From: Lumbricus rubellus
Taxonomy: Eukaryota > Annelida > Clitellata > Crassiclitellata > Lumbricidae
Direction of reading: 5' to 3'
Length of the DNA stretch: 64,000 nt
Assembly (NCBI GenBank): GCA_945859605.1
Contig: OX243814.1
Location: 38,819,377-38,883,376, forward strand
Below are positions 1 to 64,000 of this stretch, piece after piece (positions within the stretch are counted from its first letter, which is position 1; each line of letters opens with the position of its first letter). A program made the translations under genes and the position numbers. Below the pieces are notes generated by a model, which made no database searches, was not told the origin of the DNA, and saw only the letters and a program-made list of their open reading frames with translations.

Positions 1-124
1 AATGATCATGATGAGCATGATCGTGATGTTCATGATGATCATGATGATCATGGTCATAAAGAAGAAGAAGAGGAGGAAAAAAATGGTAACTCCGCCGCTG
101 CTCTTCTTTGCTTTCTCCACATGC

Positions 125-144
125 AGTGCCAGTCCCAAGCCTGG
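125..144 (+). repeat. Conserved core of an unclassified interspersed repeat (copy a)
   Basis: The 20-mer AGTGCCAGTCCCAAGCCTGG recurs exactly at 20635-20654 and with one change on minus at 55347-55328. Flanking ACTCCGCC about 30-40 bases upstream and GGAGGAGGG just downstream are also shared, so the repeat spans about 80 bp. Class unknown. Confidence 0.6.
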
Positions 145-227
145 GTAAAGGAGGAGGGCCATGCAGATGATTCTCATAGCACTATATCAATTGAACTCTG
201 CTCCTTCTCTAGGACTCCTTCTCGGTC

Positions 228-335
228 GTTCGTCCCTCATCTGAAGACAGTTTTAATTTACCGCGCCTTCGTTGGGAGCGCCTCTGAGTTGTCCCCTCTG
301 AAGAGGCGCTATACAAATTTCGTAACGAATGTATA
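228..335 (+). repeat. LINE/SINE 3' tail fragment
   Basis: GGGAGCGCCTCTGAG followed by CTGAAGAGGCGCTATA is the 3' tail also seen at 48245-48348 behind a reverse-transcriptase remnant. This is a solo tail. Confidence 0.5.
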
Positions 336-529
336 AGTGTCGCTACAGTGCAACACTACTAGCCTAAAAAAAGAAAAATCGGGCAGTCCTTTCATTAATT
401 TTGAGCTTCTTTTTCATCGAAGTGTGTTTCTGTGAGACTATCCCGACATTTTTAGAGATAGACCTATGTAAAATTGTAATGCCTAATCATCCTAATGAGA
501 TTTTATAAGTTGTTCTAAAATCGTAGAAC

Positions 530-704
530 CAGGCCTTAAAGTGGGGCAGGACGGTCATGGACGGCGTCCTGGCACTTATTTTCAAATCTCTATGCCGCCC
601 TGCCACTTATTTGGCCAGCACACCTGGAAATGTAAGGGGCGTCCTGGCACTTCTTTTGGAAAGGTAAGGGGCGTTCTGGCACTTTTTTTACACCTTTAGC
701 ACTG
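530..704 (+). mobile_element. hAT-type MITE, CAGGCCTTAAAG family
   Basis: TIRs CAGGCCTTAAAG and CTTTAGCACTG with an 8-bp target duplication CGTAGAAC/CATAGAAC (7 of 8). The body repeats GTCCTGGCACTT. Same family as 37881-39694, 38730-39092 and 51741-51864. Confidence 0.7.
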
Positions 705-2535
705 CATAGAACGCTGCTGAAATCTATTTCCTGTACTCTGACGATTATACAAGCATACACATTATTACACATCATGTAGGCCTATAATATTATTTATTGA
801 AGTCTACAGAACCATTGCTAAAACGAAATTGTTTACGTAGAAATGTTCGCTTTACACCAGTGTTTAATCTAGACGTCTATGGAGGAAGTTCCCCAGGAAT
901 GAGATCCCCAAAGAAATTTGCGACTGCTGTGTAGTACTACATGTAAACGCATACTATTTCCCCCATCAGAAAACTAAAGATGCAACAAATTCCACCCAGA
1001 GAAAAATTGGCAATGGTTTGACTAAACAAAAGGTTATCATTTTTAGTTGCTAAATGGGTATGCTTTCCAGATATTTTGACCGAAAGACTTTAAAAGGTCA
1101 TCAGAAATAATGAACGATGACATGGTGTTGTCGGCGGAACAATGGCTGGATGGATGGACGTTGTCGTCGACGGTCTAAGGCTCTAAGCGGCCGTTTTCCC
1201 GCGTCCATAAACCTAATTCCCCTCCCCATGATGCAGCGGACTAGATTGAACACTGGCTTTAGTCATATTTTTACCAGCCAATTATAGCTGAAGAAACATT
1301 TTTTGAAGAAATTTTCATCTGAATCCTATTCTACGCAGACCTTTTATAAACCGTACTCTAATTATCTTATTTATAAGTAGGCCTATCATATCTCGTGTGC
1401 TGAGAAGTTTGTTGGCCTAATACATGTTTGATATGTATTAATACATTGATTGAGGTGTAATTTTAATCGCAAGTATCTTATTTAATATCAGTATTTTTCT
1501 TATTAATAAAATGGGGATTGCATGCTAAAAAATATTATGCATATCATATCTGGCTGTTTGATGCAAATGCATGATATATATTTTATTTAAAGCTAAAATG
1601 TTGACCATTTTGTACTCTGTGTATCGCACAAGCCTAAAGCCACAGACACGAGGTGTAGGACACTATAATACAATGACCTACTACAGAATATTATAGCCTG
1701 TCCCTCCATAAGATTCGACGCAAATTAATGGTTAGCCTACACGGACATGGATCTCGTTTCAGAAAATAATATTGATCGTGGATTATTTTCAATTTTCTGC
1801 TGGCTAAATACAACTCACAAGAAGAGTGTAGCAACTTTCCTGTCTGGATTTTTATATTTCATGTTGTATTTATTTATTTATTTGTGCTTCTAATGTGATG
1901 TGCACGATGCATGTAGACTAGGCTACATGTATTTACCCGTTAGCCTTCTTGCTGTTGAGAAAAATCGATATTTTAGAAACCTAATAGGCTACTCGCATTA
2001 TTTGATCGCTGAACTAAGGTCTAATTAGAAACTAAATACATGTACATGTAGATTGATGACCCGGCAATGTTTAATCTAGGACTCTTCGCTCAGATTGTAA
2101 ATTCCCTCTGGAATGACATTTCATCCCATGAAAATTGTACAGCTGCTACAGCAGCTTTTTATATACAAATTGCAATACATGAAGGTTTTTAAAAAGGTCA
2201 TCACAATATTAATAGGTCTATGTAGAATTCTGAGTCGACCACTGGAAACAAAGAACATCATGTGAAAAAGAGAGATGATTGAATCGAATGTAACGTAGGC
2301 CTAACGGGTATTCTTATCAAACAAAGATAATGAATGACAGTTGAATTGTCACTAAAGTCATTGATACACTCAAATAAGCAACTAATCCGGCTACGTAAAA
2401 TATAATGAGTTGTCCAATGTCCATTCTGGTTTTGAGACATAGAGCCTAACATCGTCGTTAAACAAAGTCAGTAGTTTCTTTATCATTCTCCCAGACTGAC
2501 ACAGCTAGGCCTAACATGGCTTCCTGCACTCAGGA

Positions 2536-3500
2536 TCATTGGTTGTTAGTCTGCTGGTAGTTGGCATAGATAGCTGCAGAAGACGGTGTTATAAGTTCAT
2601 AAACTGTGTGAGGGATTAAATCGCGTTCGACAAGATGCATGTAGTCGTTTGAGTAGACTTGTTGTCTTAGTTCACTTGGTATTAAATACCCAGAAAATGG
2701 ATCGGAATGACGACGACGTCTGAATGAAGAATTACAGTGTTCGTAATCAATCAGATCAAGGTAATCGTGCGGACGAGATTGACTTCTTAATTCATTAGGC
2801 TGTAAATAATCGCGATTAGGCCTACATGTAGGCCTGCCTTGCGGATGAGTTGATTCGTCCACTAGACCTAGATAATCGTGTGCACGTGTCAGATGTTTGA
2901 ATTTATTTGGTACTAAATACCCAGATTCTGAATCAGTATCGGAAGGCCGAACTGAAGGATGAAAGGTATCAAAATCTACAAGATCCAGATAGTCGGGTCG
3001 GCGAGATTGAGCTCTTAGTTCGTTGGGCAACAAATACCCGGAGGCAGAATTTGGCTCTTGGGATCTGATTGGTGCACGTCGTCTAAAATTTCCAGACATA
3101 TCCAAATAAGGAGAATCATAGTTGGATTCGTTTGGTACCAAATACTGAGCAGTTGATCCAGGTTCCCGACTCAATGGTATGATCTCATAATTCACTCTGG
3201 TCTGCCTCTTGTTTCTTCCCGAAATAATTGCAGTGATGGTCGTTGAATTATTTGCTTGAACACTAGACAGTATGTTGGGCATCGATGATGTAAAACCTGG
3301 TTTTCTGTGACCGATTGGTCTTTTGTGTGCTGTTACAGGTTGCGGCCGAATGTTTTGATTCATAGTATTTAATATTGCATCCTGGGAATTACGTGCAAAT
3401 GTGACTTTCTTATGCGCTCTTTTAGCCCTTTTATTCTTCTCACGGTGATATGACTCTGCAACAATAACCTTTTTCATAGACTGCAAATTTACTATGTAGC
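2536..3500 (-). CDS. Gene 1 exon 6: cytoplasmic tail with five paired-tyrosine repeats
   Basis: 320 codons plus stop at 2538-2536. A basic, disordered-looking stretch comes first. Five repeats of 36-40 residues follow, each with a YL[V/L/Q/I]P[N/S] tyrosine and then a Y[L/M]x[L/M] tyrosine. Tyr positions in the assembled protein: 496/508, 532/547, 571/586, 608/623 and 648/663, then VYELI at 677. Known ligand preferences: Y-hydrophobic-x-P favours PLC-gamma, Crk or Shc-like SH2 domains; YLDM favours PI3K; YxxL/I resembles ITAM/ITIM halves. No catalytic domain is present. The acceptor is taken as TTTAG|GC because it keeps phase 1; TTGCAG at 3481 is nearer but would break the frame. Confidence 0.85.
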
Positions 3501-6500
3501 CTAAATGATAACTTTAGGCCTATATCAATGTCACTTTAAGACTATCACCAAGCTAATTTGTTTACCATTTAAAATTAGGACTGTTGATTAATCGTGATTA
3601 TCGCGTGCGATTTTAACGCGTTAAAACTTTGCGATTACATTTTTTAACGCATTAATCGCACGTGTTAGTTGGATCCGATAAAAATGGAATAAAAGGCAGA
3701 AAAAACCGTTTCAAACGGAAAGCTTGACCTTAAAACCAGCGATAGGCCTACTTTTTTCAAATAGTCCAAGAAAGAATTTAGGTGTTCCACTAAAGTTGTT
3801 TCAAACTAAAATTGGTTGAACTTCACATTATAAAAGATTTATATCCATTACAGTGGCGGAAAATACAGTAGGCTACACTTACGTGGGATGAATATCTAGT
3901 CCGGACTATGTTAGGTAGAAAATATTTAACATCCACGGCCACATACAGTTCTTTGTGAACCTTTGTTTTCTGTATTTTGTTATAGCCTATAATTATTGTC
4001 AATTAAAAGCAGCATCCTTTCAACCGACCAACGTAGGCTAAGTAAAACTGCAGACCTGCCTAAAGATCGAATTAGCCTACTGACTGAATAAAAAATCTGA
4101 TAGTTAGAAAAAAGAAAGTCTTATTTTCAGATTTATATCATATGAGAGTTGCTCAGACAAATAATTAGCGGACTTTCAGCAGCTGACTGATTTAAACAGC
4201 GTTTCAATTCTTTCTGCCATAAATTTTTTTGAAAAAATGGAGAAATGCAATGTGCAATTTTTGTGCATTAAGTACAATGGTTATTGAAACTGTCGTGTTA
4301 TAGAAAGTATGTATTCAGTAATCTATGGTTCAGGGGTCAATAGGAAAAAATATTAAGAATAATTTACTTGAAGGAAATGTGTTGCGATTAATTTGCAGTT
4401 AATTGTAAGCATAATTAAAAATTTTAATCGAGCGATTTATTTCTTTTAAATTTTTTAATCGAACAGCAACTCCATATAAAATGCCTACTCAAGCTGACGC
4501 CATAACTAGATGAACCGGTAGAATTGACCTGCATAGACCCATTCCTAGCATAAGGTTTAATTTAGTTAGTGAATTGAGAATTATTGCTATAAAGCAATGT
4601 TTAAATTTCGAATTGCAATCTGCTTAACTGAATGACAGATTAACTAAACATTATAATTGCCATTCACTCAGTCTATCTTTCCCTCAATACGGCGCAAACA
4701 AGATTACCCAGACTAATTTTTGATATATTTTATTGCTATGTAGAGCCTATACATTAGGATCATCCTATCAAGAATAGAACTTATTATGCTCGTTTCAAAC
4801 ACTTTCTATGTTTTTTCATAATAGGCCTACTGTAATCCTGGTGTGAGATCTGTGAAGTAAAAATTTGTTTTAATTGTGATACGAGTAACGACAAAACCTG
4901 TTAAAATTTACTTTTGACAGCTTGTTTAGCAGTGGATGAATGCTTACTTTCGAATCGAGCGTATGCGCAAACTCCAAAGGTAATTATCAAAACAGAAATG
5001 ACAAGGCTAGCCATTGCTACACAGACAATGATCAGTGCATTTCTCCATTCATCTGGAAAGAACATTGTATGGAGAGTTTTATTTGAGAAACGGGTGTCGA
5101 AATTTAGTAGGTCTATTAGGCCTACAGGCAGAGGCGTAGCGACCGCCCTTCGTACCCTCCGACCGAAGGGGGCCCCCGGCAAGGAAGGGGCCCCTAAAAG
5201 TGCCAAAAAATAAATGAAATGAATAATAATAAATAAAAAAAGGTCATCAAATTTTTTGGACGGCGAATATGAAATTTTCCCCAGGTTTTGGCCCAAAAAC
5301 GTCATCAACTTTTTTGGGCGGTGAATTGATGAAATTTTCCCGACATTTTGGCCGGATGACTAAAAAAGGTCGTCAGAAATTTCGGACATTATGCTCGGAG
5401 GGGCCACGTTTGTTCTTGCTACGGCCCTGCCTACAGGCTACGTCAAAGTTCAAGGGAACGCATGATTCATTTCTCAAGAGTACGAAACCAATAATCTTAC
5501 GATTGGTAGGCAGATACACTATAATTATAGTCAATACATGTGTATCTTAGTGCTATGTGCTTCTATCAGCAATCACTTTGTGTATTTTGTTCGTGAGATC
5601 TACATAGGCGTACAATGCCCGACACGATGTACGGCATTGAATGCCGTACATCGTGGCAGCCGCAGCAGTAGCGAACAACAACAATTGTAGTAAAACATTG
5701 TTTACATCACGATGCAAGTCCATAGTGTTGTAGTGATTTCATAAGCAAAAGAGAAGAGGAAAGACCACCCTGAATGAACAGGTTGAAAATTAAAACAGTG
5801 GCCTAATGGCATATCGACTGCAAGTCATGTCCATAAAGCATCTGCATATAAACCTCGAACCCTCCTTTTCTATGTCTTGCTACAAATGCAATACTTTGTC
5901 ATTAAAGATCACATAATTATGGTTCTTTAACATGTGCTACTCTATCAACTTGTTCAAACGATGTATAATTATGGCCTACATGTGGGCATAATTATAACTT
6001 ACCACTGGAAATAAAACTGCATGCCATGCGCTGCGGTGGGCGTCTAAACTCTGAGAGAAGGAAATGATTGTCTATTGAAGTTTCACTATTAGAAACTTGA
6101 CTTTCATTGTAGGCCTACTTTCATTTAGACCATTTTGTATTGATTTTTACTACTTTGGAAACGCGGAAATGATCATGTCGTCCATTCTCTTACCATTTGC
6201 GTCATTTAGGCCTACGGTTTCATTGTGTGGCGATTTTCTACTGAGACCACCTATATCAACAAAATAATACATTATTTGCTAAGCAGTAGGCCTATAATTA
6301 AATTCATCTTTAATATTAGCAATCGCTGAATAACAAGTTTTATCTTGCTCGGATTAAGACTAGCGCTCTACCTTGGTCACTGGAACTTCCAAGCATATGC
6401 ATATAGGCCTACATGTATAGATCTAAACCCACTTACAGTAAGTTAGCATAAAAAATTATAGGCCTAGGTCTATTTCTTGAATTTGACTCAACGTAGGCAT

Positions 6501-9500
6501 AAGATTTAGATTTAGAAACTATAGTTCATTGAAAGTAGCAACAGTTTAGCCTACAACAAAAACATTTTAAAATTTATAGAAAAGCGCTTCGAGCGCAAAA
6601 GCTCATGATGCAGATCATAAGTAGGCCTACACTATGTTTTATCCTTACCATAATGTGTACAATTTCCAATGACTCCCGTCCATTTTCCGTTTACGCAGAC
6701 GAGCTGCCATGAGTTGCTACTTTCATAGCAGCCAATAATAATTCTATCACCGTTTCGTTTAAGCCAACTGTCTTCCGGCGGAATAATATCTGAACAACCG
6801 AATGCTGTAAACAAGCATAGTTTATTAGGTTAAACATTTCATCGCTCTATTAGGCTAAGCTTAGGCTATAGGTAATTAGTGAATTATTACTTTGTGACTC
6901 TACCGTGTATCATTTGTATTCTTCACCAGTAGTCCATGACAATTCATGAGTCATGGATAAAAACTTAAAATGCAAAAGGCAAAATGTTGCTGGAATCGTA
7001 AAATATCAAGAAAGTTTTTGCTGACGGTCATTAAAGCAAGAAACGTTTTTGTATTTTGTTTTATAGAATACAATGAACTACCTTTCTAACTCTAATATTT
7101 ATCGTAATCGCGAATTCCACATTTTTGAAAGCGCTACCCTAAAGCAACATCTCTTTTTGTCGTATCTCTAGCAACGCATAATACTCTTGATTTCAAACAG
7201 CCACACGACAATGATAAACCTATCTTCTGAGCACAACTAAACTAGAGTGCAGTAATAATGTTATGATTTAAATGTTTCCGCAGAACCACTTCGATATTCG
7301 GTGTCAATCTCACGATAAACATCCGTTTTTGGGAAGATTAGTTTACAACAATTTAAGCAGCGCAAGAATGAACGATGACCCTCCATAAACATAGCAGCTG
7401 TCAATTCCATTTATATGCGGTAAAGTAAACTAGAAGGACAAAATTATGGACCAAATGATACGTGGGTTTAAATGGTGATGTCATTCAATTTACATAAATA
7501 CAACAGGTTGACAACTTGCGACAATTTCTTCTATAAGCTTATATTTTTGCGCTTGAGTCGAAAAGCTATGAAGGAATTCGTTGTGGCACCTGTAAATTGA
7601 CTCATGACGCAATTGTCTTTGTTCGTTAACCGTCATTACATTTATTATACACACACTATAGGCCTAGCCGCTGCCTACTTGGTTCTCTTATAGGGCCTAT
7701 GAAGGTGTTGTTTCAGCCAAACCAGTTGAAAGTGATTGTCCGTCTAAGCTCTCACACAGAAAATAGCTAGTCAAAATATGTAGCTCGTATTCGAATACTA
7801 AGAATGTTAACGTAAGTATATGTCTAATGAATCAGCGTTGGATAGCTTAAGATTGCCATAATTTATATCGTGCTTGATCGTTTTTATCCATGCTATAATT
7901 CGAATGCAAACTTTGGGGTGAAGCACTTAGATAATACTGTCTGATAATTATCACAGCGTTGTAGCCCACAAATTTTGAATAGGTCTAGAATAAATCATAA
8001 TACGTGCCCACCTTTCAGTTTCAGAATTGACACGTTTGGATAGTTACTGCTGTTCCTCTCGAAGTTGGAAAATAGTATTATGTTTAAAACATTTCCAGCT
8101 GATTTATACAGGGCTATTTCTCTTTGAAATTCATTTGCACAAAGTGAGATATTTCGTTTTCCTGTTTCATCAATAATTGTGCCATACTTCTGACAGTTCA
8201 TCCCTTGAGTTTGTCTATCAGCTGGATGTCTTGCAACAAAGCTAAGTAAAGTTAAGGCAATCTTTTGACCAACAGGTGCTTCAACGCGCCAAGGCTGATG
8301 TTTTGTTCCACATATTCTTTGGCTAAGGGATGAAAGTATTATGTGAATCGGATTTGCATTTGCAGTTACTACACATGACCTTTCCTCATCTACAACTGAA
8401 CACCACAAAGACATTCAATCATTAGAGCCGACGTTTATATTGACAAATAAATGCTTACAACGATCGTTTTATATGTAGCCTATTAAGCCTATGCGCAATA
8501 ATAATAATAATTATATAAAATATCGCTAATAAAAATGACTAGCAAAGATGTTTCGCAAATTTCACGTCTTATAATTATTGCACTCTACATGATAGTCCAT
8601 CGCATATAGACGTTTATACATTTCAACATCCGTTTTTACCTCTTGCAAAGTAGGTCTAAATAACAATCATATAATATTATTTGACTGTTGGCACCACAGC
8701 TAGCAATCTTTTATAACAAGTAGGTCTACTTATTCAACCATTGCTGCAGGTAGCCTATTAATGTCAGCTTGATTCAGGGATTCGGAATTGGTCCAGCCAC
8801 GTATGACATCAATGCTTCTGATCTCCAACAGGTCCACAAAGTGTGCAGATGACACATAGGCTACTTGCGGTCGGAGATGAGGGCAACCGTTACGGAGGAG
8901 CTAAAATATAGATCTAGGCCTATAGTTTATTATTTTAGCAGCTAAAAGCAACCTTCGACTGAACGCTGAAAAGTCAAGTGAAAATGGACATCTCCTGTCG
9001 TCAGTTGTGTAGGACTGTTACAGTACCGGTAATTCGGAGTGTAGGTGCGCCAGAGTACCCTAAATGGAGGAAGTGACAACAGTAGCATCTATTAGCATGC
9101 TTGGAGTAACCATAGGCGCAACCACCCTATGGGACCCACGGGACGCGTCCCCCCAACTTTTGAGTGGTCCCCTAACTTTATTATTATGGTCCCCCCAACT
9201 TTTAGGACGTGATTCATTATGGTCCCTCCAACTTTTAGGACGTGATTGCACCTATGGGAGTAACCCTTAGCTCTTATCTTCGAGTCACCTTTCACGCAGA
9301 CAACGGAGTTTCCTCATGTGTCCTTCCCTGGGAAAAATCGGTTAGACGATTTTCGAAAGATATCAGAGTATTTTAGCTGCCTCTATTTTACATACCAGCA
9401 TCAAATAGGCCTAGATTGATTTTTGCAATCGATGACGTCAAGATAAAGGTCATTAAATCTGATTAGATAGCTTTTTATAGCAATTATACGGAGCAGTCGT

Positions 9501-12500
9501 ACCAGAAATGCAGCTATAACTGACTTCAAGGAATAGGCTTAGGCCCGGAAAACAAGGCTGGATATTTTCATCCGAAATGTCATGGAGACGAAATTCGCAT
9601 TCATTTTTGCCGGAGCATTTCCGATCCAATATATTCAAGACATCAGCTGAACAGCCAAGATAGCGTGGATCCTCTCCAACAGGTGGTCCAAGTGCAGCAA
9701 TTTCCTCAGCTGTTATGCATCGGCCAATGCGCATTCGTCCATAGACAGCGTGTTCCATGAGAATAACTTCATTTTTAAGGCATCGAGGCTGAAACGTCTC
9801 GAAGAGACAATAATCCTGTGCTGAAGCTATTACCTCTGCTGAAACTATTACATACAATCATTTCCGACATAAAAATTTATTGGCAGAAAATGTGTCAAGC
9901 TCATAAATCTAACGAGAATATTACTGAAATACTTGTTGTAAATACGAAATAAGCTTATCTTTCATTTAACTGTTACACTTTTTCATAATTAGCCATAAAA
10001 TCAGACGCAGCAGGGCCTACGATGCACATTGTCTAAGACTCTAAGTCGTTATAATTTTTTGAGTTTGCATTGTACGGCTTCGAGAAAGTGCATAAGCTAG
10101 AATTCAAGGAATGGCTTCGCAATAGAAGCGTATCTTAATCTCATCTTTGTTAGCCTTATTTTCGTCCCTCCACCTTCTCCAAATTAAATAACAAAAAATT
10201 TCAAAAAAAATCAGTCCAAATTTCATACGACACTACTTGAATACGAAGTACATTAAATGTACATTAAATTTATAGTTTTAAATGTTGCATCAGAGGAAAT
10301 ATTCCCCTGATGCAACATTTAAAACTATTAGGCTAAGACGCAAACAATTTCAAGGCTATAGTACTCTTGAAAAACAGACTGTAATTTGAATCTGTCTGAC
10401 ACTACCATGCTAATCATCTTGACATGTAGTATTAGAGTGGTCCAAAAAAATAATCTTGCAGATTTCAGTTCTCCACAAGGCTTGTTTTTGTCCTTATCAT
10501 GATTATAACAATCACAAAAAATTTCAATGAAAACAAATGAAATTTAGAGGTCAACCCATTTGACACTTTTTATGTTATTGGGACAGAAGTAGATACATTG
10601 TTCCGCAATGGTTAATGTACGACCTGAGCGACATTGAGTCTGGGGAGATTCCATTTCTCAATTACTTCAACACTGGTGTTGGCCTGAGAGTCACCTTGTA
10701 TGTCGCTCACCATTTTTGGTATTGCCAAACAGTTTTTCCTGGCAATTTCCAGTGAGAACTATAATAATAGCTATAGATGAGGTTCATGTTTGCCTTTAAT
10801 CCGTCGATGCTGCATGGGCAACATTTTGATTTCTCAGAGAGGTAATAGCAGGTCTGCCAGTGTGCACTCTTGTTCTTTCATTGCAGCTGCTTCTTGTCTT
10901 TCTTTTATGAACTTCTAGAATATGTGATTTCTGAAATTAATGTCATAACCAACTCCATCTACGAACACAGTATGACGGTCTGGAAGGCCAACACGATACA
11001 AAGCACCAACAACTAAACTAAAGAAGATGTTCTTGGATCTTTCTTGATAATGAGGCAGACTTTAGTAGCAGCTGCTTATACATTGTAGAGTGTAGACATT
11101 ATGTACTCGAACGATGACTAGGTTGTCTTTAAATCGAACAGTAGGCTAAGCTTATTCTTCTTCTGAATCCTGACTAGATGACAAAGCTGCTTCATTACTG
11201 CCTTTTGTCTTGCGTTCTTCATATCAATTTTCACCATTCTCTTGTCGTTGCCTTTTTCTGCTCTCTTTTGCTGCTGTCTTTAGGTCTACTCCACTCATGC
11301 TACTGGAAAATACGTCTTTTTGCATTCGAAGGAATTCTTCTTCTTGCTGGATTTCTGTCATCATATCCTTTGAGGCAATATCAAACAATTTTTGAAGGTC
11401 ACTCTTTAACATGTATTCTTTATCTTGTCACTTGCTCTTTATAATGGTCTGTGAGTCTTCAGAGTTAGGTAGTTCTGATAAAGCTTTGACAGTTTCCTGA
11501 CACACCGGAAAACCAGCTGTGTTGGTATTCTGGCAAGCACCCAAATAGAAACAACTGCTTCACAGGCCATTTTTTAACTTTCCGGATTGGGCCTCCCTTT
11601 AGTGATATGATGAAACTGAAGCAGTTGCTGTGCATCCAGGCTTGTGGTAATCTTACAGTAGATAACCGAGTGACTGGTTTTCCCAATAGCCAGTACTCTG
11701 GGTCTGATCTCAGATTAGACAAAGCCATATTAGTCTACAATTGATGGTTAACATGACGTAAAGACATTATCAGCACTCAAGTAAAATGTTCAGAATGGGT
11801 TGACCTCTAAACGTTGCACAATCAGGCTGAAATTTTACAGGAAGACTATCTAACCCAAGTGGACAAATATAAGCCTTGTGGAGAAAGAATTCTAAAAACT
11901 TAATTTTTTGCCATTGTATCGTGGACCAGTCTAATGTATTATGTAATATGTCTTGCAAAGTGCATTACATTGTACAAGACTTTCATATGCAGGTCAGCGG
12001 TCGCAGTGAATTCAGAATTTTTATCACGGCTCTAGTGTAATAATACGTCGCTCAAAAATGCTAAAGCGTGCTGTGGTGCAATTACCACTGAGGAAAGCTA
12101 GGCTACTGAAGCCTACCCGACAATTAAATTCGCAGGCCGATTTTTTATGGCTAGAGAAATGCAAGCAAAGTAGGCCTATTAAAAATATTTTGCTAATATA
12201 GGGCCTAGTCAACCTAACAGGTAGGCATGATAGGCCCATAGAAGTAACAGATGTTAACAAGGTTGACGTGGCGCATTTATCCTCTTGTTCATTTTTACAG
12301 TCAACCCTACGGAGTTGAAGGCTGAATTGACCTTAAGAGACCAGCATGTCTAGGACCAGCGTCCTTCTGGTCTTCGTGCCAGCGTGTTGCCATTCAGCCA
12401 TCTGCTCAAAACCCGTCAGTTTGCTCATTGCCTTTGGGTAAGACTAAGACGTAGCTTGCACTAGTCTGTAGACCCACTGGAATTAGCTCAACAGGATTTT

Positions 12501-12963
12501 TAATTTATGTTGATTTACATATTACAAACACTGAAAATAAATATCAAATGTTGAAGTTGACCAAAATTTCCATGCTCCACAAATTTAAAATCATAGACTC
12601 AAAACAAACTCTTTTCTATGCAGGAAGCTAGCGCGGTCATTTATGCAGAGCAAGTAAGGCCAATTCTCGTGCATCCATTTTTAGGTCTAGCTTAGAAGTT
12701 TATGATATTATGAATATTTTATAGTTTGCATTTGTAATATCTGAATAAGATCCAAGTTGCAGTAATCTCGGTCCTATGAAACCAGTGCTGAATAATTTTT
12801 CACGGCTGGGGTTCAAATTTGAACATAGAAAGTGTCGAAGTTTAAGATAAGCTTATCCTCTCCAAGCTTTTACATCAACTCTGAACTAATTATTTTTATA
12901 CATCATGTTATAGTGCTTACCGTAACCAAATGGCAGCATTAAAATGACAAAATACACGTCCAT
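2536..12963 (-). CDS. Gene 1: SUEL lectin-CUB-sushi transmembrane receptor with repeated tyrosine tail (6 exons, 697 aa)
   Basis: I assemble six exons: 12963-12921, 9838-9503 (or from 9820), 8395-8012 (or from 8389), 6804-6649, 5121-4912 and 3500-2536. All introns are GT-AG and phase 1, and the joined frame is open for 697 residues. Domain order: signal peptide (1-21), SUEL/rhamnose-binding lectin (about 22-126), CUB (about 127-254), sushi/CCP (255-306), transmembrane helix (about 335-359), and a tail of about 338 residues with repeated YLxP/DYLxL tyrosine motifs. SUEL domains bind rhamnose or galactose, and CUB and CCP are extracellular interaction modules. The tail looks like a multivalent SH2-docking platform. 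I infer a cell-surface carbohydrate-sensing receptor that signals through recruited kinases or adaptors. I know no named family with this order. An AATAAA cluster on minus near 1869-1884 could end the transcript. The least certain parts are the last intron's acceptor and the choice between tandem acceptors. Confidence 0.85.
3578..4470. mobile_element. Probable DNA transposon remnant with TTAATCG termini
   Basis: The left end GACTGTTGATTAATCG and the right end TTTTTTAATCGAACAGC are imperfect inverted copies, and both ends are full of TTAATCG words. It lies in intron 5 of gene 1. No target duplication could be settled and no open transposase was seen. Confidence 0.4.
4912..5121 (-). CDS. Gene 1 exon 5: membrane-proximal linker and transmembrane helix
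   Basis: A 28-residue linker with one N-glycosylation sequon (NKT) is followed by a hydrophobic helix of about 25 residues from NALIIVCV to FGVCA, then a basic stop-transfer stretch. The donor GTAAAT is in phase 1. The likeliest acceptor (CTGTAG|GC) lies inside the 8-bp target duplication of a hAT MITE (5129-5429). A second in-frame acceptor (AATAG|AC) would start the exon at 5112. The intron just upstream of this exon therefore ends in transposon sequence. Confidence 0.8.
5129..5429. mobile_element. hAT-type MITE at the acceptor of gene 1 exon 5
   Basis: TIRs CAGAGGCGTAGC and GCTACGGCCCTG with a perfect 8-bp target duplication CCTACAGG (5121-5128 and 5430-5437). The inner part repeats AAAAAGGTCATCAA-like units shared with 34074-34405, 38151-38457 and 55798-56146. 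The left duplication copy contains the splice acceptor. Confidence 0.8.
5623..5655. repeat. Perfect 33-bp inverted repeat
   Basis: Two 16-bp arms (CACGATGTACGGCATT and its complement) separated by one base, in intron 4 of gene 1. Confidence 0.9.
6649..6804 (-). CDS. Gene 1 exon 4: sushi/CCP domain
   Basis: 52 codons, phase 1 at both ends. Four cysteines (FGCSD, IIGCYE, LVCVNG, GNCTH) and the C-x-x-G-x-W motif (VCVNGKWTG) fit one short sushi/complement control module. The acceptor TTTACAG and donor GTAAGG are strong. Confidence 0.85.
8012..8395 (-). CDS. Gene 1 exon 3: CUB domain
   Basis: 128 codons, phase 1 at both ends. The pattern fits a CUB domain: RSC near the start, RICG, then WRVEAPVGQKIALTLLSF (the W-x-I-x-AP-GQ-I-L core), a second cysteine pair (MNCQKYG and SLCANE), and YKSAGNVLNIILFSNF, the S-GN-L-I-F strand near the end. 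CUB domains mediate protein or carbohydrate contacts. Two acceptors six bases apart (exon starting at 8395 or 8389) are both in frame. Confidence 0.85.
9111..9256. mobile_element. hAT-type MITE, CATAGGCGCAA family (copy 1)
   Basis: TIRs CATAGGCGCAA/TTGCACCTATG and a perfect 8-bp target duplication GGAGTAAC. The body repeats CCAACTTTTAGGACGTGATT. It lies in intron 2 of gene 1, about 250 bp from the lectin exon, and is nearly identical to 29128-29278. Confidence 0.85.
9503..9838 (-). CDS. Gene 1 exon 2: SUEL-type (rhamnose/galactose-binding) lectin domain
   Basis: About 105 residues with eight cysteines, the usual number for SUEL domains. Family signatures are visible: AVYGR (the YGR motif), CSADVLNIL, CSGKNECEF, QPC in place of the common DPC motif, and the closing LFLEVSYSC. 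The same fold occurs in sea-urchin egg lectin, fish rhamnose-binding lectins, EVA1C and latrophilins. Two in-frame acceptors 18 nt apart (exon starting at 9838 or 9820) would add or remove six residues around the signal cleavage site. The donor is at 9502-9501. Confidence 0.9.
10272..10328. repeat. Long perfect hairpin (22-bp arms, 13-base loop)
   Basis: ATAGTTTTAAATGTTGCATC and its complement face each other with arms of 22 bp. The loop can extend the stem with GGAA/TTCC after one mismatch. It lies in intron 1 of gene 1. It could be a small foldback element or a precursor-like hairpin. Confidence 0.85.
10560..11960 (-). pseudogene. Decayed transposon-associated open reading frame
   Basis: On minus, pieces from three broken frames follow each other: ...WSTIQWQKIKFLEFFLHKAY (11770-11958), EYWLLGKPVTRLSTVRLP (11465-11728) and LFDIASKDMMTEIQQEEEF (11224-11412), with stops and frameshifts between. 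From memory these resemble an uncharacterised repetitive protein common in invertebrate genomes; I cannot confirm the family. It sits in intron 1 of gene 1. Confidence 0.4.
12921..12963 (-). CDS. Gene 1 exon 1: start codon and signal peptide
   Basis: The ATG is at 12963-12961 (minus) and opens MDVYFVILMLPFGY, a short hydrophobic run. It is followed directly by a strong donor (GTAAGC) in phase 1, as the lectin exon needs. After splicing, the sequence reads on to A-x-A just before the mature QDYC, a good signal peptidase site. It lies about 3.1 kb from the next exon. The exon was chosen because it is the only nearby one with a hydrophobic N-terminus and a matching phase. Confidence 0.7.
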
Positions 12964-13502
12964 GACCTCCGAGTGCAACATAAAAAAGCTAAATTCTGCA
13001 TTATCGACGTTTGCAAGAATCCTAATCTAGGCCTATATCTGAAACAGGATATTACATTGTTGAACACATAGGCTATCGCTGTGGACGTAGCCTACAGGCA
13101 AATTTTTAAACTATGCGCCCAACTCTTCCGTGTTAAGCCTACATTTAATGTCCTATGATGCACCTATAAAATTATCCTGTTTTGTTTAACTTTCAAAATG
13201 TTCTCATCGTCAACGAGTTAACGCTTAGATCTAATCGCTCGTTATCGCCTGTACAAACAAATGTTCTAAAATCGTTAATCAATGGTAGAATAAATTTTCA
13301 TGTGAAACGCGTATAGTCACTTAAAGAAAGCCGAAAATATTAGGCCTATGCCTATTCTGAAGTTTCCTCTGTATATGGGCTACATTTTTATGAGTTCAGG
13401 ATTATGATGAGCACCAATTAGGCCTACACAATCATCTCGAGTTAGGCCTACAAAATACGTGTGCAACATAAAATAGCAGGCATAGTATTGTGTGTGCGCC
13501 CT

Positions 13503-13525
13503 TGTGTGTGTGTGTGTGTGTGTGT
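13503..13525. repeat. (TG)n microsatellite
   Basis: About eleven TG units. Confidence 0.95.
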
Positions 13526-14290
13526 ATGTTTGGTGTTTGCTGAACAATAAAGAAGGACCACATCAAACAGAGTTTATATTTGAGGTAGGAAAATCGCTGA
13601 ATAATAAAGTGAAAGTTCTCCAATAATTCATTATCACCCAGTGACCCACAAGTTACGGTAGTTACGCATTATGTTTCATTCTTCGTCTATAACCTAATTG
13701 CACGGGCTACATTATCTTCAGGCTCGTATGCAAATGTGAACTAAACATTTGTCGCACACACCATCCATTGCATTGACAGCAAGCCAAACTAAATACATAT
13801 AATATACTTGCGTGGTTCAGATGAAATGTATCGCATAAAATCGTTTAATTATCCTGTTGGAGTCCATGTATTTTTCACTGTCAGAACCACTGCCGTTCCA
13901 ATAATATAGGGTCCATGATAAGGGTCCCTTGTTATGCTGTTGATGACAACTAATGGGTTTAGACAGACCCAATGTTAACCATGCTAGCTTGTCTGTAAGA
14001 TGAATAGACCTACCGGTAGCCTATTTATCTAGTTGGTAGATGTCCATGCACCTCTGTTGAAAGGATGAACAGAGGCGGCCTCGCTTTACTAATGACCCGA
14101 CTCCTGAAAAAATGTGCCTAAAACAATCATGAAATAGTCAGAAACATCTCCATAGGATTATTCAGTGAATATTCACCATTTTAATATTTCCAGTTGCTCA
14201 AAGTTTTCATTGGCGTTATGCTAAAATTAATTGTTTCGCTTTGCTATTTTTATGACTGTTAGTCTGCTGCAGTTTTAATTGTTCTGCACT

Positions 14291-14317
14291 AGTAAGTAGT
14301 AAGTAAGTAAGTAAGTA
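14291..14317. repeat. (AGTA)n microsatellite
   Basis: Six to seven AGTA units. The next 300 bases are a degenerate TGAATGA/TGACTGA-like tract. Confidence 0.85.
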
Positions 14318-14649
14318 CCCTTTCTGATTATCATTGTACAATAATTATGCCAAATGATGGACTTGTTGACTGAATGTCTGAGTGACTGTTTGGCGGAATG
14401 ATTGTCTTTCATTGGCGTTATGCTATAATTAATTGTTTCGCTGAATAATTCGCTAACTAACAGCCATAACGAATTAATGAACAAAAGAACTTATAAATGA
14501 CCTACGAGCTGAATGGATTGACAGACTCATTCGTTTGCTGACGAGTAAATCATCTGAATGATTGTCTGATTAATTGATTGACTGGCCTGTCAACGGAATG
14601 ATTGGCTGAATGGATCGTCGTCCTTCTCCTCACTCCTTAAGATGTGCAG

Positions 14650-15283
14650 TAGGATGGAGTGAAAAACGTGAAATCTCTAGAATCAGAACGGCCTAGTGAC
14701 ACTTCGTTGTCTTTTGGTATAGGTAGTTATCACGCAAAATATTTCTTTAAAATTCGTTCTCGAAGATTTGCCCCAACGAGCTTTAAAATTTAAAAATTGT
14801 TTAAAAAATAAAAAAATAAATAAATCAATTTTTAATTTTTTTTTTACAAATCAGTTGCAATATTGTTTTAAATAAATTAAATGGCTGTATTTCGACAATA
14901 TTAAGCAGCAAACACTTAATTAAACATTAGACCAACGAATCCCAGCTGTTCAAAAGTATACACATTTATCACCGTTGAGTAAGTTAAAGCTAAATTTGTG
15001 ATTCTAAAGTTCCGATTGAAATTCTGCTCTGGTATTGAAGAAAGGCATTAGTTTTCATGATTCCTATCTGACAAGGATGATCTGGAACATTTTTTATAAA
15101 AATTTAATTTTTAAATTTTTTTAAATTTTTTAACAATTCTAAAATATTAAAGCTCGTTGGGGCAAATCTTCGAGAACGAATTTTAAAGAAATATTTTGCG
15201 TGATAACTACCTATACCAAAAGGCAACGAATTGTCACTAGGCCGTTCTGATTCTAGAGATTTCACGTTTTTCACTCCATCCTA
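14650..15283. mobile_element. Non-autonomous DNA transposon with about 145-bp TIRs
   Basis: Ends TAGGATGGAGTGAAAAACG and its complement, nearly identical for about 145 bp on each side, with a perfect 8-bp target duplication ATGTGCAG (14642-14649 and 15284-15291). The centre is AT-rich with no open frame. Confidence 0.85.
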
Positions 15284-15574
15284 ATGTGCAGCTACTCTTG
15301 TTATTTCTTTGGCTTCATCAAGCAATCTAGATAGGCCTACATAGGTCTACTTAGTGTCTGCAAAATAACATTAATTTTATATGTAGCATCCACTACCAAG
15401 TTGTTGCCATTGCATAAAAGACGCTTCCTGGTCTAGCACATAGTTATCTGACTGAATTGTGTATTCCACTGACTCTGCTAAACCACCAGGATGAAGTTTA
15501 AAATAGTCAGCTTCCTCTATCGAACTACAAATTACCAGACGATTGGATTCCGTGTCTTCTCATTTTCTCCCTAG

Positions 15575-15680
15575 GATTGCCAGGCGTCCGGTAATGAACC
15601 GGACAGTCCGGTATTTACACAAACTGTCCGGTCAGAAATTTCAGACATTACCGGACATGGCTGTGTCCGGTAAATAATTA
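15575..15680. mobile_element. Short palindromic CCGGACA element
   Basis: GTCCGGTAATGAACCGGACA and its inverted copies occur several times within 100 bp, giving a foldback structure. Ends not resolved. Confidence 0.45.
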
Positions 15681-15967
15681 TTGCCAGCAACAAGTGCATT
15701 TGGAGCGTATACATGTAGTTTCTTGGGGCCATGAAAATATCTGCTTACGATTTTCCCGCGTAGAATGCATTGCCTTGTGAAACAAAGCCAAATTTATATC
15801 ATACACCGATCATCGTTGAAATGACGGCATCGTTAAATAAACTAACATAACTGCAGAGCCAAATATAAATTATGATGCACGTATAGCCTGTACACCTTGT
15901 GCATAAAGTTGGAGGCTTGATACATAGTTCAAATAATGGTTGAACTGAATCTCCGTATTCAGGATAT

Positions 15968-16115
15968 ATGCCTCTCTGTCTGTCTGTTTATTCGTCTGTC
16001 TGTCTCTCTCTGCACAAACGATCTTTCCCTATCAGATTCTGTCTGTCTTTCTCCCACGGACGCTTGTATTCTGTCTGTGCTTATCTGCCTCTCTATCTCT
16101 GTCTGTCTATGTCTC
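15968..16115. repeat. CTGT-rich low-complexity tract
   Basis: Dense CTGTCTGT and CTCT runs, pyrimidine-rich on plus. Confidence 0.7.
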
Positions 16116-16289
16116 CCTCGGTTGTGAAAATTCAGTGTAACCAGCTATAATTGGATCCTTCACGTTCCCTTTGATAATTTCACAAACATTTATTGGAGAC
16201 TTTTTTCCCAGATATTCGCCCTTGAGGTGAATTCATAATTATTAACGTCGTATAAAAACCCAAGAGCCAGGCATAGGCGATAGGGAGGC

Positions 16290-17562
16290 CTAACATAAAG
16301 TCGGACATCAGGTAAAGTCGGACAAAATTTTCGCCGACCTGCTACGCAGAAGAGACTTCGATCACTAGGTGGCAGTATCATAGATTGTATTTGCAGAGGG
16401 TCCATCTAATGATTAAAACTTCACAACCCTCAATGGATCGTTGACTTAATTTTAAGACGTCGACTACTTTCGATACATGTCGGATTTGTAGCATTTTGCA
16501 AGCTGACATAATGAAATCCATCATTCACTGTTAAGGGTTTATGATAATTGTATTTGCCGAGAAGGAAGATGTTGAATTTTTAGCACATAGATTACGGTAT
16601 AATATCTGTTTTGCGTAGCTTGTTTGAAGGATATCGAATTAGTGTCATGTTTGAAACTAGGGTTATTTGCTGTCCGACTTTGCCATAAAGGCTTGTGTCA
16701 AAGTCGGACAACATTATTACACCCTGCTGTGATGTGTCCGACTTTGACAAAACTAGGCTCACGCTAATGCTTCATAGTCAAACCAAGGCTTGAATTTGGC
16801 AAAAAGGTTTTAAAAGAATAAAGAGATATATTGAAGGCCAAAGAAAACTGGTTTATGCGTAGCGTTATGCCTAGGCCTATATAGGCTATGGCAATGTTAA
16901 CGATTCTCATGACAATTCTAGTAAAATAAGTGTGGTTCAGACGTTGACATATGGGGTCTCTGATGATTTTTTTACTTGTTAGGAATGTTTCAGATAATTA
17001 TTCGAAAAGTTCTTATTCTTTTCGACTTTTTATGGATTTAGTTTTCATAGGTTTTTGTAGGCCTAGGTAGTCGAGTTTTATATAGGCATAGGCCTTCTCT
17101 GTTTGCCTGCTTGGCAATTAGGTTTTCATGCTAGTCTGATGCTATAGGCCCTGAGAGCCATCTTTTCAATAAAATATAGGCAAGTACATTTGATTGATTT
17201 TACTTCAGTTATTTTCAATGTTCAATGTTATCTTACAATTAAATTTAGCACAGATCTTGATGAAAATCGGTCAGTTTGTCGATTGTCCGACTTTAACAAA
17301 ATACGGTCGCTTCAGCAAATATTGTCCAGGTTTACCAACCAAAGTGTCCAGCTATACCCGAAAAACCGAAAACTCAAATTTCGCCAGCTCGCTGTACTTG
17401 GCACACTACTGATCGAATTCATTTACAATTGGCCAGGTTTAACTGAATGGATTAGTTGAATGAGATGATAAGCTATACAATAAACTTTACATCATGTAGA
17501 TGTGACGCTCCGTTACGGAGTAACCTCGGTCAGAACAAAAGAGTGTCCGACTTATATGATAA
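16290..17562. mobile_element. Probable non-autonomous DNA transposon with AAAGTCGGACA repeats
   Basis: Left end CATAAAGTCGGACATC and right end GTGTCCGACTTATATG are inverted. The same GTCGGACA word recurs inside at about 16312, 16675, 16700, 16735 and 17285 in both orientations. No transposase frame is visible. Confidence 0.5.
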
Positions 17563-18682
17563 GACCCTATGCGACCGCAGAAGGCCACCAAATGTGGTGC
17601 TGCTTTCTACGATAGACTAAGTCCTTATTTTCATTGATGATTATTTGTTGCAATTTTAACCACCAAAGCGTCTTTTTTAATAAGACCCATTTAGGATTTT
17701 CGATATAGCCTACCTAAAGATTTACCTTATATATAAAGTTTAAATTTTTGTAGCAAGAGGTTTAAAATGCCAGGCAGGAGATTAAGAACTTCAGACAGGA
17801 TGGCCTACGGTAGGTCGGAGCTGTAGCTGGACCAGTGAACCGATTGACCCGTAGAACAGTAGCCTAACTGTTATGCATCATATAAACTTATTGGAACACT
17901 GACTATACGTTCGTGTTTACGCTTTCTATCATAAAGATTGCCGAAAACTCGGTTACAAAGCCACCATTCAAATATTATTATAGGCTAAGCGTTTTTTTCA
18001 GTTGCTTATCTGGAGCCAACAAATGACATCCAGGTTATCCAGCAAAACATTTTATCATAGCGAAATTATGAACAGTATTGTATTGTATCTATAAATTTAT
18101 AAAGCGCCTCTCACGGTGCACACCAATCAGTAGGCTAACTGCAGTGAGAAAAAACTTCAAAATATAAATTATTACTATTATTATACAATAAATTTGTAAA
18201 TAGCAAAGTATAGACCGTCAAATGCCAAAGAGCTACTGATATTGAAAATGTTCAGCTCGAAATATCTGGCTTACATAGTACAACGCATGTAAATAATAAT
18301 TATATCTTAATACAATGACATGTGCATAACTTTGTAGGCCTACGCTGTCTTCTTGGTGGAAATTTAGTTTAAGTGTTCTCACAATTTCATTAATTTATTT
18401 ATAAAGATACAGTCTTGACATTTGCCAAAACAAAATCGACTTTCGACATACATGTATCTACCATTTCCTGAAATTTCACAAGACATGTAATAAATTTTTT
18501 ATAAGAACTGTTGATTTTGCTAAGTTAATTGCACAGTTGTCACTGTGAGCAAGCATTTATATGTAGCATAGTTCCCTTGCTATAGGCTACTTAGAATAGT
18601 CATTTTAACTAGCCTACTCGGTGTACTCGCTTGTCAGTCTATATATTTTCTTAACTACACAAATGCAGACATGTCACTTTTT

Positions 18683-19170
18683 TTACAAAATTGCATTTAT
18701 TAAGCAAATAAATCTGAACTCGATGCTTGAAACAATAATCATCGTCAAGAAAATGGATTTCCTCTTCGTCCCTATATACAGTGACCGCACCAGATGGGAA
18801 CTGTATAGGCCTACTCTTTGGTCTGTCTGGCAACCTGATTCAGACATCCAACGGACATCTATCTCTGGACTTGTTCTGCAAGTTCTCTGCCCATGGGCAG
18901 GTTCAATCGTCCAATGGAACCACTTCTTCCTATGTTCACCCTTCTGCTTCAGTTTCCTGTAGCCGCTTGTCATCATCGAATTCAACCGCACGTCTTGGTC
19001 CTCCTGTTGGTCTTCTTCCTTGCATTCTTCATTTGATGATAAACTCTCAGAAGGGAGTAGTCTATCCCCTCAACATATGTCCAATTCATTTCCATTGTCA
19101 CATTCTTATCGTGACCATTATAATTATTATAGCTTTTCTCCATCCGCCAGTTGTAGCACCTCTTCGTTTG
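18683..19170 (-). pseudogene. Possible LINE reverse-transcriptase 3' remnant
   Basis: On minus, WKxIGHMLRG-like words with an in-frame stop are followed, in another frame, by an open stretch including WFHWTIEPAHG. The IGHMLR word is common near the C-terminus of non-LTR reverse transcriptases. Weak; it could be chance. Confidence 0.25.
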
Positions 19171-20174
19171 TTATAATTATGGTCGGTCCAACTAATCTAG
19201 TTAATTAGTCAACTAATTCTGCAGAAGATAAACATTATAAAGCGCAGCGCTCGTGAATAAACTGGCGCTCTGCGCTTATCCTAAAGTAGCGCTTGAGAAA
19301 TCTGGAGCTCATGTTGCGATAAGATATGGCATGAACTCGTATACGCGACTTACTTGGCATCATAATAAACCTATGCAGTATGCATGCAAATGAGCGAGTA
19401 CGTGTAAAGCTGCCTTTCATTAGAATGGCTTTTTTGCTCTCTAGAGTGAAATAAATGTGTAGGTCCTACGTATACTTCAAATGTATGTTCTATGTTATGA
19501 TGTGACAATTAGTCTGAGGTATTCAAAAACTTATCAATGTCACTCAGAATAATTTGCCAGTTCGATGATCTGTACTGAGTATAAAGCAGATTAGCCTATC
19601 TAGTAGGCCTACACTGTACGTGTAGTTGCATGGATAATGATTATATCATTAACTATCTGATTACCGTGAGTAAGCTTATCATGTATCAGTGTATGACCTT
19701 ATTTATTTCCTTGATTACTGAATCTAGATCAAAAATAGATCATCTGGGTTATTACTATGGTTTATTAATATTAAAGGTGACTGACTGGTGTTTGACTTTC
19801 ATATCCCAATATTCCAATTATGAAGTTTGGAATTAGAACAATTCCGGAGAGAAGGTGTGCTGTGTTGATTATAATAATTATTATTCATGTGAAGAAGGTT
19901 ATGAAAGAAGAAATAGTTCGTCATAATATTCAAGTGGAGAGATTCAAAAGCAGAATTTAAAAAAGGACATTCAGTCGAGCCACTCGGATGCTGCTGGACT
20001 GGATGGTGATGGATAGACACAGCGATTTGAAGGAAGATTGCCATGACATGAAGAGTTGCAAAGATAGGCAATGAATATGTGGCTCGTAGGATAAGGTGAA
20101 ACATTTTGCTGCACCAAACCAGTAAAGAGAATTGCCACCAGTAGTAGAGGGTCACCTGTTGGCACCTAAGGACC

Positions 20175-20539
20175 TTAGTTATCTCTGTGCTTTAGGGTCT
20201 CGTAGACTTTGTTCTTCGCCAGTGCATCCGACGATTCCAAATAATCGTTGAGATGCCTGGAACAGTCAGACGCTGGTTGATCAGAGGTTTCTGGTTCGAA
20301 ATCCAGGTACACGACATTCTGGGCGGTGGCTGCCTGTGCGTCAGGTATTTCATCGTAATCGACAGATGGTGGTCGTGGTCTGGGTGACAGATAATCAGTG
20401 TAGTCGAAGGGCGGATGCTTCACGGTTGGCAGAGGTAGGCTGAGGTTATGACGGGCGGCGCGGCTCAACGGGGTCTTGGTATTCACCGCGTCGAATGCAC
20501 CTCCAGTTGCTATCGGAAACGCTCTAGAGTTGCCCCACC
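20175..20539 (-). CDS. Gene 2 cytoplasmic tail exon with tyrosine and proline motifs
   Basis: 120 residues and a stop at 20177-20175. Motifs in order: FDYTDYLSP, PRPRPP (possible SH3 ligand), DYDEIP, VYLDFEP, NDYLESS and VYETL eight residues before the end. YLSP and YLDF resemble the YLxP and YLDL motifs of gene 1's tail, and VYETL matches the position and shape of gene 1's VYELI. The acceptor TTGCCAG|GG is in phase 1. A tail on a single exon is as in gene 1. Confidence 0.8.
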
Positions 20540-23500
20540 CTGGCAACCGTTTTTAAAACAAAAACAAAGTTGATATAAGCACATCCATAATATCACTCTT
20601 TAATATAAACTCCGCCACTGGTTTGCACTCTGCCAGTGCCAGTCCCAAGCCTGGAATAAGGAGGAGGGTTTGCCAGATGTGTGTCGATACTCTCTCAGTA
20701 AAAACGAAAAACACGAATTAAACTTGATAATATCACTGTAATCTATTATAGGTAAGCTTATATAAAATAATAGACTATAAAATGTCTGAAACGAGGCAAA
20801 ACAAATTCCCACACTTCGCAACAGGAATGCAGCGTAACTTAATGTATTTAGTACGAGTTAAAATTAATGTAAGTTTTAAGTTTTTAGCAAAACAGGTAAA
20901 ATTCGTATGACCGATTCATACAAAAAGATTCCATCGACAAGGCTTTGATTTGCACGCGAAACGATAAGAAGACATTTAGAAAAACTTTCTTTCGCAGCGA
21001 ATGCAGTTATTTGCTGTCTATTACAAATGTCTGGAAATGCATTAAGTAGCCTATTGTTTAGAAAATAAATTCTCATCATGTCAAGGTCTAAAAGAAACTC
21101 AAGACCAATAATTATTGCAATGGCTGAACCAAACCTGAGTCTATAAAAAAACTCTATAAGCTTATAGTAGCTTACTTGAAATACTAAAAAAAATGTGAAA
21201 AATCCATTATGTCAATCGTCATCAAGAATGTTTTGCAACCTGTTGTAGGCCTACATGTAGACTCTGTTTTAGTTAATTTAAATTCAATCATTCTTTTCTG
21301 AAAATTCTTTAAAATGGCAAATTACACTATTTACCAACGAAGATTCATAGTTTAGGATACTTTAGAGCATACTTTTAAGATGACGCACATTTTAAATCTG
21401 ACCATAAGTAGGCCTAGTCTAGGAGTCGAATATAGACCTAGGCCATAGGCTATGTAACGTCCAAAGCGTTGAGATTATTTTCTTCTTGACGCACGCTCAT
21501 CCATTTTCTAAGCAATTATAGACCTACTTAGGGCTAGAACGTTTCCAGAAGCCTAACAACCTAAGCTTCCATAATCATTACAGGCCATATTCACTTTCAG
21601 GTCTCATATCCAGGAACGGTGGATTGTATTTTCAAGAACAGGAAGCTGAATTCAATCTGTTGTTTATAATTTGACTAGTCGGGATATCAATGTTAGACAA
21701 TTGTTTTCTAGGTTTTAATCAAATTTTTAACATAATTTTATGCCGATAATTGCACTTTAAGTGCTTCGAGTAGCCTAGGTCTAAGTGCAATTTCATAGCT
21801 TTTCCAATGCAAATTACAGTTTTATTTTCACTTGCAGCTGACAACAATAAGCGATTGTTGAATGCAACCTAAGAAGCTGGCCTTTATATCTGTAGCCTAG
21901 GCTACTTGGAAATTGCATTTTATTCTGCTAATCGCTCCGCGCCTAATACGAAACAATGTTAAAACACTCATAATTGCAGTTCTACCAAAAAGTTACTGGT
22001 CTCTGCTCACACAGGAAATTTCCTTGTTTATTGAATTCGCGATAATATAAGCTTACAAGAAACAGGAACTTTCCAATGTGAGCAATTATTACAATTCGTA
22101 CAAATGGCCAAAACAGACAGTAGACAAAATTAGTGTGCTTACTTTTTCTTTTGGTCACTGCGATGTACACGCTCAAGCTCGCAATGATCACAGCCGAAAC
22201 AGCAAGTGTCACAATGAGCAGGATTTTCAGAATTCTAGAATCACTGTTCGTGCATCTCTCTGTATTGAGCAAAATAATAACAAAAATCTGATGACATTAT
22301 TAATTTGCCCCTTTAAAGACATTCTTACTTAAACAATCTCCAAAATGGATTTTTGTGACTCATTTAATAAATCTAATATTATTTATGAAGGTAGAAACAA
22401 TACAGATATTTACAGGGTGGCGCAGAAAAAACCGGACTATTAGTTTTCTGTCAATATCATGGCCAGAAGTAAGAACATCAAAATGAAATTTTACAGGCTT
22501 AAAGACAATTCATATTTACACATGAAGGCCAGATTTCATCAAAATATTTCAACCAAAACACAAGTTATGTCACTTTTATTGAGGCCACCCACCGTTTTTG
22601 ACGTTTCAAAAAAGAAACGCTCCAAAAATTAGGTTTTTTGTCAATATAATGGCCAGAAGTACGAATTGCTAAATGAAATTTTACAGGCTTAAAGACAATT
22701 CATATTTACACACGAAGGCCAGATTTCATCAAAATATTTCAACCACAACCCAAGTTATACCACTTTTAGTGAGGCCACCCACCGTTTTTCACGATTCAAA
22801 CACGAAACGCACCAAAAAGTAACAAAAACATGATTAATTTTTTTTATTAAGTCTTATCTCAAATAACTGTTGTCAAATGAACTTGGTAGTGCTTCACAAC
22901 TTGTGTTCAATGTGCCCACCTCCAGTGCCAAAACTTCTTTTGAGTCTTTTTGCAAAGTTCTTGATGGACCTCTGATTAATCTGACAGATTCCTTATTTAC
23001 CAATTTCATTGTCATCTTGCTAAGTGACTTCTCAGTGACGTGCAGCTACTTTTTGCTGCGTTGCGTCATTGAATCGTCAAAAACCGGTGGAAGTGGCCTC
23101 ACTAAAAGTAATATAACTTTTGTTCTGTTTGAAATATTTTGATGAAATCTGGCCATCATGTGTAGATATGAATTGTCTTTAAACGTGTGAAATTTCATTT
23201 TGATATTCTTACTTTTGGTCAAGATATCGACAAAAATCTCAGGGGTGGGTTTAATCAACAGGTCCATCAAGAACTTTGCAAAGAGACTCAAAAGAAGTTT
23301 TGGCACTGGTGGTAGGCACATTGAACACAAGTTGTGAAGCACTACCAAGTTCATTTGACAACAGTTATTTGAGATGAGACTTAATGAAATCATGTTTTTG
23401 TTACTTTTTGTTGCGTTTCGTGTTTGAATTCTTAAAAACCGGTGGGTGGCCTCACTAAAAGTGGTATAACTTGTGTTGTGGTTAAAATATTTTGATGAAA

Positions 23501-26500
23501 TCTGGCCTTCATGTGTAAATATGAATTGTCTTTTAGCCTGTGAAATTTCATTTAGATGTTCTTACTTCTGGCCATGATATTGACAGAAAACTAATAGCCC
23601 GGTTTTTTCTGCGCCACCCTGTACTTATGCCCATCAGTCGACCCTGTAACTGAATAGTCATGTTCATTTAGGATTATCCCTTTGACAAGAAATACTTTTG
23701 CTGACTATTGTACATCTATTACACTGGACAACAGTGATTTTGCTACCTGGACACTTTTATGTGTTTCTTATGCAGTTTCTGCTGCTGATCACGAAAATCA
23801 CCTTGAAATTGTCCCATCACGTAAGGTTTTTGAGAAATCGTCAAATTTTCGTTACGTTTTGGAATCGTAAAAAACCAGTGGTTTTAGGCATTAGGCATCC
23901 ATAAAAGTGGTATAACTTTTGTTCTGTTTGAAATATTTTGATGAAATTTGGCCATCTGGTGTAAATATGAATTGTCTTTAAGCTTGTAAAATTTCATGTC
24001 GAAATTCTTACTTTTGGCCAAGATATTGGCCAAAACCCTAAGGGTCCCCCCTTTTTTGCTCATCCCGTACATTGTACATGTGCAACTAAACAAGAAATAA
24101 CTGTAAAACATTAATTTCATGTTTTTCAACTTTTCTAAGTGATACAGTCATCATCAGCATCAATATTATGAGGAAGAACTGTTATAAAGATTTGTTTTCC
24201 AATGAAACTAAATTATAGTATATTGTAAATGTGTACAATATAATGTGAGCGTGTAAGTTAAAATATTGCATGCTGTTTTTTCAAAAACCTTACGTGATAC
24301 AACAATTCTGAGCACACCATCGTGTTCAGCACGTCACATTCTATAGAAAATAGTGAAAGATTTTCCGGAAATAACAAAAATTAAGTTATAGTATATATTG
24401 TAAATTATATGCAAAAAATGAGCATTTAAGTTAAAATCTTACATGCTGTTTTCTCAAAAACCTTACGTGATACAATAATTCTGAGTATACCATCGTGTTC
24501 AGCACGTCAAATTCTATAGAAAACAGTGAAAGATTTTCCGGAAATAAAAAAAAATTAAGTTATAGCATATTGTAAATTATATGCAATAAAGTGAATAAAC
24601 GAGCATTTAAGTTAGAATCTTGCATACTGTTTTTCTCAAAAACCTTACGTGATACAACAATTCTGAGCATACCATCGTGTTCAGCACGTCAAATTCTATA
24701 GAAAACCATCAAAGATCTTTTGGAAATTAAAAAAATTAAGTTATAGCATATTGTAAATTATATGCAATAAAGTGAATAAACGAGCATTTAAGTTAGAATC
24801 TTGCATACTGTTTTTCTCAAAATTCTTACGTGATACAATAATTCTAAGCATACCATCGTGTTCAGCACGTCAAATTCTATAGAAAACCATCAAAGATCTT
24901 TTGGAAATGAAAAAAATTAAATTATAGCATATTGTAAATTATATGCAATAAACGAGCATTTAAGTTAGAATCTTGCATACTGGTTTTCTCAAAAACCTTA
25001 CGTGATACAACAATTCTGAGCATACCATCGTGTTCAGCACGTCAAATTCTATAGAAAACCATCCAAGATCTTTTGGAAGTAAAAAAAATTAAATTATAGT
25101 ATATAGTAAATTATGCAATATATGAGCATTTAAGTTAAAATCTTGCATACTGTTTTTCTCAAAAACCTTACGTGATACAAAAATTCTGAGCACACCATCG
25201 TGTTCAGCACGTCAAATTCTATAGAAAACCGTCAAAGATTTTTCGGTAGCAAAAAAAAAGTTAAAATTTGTTGTCCAGTGTTATAGGCTAATCATTCACA
25301 ATGTGACCAACCACAAGACTATAGGCCTATCCTTTTCTTTTAATCAGCTTTGTCATTCTTATGTTGTAGTTTCAAGTATTCTCCTCTTTACACTTCCATT
25401 TTTTAATCGTTACTGTTAATATCAGACTGGAATTATAGTAATTCCAGTCATTACGGACATTTATATGGCGCCCCTTCAAGGTTACTACTCAGGAGCGCGC
25501 CCGACCCAACCTCGACTGAAAGAATAGTTTTAGCTTTTAGGGCTGCTATAAATAAATAAATAAGTGCATCTGTATAAACCCTAGGCATAAAGCGAAGTCA
25601 ATTGGAGCCCGTTTAAATTTTCATACCATGGGGCCAACAACAGAGTTGATGCAAAGGCAAGCTCCTGGTTTGATTGCACTGCCTCAGTCTATTATAATAT
25701 TATTAATACGTAGACCATTAATTTTATAGGCTACATCAACTATTTTCGCACATTCTGAAAAAATCTGACCAAAAATAACAGTAAGTAAGTTACTACTGAC
25801 GTTTAACTGCGAATCCTATTTGGATTTCCTGCTTCTGATTCGTCGTAGGATTTGTCGCCCTGCACATGAACTTGTATGGTTGATCTCGAGTCATCGAATC
25901 GACGATGGTGAGTGTGGGACCAACTGTAACATCGTTCGACTCCATGTTCAACCAGACAATTGATGGATTTGGATTTCCCACGGCCATACAAGTGAGACGG
26001 TCGTCCGGATAGAAGACATCGCCCGCTGGAACCACACTCAGATTACGAGGTCCATCTGAACAGAATGCAAAGCAGAGTACTCAGTACTAATAGTCGGCAT
26101 TTCTTTCCAATATTGCTTCATTCGCATGCTATTGAGGTGAGCGTTGTTTTCAAAACACCTTCATAAGAACGTTCTTACTTATGCCCGCTCATTCACCCCG
26201 TCATTAATTGCCTCCCTCATTCATTCACTGACTAACTGACTGACAGGCTGGATGGCTGGCTGACTGATTGATTGACTGGCTGGCTGACTGATTGACTGGC
26301 TGAGTGAGTGAGTGAGTGACTGACTGACCGACTGACTAACAGACTGACTGACTGACTGACTGACTGACTGACTGACTGACTGACTGACTGACTGACTGAC
26401 TGACTGACTGACTGACTGACTGACTGACTGACTGACTCTCACCCTCTCATCCACTTGCTCACTAATTCTATCACTTTAATTGCTCACTGGCCTACGCACT

Positions 26501-29500
26501 CACTCTCAATATTACTCACTCATTCATTCACCTATTAACTTGCATAAAACTGCTAATGAGAACTTGAATTATGAATGGGCGCTACATAAGTTTCCTAGAT
26601 AGATAAGGATTAGCAGCGTTACTGACAAACAGACATACAGACTAAACGACATGTCGTCTGAAAGACAAACAGGATAAAAGCAGACGGAGAGACAAATAGA
26701 CGGACAAACTAACACACAGACAAACAGAGAGACAAACAGGAATGCAAAGAAAAGGCCTGACAACAAGGAAGTTCCATAATTATATAGAGTCTACTGTGCC
26801 AGAAATGGGCGAAATAAAATGCAGCAAAATTATGTATAATTTCCCGCTAATCTCCGAACAATAATTATGTTTTAAGCTAGACCTTTGACCACTCCCAAGA
26901 GTTATCAGGATGCAGTACACGGACTCACAAGGCAATCAGCAACATTTGTAGACTGTGGGAGTGTGAGCAGGCCTATTAGGTCTACAGGGTGCGCCAAAAA
27001 AAAGTAATCCCCTACGGTTTTTTGCCCATATCTTGGCCAAAAATATTAATTTTTAAATGACATTTAACAGTCTTAAAGGCAATTCATATTTACGTACAAT
27101 GGTTCAAATTTCATCAAAATATTTCAAACGGAACAAAAGTTATGCCACTTTTAGGGAGGCCAAACACCGTTTTCTGACGATTGAAAAACGAAACGCAACA
27201 AAAACTAGGTTTTCCCCCAATATCTTGGCCAAAAGTAAGAATTTAGATATGAAATTTTACAGGCGTAAGGACAATTCATATTTGCACATGATGGCCAGAT
27301 TTCATTAAAATATTTCGAGCACAACAAAAGTTATACCACTTTTAGTGAGGCCACCCCCAATTTTTGACGATTCAAAGACGTAACGCAGCGAAAAGTAACA
27401 AAAACACGATTTTATTAAGTCTCATCTCAAATAATAATAATAAGAAGTGTTGGCATTGGTGGTGGGCTCATTGAACACACCTTGTGAAGCACAACCATGT
27501 TCATTTGACAACAGTTATTTGAGATGAGACAATAAAATCACGTTTTATTACTTTTTGTTGCGTTACGTTTTTGAATCGTCAAAAAACGGTGGATGGCCTC
27601 TCTCAAAGAGGCATAACTTTTGTTCCGGATGGAATATTCTGATGAAATTTGGCCATCATGTGTCAATATGAATTGTCCTAAAGCCTGTAAAGTTTCATTT
27701 CGAAATTCTTACTTCGGGCCAAGATATTGGTAAAAAACCTCGTTTTTGTTGCGTTTCGTTTTTGAATCGCCAAAAAACGGTGGGTGACCTCCCTAAAAGT
27801 AGCATAACTTTTGTTCTGTTTGAAGTATTTTGCTGAAATTTGACCATTGTACGTAATTTTGAATTGCCTTTAAGACTGTAAAGTTTCATTTTAAAATTCG
27901 TATGTTTGGCCAAGATATGGGCAAAACACCGTAGGGGATTACTTTTTTTTGGCGCACGCTGTACATAATAAAGTTACCCGAAGTGCATAATATTATTTAT
28001 CCATGAAGTGCTAATGCAAAATTATTGCCAGAGCAATAATTGTCCTCCCAACATTTTTCCTCCGTTTCCGGATATCACGCTTTCCCATTTCAAAGTCTGC
28101 AACTGTAGCCTAGGCCTTTTGCTGTTCTCTGATCTATGTGCATAAGTAGTGGCGCCTATTCAAAGCTCAAAAACGATCCTCAGCAGTAGGCCTACCATTA
28201 ATGGCTAACTTCTCAGTAATTATAATAATAATAATTACGACAAATTAAATAAATGAGTTATATTTCTTTAGCTGAACTCAGGGCTGGCACTGAAAAAAAC
28301 TGACACTTATTATTAGGAGCAATTATATAGCACCCCTTCAAGACTATCTACTCGAAGTGCTCCCGACCGAATTAGTTGGATTAATACACAATATTTGTAC
28401 ACAAAAAATCGCCTAATTTGGTAGATATTGTGTAAAACATTCTGTAAAAGTAAAATTTGTTAGAAACATAGTCGTTGAGTCAGTTAGGGTCTATAACTCT
28501 ATACTCTACCTGTAATAATTATAATACCGTAGTGAGCAAATGTAGGATAGGCTACAGTGATTGCCGAACATACCCAACAAAGCTGTGCAATAAAAAGCCA
28601 TGCTCAATATGAATAGGCCTACTGCCGATAATTATGATCTAATTATAAAGTAACAGAAGGCATTGATTAAACACTAATGAAAATGAACCTCAGCTTACAA
28701 ATAACTTCGACATAAGACGACTTCCACGTGTAGTTATAATTCGGAATGTTGTCAGCGACTTTGGGATTGGACACCGTTGAAGAAACGTTGAAGACTGTTT
28801 CACAGATGAAGCGACATCCATGCAGAGACGAATCAGCAACGATAGAGAACTTTGACATCCCGTCTGTCTGTGGGGACACACTCAACGTACGTTCCTTAGA
28901 TTTATCGTTCCCGTTTGCCAGACTCCATCTCATGACTGGAACCAGGGATCCAGTGTAGCTTAAGATGCATTCGATTTCGAATGCACCGTTTTCCTGTTGT
29001 GTGGAACGGCTTCTCATCTCGCACACAGGGTTTGAAGCTGTTAAAACAATTATGATTAATTACATTTAAGTCGACTGATGCAAGAACCTTATTGACAAAA
29101 TTATATTTGAGCTGCTTAGGCTACAATCATAGGCGCAACCACCCTATGGGACCCACGGGACGCGTCCCCTCCAACTTTTGAGTGGCCCCCTAACTTTATT
29201 ATTATGGTCCCTTCCAACTTTTAGGACGTGATTCATTATGGTCCCCCCCCCAACTTTTAAGACGTGATTGCACCTATGGCTACAATGTAACTGCTAGTAT
29301 TGTCGATGTGTTGTTATTTTATCTGGTTTAGTATTCTTAGTTGTTTGCAGATTGCAGAATATTCTCTAATAGAAAGACAACCTTTTCTTAACTTGTCCAC
29401 AATATCCACGGTATTTAACTAAGCGCTCATAGGCCTACTAACTTTACTAAGTCTTCATTCATTGATTCGTTCGTTCCTAGAGCCTATATAGCGCCTCTTG

Positions 29501-30110
29501 AAGAGACTTACTCAGAGGCGTTCCCAGACCTGCAACAGCTACAAAAGTAAGATTTGATCTAATTGTAAAGGCAGAGGAGTTTAACCTAGGCAATAGGCAT
29601 CAATCGCAAGGCTAACGCGAGGCCAATCCAGGTGTCTCTACCAAGTTTACCAAAACGTGTTAAGATTAAGAATCGACTCGTATAATAGGCCATCGTGCAT
29701 GGGCTTGTTTTTCAAAGCTATATGACATCCTCAAGACTCATAAGTTGTACGACTAACCAACTTACCAAGAACGACTAGTTGCGCTGATGCACTTTCCATT
29801 GTCACCGAGCCATTTCTGTCCCGCACCATCTGAGTACAGGTATAGAGCCCAGCGTGTTGCTTCTGCGCGGACGGAACCATCAACCTCTGTCCTATGATGT
29901 CACCGTTCAGAGTGGTCCCGTTGAAGATGGCATTGACTATTCGATATTCATCGTTGATTGGCTGCTCCGTTGAACTTCCTCCCAGCGGTGTATGATACCA
30001 TTCGATGGGATGCTCAGATGAATTGCTGCTTTCCCAGCGGCAGTTCATCACAAAGGACTCACCGGTTCGTACAGCCATATTCAAAGGACGATGCAGTATT
30101 GCAGCCGATG
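20175..30110 (-). CDS. Gene 2: three-Ig transmembrane receptor with tyrosine-rich tail (5 exons seen, 5' end uncertain)
   Basis: Exons 30110-29766 (Ig V), 29037-28699 (Ig), 26055-25801 (Ig C2), 22259-22143 (transmembrane) and 20539-20175 (tail, stop) join in frame through phase-1 GT-AG introns, giving about 473 residues without the signal peptide. The signal exon is not settled; a weak candidate is at 32765-32729. Architecture and exon order match genes 3 and 4, but the tail is different and carries tyrosine motifs. I infer a cell-surface receptor whose tail recruits SH2 proteins, in the manner of leukocyte inhibitory or activating Ig receptors. The introns hold a foldback mariner (22413-23621), a satellite array (24195-25262), a second foldback (26985-27961) and a MITE (29128-29278). 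Whether the gene is inhibitory cannot be read from the sequence. Confidence 0.8.
20606..20680 (+). repeat. Unclassified interspersed repeat (copy b)
   Basis: Second copy of the repeat with the core at 20635-20654, in the intron between the transmembrane and tail exons of gene 2 and antisense to it. Confidence 0.55.
22143..22259 (-). CDS. Gene 2 transmembrane exon
   Basis: 39 codons: a short stalk (RCTNSDS), a hydrophobic helix from ILKILLIVTLAV to SVYIAV, then the basic anchor TKRK. Phase 1 at both ends; donor GTAAGC. No charged residue lies inside the helix that would suggest pairing with an adaptor chain. Confidence 0.82.
22413..23621. mobile_element. Foldback mariner-derived element A
   Basis: Ends CAGGGTGGCGCAGAAAAAAC and its complement, flanked by TA on both sides. 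The two halves are inverted copies. Each half holds, reading inward, two tandem copies of a unit of about 190 bp and then a remnant of a transposase C-terminus (NRSIKNFAKRLKRSFGTGG on plus near 23250). It lies in the intron between the transmembrane and Ig 3 exons of gene 2. Confidence 0.8.
23700..24071. mobile_element. Half copy of the foldback mariner family fused to an inverted satellite piece
   Basis: 23850-24071 matches the right half of elements A-C and ends in CATCCCGTA. 23715-23845 is a diverged inverted copy of the satellite edge at 25140-25280 (CATCACGTAAGGTTTTTGAG; ACACTGGACAACA). Confidence 0.55.
24195..25262. repeat. Satellite array, about 170-182 bp period, six copies
   Basis: The marker CCTTACGTGATACAA occurs at about 24288, 24461, 24643, 24824 (one variant), 24996 and 25166. 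Each unit also carries CATCGTGTTCAGCACGTCA. Copy spacings of 173, 182, 181, 172 and 170 bp reflect small indels in an AT-rich linker. Confidence 0.9.
25801..26055 (-). CDS. Gene 2 Ig domain 3 (C2-type)
   Basis: 85 codons, phase 1 at both ends. RLTCMAVGNPNPSIVWL is a classic C2/I-set B-to-C segment, and YKFMCRATNP supplies the strand F cysteine. The acceptor is TCTGTTCAG|AT and the donor GTCAGT is weak but phase-correct. Confidence 0.82.
26337..26436. repeat. (GACT)n microsatellite
   Basis: About 25 near-perfect GACT units within a longer degenerate tract (26220-26440). It lies in the intron between Ig 3 and Ig 2 of gene 2. Confidence 0.95.
26985..27961. mobile_element. Foldback mariner-derived element B
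   Basis: Ends CAGGGTGCGCCAAAAAAAAG and complement, flanked by TA. Inner units and the transposase remnant are as in A, shorter in the centre. In the gene 2 intron between Ig 3 and Ig 2. Confidence 0.8.
28699..29037 (-). CDS. Gene 2 Ig domain 2
   Basis: 113 codons, phase 1 at both ends. EIECILSY supplies the strand B cysteine, MRWSLANG the core Trp and GCRFICE the strand F cysteine; there is an extra N-terminal cysteine (NPVCEM). The spacing resembles the second Ig domains of genes 3 and 4 (LSCDLSY, LEWL, FTCRVRY), which supports common ancestry. Confidence 0.8.
29128..29278. mobile_element. hAT-type MITE, CATAGGCGCAA family (copy 2)
   Basis: Same TIRs and body as 9111-9256 and a perfect 8-bp target duplication GCTACAAT. 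In the gene 2 intron between Ig 2 and Ig 1, 90 bp from the Ig 2 exon. Confidence 0.85.
29484..29545 (-). repeat. LINE/SINE 3' tail fragment
   Basis: ATAGCGCCTCTTGAAGAGAC and CTCAGAGGCGTTCCC on plus are the inverted form of the tail at 48245-48348. Confidence 0.45.
29766..30110 (-). CDS. Gene 2 Ig domain 1 (V-type)
   Basis: 115 codons, phase 1 at both ends. V-like signatures: FVMNCRW (strand B cysteine), PIEWYH (the core Trp), then HAGLYTC (strand F cysteine) and AQLVVLG at the end. N-glycosylation sequons include NSS, NGT and NGS. The acceptor is GATTTAG|CA and the donor is GTAAGT. Confidence 0.85.
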
Positions 30111-32728
30111 CTAAATCGAGGCAACAGTATACAACTATACATGTATTATGATTAATTTTGTGTAGTATATGTCTATAAAAAATTTATTATTAGTGACATT
30201 TCACATGTAAAGAAACATGCTTACAGAAATTTCTTGTGAATTGTGCTTTTCTATTAGGTTTCTACCCTTATGCCACGCTTAAGGCGTGTATAAGTATGAA
30301 GAATATTTTACGTGGGCCCATTCAACATGGTCTAATAGACCTAATATTAGGTTACTTCAAATTAAAGTGTGATCAAAACAATGACCACGATTCCCATTAG
30401 GCCAACCTATTTCAAAGCTGCGTTTTTCTGAATGAATACTTTTACTCGTGATGTGAACCTGCATGAATCCACAGACATAATTAAGTCATAGCGACGAGGT
30501 TGCGGGCCAGAACCGCCGAAAACAAACGGGCATCGGCATGACGACATAGTTCTTCAAATGCTTGAATATCACCCGGAAGGCATGGCATGTCTCGGTACCA
30601 AAGATTCACGTCCAAACTAGAGACTTGAGGTTTACCCGTGCTCGAGGGTTTCAGCGAACCGCGGGTCGGGTGCAGGTTGGGTACGCATTTCACGGGTCAG
30701 TCCGGTTACGGGTATATCCGATTTTATCCGAGCCAACGTACTAAACCAGTGTTAGATGTAAATTTCTTAATGATGCATTTAGCCTTAATGCATGCAGCAC
30801 GCCGCATAGGCCTAATTATGGTATCGATAAAGAAACGGCTGCTCATCCGGATCGCGCCCTTTGCGGTAGCTTCTTGTACCGACGTTAGCAGAACCTTAGA
30901 AATGGTTCTGATCAAAATGTTAGTTAATTGTTTCAAAGACGGGAATTAATTTCCTCATGCAAGACTACAGACATTGGACAGCTTATGCAGGTGCATGACA
31001 ACAGCCCGGAATAACACAAAGTGAGAAAAACTAGGACACTTTTATTCGGATAAGGGTTAGGGTTTTATGTGAAACCTGGACAGAACAGGTTTGAAACAAA
31101 CACAGGCACAACTATGAAAATGGTGTTGAGCTTTGAACTCATGAAACAGGGCTGTTTTTAAAGGAATTTTTAGAACTGCACAACTCCTTCTTTCCTTTCC
31201 CATCCTCCATGGTAAATTACTTCCAGTCGGAGGACAATGACATTTTTGCTAGTTTTAACTGTACAGAAGTGCTTCTACAAAAGGCGCAAATACATTTAGA
31301 AAGTAGAACTGCATATTTTGTGGTTTTGTGTACAACTGCACATTAAAAAGCCCTGCCATGAAATCCGATGTAAACAAATATGCTGTGCTAGGCTATATTT
31401 GACTTATGGTTATGTCGTCGTCAAGCGTTCCACTGCTTGGAAATACGAGAATAAATTATTGATATAGCGGGATGACTCAGTACCGGAATGCAATTAATCA
31501 ATGTAAAAATTATTTTGAAGATATAGTTCGTGACAATATACTTTGCGAGATGGTAGAGTACAGCAAGGGTGCAAGGTCAAGTAGGCCTACATCCGGTTAT
31601 GAAGCACGCATTAGATAAAAAAGCGACGGTAAACACTAAACGATGCAATGTGTTTTACACTGAACGACAGTGGCATAAAAAACCCCCGAACAACGGCACG
31701 TGCAACATAAAAAAAGTAGAATCATGGATCATGCATCAGAATAGGCTATAATAATTGTCTTAGAGCCATAAACAACATGATCTCATGTAATCTGATTGTT
31801 TTCATAGTGCCAGTTCCTTGAATGCATTGGCTTCAGTTAACAAAATAGTCAAAATTAATATTGAAATACGTTCATGAAGCAAAGTCGAAACGAGATAGGA
31901 TAAAGAAAACAGAAATTTAATGTCGATAATTGCTCTTTAAGTTGGTGTGATTATGCATAAATAGATGCATTCCTAAGCTCATGAAAAAGCTGAGATCTGA
32001 AAGAATTTTCAACGAATGGAACTGGGTGGTGAATGCTGAGACCTAGACCAGTCACCGATATCGCCCGAGAACATAATTATTTTATGGTACAACAATAATT
32101 GTCAAGGCCAAGCAATAATTGGTCGATTTGCCGTTTGAGGCACGATCAGTTGAACACTGAGGATAAATATGTCGAGCCACATAAAACAAGTGTGATACTT
32201 TGCGATGGGACATTATGTTGAATTCAAACCGTTGTTTGCAGGCCTAATCGTACGTGATATTTTCGTTAACGTTAAGTAAAAATTTGATGGTTTCCGATCA
32301 GCAGACCTATAATTGTAATTGTAACTGAAATTATTTTAAGAACGAAAATGGAAATAAAATGGTAATTAGGCACACTGAACGAAAATTGGAATGGAAACGA
32401 AAATTACTTTTAGAACGGAAATTATTAAACAAATTGAAATTATAGGCTAGTTGATTATCTTTCTTATCTTTCTGATGCTTTTTTGTTTTGTTTTACATAA
32501 TTATGAAAGGTGCACAGTGCACACAGCCTACTTTCTGTCTCTTGAAACTTCGGCATAGACTACTTGCTAGGCCTACCATATGCAATTTATCTTGGTCATT
32601 TTCATTTGATTCTTCCTGTAAGTTAGGCCTATCTGAATTTATTACTTTCAACTTCGCGACAAGACTGTGGTTACGTGCAAAAATAATTTTAAAAGTGTAT
32701 TCATGAGAACTTTGTACAGTTTGCTTAC

Positions 32729-32765
32729 TGAGCGAAATGAAGAGATCGTGCATATAATTTATCAT
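32729..32765 (-). CDS. Weak candidate for gene 2 exon 1 (signal peptide)
   Basis: ATG at 32765-32763 opens MINYMHDLFISL and is followed by a strong donor (CTCA|GTAAGC) in phase 1, which would join to the Ig V exon 2.6 kb away. The hydrophobic run is short and interrupted by charged or polar residues, so this could easily be chance. No better phase-1 candidate was found between 30110 and 33500. Confidence 0.2.
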
Positions 32766-33689
32766 AAGCAAGTTGAATTGTTTAAATAGACTCACGCACT
32801 ACAAAGAAATAGGATAATAGCCTAAAACTAACAGCCTCTATCCAGGGCCGGATTAAGGCATGCTCAACATATTCGACCGCACATTGGCCCCACACTTTAG
32901 GGGCCCCACACATGAAATAGAAATTTTTGTTGTTAATTCTAACTGTAAAAACTAGAAACGAGTTAAAAGGCTCAGATCAAATTGTAGAATTATTCGAAAG
33001 CTATTGATTTTAACATACGCCTTTTACACATGTGTCACAGTTTATGAAGCTCATGAGACTATAATAGACTTTTGCCAAAATACACGGCATTGACAAACAT
33101 AAGGAATGTAGCCAGACTATTTTGGGCTTACTGACTAAGTTTACTGACTAAACAGTGAAAACAAAACACTAAAAAATGTCCGAATAGGCTTTTGACGTTC
33201 AGATCATCAAGGCATTTCCAAAACTTACCCACGTCCCTGAAGCATACCCATGCCAACAGGAAATTCAGCACAGCTAAATAGACGGCTTTATTCATAGTTA
33301 TCAAAAGTTGAAACTGCCAACAACATAACAGATGTTGCAGCTACAACTTATAAAACATCAGATTCTGTCTAGCTAACGTATGTTTCCCGTTTGTGGATGA
33401 TAAGTACCCAAGTCTAAATTTGGGTCATTATTAGACCGCGTTAATTGGCTTGTAAACATATTAAGCTAGCCTAGTTTAGCAGTCGAAAGAGAATCCTTTT
33501 CAAGGGAAGGTGGAGGCCTTGGAGACTTGGATATCGTCCAATCGACTTCGTTTCAATTTGTTTAAAACTCTACTCATTTGGCTTGGCACCCGTCAGTTAC
33601 GGGCAAAGATAGATATGGCAAGCATTGACGACACCTATCCTGACCTTGTCTTCTCAACAAGGGTTCGTGACCTTGGTGTTACTCTGGAT

Positions 33690-34047
33690 CAGTGGTTCCC
33701 AACCTTTGTTGACTTGAGGGCCACTTTTTCTAAGTTGGAGGACACGAGGGTCACTTTTTCTCAGTTGAAGAACATTAGGGGGCCACAAGGCTAGAATTTA
33801 ATTAACTGAAAGCATACAAAATTGATATATTTGACTCAAAGTAGAATGCATGATGTTATTTATAGACGTCAAAATAAAATAATTTTTAATTGGACGTAAT
33901 TATGTGTTCTATCCTGTTCAAACTGTCAATTTTTTCACATGTAATGAGCTTATTATTGTAAATTCTTTGAGAGAGATGCAGGGCACTTTTTGAGGCATGG
34001 CGTGGCGGGCCACTTTTGGCCCGCGGGCCACGGGTTGGGAACCACTG
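33690..34047. mobile_element. hAT MITE with Charlie-like ends
   Basis: TIR CAGTGGTTCCCAACC and its complement with a perfect 8-bp target duplication CTCTGGAT. These ends closely resemble known Charlie-type hAT termini. Inserted in the LINE. Confidence 0.88.
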
Positions 34048-34073
34048 CTCTGGATCATGAGCTCACTTTTGCT

Positions 34074-34405
34074 CATAGGCGTAGGAGACGGGGGTCCAGA
34101 GGGGGCAAATGCCCCCCCAAATTTCGGGCAAGTCTGATTTTTCGGGCAGGCAGACCCGGAAAAATAAAAAAAGTTCTAGAAAATTTTTACTTTTCTTATT
34201 TTTCCGGGTCTTCTTGCCCGAAAAATCAGACTTGCCCGAACAAAAATGGAGATTTTGCCCGAATGACTAAAAAAAGGTCGTCAGAATTTTCGGGCAAACG
34301 TAACGGAAATTTTTCTTAAGATTTCGGCCGGAGGAAAAAAAATTTTCGGGCAAAAGTCTCATTTTTGCCCCCCCCCCCAACGTTGAAATGTCCCCTACGC
34401 CTATG
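34074..34405. mobile_element. hAT-type MITE, CATAGGCGTAGG family (copy 1)
   Basis: TIR CATAGGCGTAGG and complement with a perfect 8-bp target duplication CTTTTGCT. The interior repeats TTTTCGGGCA and a run of AAAAAAGGTCGTCA. Inserted in the LINE. Confidence 0.85.
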
Positions 34406-34639
34406 CTTTTGCTCCACACATTCACTCTCAGCCGTGCCTGTTATTATCAACTGCGTCAACTACGCACTGTTGCTCACCCGCTTAATCCTACTGCTACTGC
34501 TACCCTTCTCCATTCTTCCGTTACTACAGACTTGAATTGATAGTTATTGCTGGCTCTCTATATTGGCCTACTAATTGCCCGTCTGAGTTTCCCTGATCGC
34601 GTTCTGCGCTCTGCAGTAGGGGCGCCGTTAATACTATAA

Positions 34640-34671
34640 TATATATATATATCTATACATATATATATATA
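34640..34671. repeat. (TA)n microsatellite
   Basis: Two TA runs joined by CTATACAT. Confidence 0.9.
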
Positions 34672-34826
34672 CAAACTCGTATCGATCGCTGTTCGCTTCA
34701 TATTATTTTGTGCAAGTTTGTATTGTGCGTACAGAAAAAAATCCTAGTGTATTGCGCGTACAGAAAAAAATCCTGGCAGTCTGCAGCCCGCCTTATATGC
34801 CGCCCGCCCAAATTCAGCCGCATCTA

Positions 34827-35996
34827 CAGGGTGGGCCATAAAAAAGTAACCCCCTACGGTTTTTTGACCATATCTTGACCAGAAGTAAGAATTTCGAAAT
34901 GAAATTTTACAGGCTTAAAGAAAATTCATATTTACACATGATGGCTAGATTTCATCAAAATATTCCAAGCAGAACAAAAGTTTTATAACTTTTAGTGAGG
35001 CCACCCACCGTTTTTTGAGGATTCAAAAACGCGACGCAACAAAAAGTTTTAAAAAACAGTTTAATTATTCTGGCCAATATCTTGGTCAGACGTAGGAATA
35101 TCGAAATGAAATTTTACAGGCTTAAAGACAATTCATATCTACACATGATGGCCAAATTTAATAAAAAATATTTCAAACACAACAAAAGTTATACCACATT
35201 CAGTGCGGCCCCACAGTTTTTTTACGTTTCAGAAGGGTAACGCAACAAAAAGTAGCCAAAACACAATTTATTAAGTCTCACCTCAAATAATTGTTATCAA
35301 ATAGCCTTGATATTGACAGATGATCATTATTATTACTATCTAAAAAGAAACAGAGGACCATGGTAGCTGCACGTCACTGAGAAGTCACTTAGCAAGGTGA
35401 CAATCAAATTGGTAAATAAAGAATCTGTCAGATTAATCAACAGGTCCATCAAGAACTTTGCGAAGAGACTCAAAAGAAGTGTTGGCACGGGTGGTGGGCA
35501 CATTGAACACAAGTAGTGAAGCACTACCAAGTACATTTTACAACAGTTATTTGAGATGAGACTTAATAAAATCACGTTTTTGTAACTTTTTGTTGTGTTT
35601 GGTTTTTGAATCGTCAAAAACGGTGGGTGGCCTCACTAAAAGTGGCATAACAATTGTTCCCTTTTAAATATTTTGACAAATTTAGGCCATCGTGTGTAAA
35701 TATGAATTGGCCTTAAGCGTGAAAAATTTCATTTCGAAATTCTTCCTTCTGGCCAAGATATTGGCAAAAATCCTAGTTTTTGTTGCGTTTCGTTTTCGAT
35801 TCATCAAAAAACGGTGGGTGGCCTCACTAAAAGTGATATAACTTTTGTTATCTTTGAAATATTTTATTGAAATTTGACCATTGTACGTAAATATGAATTG
35901 CCTTTAAGACTGAAAAGTTTCATTTGAAAATTCTTATGTTTTACCAAGATATGGGCTAAAAACCGCAGGGGGTTACTTTTTTTATGGCCCACCCTG
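34827..35996. mobile_element. Foldback mariner-derived element C
   Basis: Ends CAGGGTGGGCCATAAAAAAG and complement, flanked by TA. It has the same two-fold plan as A and B; the plus strand near 35430 still reads INRSIKNFAKRLKRSVGTGG and GHIEH, a mariner-type C-terminus. Inserted in the LINE. Confidence 0.82.
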
Positions 35997-37744
35997 TACA
36001 TGTACAACACTGGTGCATAGCTACCGTATATAGCCTATAATTATGCGTGACGTTTTCCATTGGCTTCCACTCAAGCAGCGATTTGAGTATACATGTAGTA
36101 TCTCTAGTTCTCTACTCTAGTCTGGCGCTGCAAGCTAGACTTTGCTCCTACATGTACTTACATGTACCATTGTACTCTTAATGTTCGCCATTTTTGCTCC
36201 CTTCGATTGACTAAACAAAGTCTGCTCTCAGACCCTTTTGCTCGTACTTTCACTATACAGAACTGTGCTTTCTCTGTGGTAGGACCCTCAACCTGGAATG
36301 GTCTTCCTTTGACACTTCGCTTCCTTTTCAAATATAAGCCTACAATTTGATATGGCGTGTTAATTGCAGACGATGCATTGGCAAATAGGCAAATAGGCTA
36401 AACTCATTCAACGCAGTAATAATTGCCTCAGAAAAATATTCCCTCAGAATATCCGCCATTATCAGCGCTATGCAAACATGAACTCCAATAAAGAAGTAGG
36501 ACCTACTCCGAAAGACGTAGTCTCTCACCTAGTAAACCAAAGGCTGATTTATGATAGACTACAGAGCGAAATTGAAATTGAAGAGAGGAAGTCCAGAAAG
36601 ACCAAGGGAGTTTTAGTTATTGGACTGTTGAAAGGCGCTACATTTCCCTAATGTTTCTGATGAGGGATATAATTTTGGACAATAAGTAGGCCTACACAGT
36701 AGCCTAGGCCTACATGTTTTCTCAAAGAATGGTTTTTCATTCAAATTGTCGTGACTGTATAAGAGTGAATAAAAACTCCAACAGCTCGTATCGAGGAGCA
36801 ATGTCAGTCTTTAGTGGTCATCACCCTAAGTGCTAAACTAAAGCCTCATGAGCAAAGCACAAAAGGCAAGCCAACCCGTGGCCCGCGGACCCATATCACG
36901 CTGAGCGAGGAAGACTATTTCGTCGACGGAGGAAATATTCTCTCCCTCGGAGACTTTATTTCAGAATTAGGCCTATTATGCTCTTCCGGACCAGACTGGT
37001 GGCGAATGTATTCTGGAACAGATCCGCCGCGGGATGAAAATCAGCTTTGAAATATAGTAGGCCTACTCTCCGGGTGAAGACTTTTAGGCACGTAATAGGC
37101 TATAGGCAAAGCAGTCAGTTGTCTCCGGCGCCACTCTCTAACAAATGATGAGTTTTAGCACCTATACATTTTTCACGCTTTTAGTCATTTCCCAAAAGTT
37201 GAATATTATCCTAGCTCGAATGAATCATTAAAATGAAATGATAAAATATACTAACTCAGCTGACTGAAAATACTCTAGCTGGTTCATCGTTGAGTTTTGA
37301 CGTGGGGCAAAATATTTAGTAGCCTAGGGATTATGCTTTGCCTGTGTCACCATTTGGGCTAGGTCCGGTGTCGCGGAAGTTTCTACCCCTTTAAATCTTT
37401 CCGGGGGGATGGAATATATCGGGTAGGGGGGGGTCTATAGAGTATCCGGGGATAAACCATTGTATCCCAAGTCTTGAGAATGAGTAGGCTACCATCGGCG
37501 TAGGACTTAATTGGTTTAGCTCTGGACAGAGACGGATCGAAGAAGCAATCGGGGCATGCCCCATTCAGAGATTTGCACAGGACACGCCCCCCCTCCATCA
37601 TGTTTCAACAAGCCTCGAATCATTGCAGTGAGAGAGAAAAAGTAGCGTGTGACTAAGAAAAGGGTTCATCAGATTTCTTCGGTGAAAGACCAACGAGAAT
37701 TTCGTTGACCCAATACAAAAATTGGTGCCCTTCAAAAATTTCTG

Positions 37745-37880
37745 TAGCCTATCAGCTCCTGGCTCTGTATTGAGTTTATCTCTGGGTTGGGTTCAGCTCT
37801 GGATTGAGACTTAGCTTTGGATTGGGGATTAGACCTGTAGGCCTAATGGCCTATTGAGGTTAACTCTATATTGGTTTAAC
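37745..37880. repeat. Minisatellite TTAGCTCTGGATTGGG, left part
   Basis: Imperfect tandem units of about 18-20 bp. They continue at 39695-39790 after the inserted transposon stack. Confidence 0.6.
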
Positions 37881-38026
37881 CAGGGCTTAAAGTGTGGCAG
37901 GACGGTCATGGACGGCGTCCTGGCACTTATTTTCAAATATATGTGCCGTCTTGCCACTTATTTACCAGGGGCGGATCCAGGATTTCTGGTTAGGGGGGGC
38001 GTAAATACCACCAATCCAATCCCGCA

Positions 38027-38045
38027 TATATATATATATATATAT
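38027..38045. repeat. (TA)n microsatellite
   Basis: About nine TA units. Confidence 0.9.
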
Positions 38046-38150
38046 GAAATTAGATCACGCAAAACTATAGGCCTAATGATCCTTTTTTATAGAAAATGTT
38101 ATGGAACTATAAAAAAAAATATATAGTTTCTCATATAAAACCACTGGTCT

Positions 38151-38457
38151 CATAGGCGTACGAGGCGGGGGTGCAGGGGGGGGGCAATTGCCCCCCCAAA
38201 TTCGGGCAAGTTTGATGTTTTTTTCGGGCAAAACAGACCCAAACGACAAAAAAAAAGGGTCGTCAAGTTTTGGGCGAGTCTGGTTTTTCGGGCAAAAATA
38301 GTCGCGGACGACTAAAAAAAAAAAAAAAAAAAGGTCGTCAAGTTTTGGGCAAGTCTGGTTTTTCGGGCAAAAATAGTCGCTTTTTGGCCGGAAAAATTTT
38401 TCGGGCAGAAGTTCAATCTTTGCCCCCCCCACTTCTGAAACCTCCCGTACGCCTATG
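38151..38457. mobile_element. hAT-type MITE, CATAGGCGTA family (copy 2)
   Basis: TIR CATAGGCGTACG and complement with a perfect 8-bp target duplication ACTGGTCT. The interior has runs of A followed by GGTCGTCAAGTTTTGGGC, as in 34074-34405. Confidence 0.85.
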
Positions 38458-38729
38458 ACTGGTCTCCACTGAAGAAGGTTAACAGTGAAACGATTATAAA
38501 TCAGTTATCGGTTTTGATCATGCAACCCTTGATAAAAAAAGAAATAATTAAGTGTCACACGCCAGTGGATTAAGCAGTGTCATTCTCCTTGGATGCTTTC
38601 TGGCGTAGGCATTGATAACGTCATCAATGTCTAACTTGATGTCCTTGTCACAATGTGGATGCGCCTCATCCATGGACCGCACGCCACTGAGCGTTAAGAG
38701 AATGATTATATGAGTACTATTGAGTAGGC

Positions 38730-39092
38730 CAGTGCTTAAAGCGTAAAAAAGAAGTGCCAGGACGCTGTATTGCAATTGGTCGTCAATGGCGGCGCGAAGT
38801 TGCGAGTGCCGAAGGCACGAAGCCCGTTCCGACTAGGGGGTCTGGGGGAGCGTTGTAAGCTCCCCCAGCGGGGTGTGGGGCGGAGCCCCAGCGACCAGCG
38901 CATTTTTGGCTGTGTCGACCTCAAATGGAGCCATTTTTAGGCAGTCATGGCCGGTCGTCCGTAACTGCATGGACGCCGTCTATGCAGTCATGGACGACCG
39001 TGCTGGCCAAATAAGTCATAGGACGGCGTCCTGCCTCAAAAATAAGTGCCAGGACGCCGTCCATGACCGTCCCTGCCACACTTTAAACCCTG
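38730..39092. mobile_element. hAT-type MITE, CAGTGCTTAAAG family, in reverse inside the stack
   Basis: TIRs CAGTGCTTAAAG and CTTTAAACCCTG with a perfect 8-bp target duplication GAGTAGGC. Same family as the outer element 37881-39694, opposite orientation. Confidence 0.85.
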
Positions 39093-39694
39093 GAGTAGGC
39101 CTAGTTCTATATCCTTGATTTGCTTTTGTCCATAATATCGGCAGCTGAACGCTTTCGGCAGCTATAATCAGCACGACGAATTTCAAAATTATATTGATAA
39201 TCATATGCCATCTTTTGAGATTTACGCCTAAGATAGGCTTATGTCTTACCAACGGCAGTCGGCTTATTCGCGAATGATAAAAGTGCTTATTTAAGCCGTT
39301 TTGATGGCGGACCACTCGACATATTTTTGAATTGACCAATTTCTATTTACGTAAATTTTGTCTGTACATGAACTTTGTGAATGACGTAACGGCAAAAGTC
39401 ATTGGTCACGTGCCATGGGCAACGTCTGCTAGCAACTCAGGTAAGTAGGTAAGAGAGCTCCGGTAAGAGAGCTCCATTCTGACCGGTCCAGCTACTTCAA
39501 GCATCCTATTCCCAAATTGCAATTATACTAGTTTTAGGTCAGTTCGGCAGGTTTAGGGGGGCGTACGCCGGCTCCGCCCCCTCTAAATCCGCGCCTGTTT
39601 ACCCAGCACACCTCAAAATGCAAGGGTCGTCCTGGCACTTTTTTTGGAAAGGTAAGGGGCGTATTGGCACTTCGCTTTTGCACTTTTAGCACTG

Positions 39695-39790
39695 GGTTTA
39701 GCTCTGGATCGGGATTTAGCTCTGAATTAAGGTGTAGCTCTGGAGATTGGTTTTGCACTGGATTGGCGGTTTATCTCTAAATTGAAGCTC
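39695..39790. repeat. Minisatellite TTAGCTCTGGATTGGG, right part
   Basis: Continuation of the array interrupted at 37880. Confidence 0.6.
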
Positions 39791-40966
39791 AATTTGTAAA
39801 GACCTTGCAAGCGTTCAGCTTTGAGTTTTTTTCATAAGAAAAATAATGTAGGCTACTAGATGGATCATGGTTTCTAAACCCCGATGAAACCTTAACAATA
39901 ATTATTCGTGGCTCATTAATTATGCTTAACTTGGCACCGATATTTGACATCGCCAAGCTAATAGACCAAGTAACAAGTTGATAACCAGGCAGTCAATCGC
40001 AATTTTTATTTGTTCAGTAGCCTAGAGTAGGCCTACAGTTTGAAAGAAGACCGGATGATAAAATCATTGCTTAGTCATAGCAGCCATGAAGACGACAGTA
40101 GGCCTACTGTTGCCAGCAGGCTTTCAATGTCTTTTTAATGTTCAACTGTGTGGTGAGAGGTTAATTTATTCGGGCCCCTTTATCATGATGTTAACTCAAG
40201 TAATTCGAGGTAACTCCCCAGGTGGACCCAGTTGTTTACAAAGTACTGTAAAAAATTAGATTAGGCCCTAAAACAGAATTGTGCAATAGATGTGTCATTG
40301 AGTCATAAGGTTATTGGCGTCAGAAGTTTTCCCACATAGGCCTAGGAATTTTCCAATGTTTTCAGCTGCTGTGCCAAATGCAAAATGGGGCATTTACAAG
40401 CTGAGCCAATAGGCCACTTTGTAGACTACATGCATGCAAGCCTCGTAACTATTTTATTTAAGGAAAGCAACACTGATCAGACAGCATGGTGTTCACAATT
40501 ATTTTTAATGTAATTGTCTCTTATCATGTCACGCCTATTATTATTATATTCAACCACTACCATCTCCTTGTATTCTGCCAAGCAGCATAAATTATAGATT
40601 ACAGTCTAATACAACTATTACCACAACTACTACTTGGTCCTGAGAGCGGGAGGAATTTTTTACTCTTGTCATGTCTCTTGTTTCCTGATGTCCTTTTTAG
40701 TACCCTATGTACATGCATCATCGGTTTCTTAAATCTAATTCTACAATATTATTGGCCAGTGAGTGAATATCATTGCTAATAATTATATAACAATATGCAA
40801 TTTAGGCCCTACATGGAAAAACATTCTGCAGGCTAACCTGTCCTTACAGTTTTTCTGGGTAATGTCATTCCTGTGGGAAACGCCTCCCCCAGAAATGCCA
40901 AGGTTAAACACTGTACGATTAGGGCTCACGGTTTGAAGAGAAGGCACAAAATAAGGCACATTTTAT

Positions 40967-41163
40967 GGGGTACTGTGGTGCAGTGGGCATGTTCGTTGTA
41001 GGCTCGAATCCACTTCAAGCCGCCGTTTAGGGACATTGAGTATGCCCTTCACTCGCAATTGCTTGGGTGTTTTGGCGTGAAACTCCGATGCAGTGTCCAC
41101 GCTGTGGTCGGTAGCGTCTCTCAGTAGAGAGCCTGACATGGCGCTATAGAACTGAAGAAATAA
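40967..41163 (+). mobile_element. tRNA-derived SINE (copy 1)
   Basis: TGTGGTGCAGTGG (A box) and GGCTCGAATCC (B box) at the head, a family body with CCGATGCAGTGTCCACGCTG, and the tail GGCGCTATAGAACTG followed by AAATAAATAAG. Confidence 0.75.
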
Positions 41164-41318
41164 ATAAGTAAATCAATTAAATACTATAACTCTGTTAACA
41201 TCATCATGGATAAATTTAGAGATGAACTCAATGGAAAAACCGAAGAATAATAGTTCTTTTCAAAGAGTACCGGTAGTTTTTTTTATAATCATAGAGTTAG
41301 AAGTTCCATACAATAATA

Positions 41319-42532
41319 TAGGGTGACACAAAAGTTCGTTCACCGTTTTCAAAATGCGATATCTCAGTAACGGTTTCATATTTCTTTTTAATATTTGGTC
41401 AGTGTATGCATCAGTCAAATGAAAGATATTGGTACAAATTTGATTATGATCCGATCCGTTTTCGCCATTATTTATAAAAAAATGTAAAGACGACCAGTTT
41501 TTGCGGAAAAACTGCGTTCATCAAATTTACACATGTAGTAAAGAACATGTGTATACGCCTAGCCTCGTATACAAGCATGACAAGACACTTTTGTTACCTA
41601 TATAGGACATACACAGACGTAGGTTATTAGCGTACAGTATCTCCTTTCTGCTTAATGACGGCACTGACTATAATATCCAGCATAGAAAGAGTAAGCCTAC
41701 GTTTCGCCTGCTCCAAAGATGAAGTTTAGGCCTTCGATGATGGTTTGTGGTGAGATGACTGCCAGGGGTCTCACTAAACTTCAATTTGTGCCAAATGGTA
41801 CCAGACTGAACTCGCAGTACTACATACATCACCAACATTCTCGAGCAGATCGTGAAGCGAGCGTTCGAGAGAGAAAATGACAACGGCAGTGTCATGCAAC
41901 GAAAGTTGTTGGTTGAGCAGGATGGCGCACGCTGTCTATAGGCTACATCAGCTGTGACGATAAAGTGGCTAGACGACAACCTTCCGTCACACATAAAGCC
42001 GAAGGATTGGCCACCCAACTCTCCGGACCTCTCTCCTATTGAGAACTTGTGGAGTATTTTATCTCTCAGCGTTTATAAAGATCCTGAGCCAAGGAACGTT
42101 GATCAGCTCAAACGTCGCCTCCAACGAGCGTGGAGATCGATAGCAGTTGGGACACTACAGACGCTGATCCAGTCTATGCCGGATAGAGTCAGTGCTGTCA
42201 TTAAGCAGAAAGGAGATACTTACGCTAATAACCTACGTCTGCATGTCCTAGGTAACAACAGTGTCTTGCCACGCTTGTGTACTAGGGTAGGCGTAACGCA
42301 ATGTCATTTTCTTTATTGCGTTAGTTCGATGAACGCAGTTTTTACGCAAAAACTGGTCGTCTTTACATTTTTTCATAAATAATGTCGAAAACGGACCGGA
42401 TCATAATAAAATTTGTACCAATATCTTTCATTTGACTGATGTATACACTGACCAAATATTATAAAGAAATATGAAACCGTTAGTGAGATATCGCATTTTG
42501 AAAACGGTGAACGAACTTTTGTGTCACCCTAT
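41319..42532 (+). mobile_element. Tc1/mariner-type transposon with TIRs of about 200 bp
   Basis: Ends TATAGGGTGACACAAAAG and complement. Inverted repeats run from 41321 to about 41523 and from about 42328 to 42530. The ends coincide with TA dinucleotides. Confidence 0.85.
41690..42260 (+). pseudogene. Broken Tc1/mariner transposase
   Basis: The plus strand reads, in more than one frame, MMVCGEMTARGLTKLQF, a second block LVEQDGA with a stop after ARCL, then WPPNSPDLSPIENLW, the DDE family signature holding the last acidic residue. At least one frameshift and one stop separate the blocks, and the N-terminal DNA-binding half is missing. Confidence 0.8.
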
Positions 42533-43829
42533 ATTACAAAACCCTTTTGCTTTTGTTTTCATGCGTCGGCGATTCAGCATGCGAATTTTCCATCGGCAAT
42601 TTTTTTCTGATTCATTTCCGGAACATATCTCTTTAAATAGAACCCCGCTGTTGCTGCTCCTGCTGTCAGTGCTGTTGGACTTCGGTTCATCGGTGAGGCC
42701 TACTTGGTTCTTGGTTTGTCTGAATTAGTCTAAGACTTAAGTCACGTGCTCCGTGTGGATATGGACGTGTGTTTTCAAGAGCGGCCGTGTACTGTAACAC
42801 GTGGCTTCGAGTTTTCTTATTCTTCAACAAAATGTATCGGGTGCGATTATGTCCCCCACCGTTGTCCGATTGAAAGCTTGCCAGATCATTCTGAGGTATT
42901 CGTGAACGGACCGAGAGAGCCCGAGATTCGAATCTCTCGAAAAAATAAGAGCGTACGGTTGTCCTAAATTTTTGCAATAATTGCATTATTAGGCGTTACT
43001 TGGAAACTGTTAGGTCTCGCAATGGGGAATTATGATGAAAGTACTCCATACTTACAAATTCGTCTCACTCTCCAGAGTCCCGAACACATTCAGCCGAGCA
43101 CTGACCATGTCTCGCACATAAACCAATGTGATAGGCTTGAAAACGAAAGTGAGTGTAAGCTTAGTCGGAACCATGGCAACCATATATCGCAAAACCCAAT
43201 TGTACTCGTAATCGTAGACTCGGAATTTCTATAGCCTCCACATTCCACAAAAGCCAAGTCGCGGAAACCAGCTTATCCACAGGTGCTCAATTAAAACAAA
43301 TTCGATAGGCATATCGGTCAAGATTCAGAGAGTCAGTCTGCACTCTACACTCACATTGTACTCGTTTTTAATGTTTATAGACTGCGTCACCTTATTGCTC
43401 ATTCTTCCATGAATTGATTGAGTGAATTAAATTCTTACTCGTAGGCCTAATCGCAGGCCTTAATCTCAAAATGTCTACAGCGCCAAAAACGCGGTAGACA
43501 AAATTCGCGGGAATATGCCTAGGCCTAGTTGCAGACTATTATACATGTAGTAGGCTATACGTGTTTACCGTTTTAGTGGGTGTCACGTCATTTATCCTAA
43601 GATCCCTGTGAATGGAAGGATCTTGGATGCAGGCCTAGTCTAGTAAAATTGTGCGCTTTCCTTTTGGTTAAAATGGCTATTCTTTATTCTTTCTTGCCGA
43701 CAATCTTCATCATTATAGCCTAATTGGACCAGCATGTCTCCAGTGGTTAAGGAAAAAGACAGTTCTTACACTGCTGCTACACATAATAGGCCTACTATAA
43801 TTAGTAGGCCTACCGACATAATTATAATC

Positions 43830-43862
43830 GCCACACTCTGGGAAACCCAGTGTGGCTTTTTT
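43830..43862 (+). other. GC-rich hairpin followed by T6
   Basis: GCCACACT and AGTGTGGC enclose a GGG/CCC stem with an AAA loop (a two-base bulge on one side), then TTTTTT. Resembles a Pol III-type stop or a chance hairpin. No gene is attached to it. Confidence 0.4.
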
Positions 43863-44224
43863 ACCATAAGGCTACCAATACATCTAAACACAGCCATTGA
43901 AAACCACGGGTTTACCCCGCGTAGTCTGGCCGAAAAAATCGACTAGTACGCTGAAAATGCACCGCGGTAGTTATAAATAACTTATATTTTGAATGGTTTT
44001 TTGTATATAACCCAGCGATGCTGTCGACTTATTGCTCATTCTTCTCCGAACATTTGAGCTTGTTCTCGTTCTTAGGCCTATTTAATGAAGCATCGCGCTG
44101 TGGCATTGTCGTATTGAGCGCCGTTGAATAAGCTGGTCTCCCTGACGTGACTTTTGTGGGTGCTGAGAAATTCTCGAAGATTTACATTACATTACATAGA
44201 TAGCGAGCAGAAGATACCTTCATC

Positions 44225-47200
44225 ATGCTTCAGATAGCGACGTGTTTCTTCGTGATGTTATGCATAGGTAAATATAATTCTACATTTAAACGCAAGAAGC
44301 GTTCTCACATCAGAATTAGCAGTTAAACAATAATATTCATATTAAGCCTAAGTCTGCGTTACAGTTCTATTGGCTTAAAAATTAAAAGCACAGGTCAATG
44401 GGTGTAGGTCTATTCTACCAAGCTAGGTCTACGGTCTTTACCGTTGTACGATCAAATTGAATTGTTGTTAGGGTAAAATAATCAACACTGCCAACAGCGA
44501 TATTGCGCATTTGCGCACATTTCTGAAGGATGGCTATCTTTCTTCAGAAATGAAATTTGATTTGTTTGTTTTGTTTTAGCTCTTTAGTGGTAGCCCTATG
44601 ACCGTCTAACTGTACTGCAATGCTCGCATCCATAGGGCTAAATAAATGTAGTGCTTGATCATACTAATTTTTTTATTTATGGCATATCAAAAGACATAAA
44701 ATCGGTGATAAGCCTAATTAATTCCTCTGCAGATTTTGTAAGGAGTTTCAAAAGATTTACCCTGTTTTAAACTTGGACTTAAGGTCTAGTAATATAGCTG
44801 TGGTCTGCATGTGAAGGTTTAAAATGCAAGTGTAGAGCTTCAGATTTAGTAGGCCTATTTGAATTTCTTTTCAGCTCGAGGTGAGCTGTTGCAATCACCA
44901 GAAGCTACCGAAGCTGCCGTTAGGGACGTCGTCACCCTAAAATGCCGAACAGACGCATCTGCTGAATGGCGCTTCAAAAAAGCTAATGAACCTACAGCCC
45001 CGTTTGAAATCATCTATAAACGGGGAACGATTATGGGCAAATTCATGGAAAGGTTCAGCGTCGTTTTAAATGCAACTACTGGCCAGTGCGATCTGATCAT
45101 AAGAGATGTTCGACTCGATGACGCCGGAAGATACACGTGTGTCGACAGAGACGCAGAATTACTCGTGTTTGGTAAGCACCCGAAATGAAATAACGTCGGT
45201 GCCATTTTAGCCGATTTTATAGTTGTTAGGTTTGGTCAGTGTGATGAAATAAAATTTTGAGGTATATTCAAACTTGACTGCAAAGAAATTCCGTAAGTAG
45301 GCCTACATGTAGGCCTACCGTGTTGAATCAGTCGCAATGCTGAGGTTGACTAGTTTGCTCATCACTAAAAATAAAGACACGACTAAAAGAAAAACAATTA
45401 GAATTAAGGCCGGGGTCGTTGACGCAAGGTCCTGTAGTAGGGGAGTCCTGTTCTGAAAATCATCGGGGAGCACTGGTCCCATGGTTCTTGCATCGCTTTA
45501 TTTCAGGCGTATACGGGACGGATAACAGGCATTGATCTGATCAACTACTGATTTATTTATTTTTATTGGGGGACAGTTAGCTTGGTATGTATTTTAAGTT
45601 AATTTGTTTTTCTATTAAGTTTAAACTTTCTGTAAAATCTACGAAGTCATGATGTTTATGATTTATTTAGCCTACATGTAATTTTTACAAGGTAAAATGT
45701 TTCTATTGGTGTAGCCTATAATTGCTACCAGCGTTAATAATTAATTGGTAAACTAAGCTTATATCACACGTTCATTGAATTATTATTTGTTTATATAGAC
45801 AAATATCCTTCGAACGAGCATTGCACAACGACCTCAGCACCAAATGGCAACCAAAACGACTGCGGCTTAGAATTACTGACGTTGTCGTGTGACCTGAGTT
45901 ACCGAGCAAATCAGTCGTTTAGGCCAACATTGGAATGGTTGGAAGGAAACAGTACGATCCGTACAACCATTGTTAAGACCAACACAGATGGATCCATTAC
46001 GTCGTCCATTCCACTGCAGAAAGGTCAACTTGAAACGGCAAAGTTCACCTGTCGCGTCCGATACTCTGGCCCATTGACGACTTCTCGTTTTTCATGGTCG
46101 CCAACGATGAATATCACGCGTAAGTAATTATCCATTTCTATGGTTTTGCATGGTTAAGTGTTTATTATGTATTATTTACACTTGTTAGCCTAATGTGACA
46201 TAAATTGCGTTGGCAAAAGCAAGGCAACACAGTGTCACGTAGACTTATATCTTTTAGATATAATTTTTTGCTTGAGCATAATATTGTTTGATAACTCTTT
46301 TCGCGGAAATTACTGCCTTTAGGCTATAGGCCTACAGAATCGTTCAAACTTTCAGGCGAATTATTATCCTGTCCATACAAATTTTATTACGGTACCCGAT
46401 ATTCACAATCTTAACGCCTACAAAGCTCTTGAAAGTTTTTTGACAGCTGTAGGCCTACTTATAGGTCATAAATGTTCGACATGATTTCCTTGATTGGCCG
46501 AATAAGAACTAAGTTTTCTTTTCACCCAGAATTATGATGAACGTTTATAAAGTGAATTGGAGCTATTGCGAAAGTGAATAGTCCTACGATCTCCTATTCG
46601 GCTTTGTGTAAAGAATAACACTTGTTGATAATAAATATAAAAGAATTTTGTTTAACCCTTTAATGCCGAAGTGGTTGTAAATGGCATGGGAAATCCTATA
46701 CCTTCCGGCATTAAAGGGTTAAAGCCTCTGTCTATCTAAAAGCTAAGCCTGCTTGTAATCATGTCTTAAATCATACGAACCGCTAAACAGCGCATGTTTT
46801 CTTATTGAAATTGCTAGCAATGGAAAAGGCAAACAGCATGTCGTATGGAGGATGTGACAATCAAACTATAGACTGTTCCGAGGGAAAGAATCCTCATTGT
46901 CAATACACATGGAAGGATGAGAATGGCACTGAGGTCTCCAGCAGTTCGTCAATGGAGATGGCGGGCAAACCGAATGGAAACTACACGTGCTTAGCTATAT
47001 GCAAAGTCCACCAGGCTTCATGTTCCCACGTAGCTAAGCTATTCATCTACAGATGCGACGACAGCAACAGTAAGTATTCAGACCCATGCTTATTATAGAT
47101 CCTATAGGCTATTTCATAAGCTAATTTATAAAAAAATACTTGACATGACATGTATCCCTAATGGGGCCTATATGGACCTGGCATTATGATAGCATAATCA

Positions 47201-50200
47201 AACTAATGTTTTGTTAGGCTAATATTTTTCGAGGACCTAGCCTACAGAACGTATATATAAGTCTTTCACAAACCTTTTGAGTTGCTGGCATTCTTACAAT
47301 ATATCCGACTTCTTTGTAGATTAAATTCTATTGTGTCATATTAATTCCATTTGACTTCATTTGACTTTTCATAGTGGTGTGCTTCGTGTTACTTTTTGTC
47401 ATCGGAATAATTATTCATCCATATATTTTGACAGTAAGACTTGTTTGCTTATTTAGAAAGCGCCTCTGTTGAGTTTCCCTGAAGAGGCGAAATATAAACG
47501 CGGCTGCAATAATTGCAAAATGCACGTGTCATTTCAAATGTTAGATAGCATAAGTGTTGTAGGCCCAATCACTTTCGCATCCTTTACAGCTGTTTTACAG
47601 AAATGAAATTCAATTAACCCTGTCCATAGTTTACTGCTACAGCTTGAAGAATATTTTGTGGGTACTAAAGTATCGTAACCTAATACATGACTGTGTTTTT
47701 CGAATATTTCTATTTAGGTCAGTCGACATCAGCGACATCAGCGACATCCTCCCAAGAAACCTTTGCACCACCGGGATCATTGAAAAATTCTCAAGAGATC
47801 ACTTCTCCAGGGATGTACATCGGCCTACCCGTTGCTTCTGTGATTCTGATTGCCGTCATTCTACTAGTCGCTCTACTACTCTTCCGAAGGTACCTACTTG
47901 TAAATTGCTGGACTAGGCCCTATAAAATTATATCGTAATATGCAAATTATTATCATTAGGAGAGGGGTCTACTGAAAGATTTTTAATAATCTAAGGAGAA
48001 AACCGTGTCTGACTGAACGGTAATGACCAATGAGAATATCAGGAGCAACAGAATAAGTTGGGAAAATATGAGCTTTATGCTCTTCGGCCAATGGGGAGCT
48101 GCTGGTCCCTCGAACCCGCTGTGCTACCAGGCAGCGTAGAGCCTTCTCGGTTGTTGGCCCGTCCACATGGAATGGGCTCCCGCTTGCGCTACGCTCGCTA
48201 CCTCGGAATAATTTGCCTGCCTTCTACAAGTTACTTAAGACCTATTTTTTTAGCCGTGGCTGGGCTGGGAGCGCCTCTGAGTAGACTTCTTGAAGAGGCG
48301 CTATATAAGTTTTCGGAATGAATGAATGAATGAATGAATGAATGAATGAGTTAATAATAATATAATTATTATGAGGAAGGGTTAACCAATTATAGCCAAG
48401 CATCAAATCTAACGAAATCCCTAACCGATACAATCTTTTGCCCTCTTAAACAGTGTTACTGAGACTGCAGTAAGTAGGTCTTGGTAAGGTAAGGTGAGGT
48501 CGGCGCCATCACTCTTTGAATGTCATTGACTTTAGCTGGTAATAGTCTACTTCTGCAGAGCCTCCGGTCAAAGAACAAGAAACAAACCCAATAAGCTAAA
48601 ACCTTCATGAGTGTGTATAACGACTCAACTCTAAAATGAGAGTATTTGGGGTTTAACTACAGAAAGCATAGAGATCCATAGTTCCAAGTGATTACAGCTA
48701 CATGGCAGAAGCTTTAAGCCTATTTTGAAACGACTGTGGTAAAAGTGAGTGCAGGCGGTAAAATAGGTAGCCTATTAGCCTACAGTACTGTAGGCATTCA
48801 CCTAGGAACAACAAATCTACTGCAATTCTGTTCGAAAATTCTGAAATAAAGTAATTTCTAGCCTGCCTGTCTTCCTGATGTAACCGATTGCCATTCAATC
48901 ACACATTTAAATGTTCTTGTAGGTCATTATTCACCTGCAATGGTACAGCACGCGGCAATCACACTATTAGTGGTAAGACATTTAAAGCTTGTTTTATTAA
49001 TAGATGTAATGAACTTAGGCTACTTATTGCCTTAGTCTTTGATTAGTCTTTACGATGCTTTATATTGGCGTGCATTCTATAATTCTAACAAGGAGTTTAA
49101 AAAAGAATGTTAGAACAACATGCTCAGTTGGAAATTGCTGTTGCCTTTTGCAGACGCAGAGATTGGTCGAATGGGCAACGACAACCACATCGATATGACA
49201 CCACTCAATGGAACGATATCGGAAGGTATTCAAAAGTCGATTAACAAATACTTATCCTACTATAAGCTCGTACCATTATTGCTGAAATAAAAATATCATG
49301 GATGGTGTTGTGGCGCTTTGGTTAAAACCTTTGTTAACGCCGTCAATAGTAAGCTTTCATAAGTCAAAGCTGAATTTAGTCAATCACTATTTCGGTCGCT
49401 AATAGAACTGAATGATGTCTGAATATGATCATAAAAATAGCTTTTTGATTCAATAACGCACTTACATAGACTACTAGCCAGTTGGGCTCTGGACTTAGAT
49501 CCGAGATCTATGTGCTCAAGAATGTGATGTTGAAGCCTTGCATATCACCACCATCCTAAACTATCACTGCCAATTTGATTACCATGCCCGACTTTGCCCG
49601 CCTTGCCTTAAATTTTAGATGAGCTGGTGTTCTTTTACAATCCAATTATTCGTTCATTATAAAAAAAATTGCATTCGTATAGCGCCTCTACAGGGGCTAC
49701 TCAGAGGCGCTTCCAACCTCAGCGCGGGAAATTAACCTGTCTTAAGATGAGAGAGAAAAGCCTGAGAAAGATTTTCAGAACGACAGTGAAGTGTCAGCGG
49801 AAGACCGTTCCAGGTTGAGGGTTAAATCACTGAAAAAGCACGGTTTTGCATATTGGAAGTACGAGCAAAAGGGACCGAGAGCAGATTTTGTTCAGTCGAA
49901 CTAAGGGAGCGGAAGTGGCGCGAACTATGATTAGGGCTACAGAGCTCACAAAGATAGGCAAGAGCATGACCCAGCATGAAGCGCCAGACTATATTAGTAG
50001 AGATCCTATACTCAGTTTGCTGCCTGAGTGGAAGTTAAATTTGAAGTTCTAATTAAATATATCCTTTAGCTATCAAGCAAAAGCTGGGCCATCGACTTAA
50101 ATCTGTGTGTTTAATGATTTACATGTATTTTGTGTTTCGCAGTTCCTACAGAAAAAGACGTGATGCTTGCGGACACACACCGACCTCATAATAACGGCGT

Positions 50201-50267
50201 GTCGAACATCAGCGAAATACCAGAAAGAAACAGATGTCTGACAGAGACATCAGACGGTGTTTCCTGA
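44225..50267 (+). CDS. Gene 3: three-Ig transmembrane receptor, tyrosine-less tail (8 exons, 443 aa)
   Basis: Exons 44225-44267, 44875-45171, 45799-46119, 46818-47069, 47718-47889, 48923-48972, 49154-49225 and 50143-50267 join into one open frame of 443 residues. Introns 1-4, 6 and 7 are phase 1 and intron 5 is phase 2. Order: signal peptide (MLQIATCFFVMLCI), Ig V (15-113), Ig (114-220), cysteine-rich Ig (221-304), Ser/Thr-rich stalk, transmembrane helix (about 339-360) and an 83-residue tail with no tyrosine. Gene 4, 14 kb downstream, is a tandem duplicate with the same intron positions and phases, and its introns and 3' flank are still partly alignable. The role is presumably cell-surface recognition or adhesion; the partner is unknown. 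Confidence 0.88.
44875..45171 (+). CDS. Gene 3 exon 2: Ig V-type domain
   Basis: 99 codons. VTLKCRTD (strand B Cys), AEWRFKK (core Trp), CDLIIRDVRLDDAGRYTC (strands E-F with the D-x-G-x-Y-x-C signature) and ELLVFG at the end. The B-to-C loop is six residues shorter than in gene 4, and the loop after the strand F cysteine (VDRD) is also shorter. Confidence 0.88.
45799..46119 (+). CDS. Gene 3 exon 3: second Ig domain
   Basis: 107 codons. A leading cysteine pair (EHC, NDC) is followed by LTLSCDLSY (strand B), LEWLEGN (core Trp), the DGSITSSIPLQKGQ strand region and KFTCRVRY (strand F). The family matches gene 2 exon 28699-29037 and gene 4 exon 60170-60475. Confidence 0.85.
46818..47069 (+). CDS. 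Gene 3 exon 4: cysteine-rich third Ig-like domain
   Basis: 84 codons with seven cysteines, all conserved in gene 4. YTWKDENG supplies the Trp and NGNYTCLA the strand F motif. It is the best-conserved extracellular part between genes 3 and 4: I count 14 differences over the 72 residues from SYGGC to IYRC. Confidence 0.82.
47457..47505 (+). repeat. LINE/SINE 3' tail fragment in gene 3 intron 4
   Basis: AGCGCCTCTGTTGAG and CTGAAGAGGCGAAATATAAA match the tail at 48245-48348. Confidence 0.45.
47718..47889 (+). CDS. Gene 3 exon 5: Ser/Thr-rich stalk and transmembrane helix
   Basis: About 32 stalk residues rich in Ser and Thr (TSATSATSS), likely O-glycosylated, then the helix IGLPVASVILIAVILLVALLLF and RR. 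The exon ends in phase 2 (CGAAG|GTACCT), as does its gene 4 counterpart, which fixes the frame of the tail exons. Confidence 0.85.
48045..48349 (+). pseudogene. CR1-like LINE 3' end with (GAAT)n tail, in gene 3 intron 5
   Basis: One plus frame reads FSVVGPSTWNGLPLALRSLP and AFYKLLKTYFFSRGW, the conserved C-terminus of these reverse transcriptases. The 3' tail GGGAGCGCCTCTGAGTAGAC...GAAGAGGCGCTATATAA and seven or eight GAAT units follow. It is absent from the matching intron of gene 4. Confidence 0.8.
49678..49800 (-). repeat. LINE 3' tail fragment in gene 3 intron 7
   Basis: On plus, ATAGCGCCTCTACAGGGGC and CTCAGAGGCGCTTCC are the inverted tail of the LINE at 48045-48349. The bases upstream on minus resemble its body. 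Confidence 0.5.
50143..50267 (+). CDS. Gene 3 exon 8: end of cytoplasmic tail
   Basis: The last 41 residues (starting VPTEKDVMLADT, ending ETSDGVS) and the stop TGA at 50265-50267. No tyrosine and no known motif. Together with small exons 6 (48923-48972) and 7 (49154-49225) this makes the whole tail. Acceptor GTTTCGCAG|TT. Confidence 0.75.
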
Positions 50268-51740
50268 TTATTGGAAGGTAGAAGACGTTGTTTAACAGAC
50301 TGTGATAAGCTACATGTGGTCGATACGCATGCAATCGAATCGTGAGAGGTAGCTGCCCTTCGCGCGACTACCGTTCCGCGGACAGTCGGTCGGTGTTAGA
50401 GAGATGTTTGCAGGAGAGACGCCTGTGCATGGGCTGTTCAAATCGTCAATGATCTACCTTCCGAATGACTGTGATCACTAGTAACAATCATGAGCTGCAT
50501 GGTTATTAGGATGATTTTTAAAGTTTCATAGCCCAGAACTGAAGTTGTCTACTCTTCGTTGTGAAGAATGAAGATCATAGTGATGTAGATTAACGCAATC
50601 CTTTGATTGGTTAAGACTGTTAGCCATTCTACTCATCTAAGAGAAGCAAAAATGTTGTCTGACTAAGTATTTAACTGGGTGCTTGTAGAACGAGTTTTAT
50701 GAATTGGTAGTGAGTGACTTCTCACCATTAACGTACCTTGTCAAAAAGACCTTGTCAAAAACTGCTGTTATTGCAGTGTTAATGTTTTTTACATGAATTT
50801 TGCTGATTAGGCCCATTCTAGATCTGAACTATACTGTCACATTAACGTCACCATTAACGTGTCTTGTCAAACGAAGTGTTGTAATTTTGTTAATGGTACT
50901 GCACTGCCAAGCCCTAGACTACTCTGTCATAGTAATTACTTTTATGCAGTTCTTTGTACTGTCAGAAAACATGAATAATTGTTCAAGCTGACAACTGGTA
51001 GTTCCTGGTAGCCTACTGGCCGATAAAATAATTTTATGTAGCTTATTATAGGCTACATATGTTGTGGCTGAAAATCTGAGATATTTGCGGCCAGTTCGTT
51101 TATGGGTCATTCAAGTTTATTTCAAGTACTGTTAAGCATTGTTCAGGCGGAGATTTATCTGATATTATTGCTCAATGGAAGTGATTACTTTAATTTGACA
51201 TCACATGTGCCATAATACTTTCGTTTATTCTCGACGTAAGCTTACCTGTTCTGATATTAACCGCATAATTCGAAAAGGTTGTTTCTCAATGTGACTTATA
51301 ATATTAAGACTTAACGTTTTCATCTAGCTCTGCTCTTTCAGTTTGAAATTACCTAATGGTTGATTGCTTTCGTCCGCCGTATAGGCCTACATGCATACGC
51401 ATTATTTGATGTTTCTTGTTGAGTTTTATAAAGATTTACATTTAATAGTTGAGCTCTTGCTGTATTTCATATTCTATCACTTTCACTCAATCACTTGACA
51501 GAAGGAACTTAGAACCGTTCAATACATGTATATTATTTATTCAAGCATTATAATTGCGTTGTGTCATGTTTGCAAAGTATTGCGATTACGCTTAAAGGTT
51601 TGTTTGTCAGAGTATTAGCCTGTATGAACCGTTTTGATTTGGGATTTTAAATTAAATATAGGACGCTGCATATTTTGTTGCTATTCTAAGAACACATTCA
51701 AAGTTTAGACTTATCTAACTCTCGGGCTAGTACAATCGGA

Positions 51741-51864
51741 GTAAAAAAAGAAGTGCCTGGACGTCCCTCACCTTTTCAGGTGTGCTAGGTAAATAAATGA
51801 GAGAGCGGCATTGAGATTTGAAAATAAGTGCCTAGACGCCGGCCCTGTCACACTTTAAACCTTG
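51741..51864. mobile_element. hAT-type MITE fragment, CAGGGCTTAAAG family
   Basis: GAAGTGCCTGGACG, AAATAAGTGCCTAGACGCC and the end CACTTTAAACCTTG match 38730-39092. The left terminus is worn away. Confidence 0.55.
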
Positions 51865-52057
51865 AGCACAGTCCGTAGACAGAATGATAGCCTATTTTAA
51901 ATGAGGTGGTTCTTATTCAAACAGGCAGCCGTAAGAAGATTTAAACCGATCAATTCATTGAAAAAGTGAACATTAGCAAGGTCAAGTCCAGAATGGCCGT
52001 TACAGCACGATCCGTACACAGAGGCTTTAAATATCGTGTCGCTCATCCAACAAGGCA

Positions 52058-52105
52058 ATAATAATAATAATGAAATAATAATAATAATAATAATAGTAAT
52101 AATAT
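52058..52105. repeat. (ATA)n microsatellite
   Basis: Runs of AAT/ATA with two interruptions. Confidence 0.85.
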
Positions 52106-53492
52106 TCCTATATTGAACAATCCGGTTGGCAAATCGCAACCAGCTGCAGTGTACACTGTAGGCCTACAGTCATGCAATTGAAACAATTCACAAGAACACA
52201 AATCACAAATTTTAACTAGTAACAGAACAGATGGCCTGCAATGCAAGGGCTCTAATAGCCTAAAAAGAACGTAGTATATCCAAAAAGGCTTCGGGAATCG
52301 AACTCTAGTCAGTGTGTTATAATAATGCTCAACATAATCCAATAATTAGGCTATAGGCCTATCCAGCATCCAATGCGCCATCGGGCCCCACCCAGTCCGT
52401 ATTATTTTTAATGGATCTACACTGTCCTACAGGTTATCAATAAAATTATTTAATACGCGTCATATGGGGGCGCGGCCAATCCAATATTAGGCCTACTATA
52501 GCTTATAATTATTTGATTTCCGATTTCTACCAATATCCATCCGATCCTCCATCTTACTAACTCACTCGTCCTCAAAGAAATCAGCTATATGCTAGGCCTA
52601 TTAGCAGCTGCTCTACATAAAAATAATTAGGCGTCCAATTATAATACAGCTGCCTGCTTTGAATGTGCCACTGTTTGGAAATTACAAATAGGCTATTTGC
52701 TAATAGCTGCATTAGCTATGGATGCTTCTGAATGGCGTCAGCTTTGGAAATAACACAAAGCTAAGAATAGAAAAGCTGGTGCTTTTCCTAAACGTTTCTG
52801 GTGCCGCTGCAATTAAGGGTTTTCCAAACAACGGAAGTCAATGCCTACGATGAGGAGGCCAAACTATTTTCCGATTCCTCTCTTATTAGCCGACTTCCCG
52901 GTTTAACCACAGACTGTAACCAAACGCAGTGACTCAATATCTGCAAAAAATGGTGTTCCGCTCGTGTCACATTCAATTTTCTACTGATAATCTACGGTGA
53001 TAAATGTACTCGATGTTTATATAACCTAAATCTAGCCATAGTGTGACCTCGGCTCAATTCTTTTTCCAGTGAATTTGATCTGGTTAAATCCTCCTCCACC
53101 GCTAAACGTCTGAATTGGTGCCACGACGTATAAGAATTTTCCCAGTGTTCAGTGCTTGTCTTATATTTTAATCGCTGAGAAAACCCACATTCTGAAAATG
53201 AACCTGCACGCTGTAGACCTACAACACGGAGAAGCTAGGGATTGGTAGCCTACTAAACAATGTAGCAATGCCTTACCGTTGACCTACACTGGACTATCAC
53301 AATTATAGTGAGCACCACAGGAAGAGTTAGAGCAATCCCTTAACTAAAGAAATCCTGGGCAGCCATGACTATGAAGTGTTATGAGGCCATAATTTTGTTT
53401 TATTTAGCCTCTGCATAATGATGGCCAACCACCGTTCCTCTCCATCGCCGTCACATCTTCCCATAAACAAACCTTTACGGTTGATCTGGTGA

Positions 53493-54123
53493 GTTCCAAT
53501 TCCAAACAACAAAGGATGTTCACATAGAGAATAAAACTCCTTTCAAAATTTATACCTATATGAATGTACATGCATATAGGTATAAATGTGTTTCGTTGAA
53601 ATCTCGGAACACATTATCTGCCCTGTAACAGTATACTTCAGATCGAACTAAGCGTAGGGGCGCTAGCTTATTCACGAGCACACATCTGCAGGACCCTTGT
53701 TCCAATAGCTAACCTAAGGTACACGTGGTCCGTATCGGTCCACCTATAATTGCCCACGGAAATGCTGGCAGGGTTCAATCGTCATCGCCTGACACAACAC
53801 AAAGTACAATAGCAAAGTTCAGAATTGCACACTGAATAAACAACATAATATAGATCTAGATGTTGTTCGGCATTGTTACTGTGAGTGAGCGACTTTCTCT
53901 ATCGGTTACTTCACAGTGACAGGCTCGGTGTTGTCTTGAACTGTGGTCTATGCTTCGCGTTGTAAGCTACAAACTATACAAGCCTAACCAAGTTACAAGA
54001 CAGTATAACCAATCGACTACCTTTCATGTACAATTGTACATGCATATAGGTATAAATTAGGTATAAATTTTGAAAGGAGTTTTATTCTCTGTGTGAACAT
54101 CCTTTGTTGTTTGGAATTGGAAC
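53493..54123. mobile_element. Inverted-repeat element with arms of about 95 bp
   Basis: Both ends start GTTCCAATTCCAAACAACAA and run inward as near-identical inverted copies for about 95 bp (AAACTCCTTTCAAAATTTAT included), around a centre of about 440 bp without a coding frame. No target duplication settled. Confidence 0.7.
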
Positions 54124-54139
54124 ATCCATTAGTCCCAAC

Positions 54140-54282
54140 CAGTATGAGAATTGTGGAAAAATAACTGGGGGGTTGGCCTATGATAAACTTGAAATTGGGG
54201 TATGAAAAACTTACTTTAACATGGGGCTCTAAAAATGACTGGGGGGTTGAACCCCCTAACCCCCCCGGCAATTCTCACCCTG
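54140..54282. mobile_element. hAT-type MITE, CAGTATGAGAATTG family
   Basis: TIRs CAGTATGAGAATTG and CAATTCTCACCCTG with a perfect 8-bp target duplication GTCCCAAC. Starts 17 bp after the inverted-repeat element. Confidence 0.85.
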
Positions 54283-55309
54283 GTCCCAACACCAAATGTC
54301 TTGATCTTCCGATCATTTAGGCCTATGCCTTTTGCATCATGGTAAAAGCCACAGAAGTTGCTTTGAAAAAATTAGGTTCGAAATAACCGCAAATGAGGAA
54401 GTAGAAAGACTTGAATATGCAGTTAAGCGACGAGAGTGTAGGCGTATATCCAACAATTAGTTGGCATCAGGAACTGATGATAATGGTGATGCGGCGCACC
54501 CTGGGCTCCTTTTACAGACTCTACACTACAAACTCTAGGCTAGCAAACTATTAGGTCTAGGCCTGTTTGCTCCCGTGTTATCTGGATTTTTTTAAACCCT
54601 TCATTGAGAGTGTCAATTAAGCTACTGAATAGTCACGATTGCCCCCTTAACTCCGGCTGTATGTTGTCTTACCAAGTCGACGATAATGGCTACAATTAGG
54701 TACAATTAGCCTAATTATGCAGGCGATCGTGCTGTGGTCCTTGCCGATGACTTCATAGTTCGGTTGAACTTCAATTACGTGTAGGCTAATTATTCTATTT
54801 TGTCCCAGGATTGAGAAGCGATGCATCGTGCTGAATAAAATGTTTCAATGTGATTAGAAACAAAAAGTAGACCTATTAGGGTATGTCCACATAATTACTG
54901 GGTACGAAGGAAGGGTAACCGGATTTAGGCAATTTAGATAGCGTGCGAATGGCTGGAAGGAGCCTCGACAAAATGTACGTACTATACGTAGCCTAAGCAA
55001 ATGAATTATTTCTAATTATTACTTCACTTTTAGCCCATGACTCTGTATTATCCTATTAATAGTCGACCGATGGCCTTTGACTACCATAACATTAAAATTA
55101 AATTCTGTTCACATCTAAATAGTAGGCCTAAGCCATAGCAGTTAATAATTTTTAGCTAGCAAAATCTGATTTTCAACAACAACAAATTATTAGTAGGCCT
55201 ATCCACGGTAATATAAATGTTCTTAGATGACTTTAGCTAATTAACTTGTGTAGGCCTAAAGGACGCTTGTTACATGTTTAACGCCACTGCCATATAAGAG
55301 ATGATTAGT

Positions 55310-55378
55310 GTAGCCCTTCACCCTTATCCAGGATTGGGACTGGCACTGGCAGAGTGCAACCGGTGACGGAGTTTTGTG
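55310..55378 (-). repeat. Unclassified interspersed repeat (copy c)
   Basis: Third copy, on minus, with one change in the 20-base core (55347-55328) and the same GCACTCTGCC lead-in as copy b. Confidence 0.55.
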
Positions 55379-55449
55379 TAAGGGAGGTAGAAAAACCCAT
55401 TTTTACGCACGCATAGGTGGTTCCACAAAAACCTATGTAGACCATATGA

Positions 55450-55468
55450 TGTATGTATGTATGTATGT
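55450..55468. repeat. (GTAT)n at the 3' end of a SINE
   Basis: Four to five ATGT units directly abut the reversed SINE at 55469-55671 and probably are its tail repeat (ACAT)n. Confidence 0.8.
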
Positions 55469-55671
55469 GCACTTGTTATAGCGTCCCTTCAGACTCTCTA
55501 AACTCAGGGGCGCTCCCGAATGCAAAGCGGACACTTCATCGGAGTTTCACGCCGAAGCCCTGAGCAATTGTGAGTGAAGGACTCGCCCAAGGTCCTTACG
55601 CGGCGAGGTGGATTCGAACCGCGAACCTTCCGGCTCCAAGGCAACGACGCCACCACTACACCACCGCGCCC
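55469..55671 (-). mobile_element. tRNA-derived SINE (copy 2, best preserved)
   Basis: On minus: GGGCGCGGTGGTGTAGTGG (A box), then GGTTCGAATCC (a perfect B box), the family body with CTTCACTCACAATTGCTC, and the tail GAAGGGACGCTATAACAAG. Internal Pol III promoter elements are intact to the eye. Confidence 0.85.
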
Positions 55672-55797
55672 AATTTATAACCTGCCAGTTGCAACAGCGG
55701 AAGGTGTAGAAAAAATTAATATATAATTCTATGCTTACACAATTATTATAATTATTATGGATGAGTGCGTGTGTCGTTTAAAAAAACCTTAAGCCAC

Positions 55798-56146
55798 CAG
55801 TGATGCCACAGCTGTGTTTTTTTCCACTAGATCTGGGTTTTTTCGTCTTCGTCTGGGTTTCTGGTATTTTTGGGGGAAATCTAGGTTTATTTGGGTGAGT
55901 TGAAAATTTGTACATTTTTCTTGACTTTTTGGACCGGACGACTAAAAAAAGGTCATCAGCTGTTGTGCCGGCGAAAATAGATTTTTTTTTGACTTTTTCG
56001 GCCGGACGACCAAAAAAAGGTCATCAACTGTTTTGCCGGCAAAAATAGAAAATTTTCTTGACTTTTCGGCCGGACGACGGTCTGGGTTTTTCTGGGTTTT
56101 TCCAAGGAAATCTAGGTTTATTTCTGAAACCTCAGTGGCAACACTG
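55798..56146. mobile_element. hAT-type MITE, CAGTGATGCCAC family
   Basis: TIRs CAGTGATGCCAC and GTGGCAACACTG with target duplication TAAGCCAC/TAAACCAC (7 of 8). The interior has three copies of a unit of about 60 bp with GGCCGGACGAC and AAAAAAGGTCATCA. Confidence 0.8.
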
Positions 56147-56776
56147 TAAACCACGTTTATTGCTTCTCTTTTGGGCTCCGATAAAATATAGCAACTGGCG
56201 TTATTTACAAGATATTAATAAAACGCATGTTTCCCATCGCTATTTTGTGGTTGCTCAGATTTTCCACGCAAAGTTTTTTATTCGAAAATAACTGTGGTTG
56301 TAGGATTCCTCCTCTTTTCATGCACGATAATGAAAGTAGACCCAGTTTCACAAAAGCGATTACAGAATTTTTCGTGATGAGTCGAAAGTATCATTATTAC
56401 ACAGTTCGAACAATAGAGCTTCATACAAGTCCCGAACGGTTTGACTAAAAGTGCCTTGACTTATTATGATCTATCGCAGAGGCTATTGCAAAGGCCCATC
56501 ATATTTCTTAAATAAGGCTACTATAATTTCTTTTTTGTGTTGTGCCTCCATAGTTCATCAATTAAGCAGGGTCTATTTAAATTGCAGCGTCTCATTTACT
56601 TCTCGCGTAGACGCTGGTTTTGATAAGTTTTTTATGCCTGGCCAAAGGAAGTCTTGCAATTTTACTAAATGCTTTGTTTCACGCAGGAATCTTGCTGGTT
56701 TCATAACAGACCTGGACTATAATACATGTAGCCTACTTTCACTGTAATTTATTTTTGTTATTATAACACTTAATCG

Positions 56777-56970
56777 AGGGGCGCGGTGGCGCGGTGGTGT
56801 AGTGGTGTATTCGGTGCCACCTCAAGACGCCTCGTAGACCTTGAACAAATCCTTCACCCGTAATAATTGTTCGTGCGCTTCGGTGTGAAACCGATACAGT
56901 GTCCACGCTGTATAGGCCTAGTCGTGAACAGCTCTGATTAGAGAGCTTGAAGGTGCGCTATAGAAAATGC
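56777..56970 (+). mobile_element. tRNA-derived SINE (copy 3)
   Basis: GCGCGGTGGTGTAGTGG head, a body with ACAGTGTCCACGCTGTA and the tail GAAGGTGCGCTATAGAAAAT. The B box is degraded. Confidence 0.7.
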
Positions 56971-58250
56971 GAAAAAACAAATTATGAATTACCAAAATGC
57001 GAATATGTTGGTCACGGTGGCTTCTGTTAGGCCTACTGCTAGGCGTAGAAACATTCGTAGGCCTAGCCTACTTAACCTAGCTTATGAGACACAGTCCTCC
57101 TCAGCAGCTCATCATTATAAAGAACGTCCAAGTAGCCTAGCCTAGCCTAAGTAATCTAACACAAGACTCAGTTCATTCTGCGATTTATCTAATATAATAG
57201 CATAAAACTATTACGGTAATATTATAGCCTGTTGCATTGTAAGTAGTACTAAGTACCGTAAACAAAATTAATTGTTAGGCCTATTTCATGTGCCATAACA
57301 CTCGACACACTTCTCTTTATATGCACCACAGTCTACCAATTATGCAATAATTTCGGAATTTGACTTAAAATTCATAAAGACTTAACTTTGTCCTGTATCG
57401 ATTAATGACTCATGCATTACGGTGACGGCGCCATAGAAGTTTACCATCATGCCCATGGGCCGTAATGGGCATGTTGGCATGTTGGTAGAGGAATCACCCG
57501 CAAATGAGGACATGGTAGGACATGTAGGCCTGCAAACACTGAGACAGCGCGCTGGACTTGACAATAGACCGAGAACATGGGTATTTTTCATAGAAATTTC
57601 TATAGACTTCTATGTAAATTTCTCAGTTTCATTTTGTGTATCAGCAGTAGGCCTATAACTGGAGTTTTTGTCCGACGAACTTTTTCAAAAACAAAAAATA
57701 TAAGTTAAAAATAGACTTTAATTTCCGGAGAGGAAGTACAACCTCTTGCCCCAATGTGCCGGTACCCATGCCTAGAATGGTGTCCAGAAACCAGGACACC
57801 CGCGACAACTGGACTTCCAGTGTGTCATTGCTGTCCAGTCTACTTGCTACCAGTAGCCTGAGTCTAAACCACTGTCGCAAACTAGTGGAGCAATAAACGG
57901 TATTAAACGTTCAGCCTTTTAGGGAAATTTGTGGCTGTTCATAGACAATGCAAATGTCCAATAAGGGTAATTTTTAAACAGACCTGTAATGACCAAAATA
58001 ATGTTGTGGCTTGCGTGTTTTTCACGATGTCGTCATAGGCCTACGCAGCTCGAACCAGATCGTTTTAGGCTGCCGCACGATCGTGGGCGATAATGAAAGC
58101 ATTTTTTCAAAGTAAAAACACTTTTCTTTGATTACAATAACTGTAAACTCACGGCAAACTTACTATAAAGCCCCACGGTTTGTTTTTTGTCGTTCATCGA
58201 AGAAACGTAGGCCATAGTCATCGATTGAAAAAAGTTTTTGAACAAGCATC

Positions 58251-61200
58251 ATGCAGCACCCTACGATGTTTCGAAAAATGATCATCTGTTTTGCTTCGAT
58301 GCTGGCCATAGGTAATCAAAGTTTAGCAATCGCTATAGTTATAGGCCTGTCACTTTTAGAAGTTTGAGCAACTTATTCCATATGAGCGAGGACTTAGTGT
58401 CTAGTTATGTTGATGTAATCTAAATGTGTAGGCCTAGCTCAAATGCAATGAAAACATTAACGAATAATATTTAAGGAAAATGGGTAAGGATAGTATTATA
58501 ATAATTAGCTATTAGCTTTTGCTGGCTCCTGTTGCACTGTATTTAGGTGTTCATGATTGTATCAACAAAGTTAAATAGGCTATGTGCAAAAAATAAATTA
58601 AAATAAATTAAAATTCAAACTTCAAATCTAGTTAACTGGTTTGAATTTGTTTTCAGTTCACAGTAAGCTATTGCAGTCACCAGAAGATACAGAAGCCGTC
58701 GTTGGAGAAGACGTTACGTTGAGATGCCGAACAGACATCAACGATACGAGGCCTACTTACTCTGTCGAATGGCGCCACCATCCTTCAAACTCCGATCCAT
58801 TTAAAATCATCTACAAAAAGACAAACATGTTTAACCAAAGGCACGAGGTCGTTCCAGATAGATCTACTGGTCAATACGACCTGGTCATAAGACGAGTACA
58901 ACTCAGTGACGCAGGAAGATACACGTGCGGAGACGTAGACGATAATCATCACGCAGAATTAACCGTTTTTGGTAAGTAGGCCTAGTCCTATAACGTCTTT
59001 TCGATTTGAACCAATTTCTTTGTTATTAGGGCCTATTAATAATTCATTGATTCATTCACACGTAAATTTAATTTCATATATATATATAATATATATATAG
59101 GACTACTTCAAGGCGATACCAACTCCAGCAGGCAACAAGTAGTCTTGAGTTACATTTCCAGGAAGCAGGCGGAGCTCCTGAGCCAGGGCCTACAGCAGAA
59201 AAAGTTCGATTCTGCATAGTTGCACTTCGTGCAAAATGTAACCAAGAGCATCCCCTTCTGTGTGGAGCGGAGAGTTTTAAGACCTTAAATGTAGATATCC
59301 GATGAACGAAACGCTCTCGCAGGTAGTCGGGGCGAGACCCAGCTGACATTGCCGCACCTGAGTAGCATGGTCAATTGGTCATAGCTCTAGCATTTTGCTG
59401 TACGGAGACATGACGATGTTTAGGAATTTGTCCAATAAGCCGTGCTGAAGTGCGTCACACTCAGTTCAAGCACACTATTCGAAAGGATGGATGGCCAGAG
59501 TAGAGTGACGAGCAGTTAGCCTGTAGCTAGTCAGAGAAAGATTGCACTAGAATGGTGATAGCACTAGCTGTAAATGAGTGGGTAATGGTGCGAATCTGGC
59601 GCAGCTGATAATAGTATTATTGGGCCAATAATTATAATTATCATTATCTAACATGACAAAAACTAGGGCCTACAGACCGTAGTTTTGGGAATGCTTACAT
59701 TTGTCCTGGCTTTAAGGTTGAGCCTACTTTATAGGTAAGCTTATAGAAATTCATTGTGTCTATATTTACACATAGGCTTCACCTTTTATACTAAACAAGT
59801 CACAATAGGCCTATTAATTATTAGGCCTATTTTTTCTTTATTGATGCTACTGAAATATCATGGCAAATTGTATTTAAGTGGATAGAAGTTATTTTATAGA
59901 CAGTATTAGCCTAATAGATGGTTCATTGTATTTGTTTGCATGTGCACTTGTTATAGCGCCCCTTCAAGCTCTCTCTGGCTACTCAGAGGCGCTCCAGAAT
60001 GCAGAGCGGACACTGCATCGGAGTTTCACGCCGAAGCGCCGAGCAATTGCGAGTGAAGGACTTGCCCAAGGTCCCTACGCGGCGGCTTGATATTACAATG
60101 GATTGGATGATATTAATTTTAAAAGTAGGCCTATATCACATCGGATTTGATCATTGTTTGTTTTTACAGACAAGTATCCTTCGGATGAGTTTTGTACAAC
60201 GACTTCAAATGGCGATCGAAATGCCTGCGGTGCAGAAACAGTGGTGATGTCTTGTGATCTGAGTTATCGAGGAAATCAAGCACCTACGTTGGAATGGCTG
60301 GATGGAGACAACGCGATCCATTCAACCGTTAAAAATCACACTGATGGACTCATCACATCGTCCATTAATCTGCAAAAAGGTCAAATTGAAACATCGAAGT
60401 TCACCTGTCGAGTCCGATACCCAGCCTCAACGACAACATCGCGCTTAACGTGGTCGCCAACCATGAATAATACGTGTGAGTAGGCTAATTAAAACTAATA
60501 TAGTTCTTTCCATGATTACTATTAACGTACCGGGTAATGTATCTGTACGTCCTATTATATTATTATCTGTATCTCCTTTATTTGCAAAATGCGATCTTTA
60601 GATTGGTAATTATACAGTAATAATCATCTCTTGAAAGCTTAATTGTGTTCTCCCACTTGATTAGCTCAGAGTTTCACAGAATCATTGAAATTTTTTTAAT
60701 GAACATCATAGCCACATAAATTCATATGTGCCATGGCCCATGGCTGTTATTTAAAATCTTTACGCACAGTCTTCATTGCTGTAGAGTGTAGCCTACCATA
60801 AGAATAGTACTATCAGATGCTCATTTGCTCTACGTGACTTTTAAGTTCTTGGTAGATATAAAAAGAGAGGCCGATGTCTTCTCATCAACGAAATTGATCA
60901 TGAGTAGGCTACATAAGAAATGAATTGAGGCTGTTGCGAAATTGATTACCTGCATTTAGGCTTATATTATAATTGAAGCTGGTTTGTGTGCTATATTTTA
61001 AAAGCACTTTTGTCTGAGTATAGGCTTAAAGTATATAATCAATCAAGTTAGTTATTGAACCAAATAATAATGCTGGAAATTCTCTTATGCGTATGGAATT
61101 TGTCATACGCAAATCGCTAAAATTAATGGAACATGGCTTTTAAAATGTATTATTTGCAGTTGAATCGACGAGTAGCCTGTCTTATGGAGGATGTGACCAT

Positions 61201-63700
61201 CGCACTATAGAATGTTCCGATGGAAAGAATCCTGATTGTCAGTACGCATGGAAAGATGACAATGGCACTGAAATCTCCAGCAGTTCGTCAATGGAGATGG
61301 CGGGCAAACCGAATGGAAACTACACATGCTTTGCTACATGCAAAGTCCAGCAGACTTCATGTTCTTATGTAGCTAAGATATTCATCTACAGATGTCACGA
61401 ATTCAGCAGTAACCCTGGTAAGTGCACAGACCAATGTTAATTGTATGGCCTATATTTTGTGTCAAGTTAAACGAAAAGCATTTGATATAATAGGCCAACA
61501 AAAAAATTAACATGATATTACGGGCTTGTCAATGCATTATAATATTTAACATAAGTAGGCTAAACCAATATTGTGCCAATTATATAGGCCCATCCTGTAA
61601 AAACTATTTCACAAAGATGGCCTGGAGAAAATGGATCCCTGTTGTATTCTTGAATATTCTGACTTTGCACAATTACCAAATTCATGACTATAGTATTTCT
61701 GAATATTTCTTTTTAGTTGAGTCGAAGTTGTACGTTGGACGTTTGCATCTTCCGCTTGGCAGAGCACCTAAAGAAGAAGGTCCGTCGACGTCAACGATAT
61801 TCCATTCAGAAACGATAGCACCACCGGAATCAATTATATCGTCTCCAGGATTAGCTTCCCCAACGATATACATACCCGTTGCCATTGCTGCTTTGGTGAT
61901 CCTGATCGTCGTCAGTCTGCTTATCGCTCGAGTGTTCCGAAGGTAAGCTTGTTCATCCTTGTTATAATTATTAGGCTACTTGTATTGATATCATTGCTAG
62001 AAGTTACGGAATAAACTTAAAGAGCAGAAACGTTTCTGTTTGAGCGACAATGAGAATGACAAGAACAAGAACTTAAGCCTACGTGTGAAAATATAATTTA
62101 ATATGACAAAGGATTAACAATACATAGGCCTAAGCTTACACATGTAAAATCTACCGAAATCCCTAATCCCTGTAATCGTTTCGCTTCTAGCAAGACTAGC
62201 AATATTCCTCAGAATGCAGTCAGTTGGTCTGTGTCTTGGAAAGGCAAGGTGAGGTGGACTGTCATTGAGTTTAGTGAGCACTAGGTCTACTTCTGTAGCA
62301 CCTCTGGTCAAGGAACGAGAACCGAATCAACAAGATAAAAAAAATGCCTGTGTAGAACGACTCAACTTTAAAATGAGAGTGATCGTGGTTTAACTATAGA
62401 AGGCAAGAAGTCTGTAGTTCCAGGTGCGTACAGTTACACGACAGAAAGCGTTATTTAAAACCAGTAAGCCTACTGGGGTAAAAGTGAGAGAATGCGATAT
62501 AATGGGTTACAGCTGTAGGCAAAGTCTGTGCAAAAAATCTTGAAAAAAATAATAAGTCATAATTATGTAACCTGCCTGGTTGTAGCCGATTGCTATTCAA
62601 TTACACGTTTAAATGTTCTTGTAGGTCATGCTCCGCCAGCAGGCCTAATGATGGGACACACGCCAATCAAGAGAAAAATGGTAAGACATTTAAGACTCCC
62701 TTTATGAATTATAGACGTAATGCACTTACTTATTCATTCAGTTGTTTTTATTAGTGTTTAGAATACTTAATATTGGGCCCTTGTAACGGCATGACATGTG
62801 CTGTCTTACGGCGCCATAGAAATTGTCATTATTATTATTATTGGTCAGCCAAGTAGGCCTACTCCATTATTCTACCAAGGACTGTTAAAAAAAGAATGCT
62901 AGAACAATGCACTCAGTTAGAGATTAGGCCTACTGTTGCGTTTTGTATTTGCAGATGCTGAGATGGGTCAAAGCACCAACAACAACAACACTAAAATGAC
63001 GCTGCTAAATGGAGTGAAATCGCAAGGTATTAAAATGTCGACTAAGAAAATATTTACACTGTAAACTTGGACGTATTACTGGAAAAATTTATTCGAAACC
63101 TATGCTATTATAATAAGACTTGGTGGCTTTACGCTCTGGCTCAAACAATCGTTATAGCACCGTTAAGTATGCTACATGATTGTATAGCTCCACATTCGTC
63201 AAAGCTGAATTTAGTTACAATAATAATATTATTGTTTTGGTTTCAAATAGAACTGAATTTGTATGACTGCAAATGCTATGAGCCGCTTTTTGACTGAATA
63301 ACTTGGGCTACCACATAGACTAGTCCACTTTTCATTCCTTCTTTATTTATTAAATTGCGGTAGCCTATGCCAACTTAATGTTCAACGAAATACAGGCCTA
63401 TAATAGGCGCTCTTGTAAAAGTCATCTCTGTGTCTCGGAATGTGTTGCCGAAACCTTGCAGATCGTCATTATCCTAGACAATTCAATTAGATCACCTTGC
63501 AGCTTTTCCCGCTTTTACTTCAAATTTACTTGAGGTGCATGGTCTCACTTCTTTTACAAGCAATTAAATATTTCCTTGTGCTATCAAGAAAAAGGCAGAA
63601 CCTTTTACAGTGAACGCTGTATTTGATGTTTTCAATATTATTATTTTTCTTTTGTGCAGAAGCAGATCTGATGCTTGCAATGGACGCAGTGACTTCGTAA
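58251..63700 (+). CDS. Gene 4: tandem paralogue of gene 3 (8 exons, 444 aa)
   Basis: Exons 58251-58311, 58657-58971, 60170-60475, 61160-61417, 61717-61942, 62625-62680, 62955-63026 and 63660-63700 give a 444-residue frame with the same intron phases as gene 3. Order: signal peptide (MQHPTMFRKMIICFASMLAI), Ig V (21-125), Ig (126-227), cysteine-rich Ig (228-313), stalk, transmembrane helix (about 366-387, with one Arg near its inner end) and a tail of about 56 residues without tyrosine. The last exon stops after 13 residues; compared with gene 3 it carries a net 1-nt insertion and an early TAA, so the tail is 28 residues shorter at that end. Introns hold a LINE fragment (59100-59345) and a SINE fragment (59941-60092) absent from gene 3. 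Confidence 0.87.
58657..58971 (+). CDS. Gene 4 exon 2: Ig V-type domain
   Basis: 105 codons. VTLRCRTD, VEWRHHP, YDLVIRRVQLSDAGRYTC and ELTVFG form a textbook V-set frame. The B-to-C loop (INDTRPTYS) and the loop after the strand F cysteine (GDVDDNHH) are longer than in gene 3. Acceptor GTTTTCAG|TT, donor GTAAGT. Confidence 0.88.
59100..59345 (-). pseudogene. CR1-like LINE 3' remnant in gene 4 intron 2
   Basis: Minus reads MQNRTFSAVGPGSGAPPAS and upstream RRGCSWLHFARS, a decayed version of the FSVVGPSTWNGLPP block. An AT dinucleotide run borders it at 59078-59099. Confidence 0.5.
59941..60092 (-). mobile_element. Truncated SINE (copy 4) in gene 4 intron 2
   Basis: Matches the 3' three quarters of the SINE at 55469-55671 (TTATAGCGCCCCTTCAAGCT, GCGGACACTGCATCGGAG) but lacks the tRNA-like head. 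Confidence 0.75.
60170..60475 (+). CDS. Gene 4 exon 3: second Ig domain
   Basis: 102 codons. VVMSCDLSYRGN, TLEWLDGD, LITSSINLQKGQ and KFTCRVRY follow gene 3 exon 3 closely, including the extra leading cysteine pair. Acceptor TTTTTACAG|AC and donor GTGAGT. A truncated SINE lies about 80 bp upstream. Confidence 0.86.
61160..61417 (+). CDS. Gene 4 exon 4: cysteine-rich third Ig-like domain
   Basis: 86 codons with the same seven cysteines as gene 3 and an identical central run (SSSSSMEMAGKPNGNYTC). Acceptor TATTTGCAG|TT, donor GTAAGT, phase 1 at both ends. Confidence 0.83.
61717..61942 (+). CDS. Gene 4 exon 5: stalk and transmembrane helix
   Basis: A stalk of about 50 residues, longer than in gene 3, with APPESIISSPG echoing gene 3's APPGSLKNS. 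Then the helix IPVAIAALVILIVVSLLIA and RVFRR. It ends in phase 2 (CGAAG|GTAAGC), the same position as in gene 3. Confidence 0.85.
63660..63700 (+). CDS. Gene 4 exon 8: short, possibly frameshifted tail end
   Basis: Thirteen residues beginning EADLMLAMDA and then TAA at 63698-63700. DNA just past the stop still aligns with gene 3's coding tail (ACATCAACGAAATACCAGAG versus ACATCAGCGAAATACCAGAA), but one base out of frame. This is a lineage-specific truncation, or a sequencing or assembly error. Confidence 0.7.
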
Positions 63701-64000
63701 CAGCGTCGCGTCAAACATCAACGAAATACCAGAGAGAAACAGTGCTCTTCCAGAGAGGTCATCTTCCATCAATTCGCGTGGTGCTTTCTTTTTTTCTCGA
63801 TCCGGAAGGTATAAGACGAAATAATGTGTGCACGATGACATCGATAAAAACAGGATGCGTTGCTCCAGTTGAAATGCATGGAAGCGATTCGTGAGAGATG
63901 GCTGTCCTTCGAGATTTGACCGTTCCGTGGACAGAGAGATGGTTAGAGAAACGCGTGGTGGAGAGATGGGTGAAAGGGAGATACACGTGCATTGTGGGCT
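63701..64000 (+). other. 3' flank of gene 4
   Basis: Aligns by eye with the end of gene 3's last coding exon and its 3' flank (GAAGGTATAAGACG, CGTGAGAGATGGCTG, ACCGTTCCGTGGACAG), so it is probably 3' untranslated region. The window ends before any poly-A signal. Confidence 0.6.

What the first reader, a model, noticed from the sequence alone, without database searches (positions are those of the whole stretch)
2590..3144. Five tandem YLxP ... DYLxL modules with a fixed 15-residue tyrosine spacing
In four of five repeats the first tyrosine (YLxP-N/S) and the second (DYLxL or DYMxL) are exactly 15 residues apart; the first repeat has 12. Repeat length varies (36-40), so the spacing inside the module is held while linkers drift. 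This is unlike the 10-12 spacing of ITAMs and suggests a selected two-site ligand for a tandem-SH2 protein or a pair of adaptors. It may be a new immunoreceptor-type tyrosine motif.
Basis: partly seen in the sequence, partly recalled or inferred. Interest (0 to 1): 0.87.

Follow-up and report, generated by a model that had tools for sequence, protein, structure and literature searches.

The report
Lectin-like receptor with tyrosine-repeat tail
The repeats form the predicted cell-inside tail of a predicted surface receptor; their five pairs of tyrosine sites also occur in the only related tail found, so they are likely docking points for signalling proteins, but the distance between the two tyrosines of a pair differs between the two tails and does not look like a fixed code.

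Summary
The modules are real and lie on the minus strand (3144-2590). They sit in the last exon of a predicted six-exon gene (12963-2536) for a 659-residue single-pass receptor: signal peptide, SUEL-type lectin domain, CUB-like and CCP-like domains, one transmembrane segment and a tail of about 305 residues. YLxP-to-YLxL spacings are 12, 15, 15, 15, 15, as reported. The only related tail found (P0002, 53% identical) has 12, 10, 15, 16, 15, while keeping all ten module tyrosines and 14 of 15 aligned tyrosines. Linkers are no looser than modules (24, 24, 22, 25 against 24, 24, 23, 24). So the tyrosine sites look conserved, the 15-residue spacing does not, and no ITAM pattern is present. The tail matches nothing else in its own genome, yet the ectodomain has a large paralogue array: 76 lectin-exon matches within 1.3 Mb of another contig. 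Of 20 stretches sampled there, 14 gave a recognisable short tail, 13 with one YxxL near its start, none with the modules. Best reading: a multivalent phosphotyrosine scaffold receptor that works like DCBLD1/2 or p130Cas, not a new tandem-SH2 spacing code. Phosphorylation and binding partners are inferred.

The parts
12921..12963 (-). predicted exon 1: start codon and signal peptide (MDVYFVILMLPFGY)
   Evidence: GT donor, phase 1; signal peptide judged by eye, no 21-residue window there exceeds hydropathy 1.6
9503..9838 (-). predicted exon 2: SUEL-type (galactose/rhamnose-binding) lectin domain
   Evidence: Pfam PF02140 E 2.6e-07, 31.4 bits at the cut-off of 31.4 for the exon's open frame; splice sites
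8012..8395 (-). predicted exon 3: CUB-like domain (label by eye)
   Evidence: aligns to P0003 and to cluster paralogues; no Pfam match
6649..6804 (-). predicted exon 4: CCP/sushi-like domain (label by eye: four cysteines, WTGVIGNC)
   Evidence: conserved in P0003 and in 18 of 20 cluster stretches; Pfam gives only a sub-threshold Bubble hit
4912..5052 (-). predicted exon 5: transmembrane segment (an alternative donor would end it at 4948)
   Evidence: both donors phase 1; hydropathy peak 2.9
2536..3455 (-). predicted exon 6: cytoplasmic tail with all five modules and the stop codon
   Evidence: open frame; single match in its genome at E <= 0.001
3097..3144 (-). module 1 YLVPN...YLDM, spacing 12 (12 in P0002)
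2980..3036 (-). module 2 YLLPN...DYLDL, spacing 15 (10 in P0002)
2863..2919 (-). module 3 YLVPN...DYLGL, spacing 15 (15 in P0002)
2752..2808 (-). module 4 YLQPN...DYLDL, spacing 15 (16 in P0002)
2632..2688 (-). module 5 YLIPS...DYMHL, spacing 15 (15 in P0002)
2698..2718 (-). RRRHSDP, fits the 14-3-3 mode-1 pattern RxxSxP; identical in P0002
   Evidence: meaning of the pattern recalled; a second match in the window tail (RSQSRP) is absent from P0002
3397..3411 (-). KKVTF, fits the RVxF phosphatase-1 docking pattern; conservation unknown (not covered by P0002)
   Evidence: meaning of the pattern recalled

Best explanation
A predicted single-pass receptor with a lectin-type ectodomain carries in its tail five repeats of two tyrosine motifs (YLxP and a YLxL type, mostly DYLxL), which are likely phosphorylated when the receptor clusters and would then act as a multivalent docking scaffold for SH2 proteins rather than as a 15-residue tandem-SH2 code. 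Shown by sequence: the motifs, their recurrence in one related tail, the change of spacing, the borderline lectin-domain match and the single occurrence of the tail in its genome. Predicted: splicing, membrane topology, ligand binding by the SUEL domain. Inferred from known specificities (YxxP from the papers named below, YLxL from recall): YLxP sites would recruit Crk/CrkL-type adaptors, DYLxL sites would recruit PLC-gamma-type or other YxxL-binding SH2 proteins, and kinases of the Src and Abl families would do the phosphorylation. The even spacing is best explained by tandem duplication of a module, possibly with later homogenisation (modules 2 and 4 are 73% identical to each other but 59% and 65% to their counterparts).
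For: Five pairs, far beyond shuffles. P0002 keeps all ten module tyrosines and both motif types; motif cores 41 of 49 columns identical, inside-module spacers 19 of 38, linkers 39 of 74. Spacing changes of -5 and +1 in two of five modules. Silent sites between repeats near saturation (pS 0.74 and 0.86) with pN 0.14 and 0.23 (biased, because the codons were picked by motif). Receptor anatomy: SUEL, one strongly hydrophobic segment, introns all phase 1 in the model, same order in P0003, and SUEL-CUB-CCP in order in 18 of 20 cluster stretches. Precedent: the DCBLD2 tail has seven YxxP motifs needed for CrkL-SH2 binding, and their number is kept between mammals and zebrafish while tail identity falls to about 40% (PMC6029619, abstract and passages); YxxP recognition by Crk SH2 and transmembrane proteins with YxxP repeats go back to choanoflagellates (PMC5043372, abstract and passages).
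Against: No phosphorylation, expression or binding data. Only one related tail (P0002, an unnamed contig; orthologue or paralogue unknown) was found. The second motif also fits the YxxPhi sorting signal. SH2 specificity was not computed, and the SH2 repertoire of the genome could not be searched. The splice model has no transcript support; its only outside support is the resemblance of P0003. The lectin match is at or below its cut-off and the signal peptide is by eye.
Confidence: 0.62

Rival explanations
1. A true bivalent code: each YLxP-DYLxL pair is one ligand for a tandem-SH2 protein (PLC-gamma, SHP2-like or Syk-like), with 15 residues as the favoured distance.
For: Four of five modules have 15 in the window, and modules 3 and 5 keep 15 in P0002. 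Tandem-SH2 proteins do show spacing limits: shortening the linker of a bisphosphorylated peptide lowers SHP-2 activation (PMC7078208, passages).
Against: Modules 2 and 4 become 10 and 16 in P0002 and module 1 has 12 in both; linkers are at least as constant. Several known docking arrays have about 20 residues between SH2-binding sites (PMC9333988, passages), which the 22-25 residue linkers resemble as much.
Confidence: 0.15
2. The second motifs are mainly YxxPhi endocytosis or sorting signals for clathrin adaptors, and the tail controls receptor trafficking.
For: All five second motifs fit YxxPhi in both tails.
Against: The YLxP half does not fit, yet all five recur in P0002. The first module lies about 121 residues from the membrane, farther than usual for such signals (recalled).
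Confidence: 0.15
3. The repeats are a by-product of internal duplication in a disordered tail, with little function for each single module.
For: Modules 2 and 4 resemble each other more than their counterparts, as in recent duplication or homogenisation.
Against: Tyrosines are kept in 14 of 15 aligned places against 59% overall identity; silent sites between modules are near saturation while motif residues persist (biased by choice of codons).
Confidence: 0.08

Closest known systems
DCBLD1/DCBLD2 scaffolding receptors
   Same: Single-pass receptor; CUB domain outside (here CUB-like, by eye); tail with many YxxP sites that stay while the rest drifts (PMC6029619, abstract and passages).
   Different: Here a SUEL lectin and CCP-like domain instead of LCCL and discoidin domains; each YLxP alternates with a YLxL-type site; no direct sequence comparison with DCBLD proteins was made.
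p130Cas/BCAR1 substrate domain and choanoflagellate YxxP transmembrane proteins
   Same: Tandem YxxP array, Crk-type docking (PMC5043372, abstract and passages).
   Different: Cas has an SH3 domain and is cytosolic (latter recalled); the choanoflagellate peptides tested in the passages read are pYDVP, not YLxP; no second alternating motif is mentioned in them.
ITAM receptors
   Same: Paired tyrosine motifs, second of YxxL type.
   Different: First site is YxxP; spacing 10-16 between tyrosines; no ITAM pattern in either tail.
SUEL-lectin transmembrane proteins (P0003; the C3 paralogue cluster)
   Same: Same ectodomain order: SUEL, CUB-like, CCP-like, then a hydrophobic segment.
   Different: Their tails lack the modules: P0003 has no YxxP; of 14 recognised cluster tails 13 have one YxxL near the start, 12 a YSV[FY], 3 a YNTP, none a YLxP or YLxL module.

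Membership tests
ITAM receptors | YxxL/I x6-8 YxxL/I | tested here: not met
   0 matches in the window tail and 0 in P0002
ITIM/ITSM receptors | [SIVL]xYxx[ILV] or TxYxx[VI] in the tail | tested here: inconclusive
   window: one ITIM-like VNYEII and one ITSM-like TVYELI, both outside the modules; P0002: three ITIM-like (VNYEVI, VDYNPI, VDYPTL), no ITSM-like
DCBLD family | CUB, LCCL and discoidin domains | tested here: not met
   Pfam scan of the 659-residue model gives only SUEL_Lectin and a sub-threshold Bubble hit
DCBLD family | several intracellular YxxP motifs | tested here: met
   6 YxxP in the window tail, 6 in P0002; intracellular side is predicted
SUEL-type lectin domain proteins | Pfam PF02140 at its cut-off | tested here: inconclusive
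   exon's open frame 31.4 bits against a cut-off of 31.4; full model 27.3, below it; relative P0003 36.0, above it
SUEL-type lectin domain proteins | binds galactose or rhamnose | not testable with these tools
   needs a binding assay
Crk/CrkL docking scaffolds | phospho-YxxP sites bind the Crk SH2 domain | not testable with these tools
   motif present; binding untested
CUB and CCP domain proteins | Pfam CUB / Sushi match | tested here: not met
   no such family at E up to 10; labels rest on cysteine pattern and appearance; the structure model of P0003 was too poor to help (mean pLDDT 41)

The most novel reading that the evidence does not exclude
This long-tailed receptor, whose tail is single-copy, is the signalling hub of a large lectin-receptor recognition system: 76 or more short-tailed relatives in a 1.3 Mb array vary the CUB-like domain and signal through one membrane-near YxxL, while the hub, co-clustered by the same ligands, adds a ten-site two-motif phosphotyrosine platform, an invertebrate counterpart of paired long- and short-tailed immune receptors.
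Probability: 0.15. Interest if true: 0.78.

Novelty: new variant of a known kind. Interest (0 to 1): 0.5.

Why it matters
It replaces an attractive but poorly supported spacing code with a testable one: recurring, alternating YLxP and YLxL-type sites on a lectin-type receptor. If the sites recruit Crk and PLC-gamma, one receptor would link surface sugar recognition to the cytoskeleton and to calcium release.

Tried and rejected
Rejected: ITAM or new fixed-spacing immunoreceptor motif; coding on the plus strand; DNA-level tandem repeat (none at the tool's threshold). Led nowhere: PDB sequence searches with the CUB-CCP stretch and with the modules (0 hits); structure model of P0003 (mean pLDDT 41), so no fold search was made; the third protein search found no further tail (its new hit P0004 is a fragment that looks nearly identical to the CUB-like domain of P0003); the tree of the window, 18 cluster rows and P0003 leaves the place of the window gene unresolved. 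The SH2 repertoire of the genome (PF00017) and a genome-wide search with a short cluster tail did not complete. Three of ten paper searches gave nothing. The species and phylum of the window were not determined; 'animal' and 'invertebrate' are inferred from gene structure and content, and a guess of echinoderm is an impression only.

Rows dropped: one search left out matches under 80% of the domain and one lectin exon with a stop (L028), and used only pairs with dS 0.05-0.8. L023 and L028 of the 20 stretches showed only a lectin exon. The window's own transmembrane and tail exons had no match at E up to 1 in the 20 stretches. Of the 14 tails, that of L022 is weak (E 0.16) and that of L025 has no YxxL. 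In one search any stop would have been read as X in the script.

Full report
WHAT IS THERE. The finding is correct in its raw form but lies on the minus strand. Window 2590-3144 minus translates into an open 185-residue stretch; the plus strand does not. It belongs to a 325-residue open frame, 3513-2536. Regular splice sites, every intron in phase 1, join it in a predicted model to five upstream exons: signal peptide (12963-12921, by eye), SUEL lectin (9838-9503), CUB-like (8395-8012), CCP-like (6804-6649), transmembrane (5052-4912, or to 4948 with an alternative donor), tail (3455-2536). The product is 659 residues. The only Pfam name is SUEL_Lectin (31.4 bits for the exon's open frame, exactly the cut-off; 27.3 bits in the full model, below it). 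CUB-like and CCP-like are labels by eye; Pfam gives neither.

HOW REGULAR. Tyrosine-to-tyrosine spacing inside modules is 12, 15, 15, 15, 15; between modules 24, 24, 22, 25. No shuffle of 200,000 reached the motif numbers. The repeats are not visible as DNA repeats, and silent sites between modules are near saturation (pS 0.74 and 0.86) while replacement differences are low (pN 0.14 and 0.23). That last comparison is biased, since the codons were chosen because they spell the motif.

A search of 5.8 billion predicted proteins with the tail gave one relative, P0002 (269 residues, 53% identity, E 9.8e-69); two further searches gave no other tail. P0002 keeps five YLxP and five YLxL-type motifs. 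Its spacings are 12, 10, 15, 16, 15 inside and 24, 24, 23, 24 between. Of the 15 window tyrosines in the aligned part, 14 are kept (of P0002's 19, also 14), against 147 identical of 249 ungapped columns. Motif cores are identical in 41 of 49 columns, spacers inside modules in 19 of 38, linkers in 39 of 74. So tyrosines and motif cores are kept, the 15-residue distance is not in two of five modules, and linkers are if anything steadier in length (mean deviation 0.50 against 1.20, both tails pooled). Modules 2 and 4 are 73% identical to each other but 59% and 65% to their counterparts in P0002, while modules 3 and 5 match their counterparts best (73% and 77%); this fits duplication or homogenisation as the source of equal lengths. 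One comparison is a thin basis; whether P0002 is an orthologue or a paralogue from another species is not known.

OTHER TAIL FEATURES. RRRHSDP next to module 5 is identical in P0002 and fits RxxSxP (14-3-3 mode 1, pattern recalled); a second match, RSQSRP, is in the window only. TSSMPNILS is also identical. KKVTF near the membrane fits the RVxF pattern (recalled) but is outside P0002. One ITIM-like and one ITSM-like site lie outside the modules; of the two only the ITIM-like one (VNYE[I/V]I) still fits in P0002.

THE FAMILY. A search with the whole protein found P0003 (512 residues, 35% identity over 49%), with the same ectodomain order and a tail (152 residues as I cut it) without any YxxP. 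In the own genome (787 Mb, 368 contigs) the tail matches only itself at E up to 0.001 (8 candidates scored), but the ectodomain gives 121 matches, a lower bound because 115 of 608 candidates were scored. Of the 121, 3 are the window gene, 76 are lectin-exon places on contig C3 between 40.37 and 41.65 Mb, 71 of these without a stop inside, and 42 are other C3 places, nearly all in the CUB-like part (recounted). I read 20 stretches of that array: 18 of 20 hold SUEL, CUB-like and CCP-like exons in order. Searched with two cluster transmembrane pieces and two cluster tails, 17 of 20 gave a transmembrane exon and 14 of 20 a short tail (two of the 14 are the sources of the tail queries, and L022 is weak at E 0.16). 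Of the 14 tails 13 have exactly one YxxL, near the start, 12 have YSV[FY], 3 have a YNTP, and none has a YLxP or YLxL module. Tails were not recognised in L026, L034 and L036, which have the transmembrane exon, so other tail types may exist. Among sampled paralogues median dN/dS is 0.20 for the lectin (14 pairs), 0.37 for CUB-like (10 pairs), 0.08 for CCP-like (23 pairs); no used pair exceeds 1; mean pairwise identity is 63%, 50% and 76%. So there is constraint, least in the CUB-like domain, and no sign of whole-domain positive selection. The tree does not place the window gene.

MECHANISM. The anatomy is that of a surface receptor whose tail offers ten tyrosines of two kinds. YxxP is the Crk/CrkL SH2 consensus; DCBLD2 binds CrkL through seven such sites phosphorylated by Fyn and Abl, and keeps their number while the tail drifts (PMC6029619, abstract and passages). 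The Crk preference is older than animals (PMC5043372, abstract and passages). YLDL-type sites are known for PLC-gamma and other YxxL-binding SH2 domains (recalled; my searches for a paper on this found none). Src-family kinases and PLC-gamma act at sea star egg activation (PMC11593052, abstract and passages), which shows such a pathway in one marine invertebrate but does not link it to this gene. Shown here: sequence, recurrence, spacing change, single occurrence of the tail. Inferred: phosphorylation, partners, ligand, cell type.

KNOWN OR NEW. It works like the multi-YxxP scaffolds (DCBLD, Cas) but is not a DCBLD (domains not met) and not an ITAM receptor (pattern not met). The alternation of YLxP and YLxL-type sites on a SUEL receptor was not seen in my paper searches (open-access full text only; I read the listings and passages of five papers, and the word YLxP occurs in none of the 12 papers listed), so 'new variant of a known kind' is the fair label. 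The array of SUEL-CUB-CCP receptors was likewise not seen in those listings, which is weak evidence of novelty.

Noticed in passing
G000:C3:40.37-41.65 Mb (L004-L041): 76 lectin-exon matches (lower bound) of the same SUEL-CUB-CCP-transmembrane family in one 1.3 Mb array; 14 of 20 sampled stretches gave a short tail, typically with DYKTLN-type YxxL near its start and YSV[FY] later.
   Followed up: partly
window 29734-30183, 28670-29059, 25796-26080, 21985-22296, 20178-20552, minus strand: Neighbouring receptor-like gene with two frames that match Ig models below the curated cut-offs, a third frame between them with no Pfam match, a hydrophobic segment and a tail frame carrying DYLSP, VDYDEIP, VVYLDF and KVYETL (grouping by eye).
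   Followed up: partly
window 44853-47935 and 58632-61943, plus strand: Two similar Ig-type receptor genes in tandem (matching frames LLQSPE.TEA..., YPS.E.CTT..., MSYGGCD/LSYGGCD..., and a hydrophobic frame each, by eye, no Pfam run).
   Followed up: no
window 23046-24147, 27057-27973, 35019-35903: Repeated open-frame fragments (SYATFREATHRFL...RNATK type), one of which also resembles a frame in cluster stretch L024: a dispersed repeat (by eye).
   Followed up: no
window 2698-2718, minus strand: RRRHSDP, a 14-3-3 / basic-kinase type site (recalled), identical in P0002; DCBLD2 is also reported to bind 14-3-3 (PMC8015000, search listing only).
   Followed up: no
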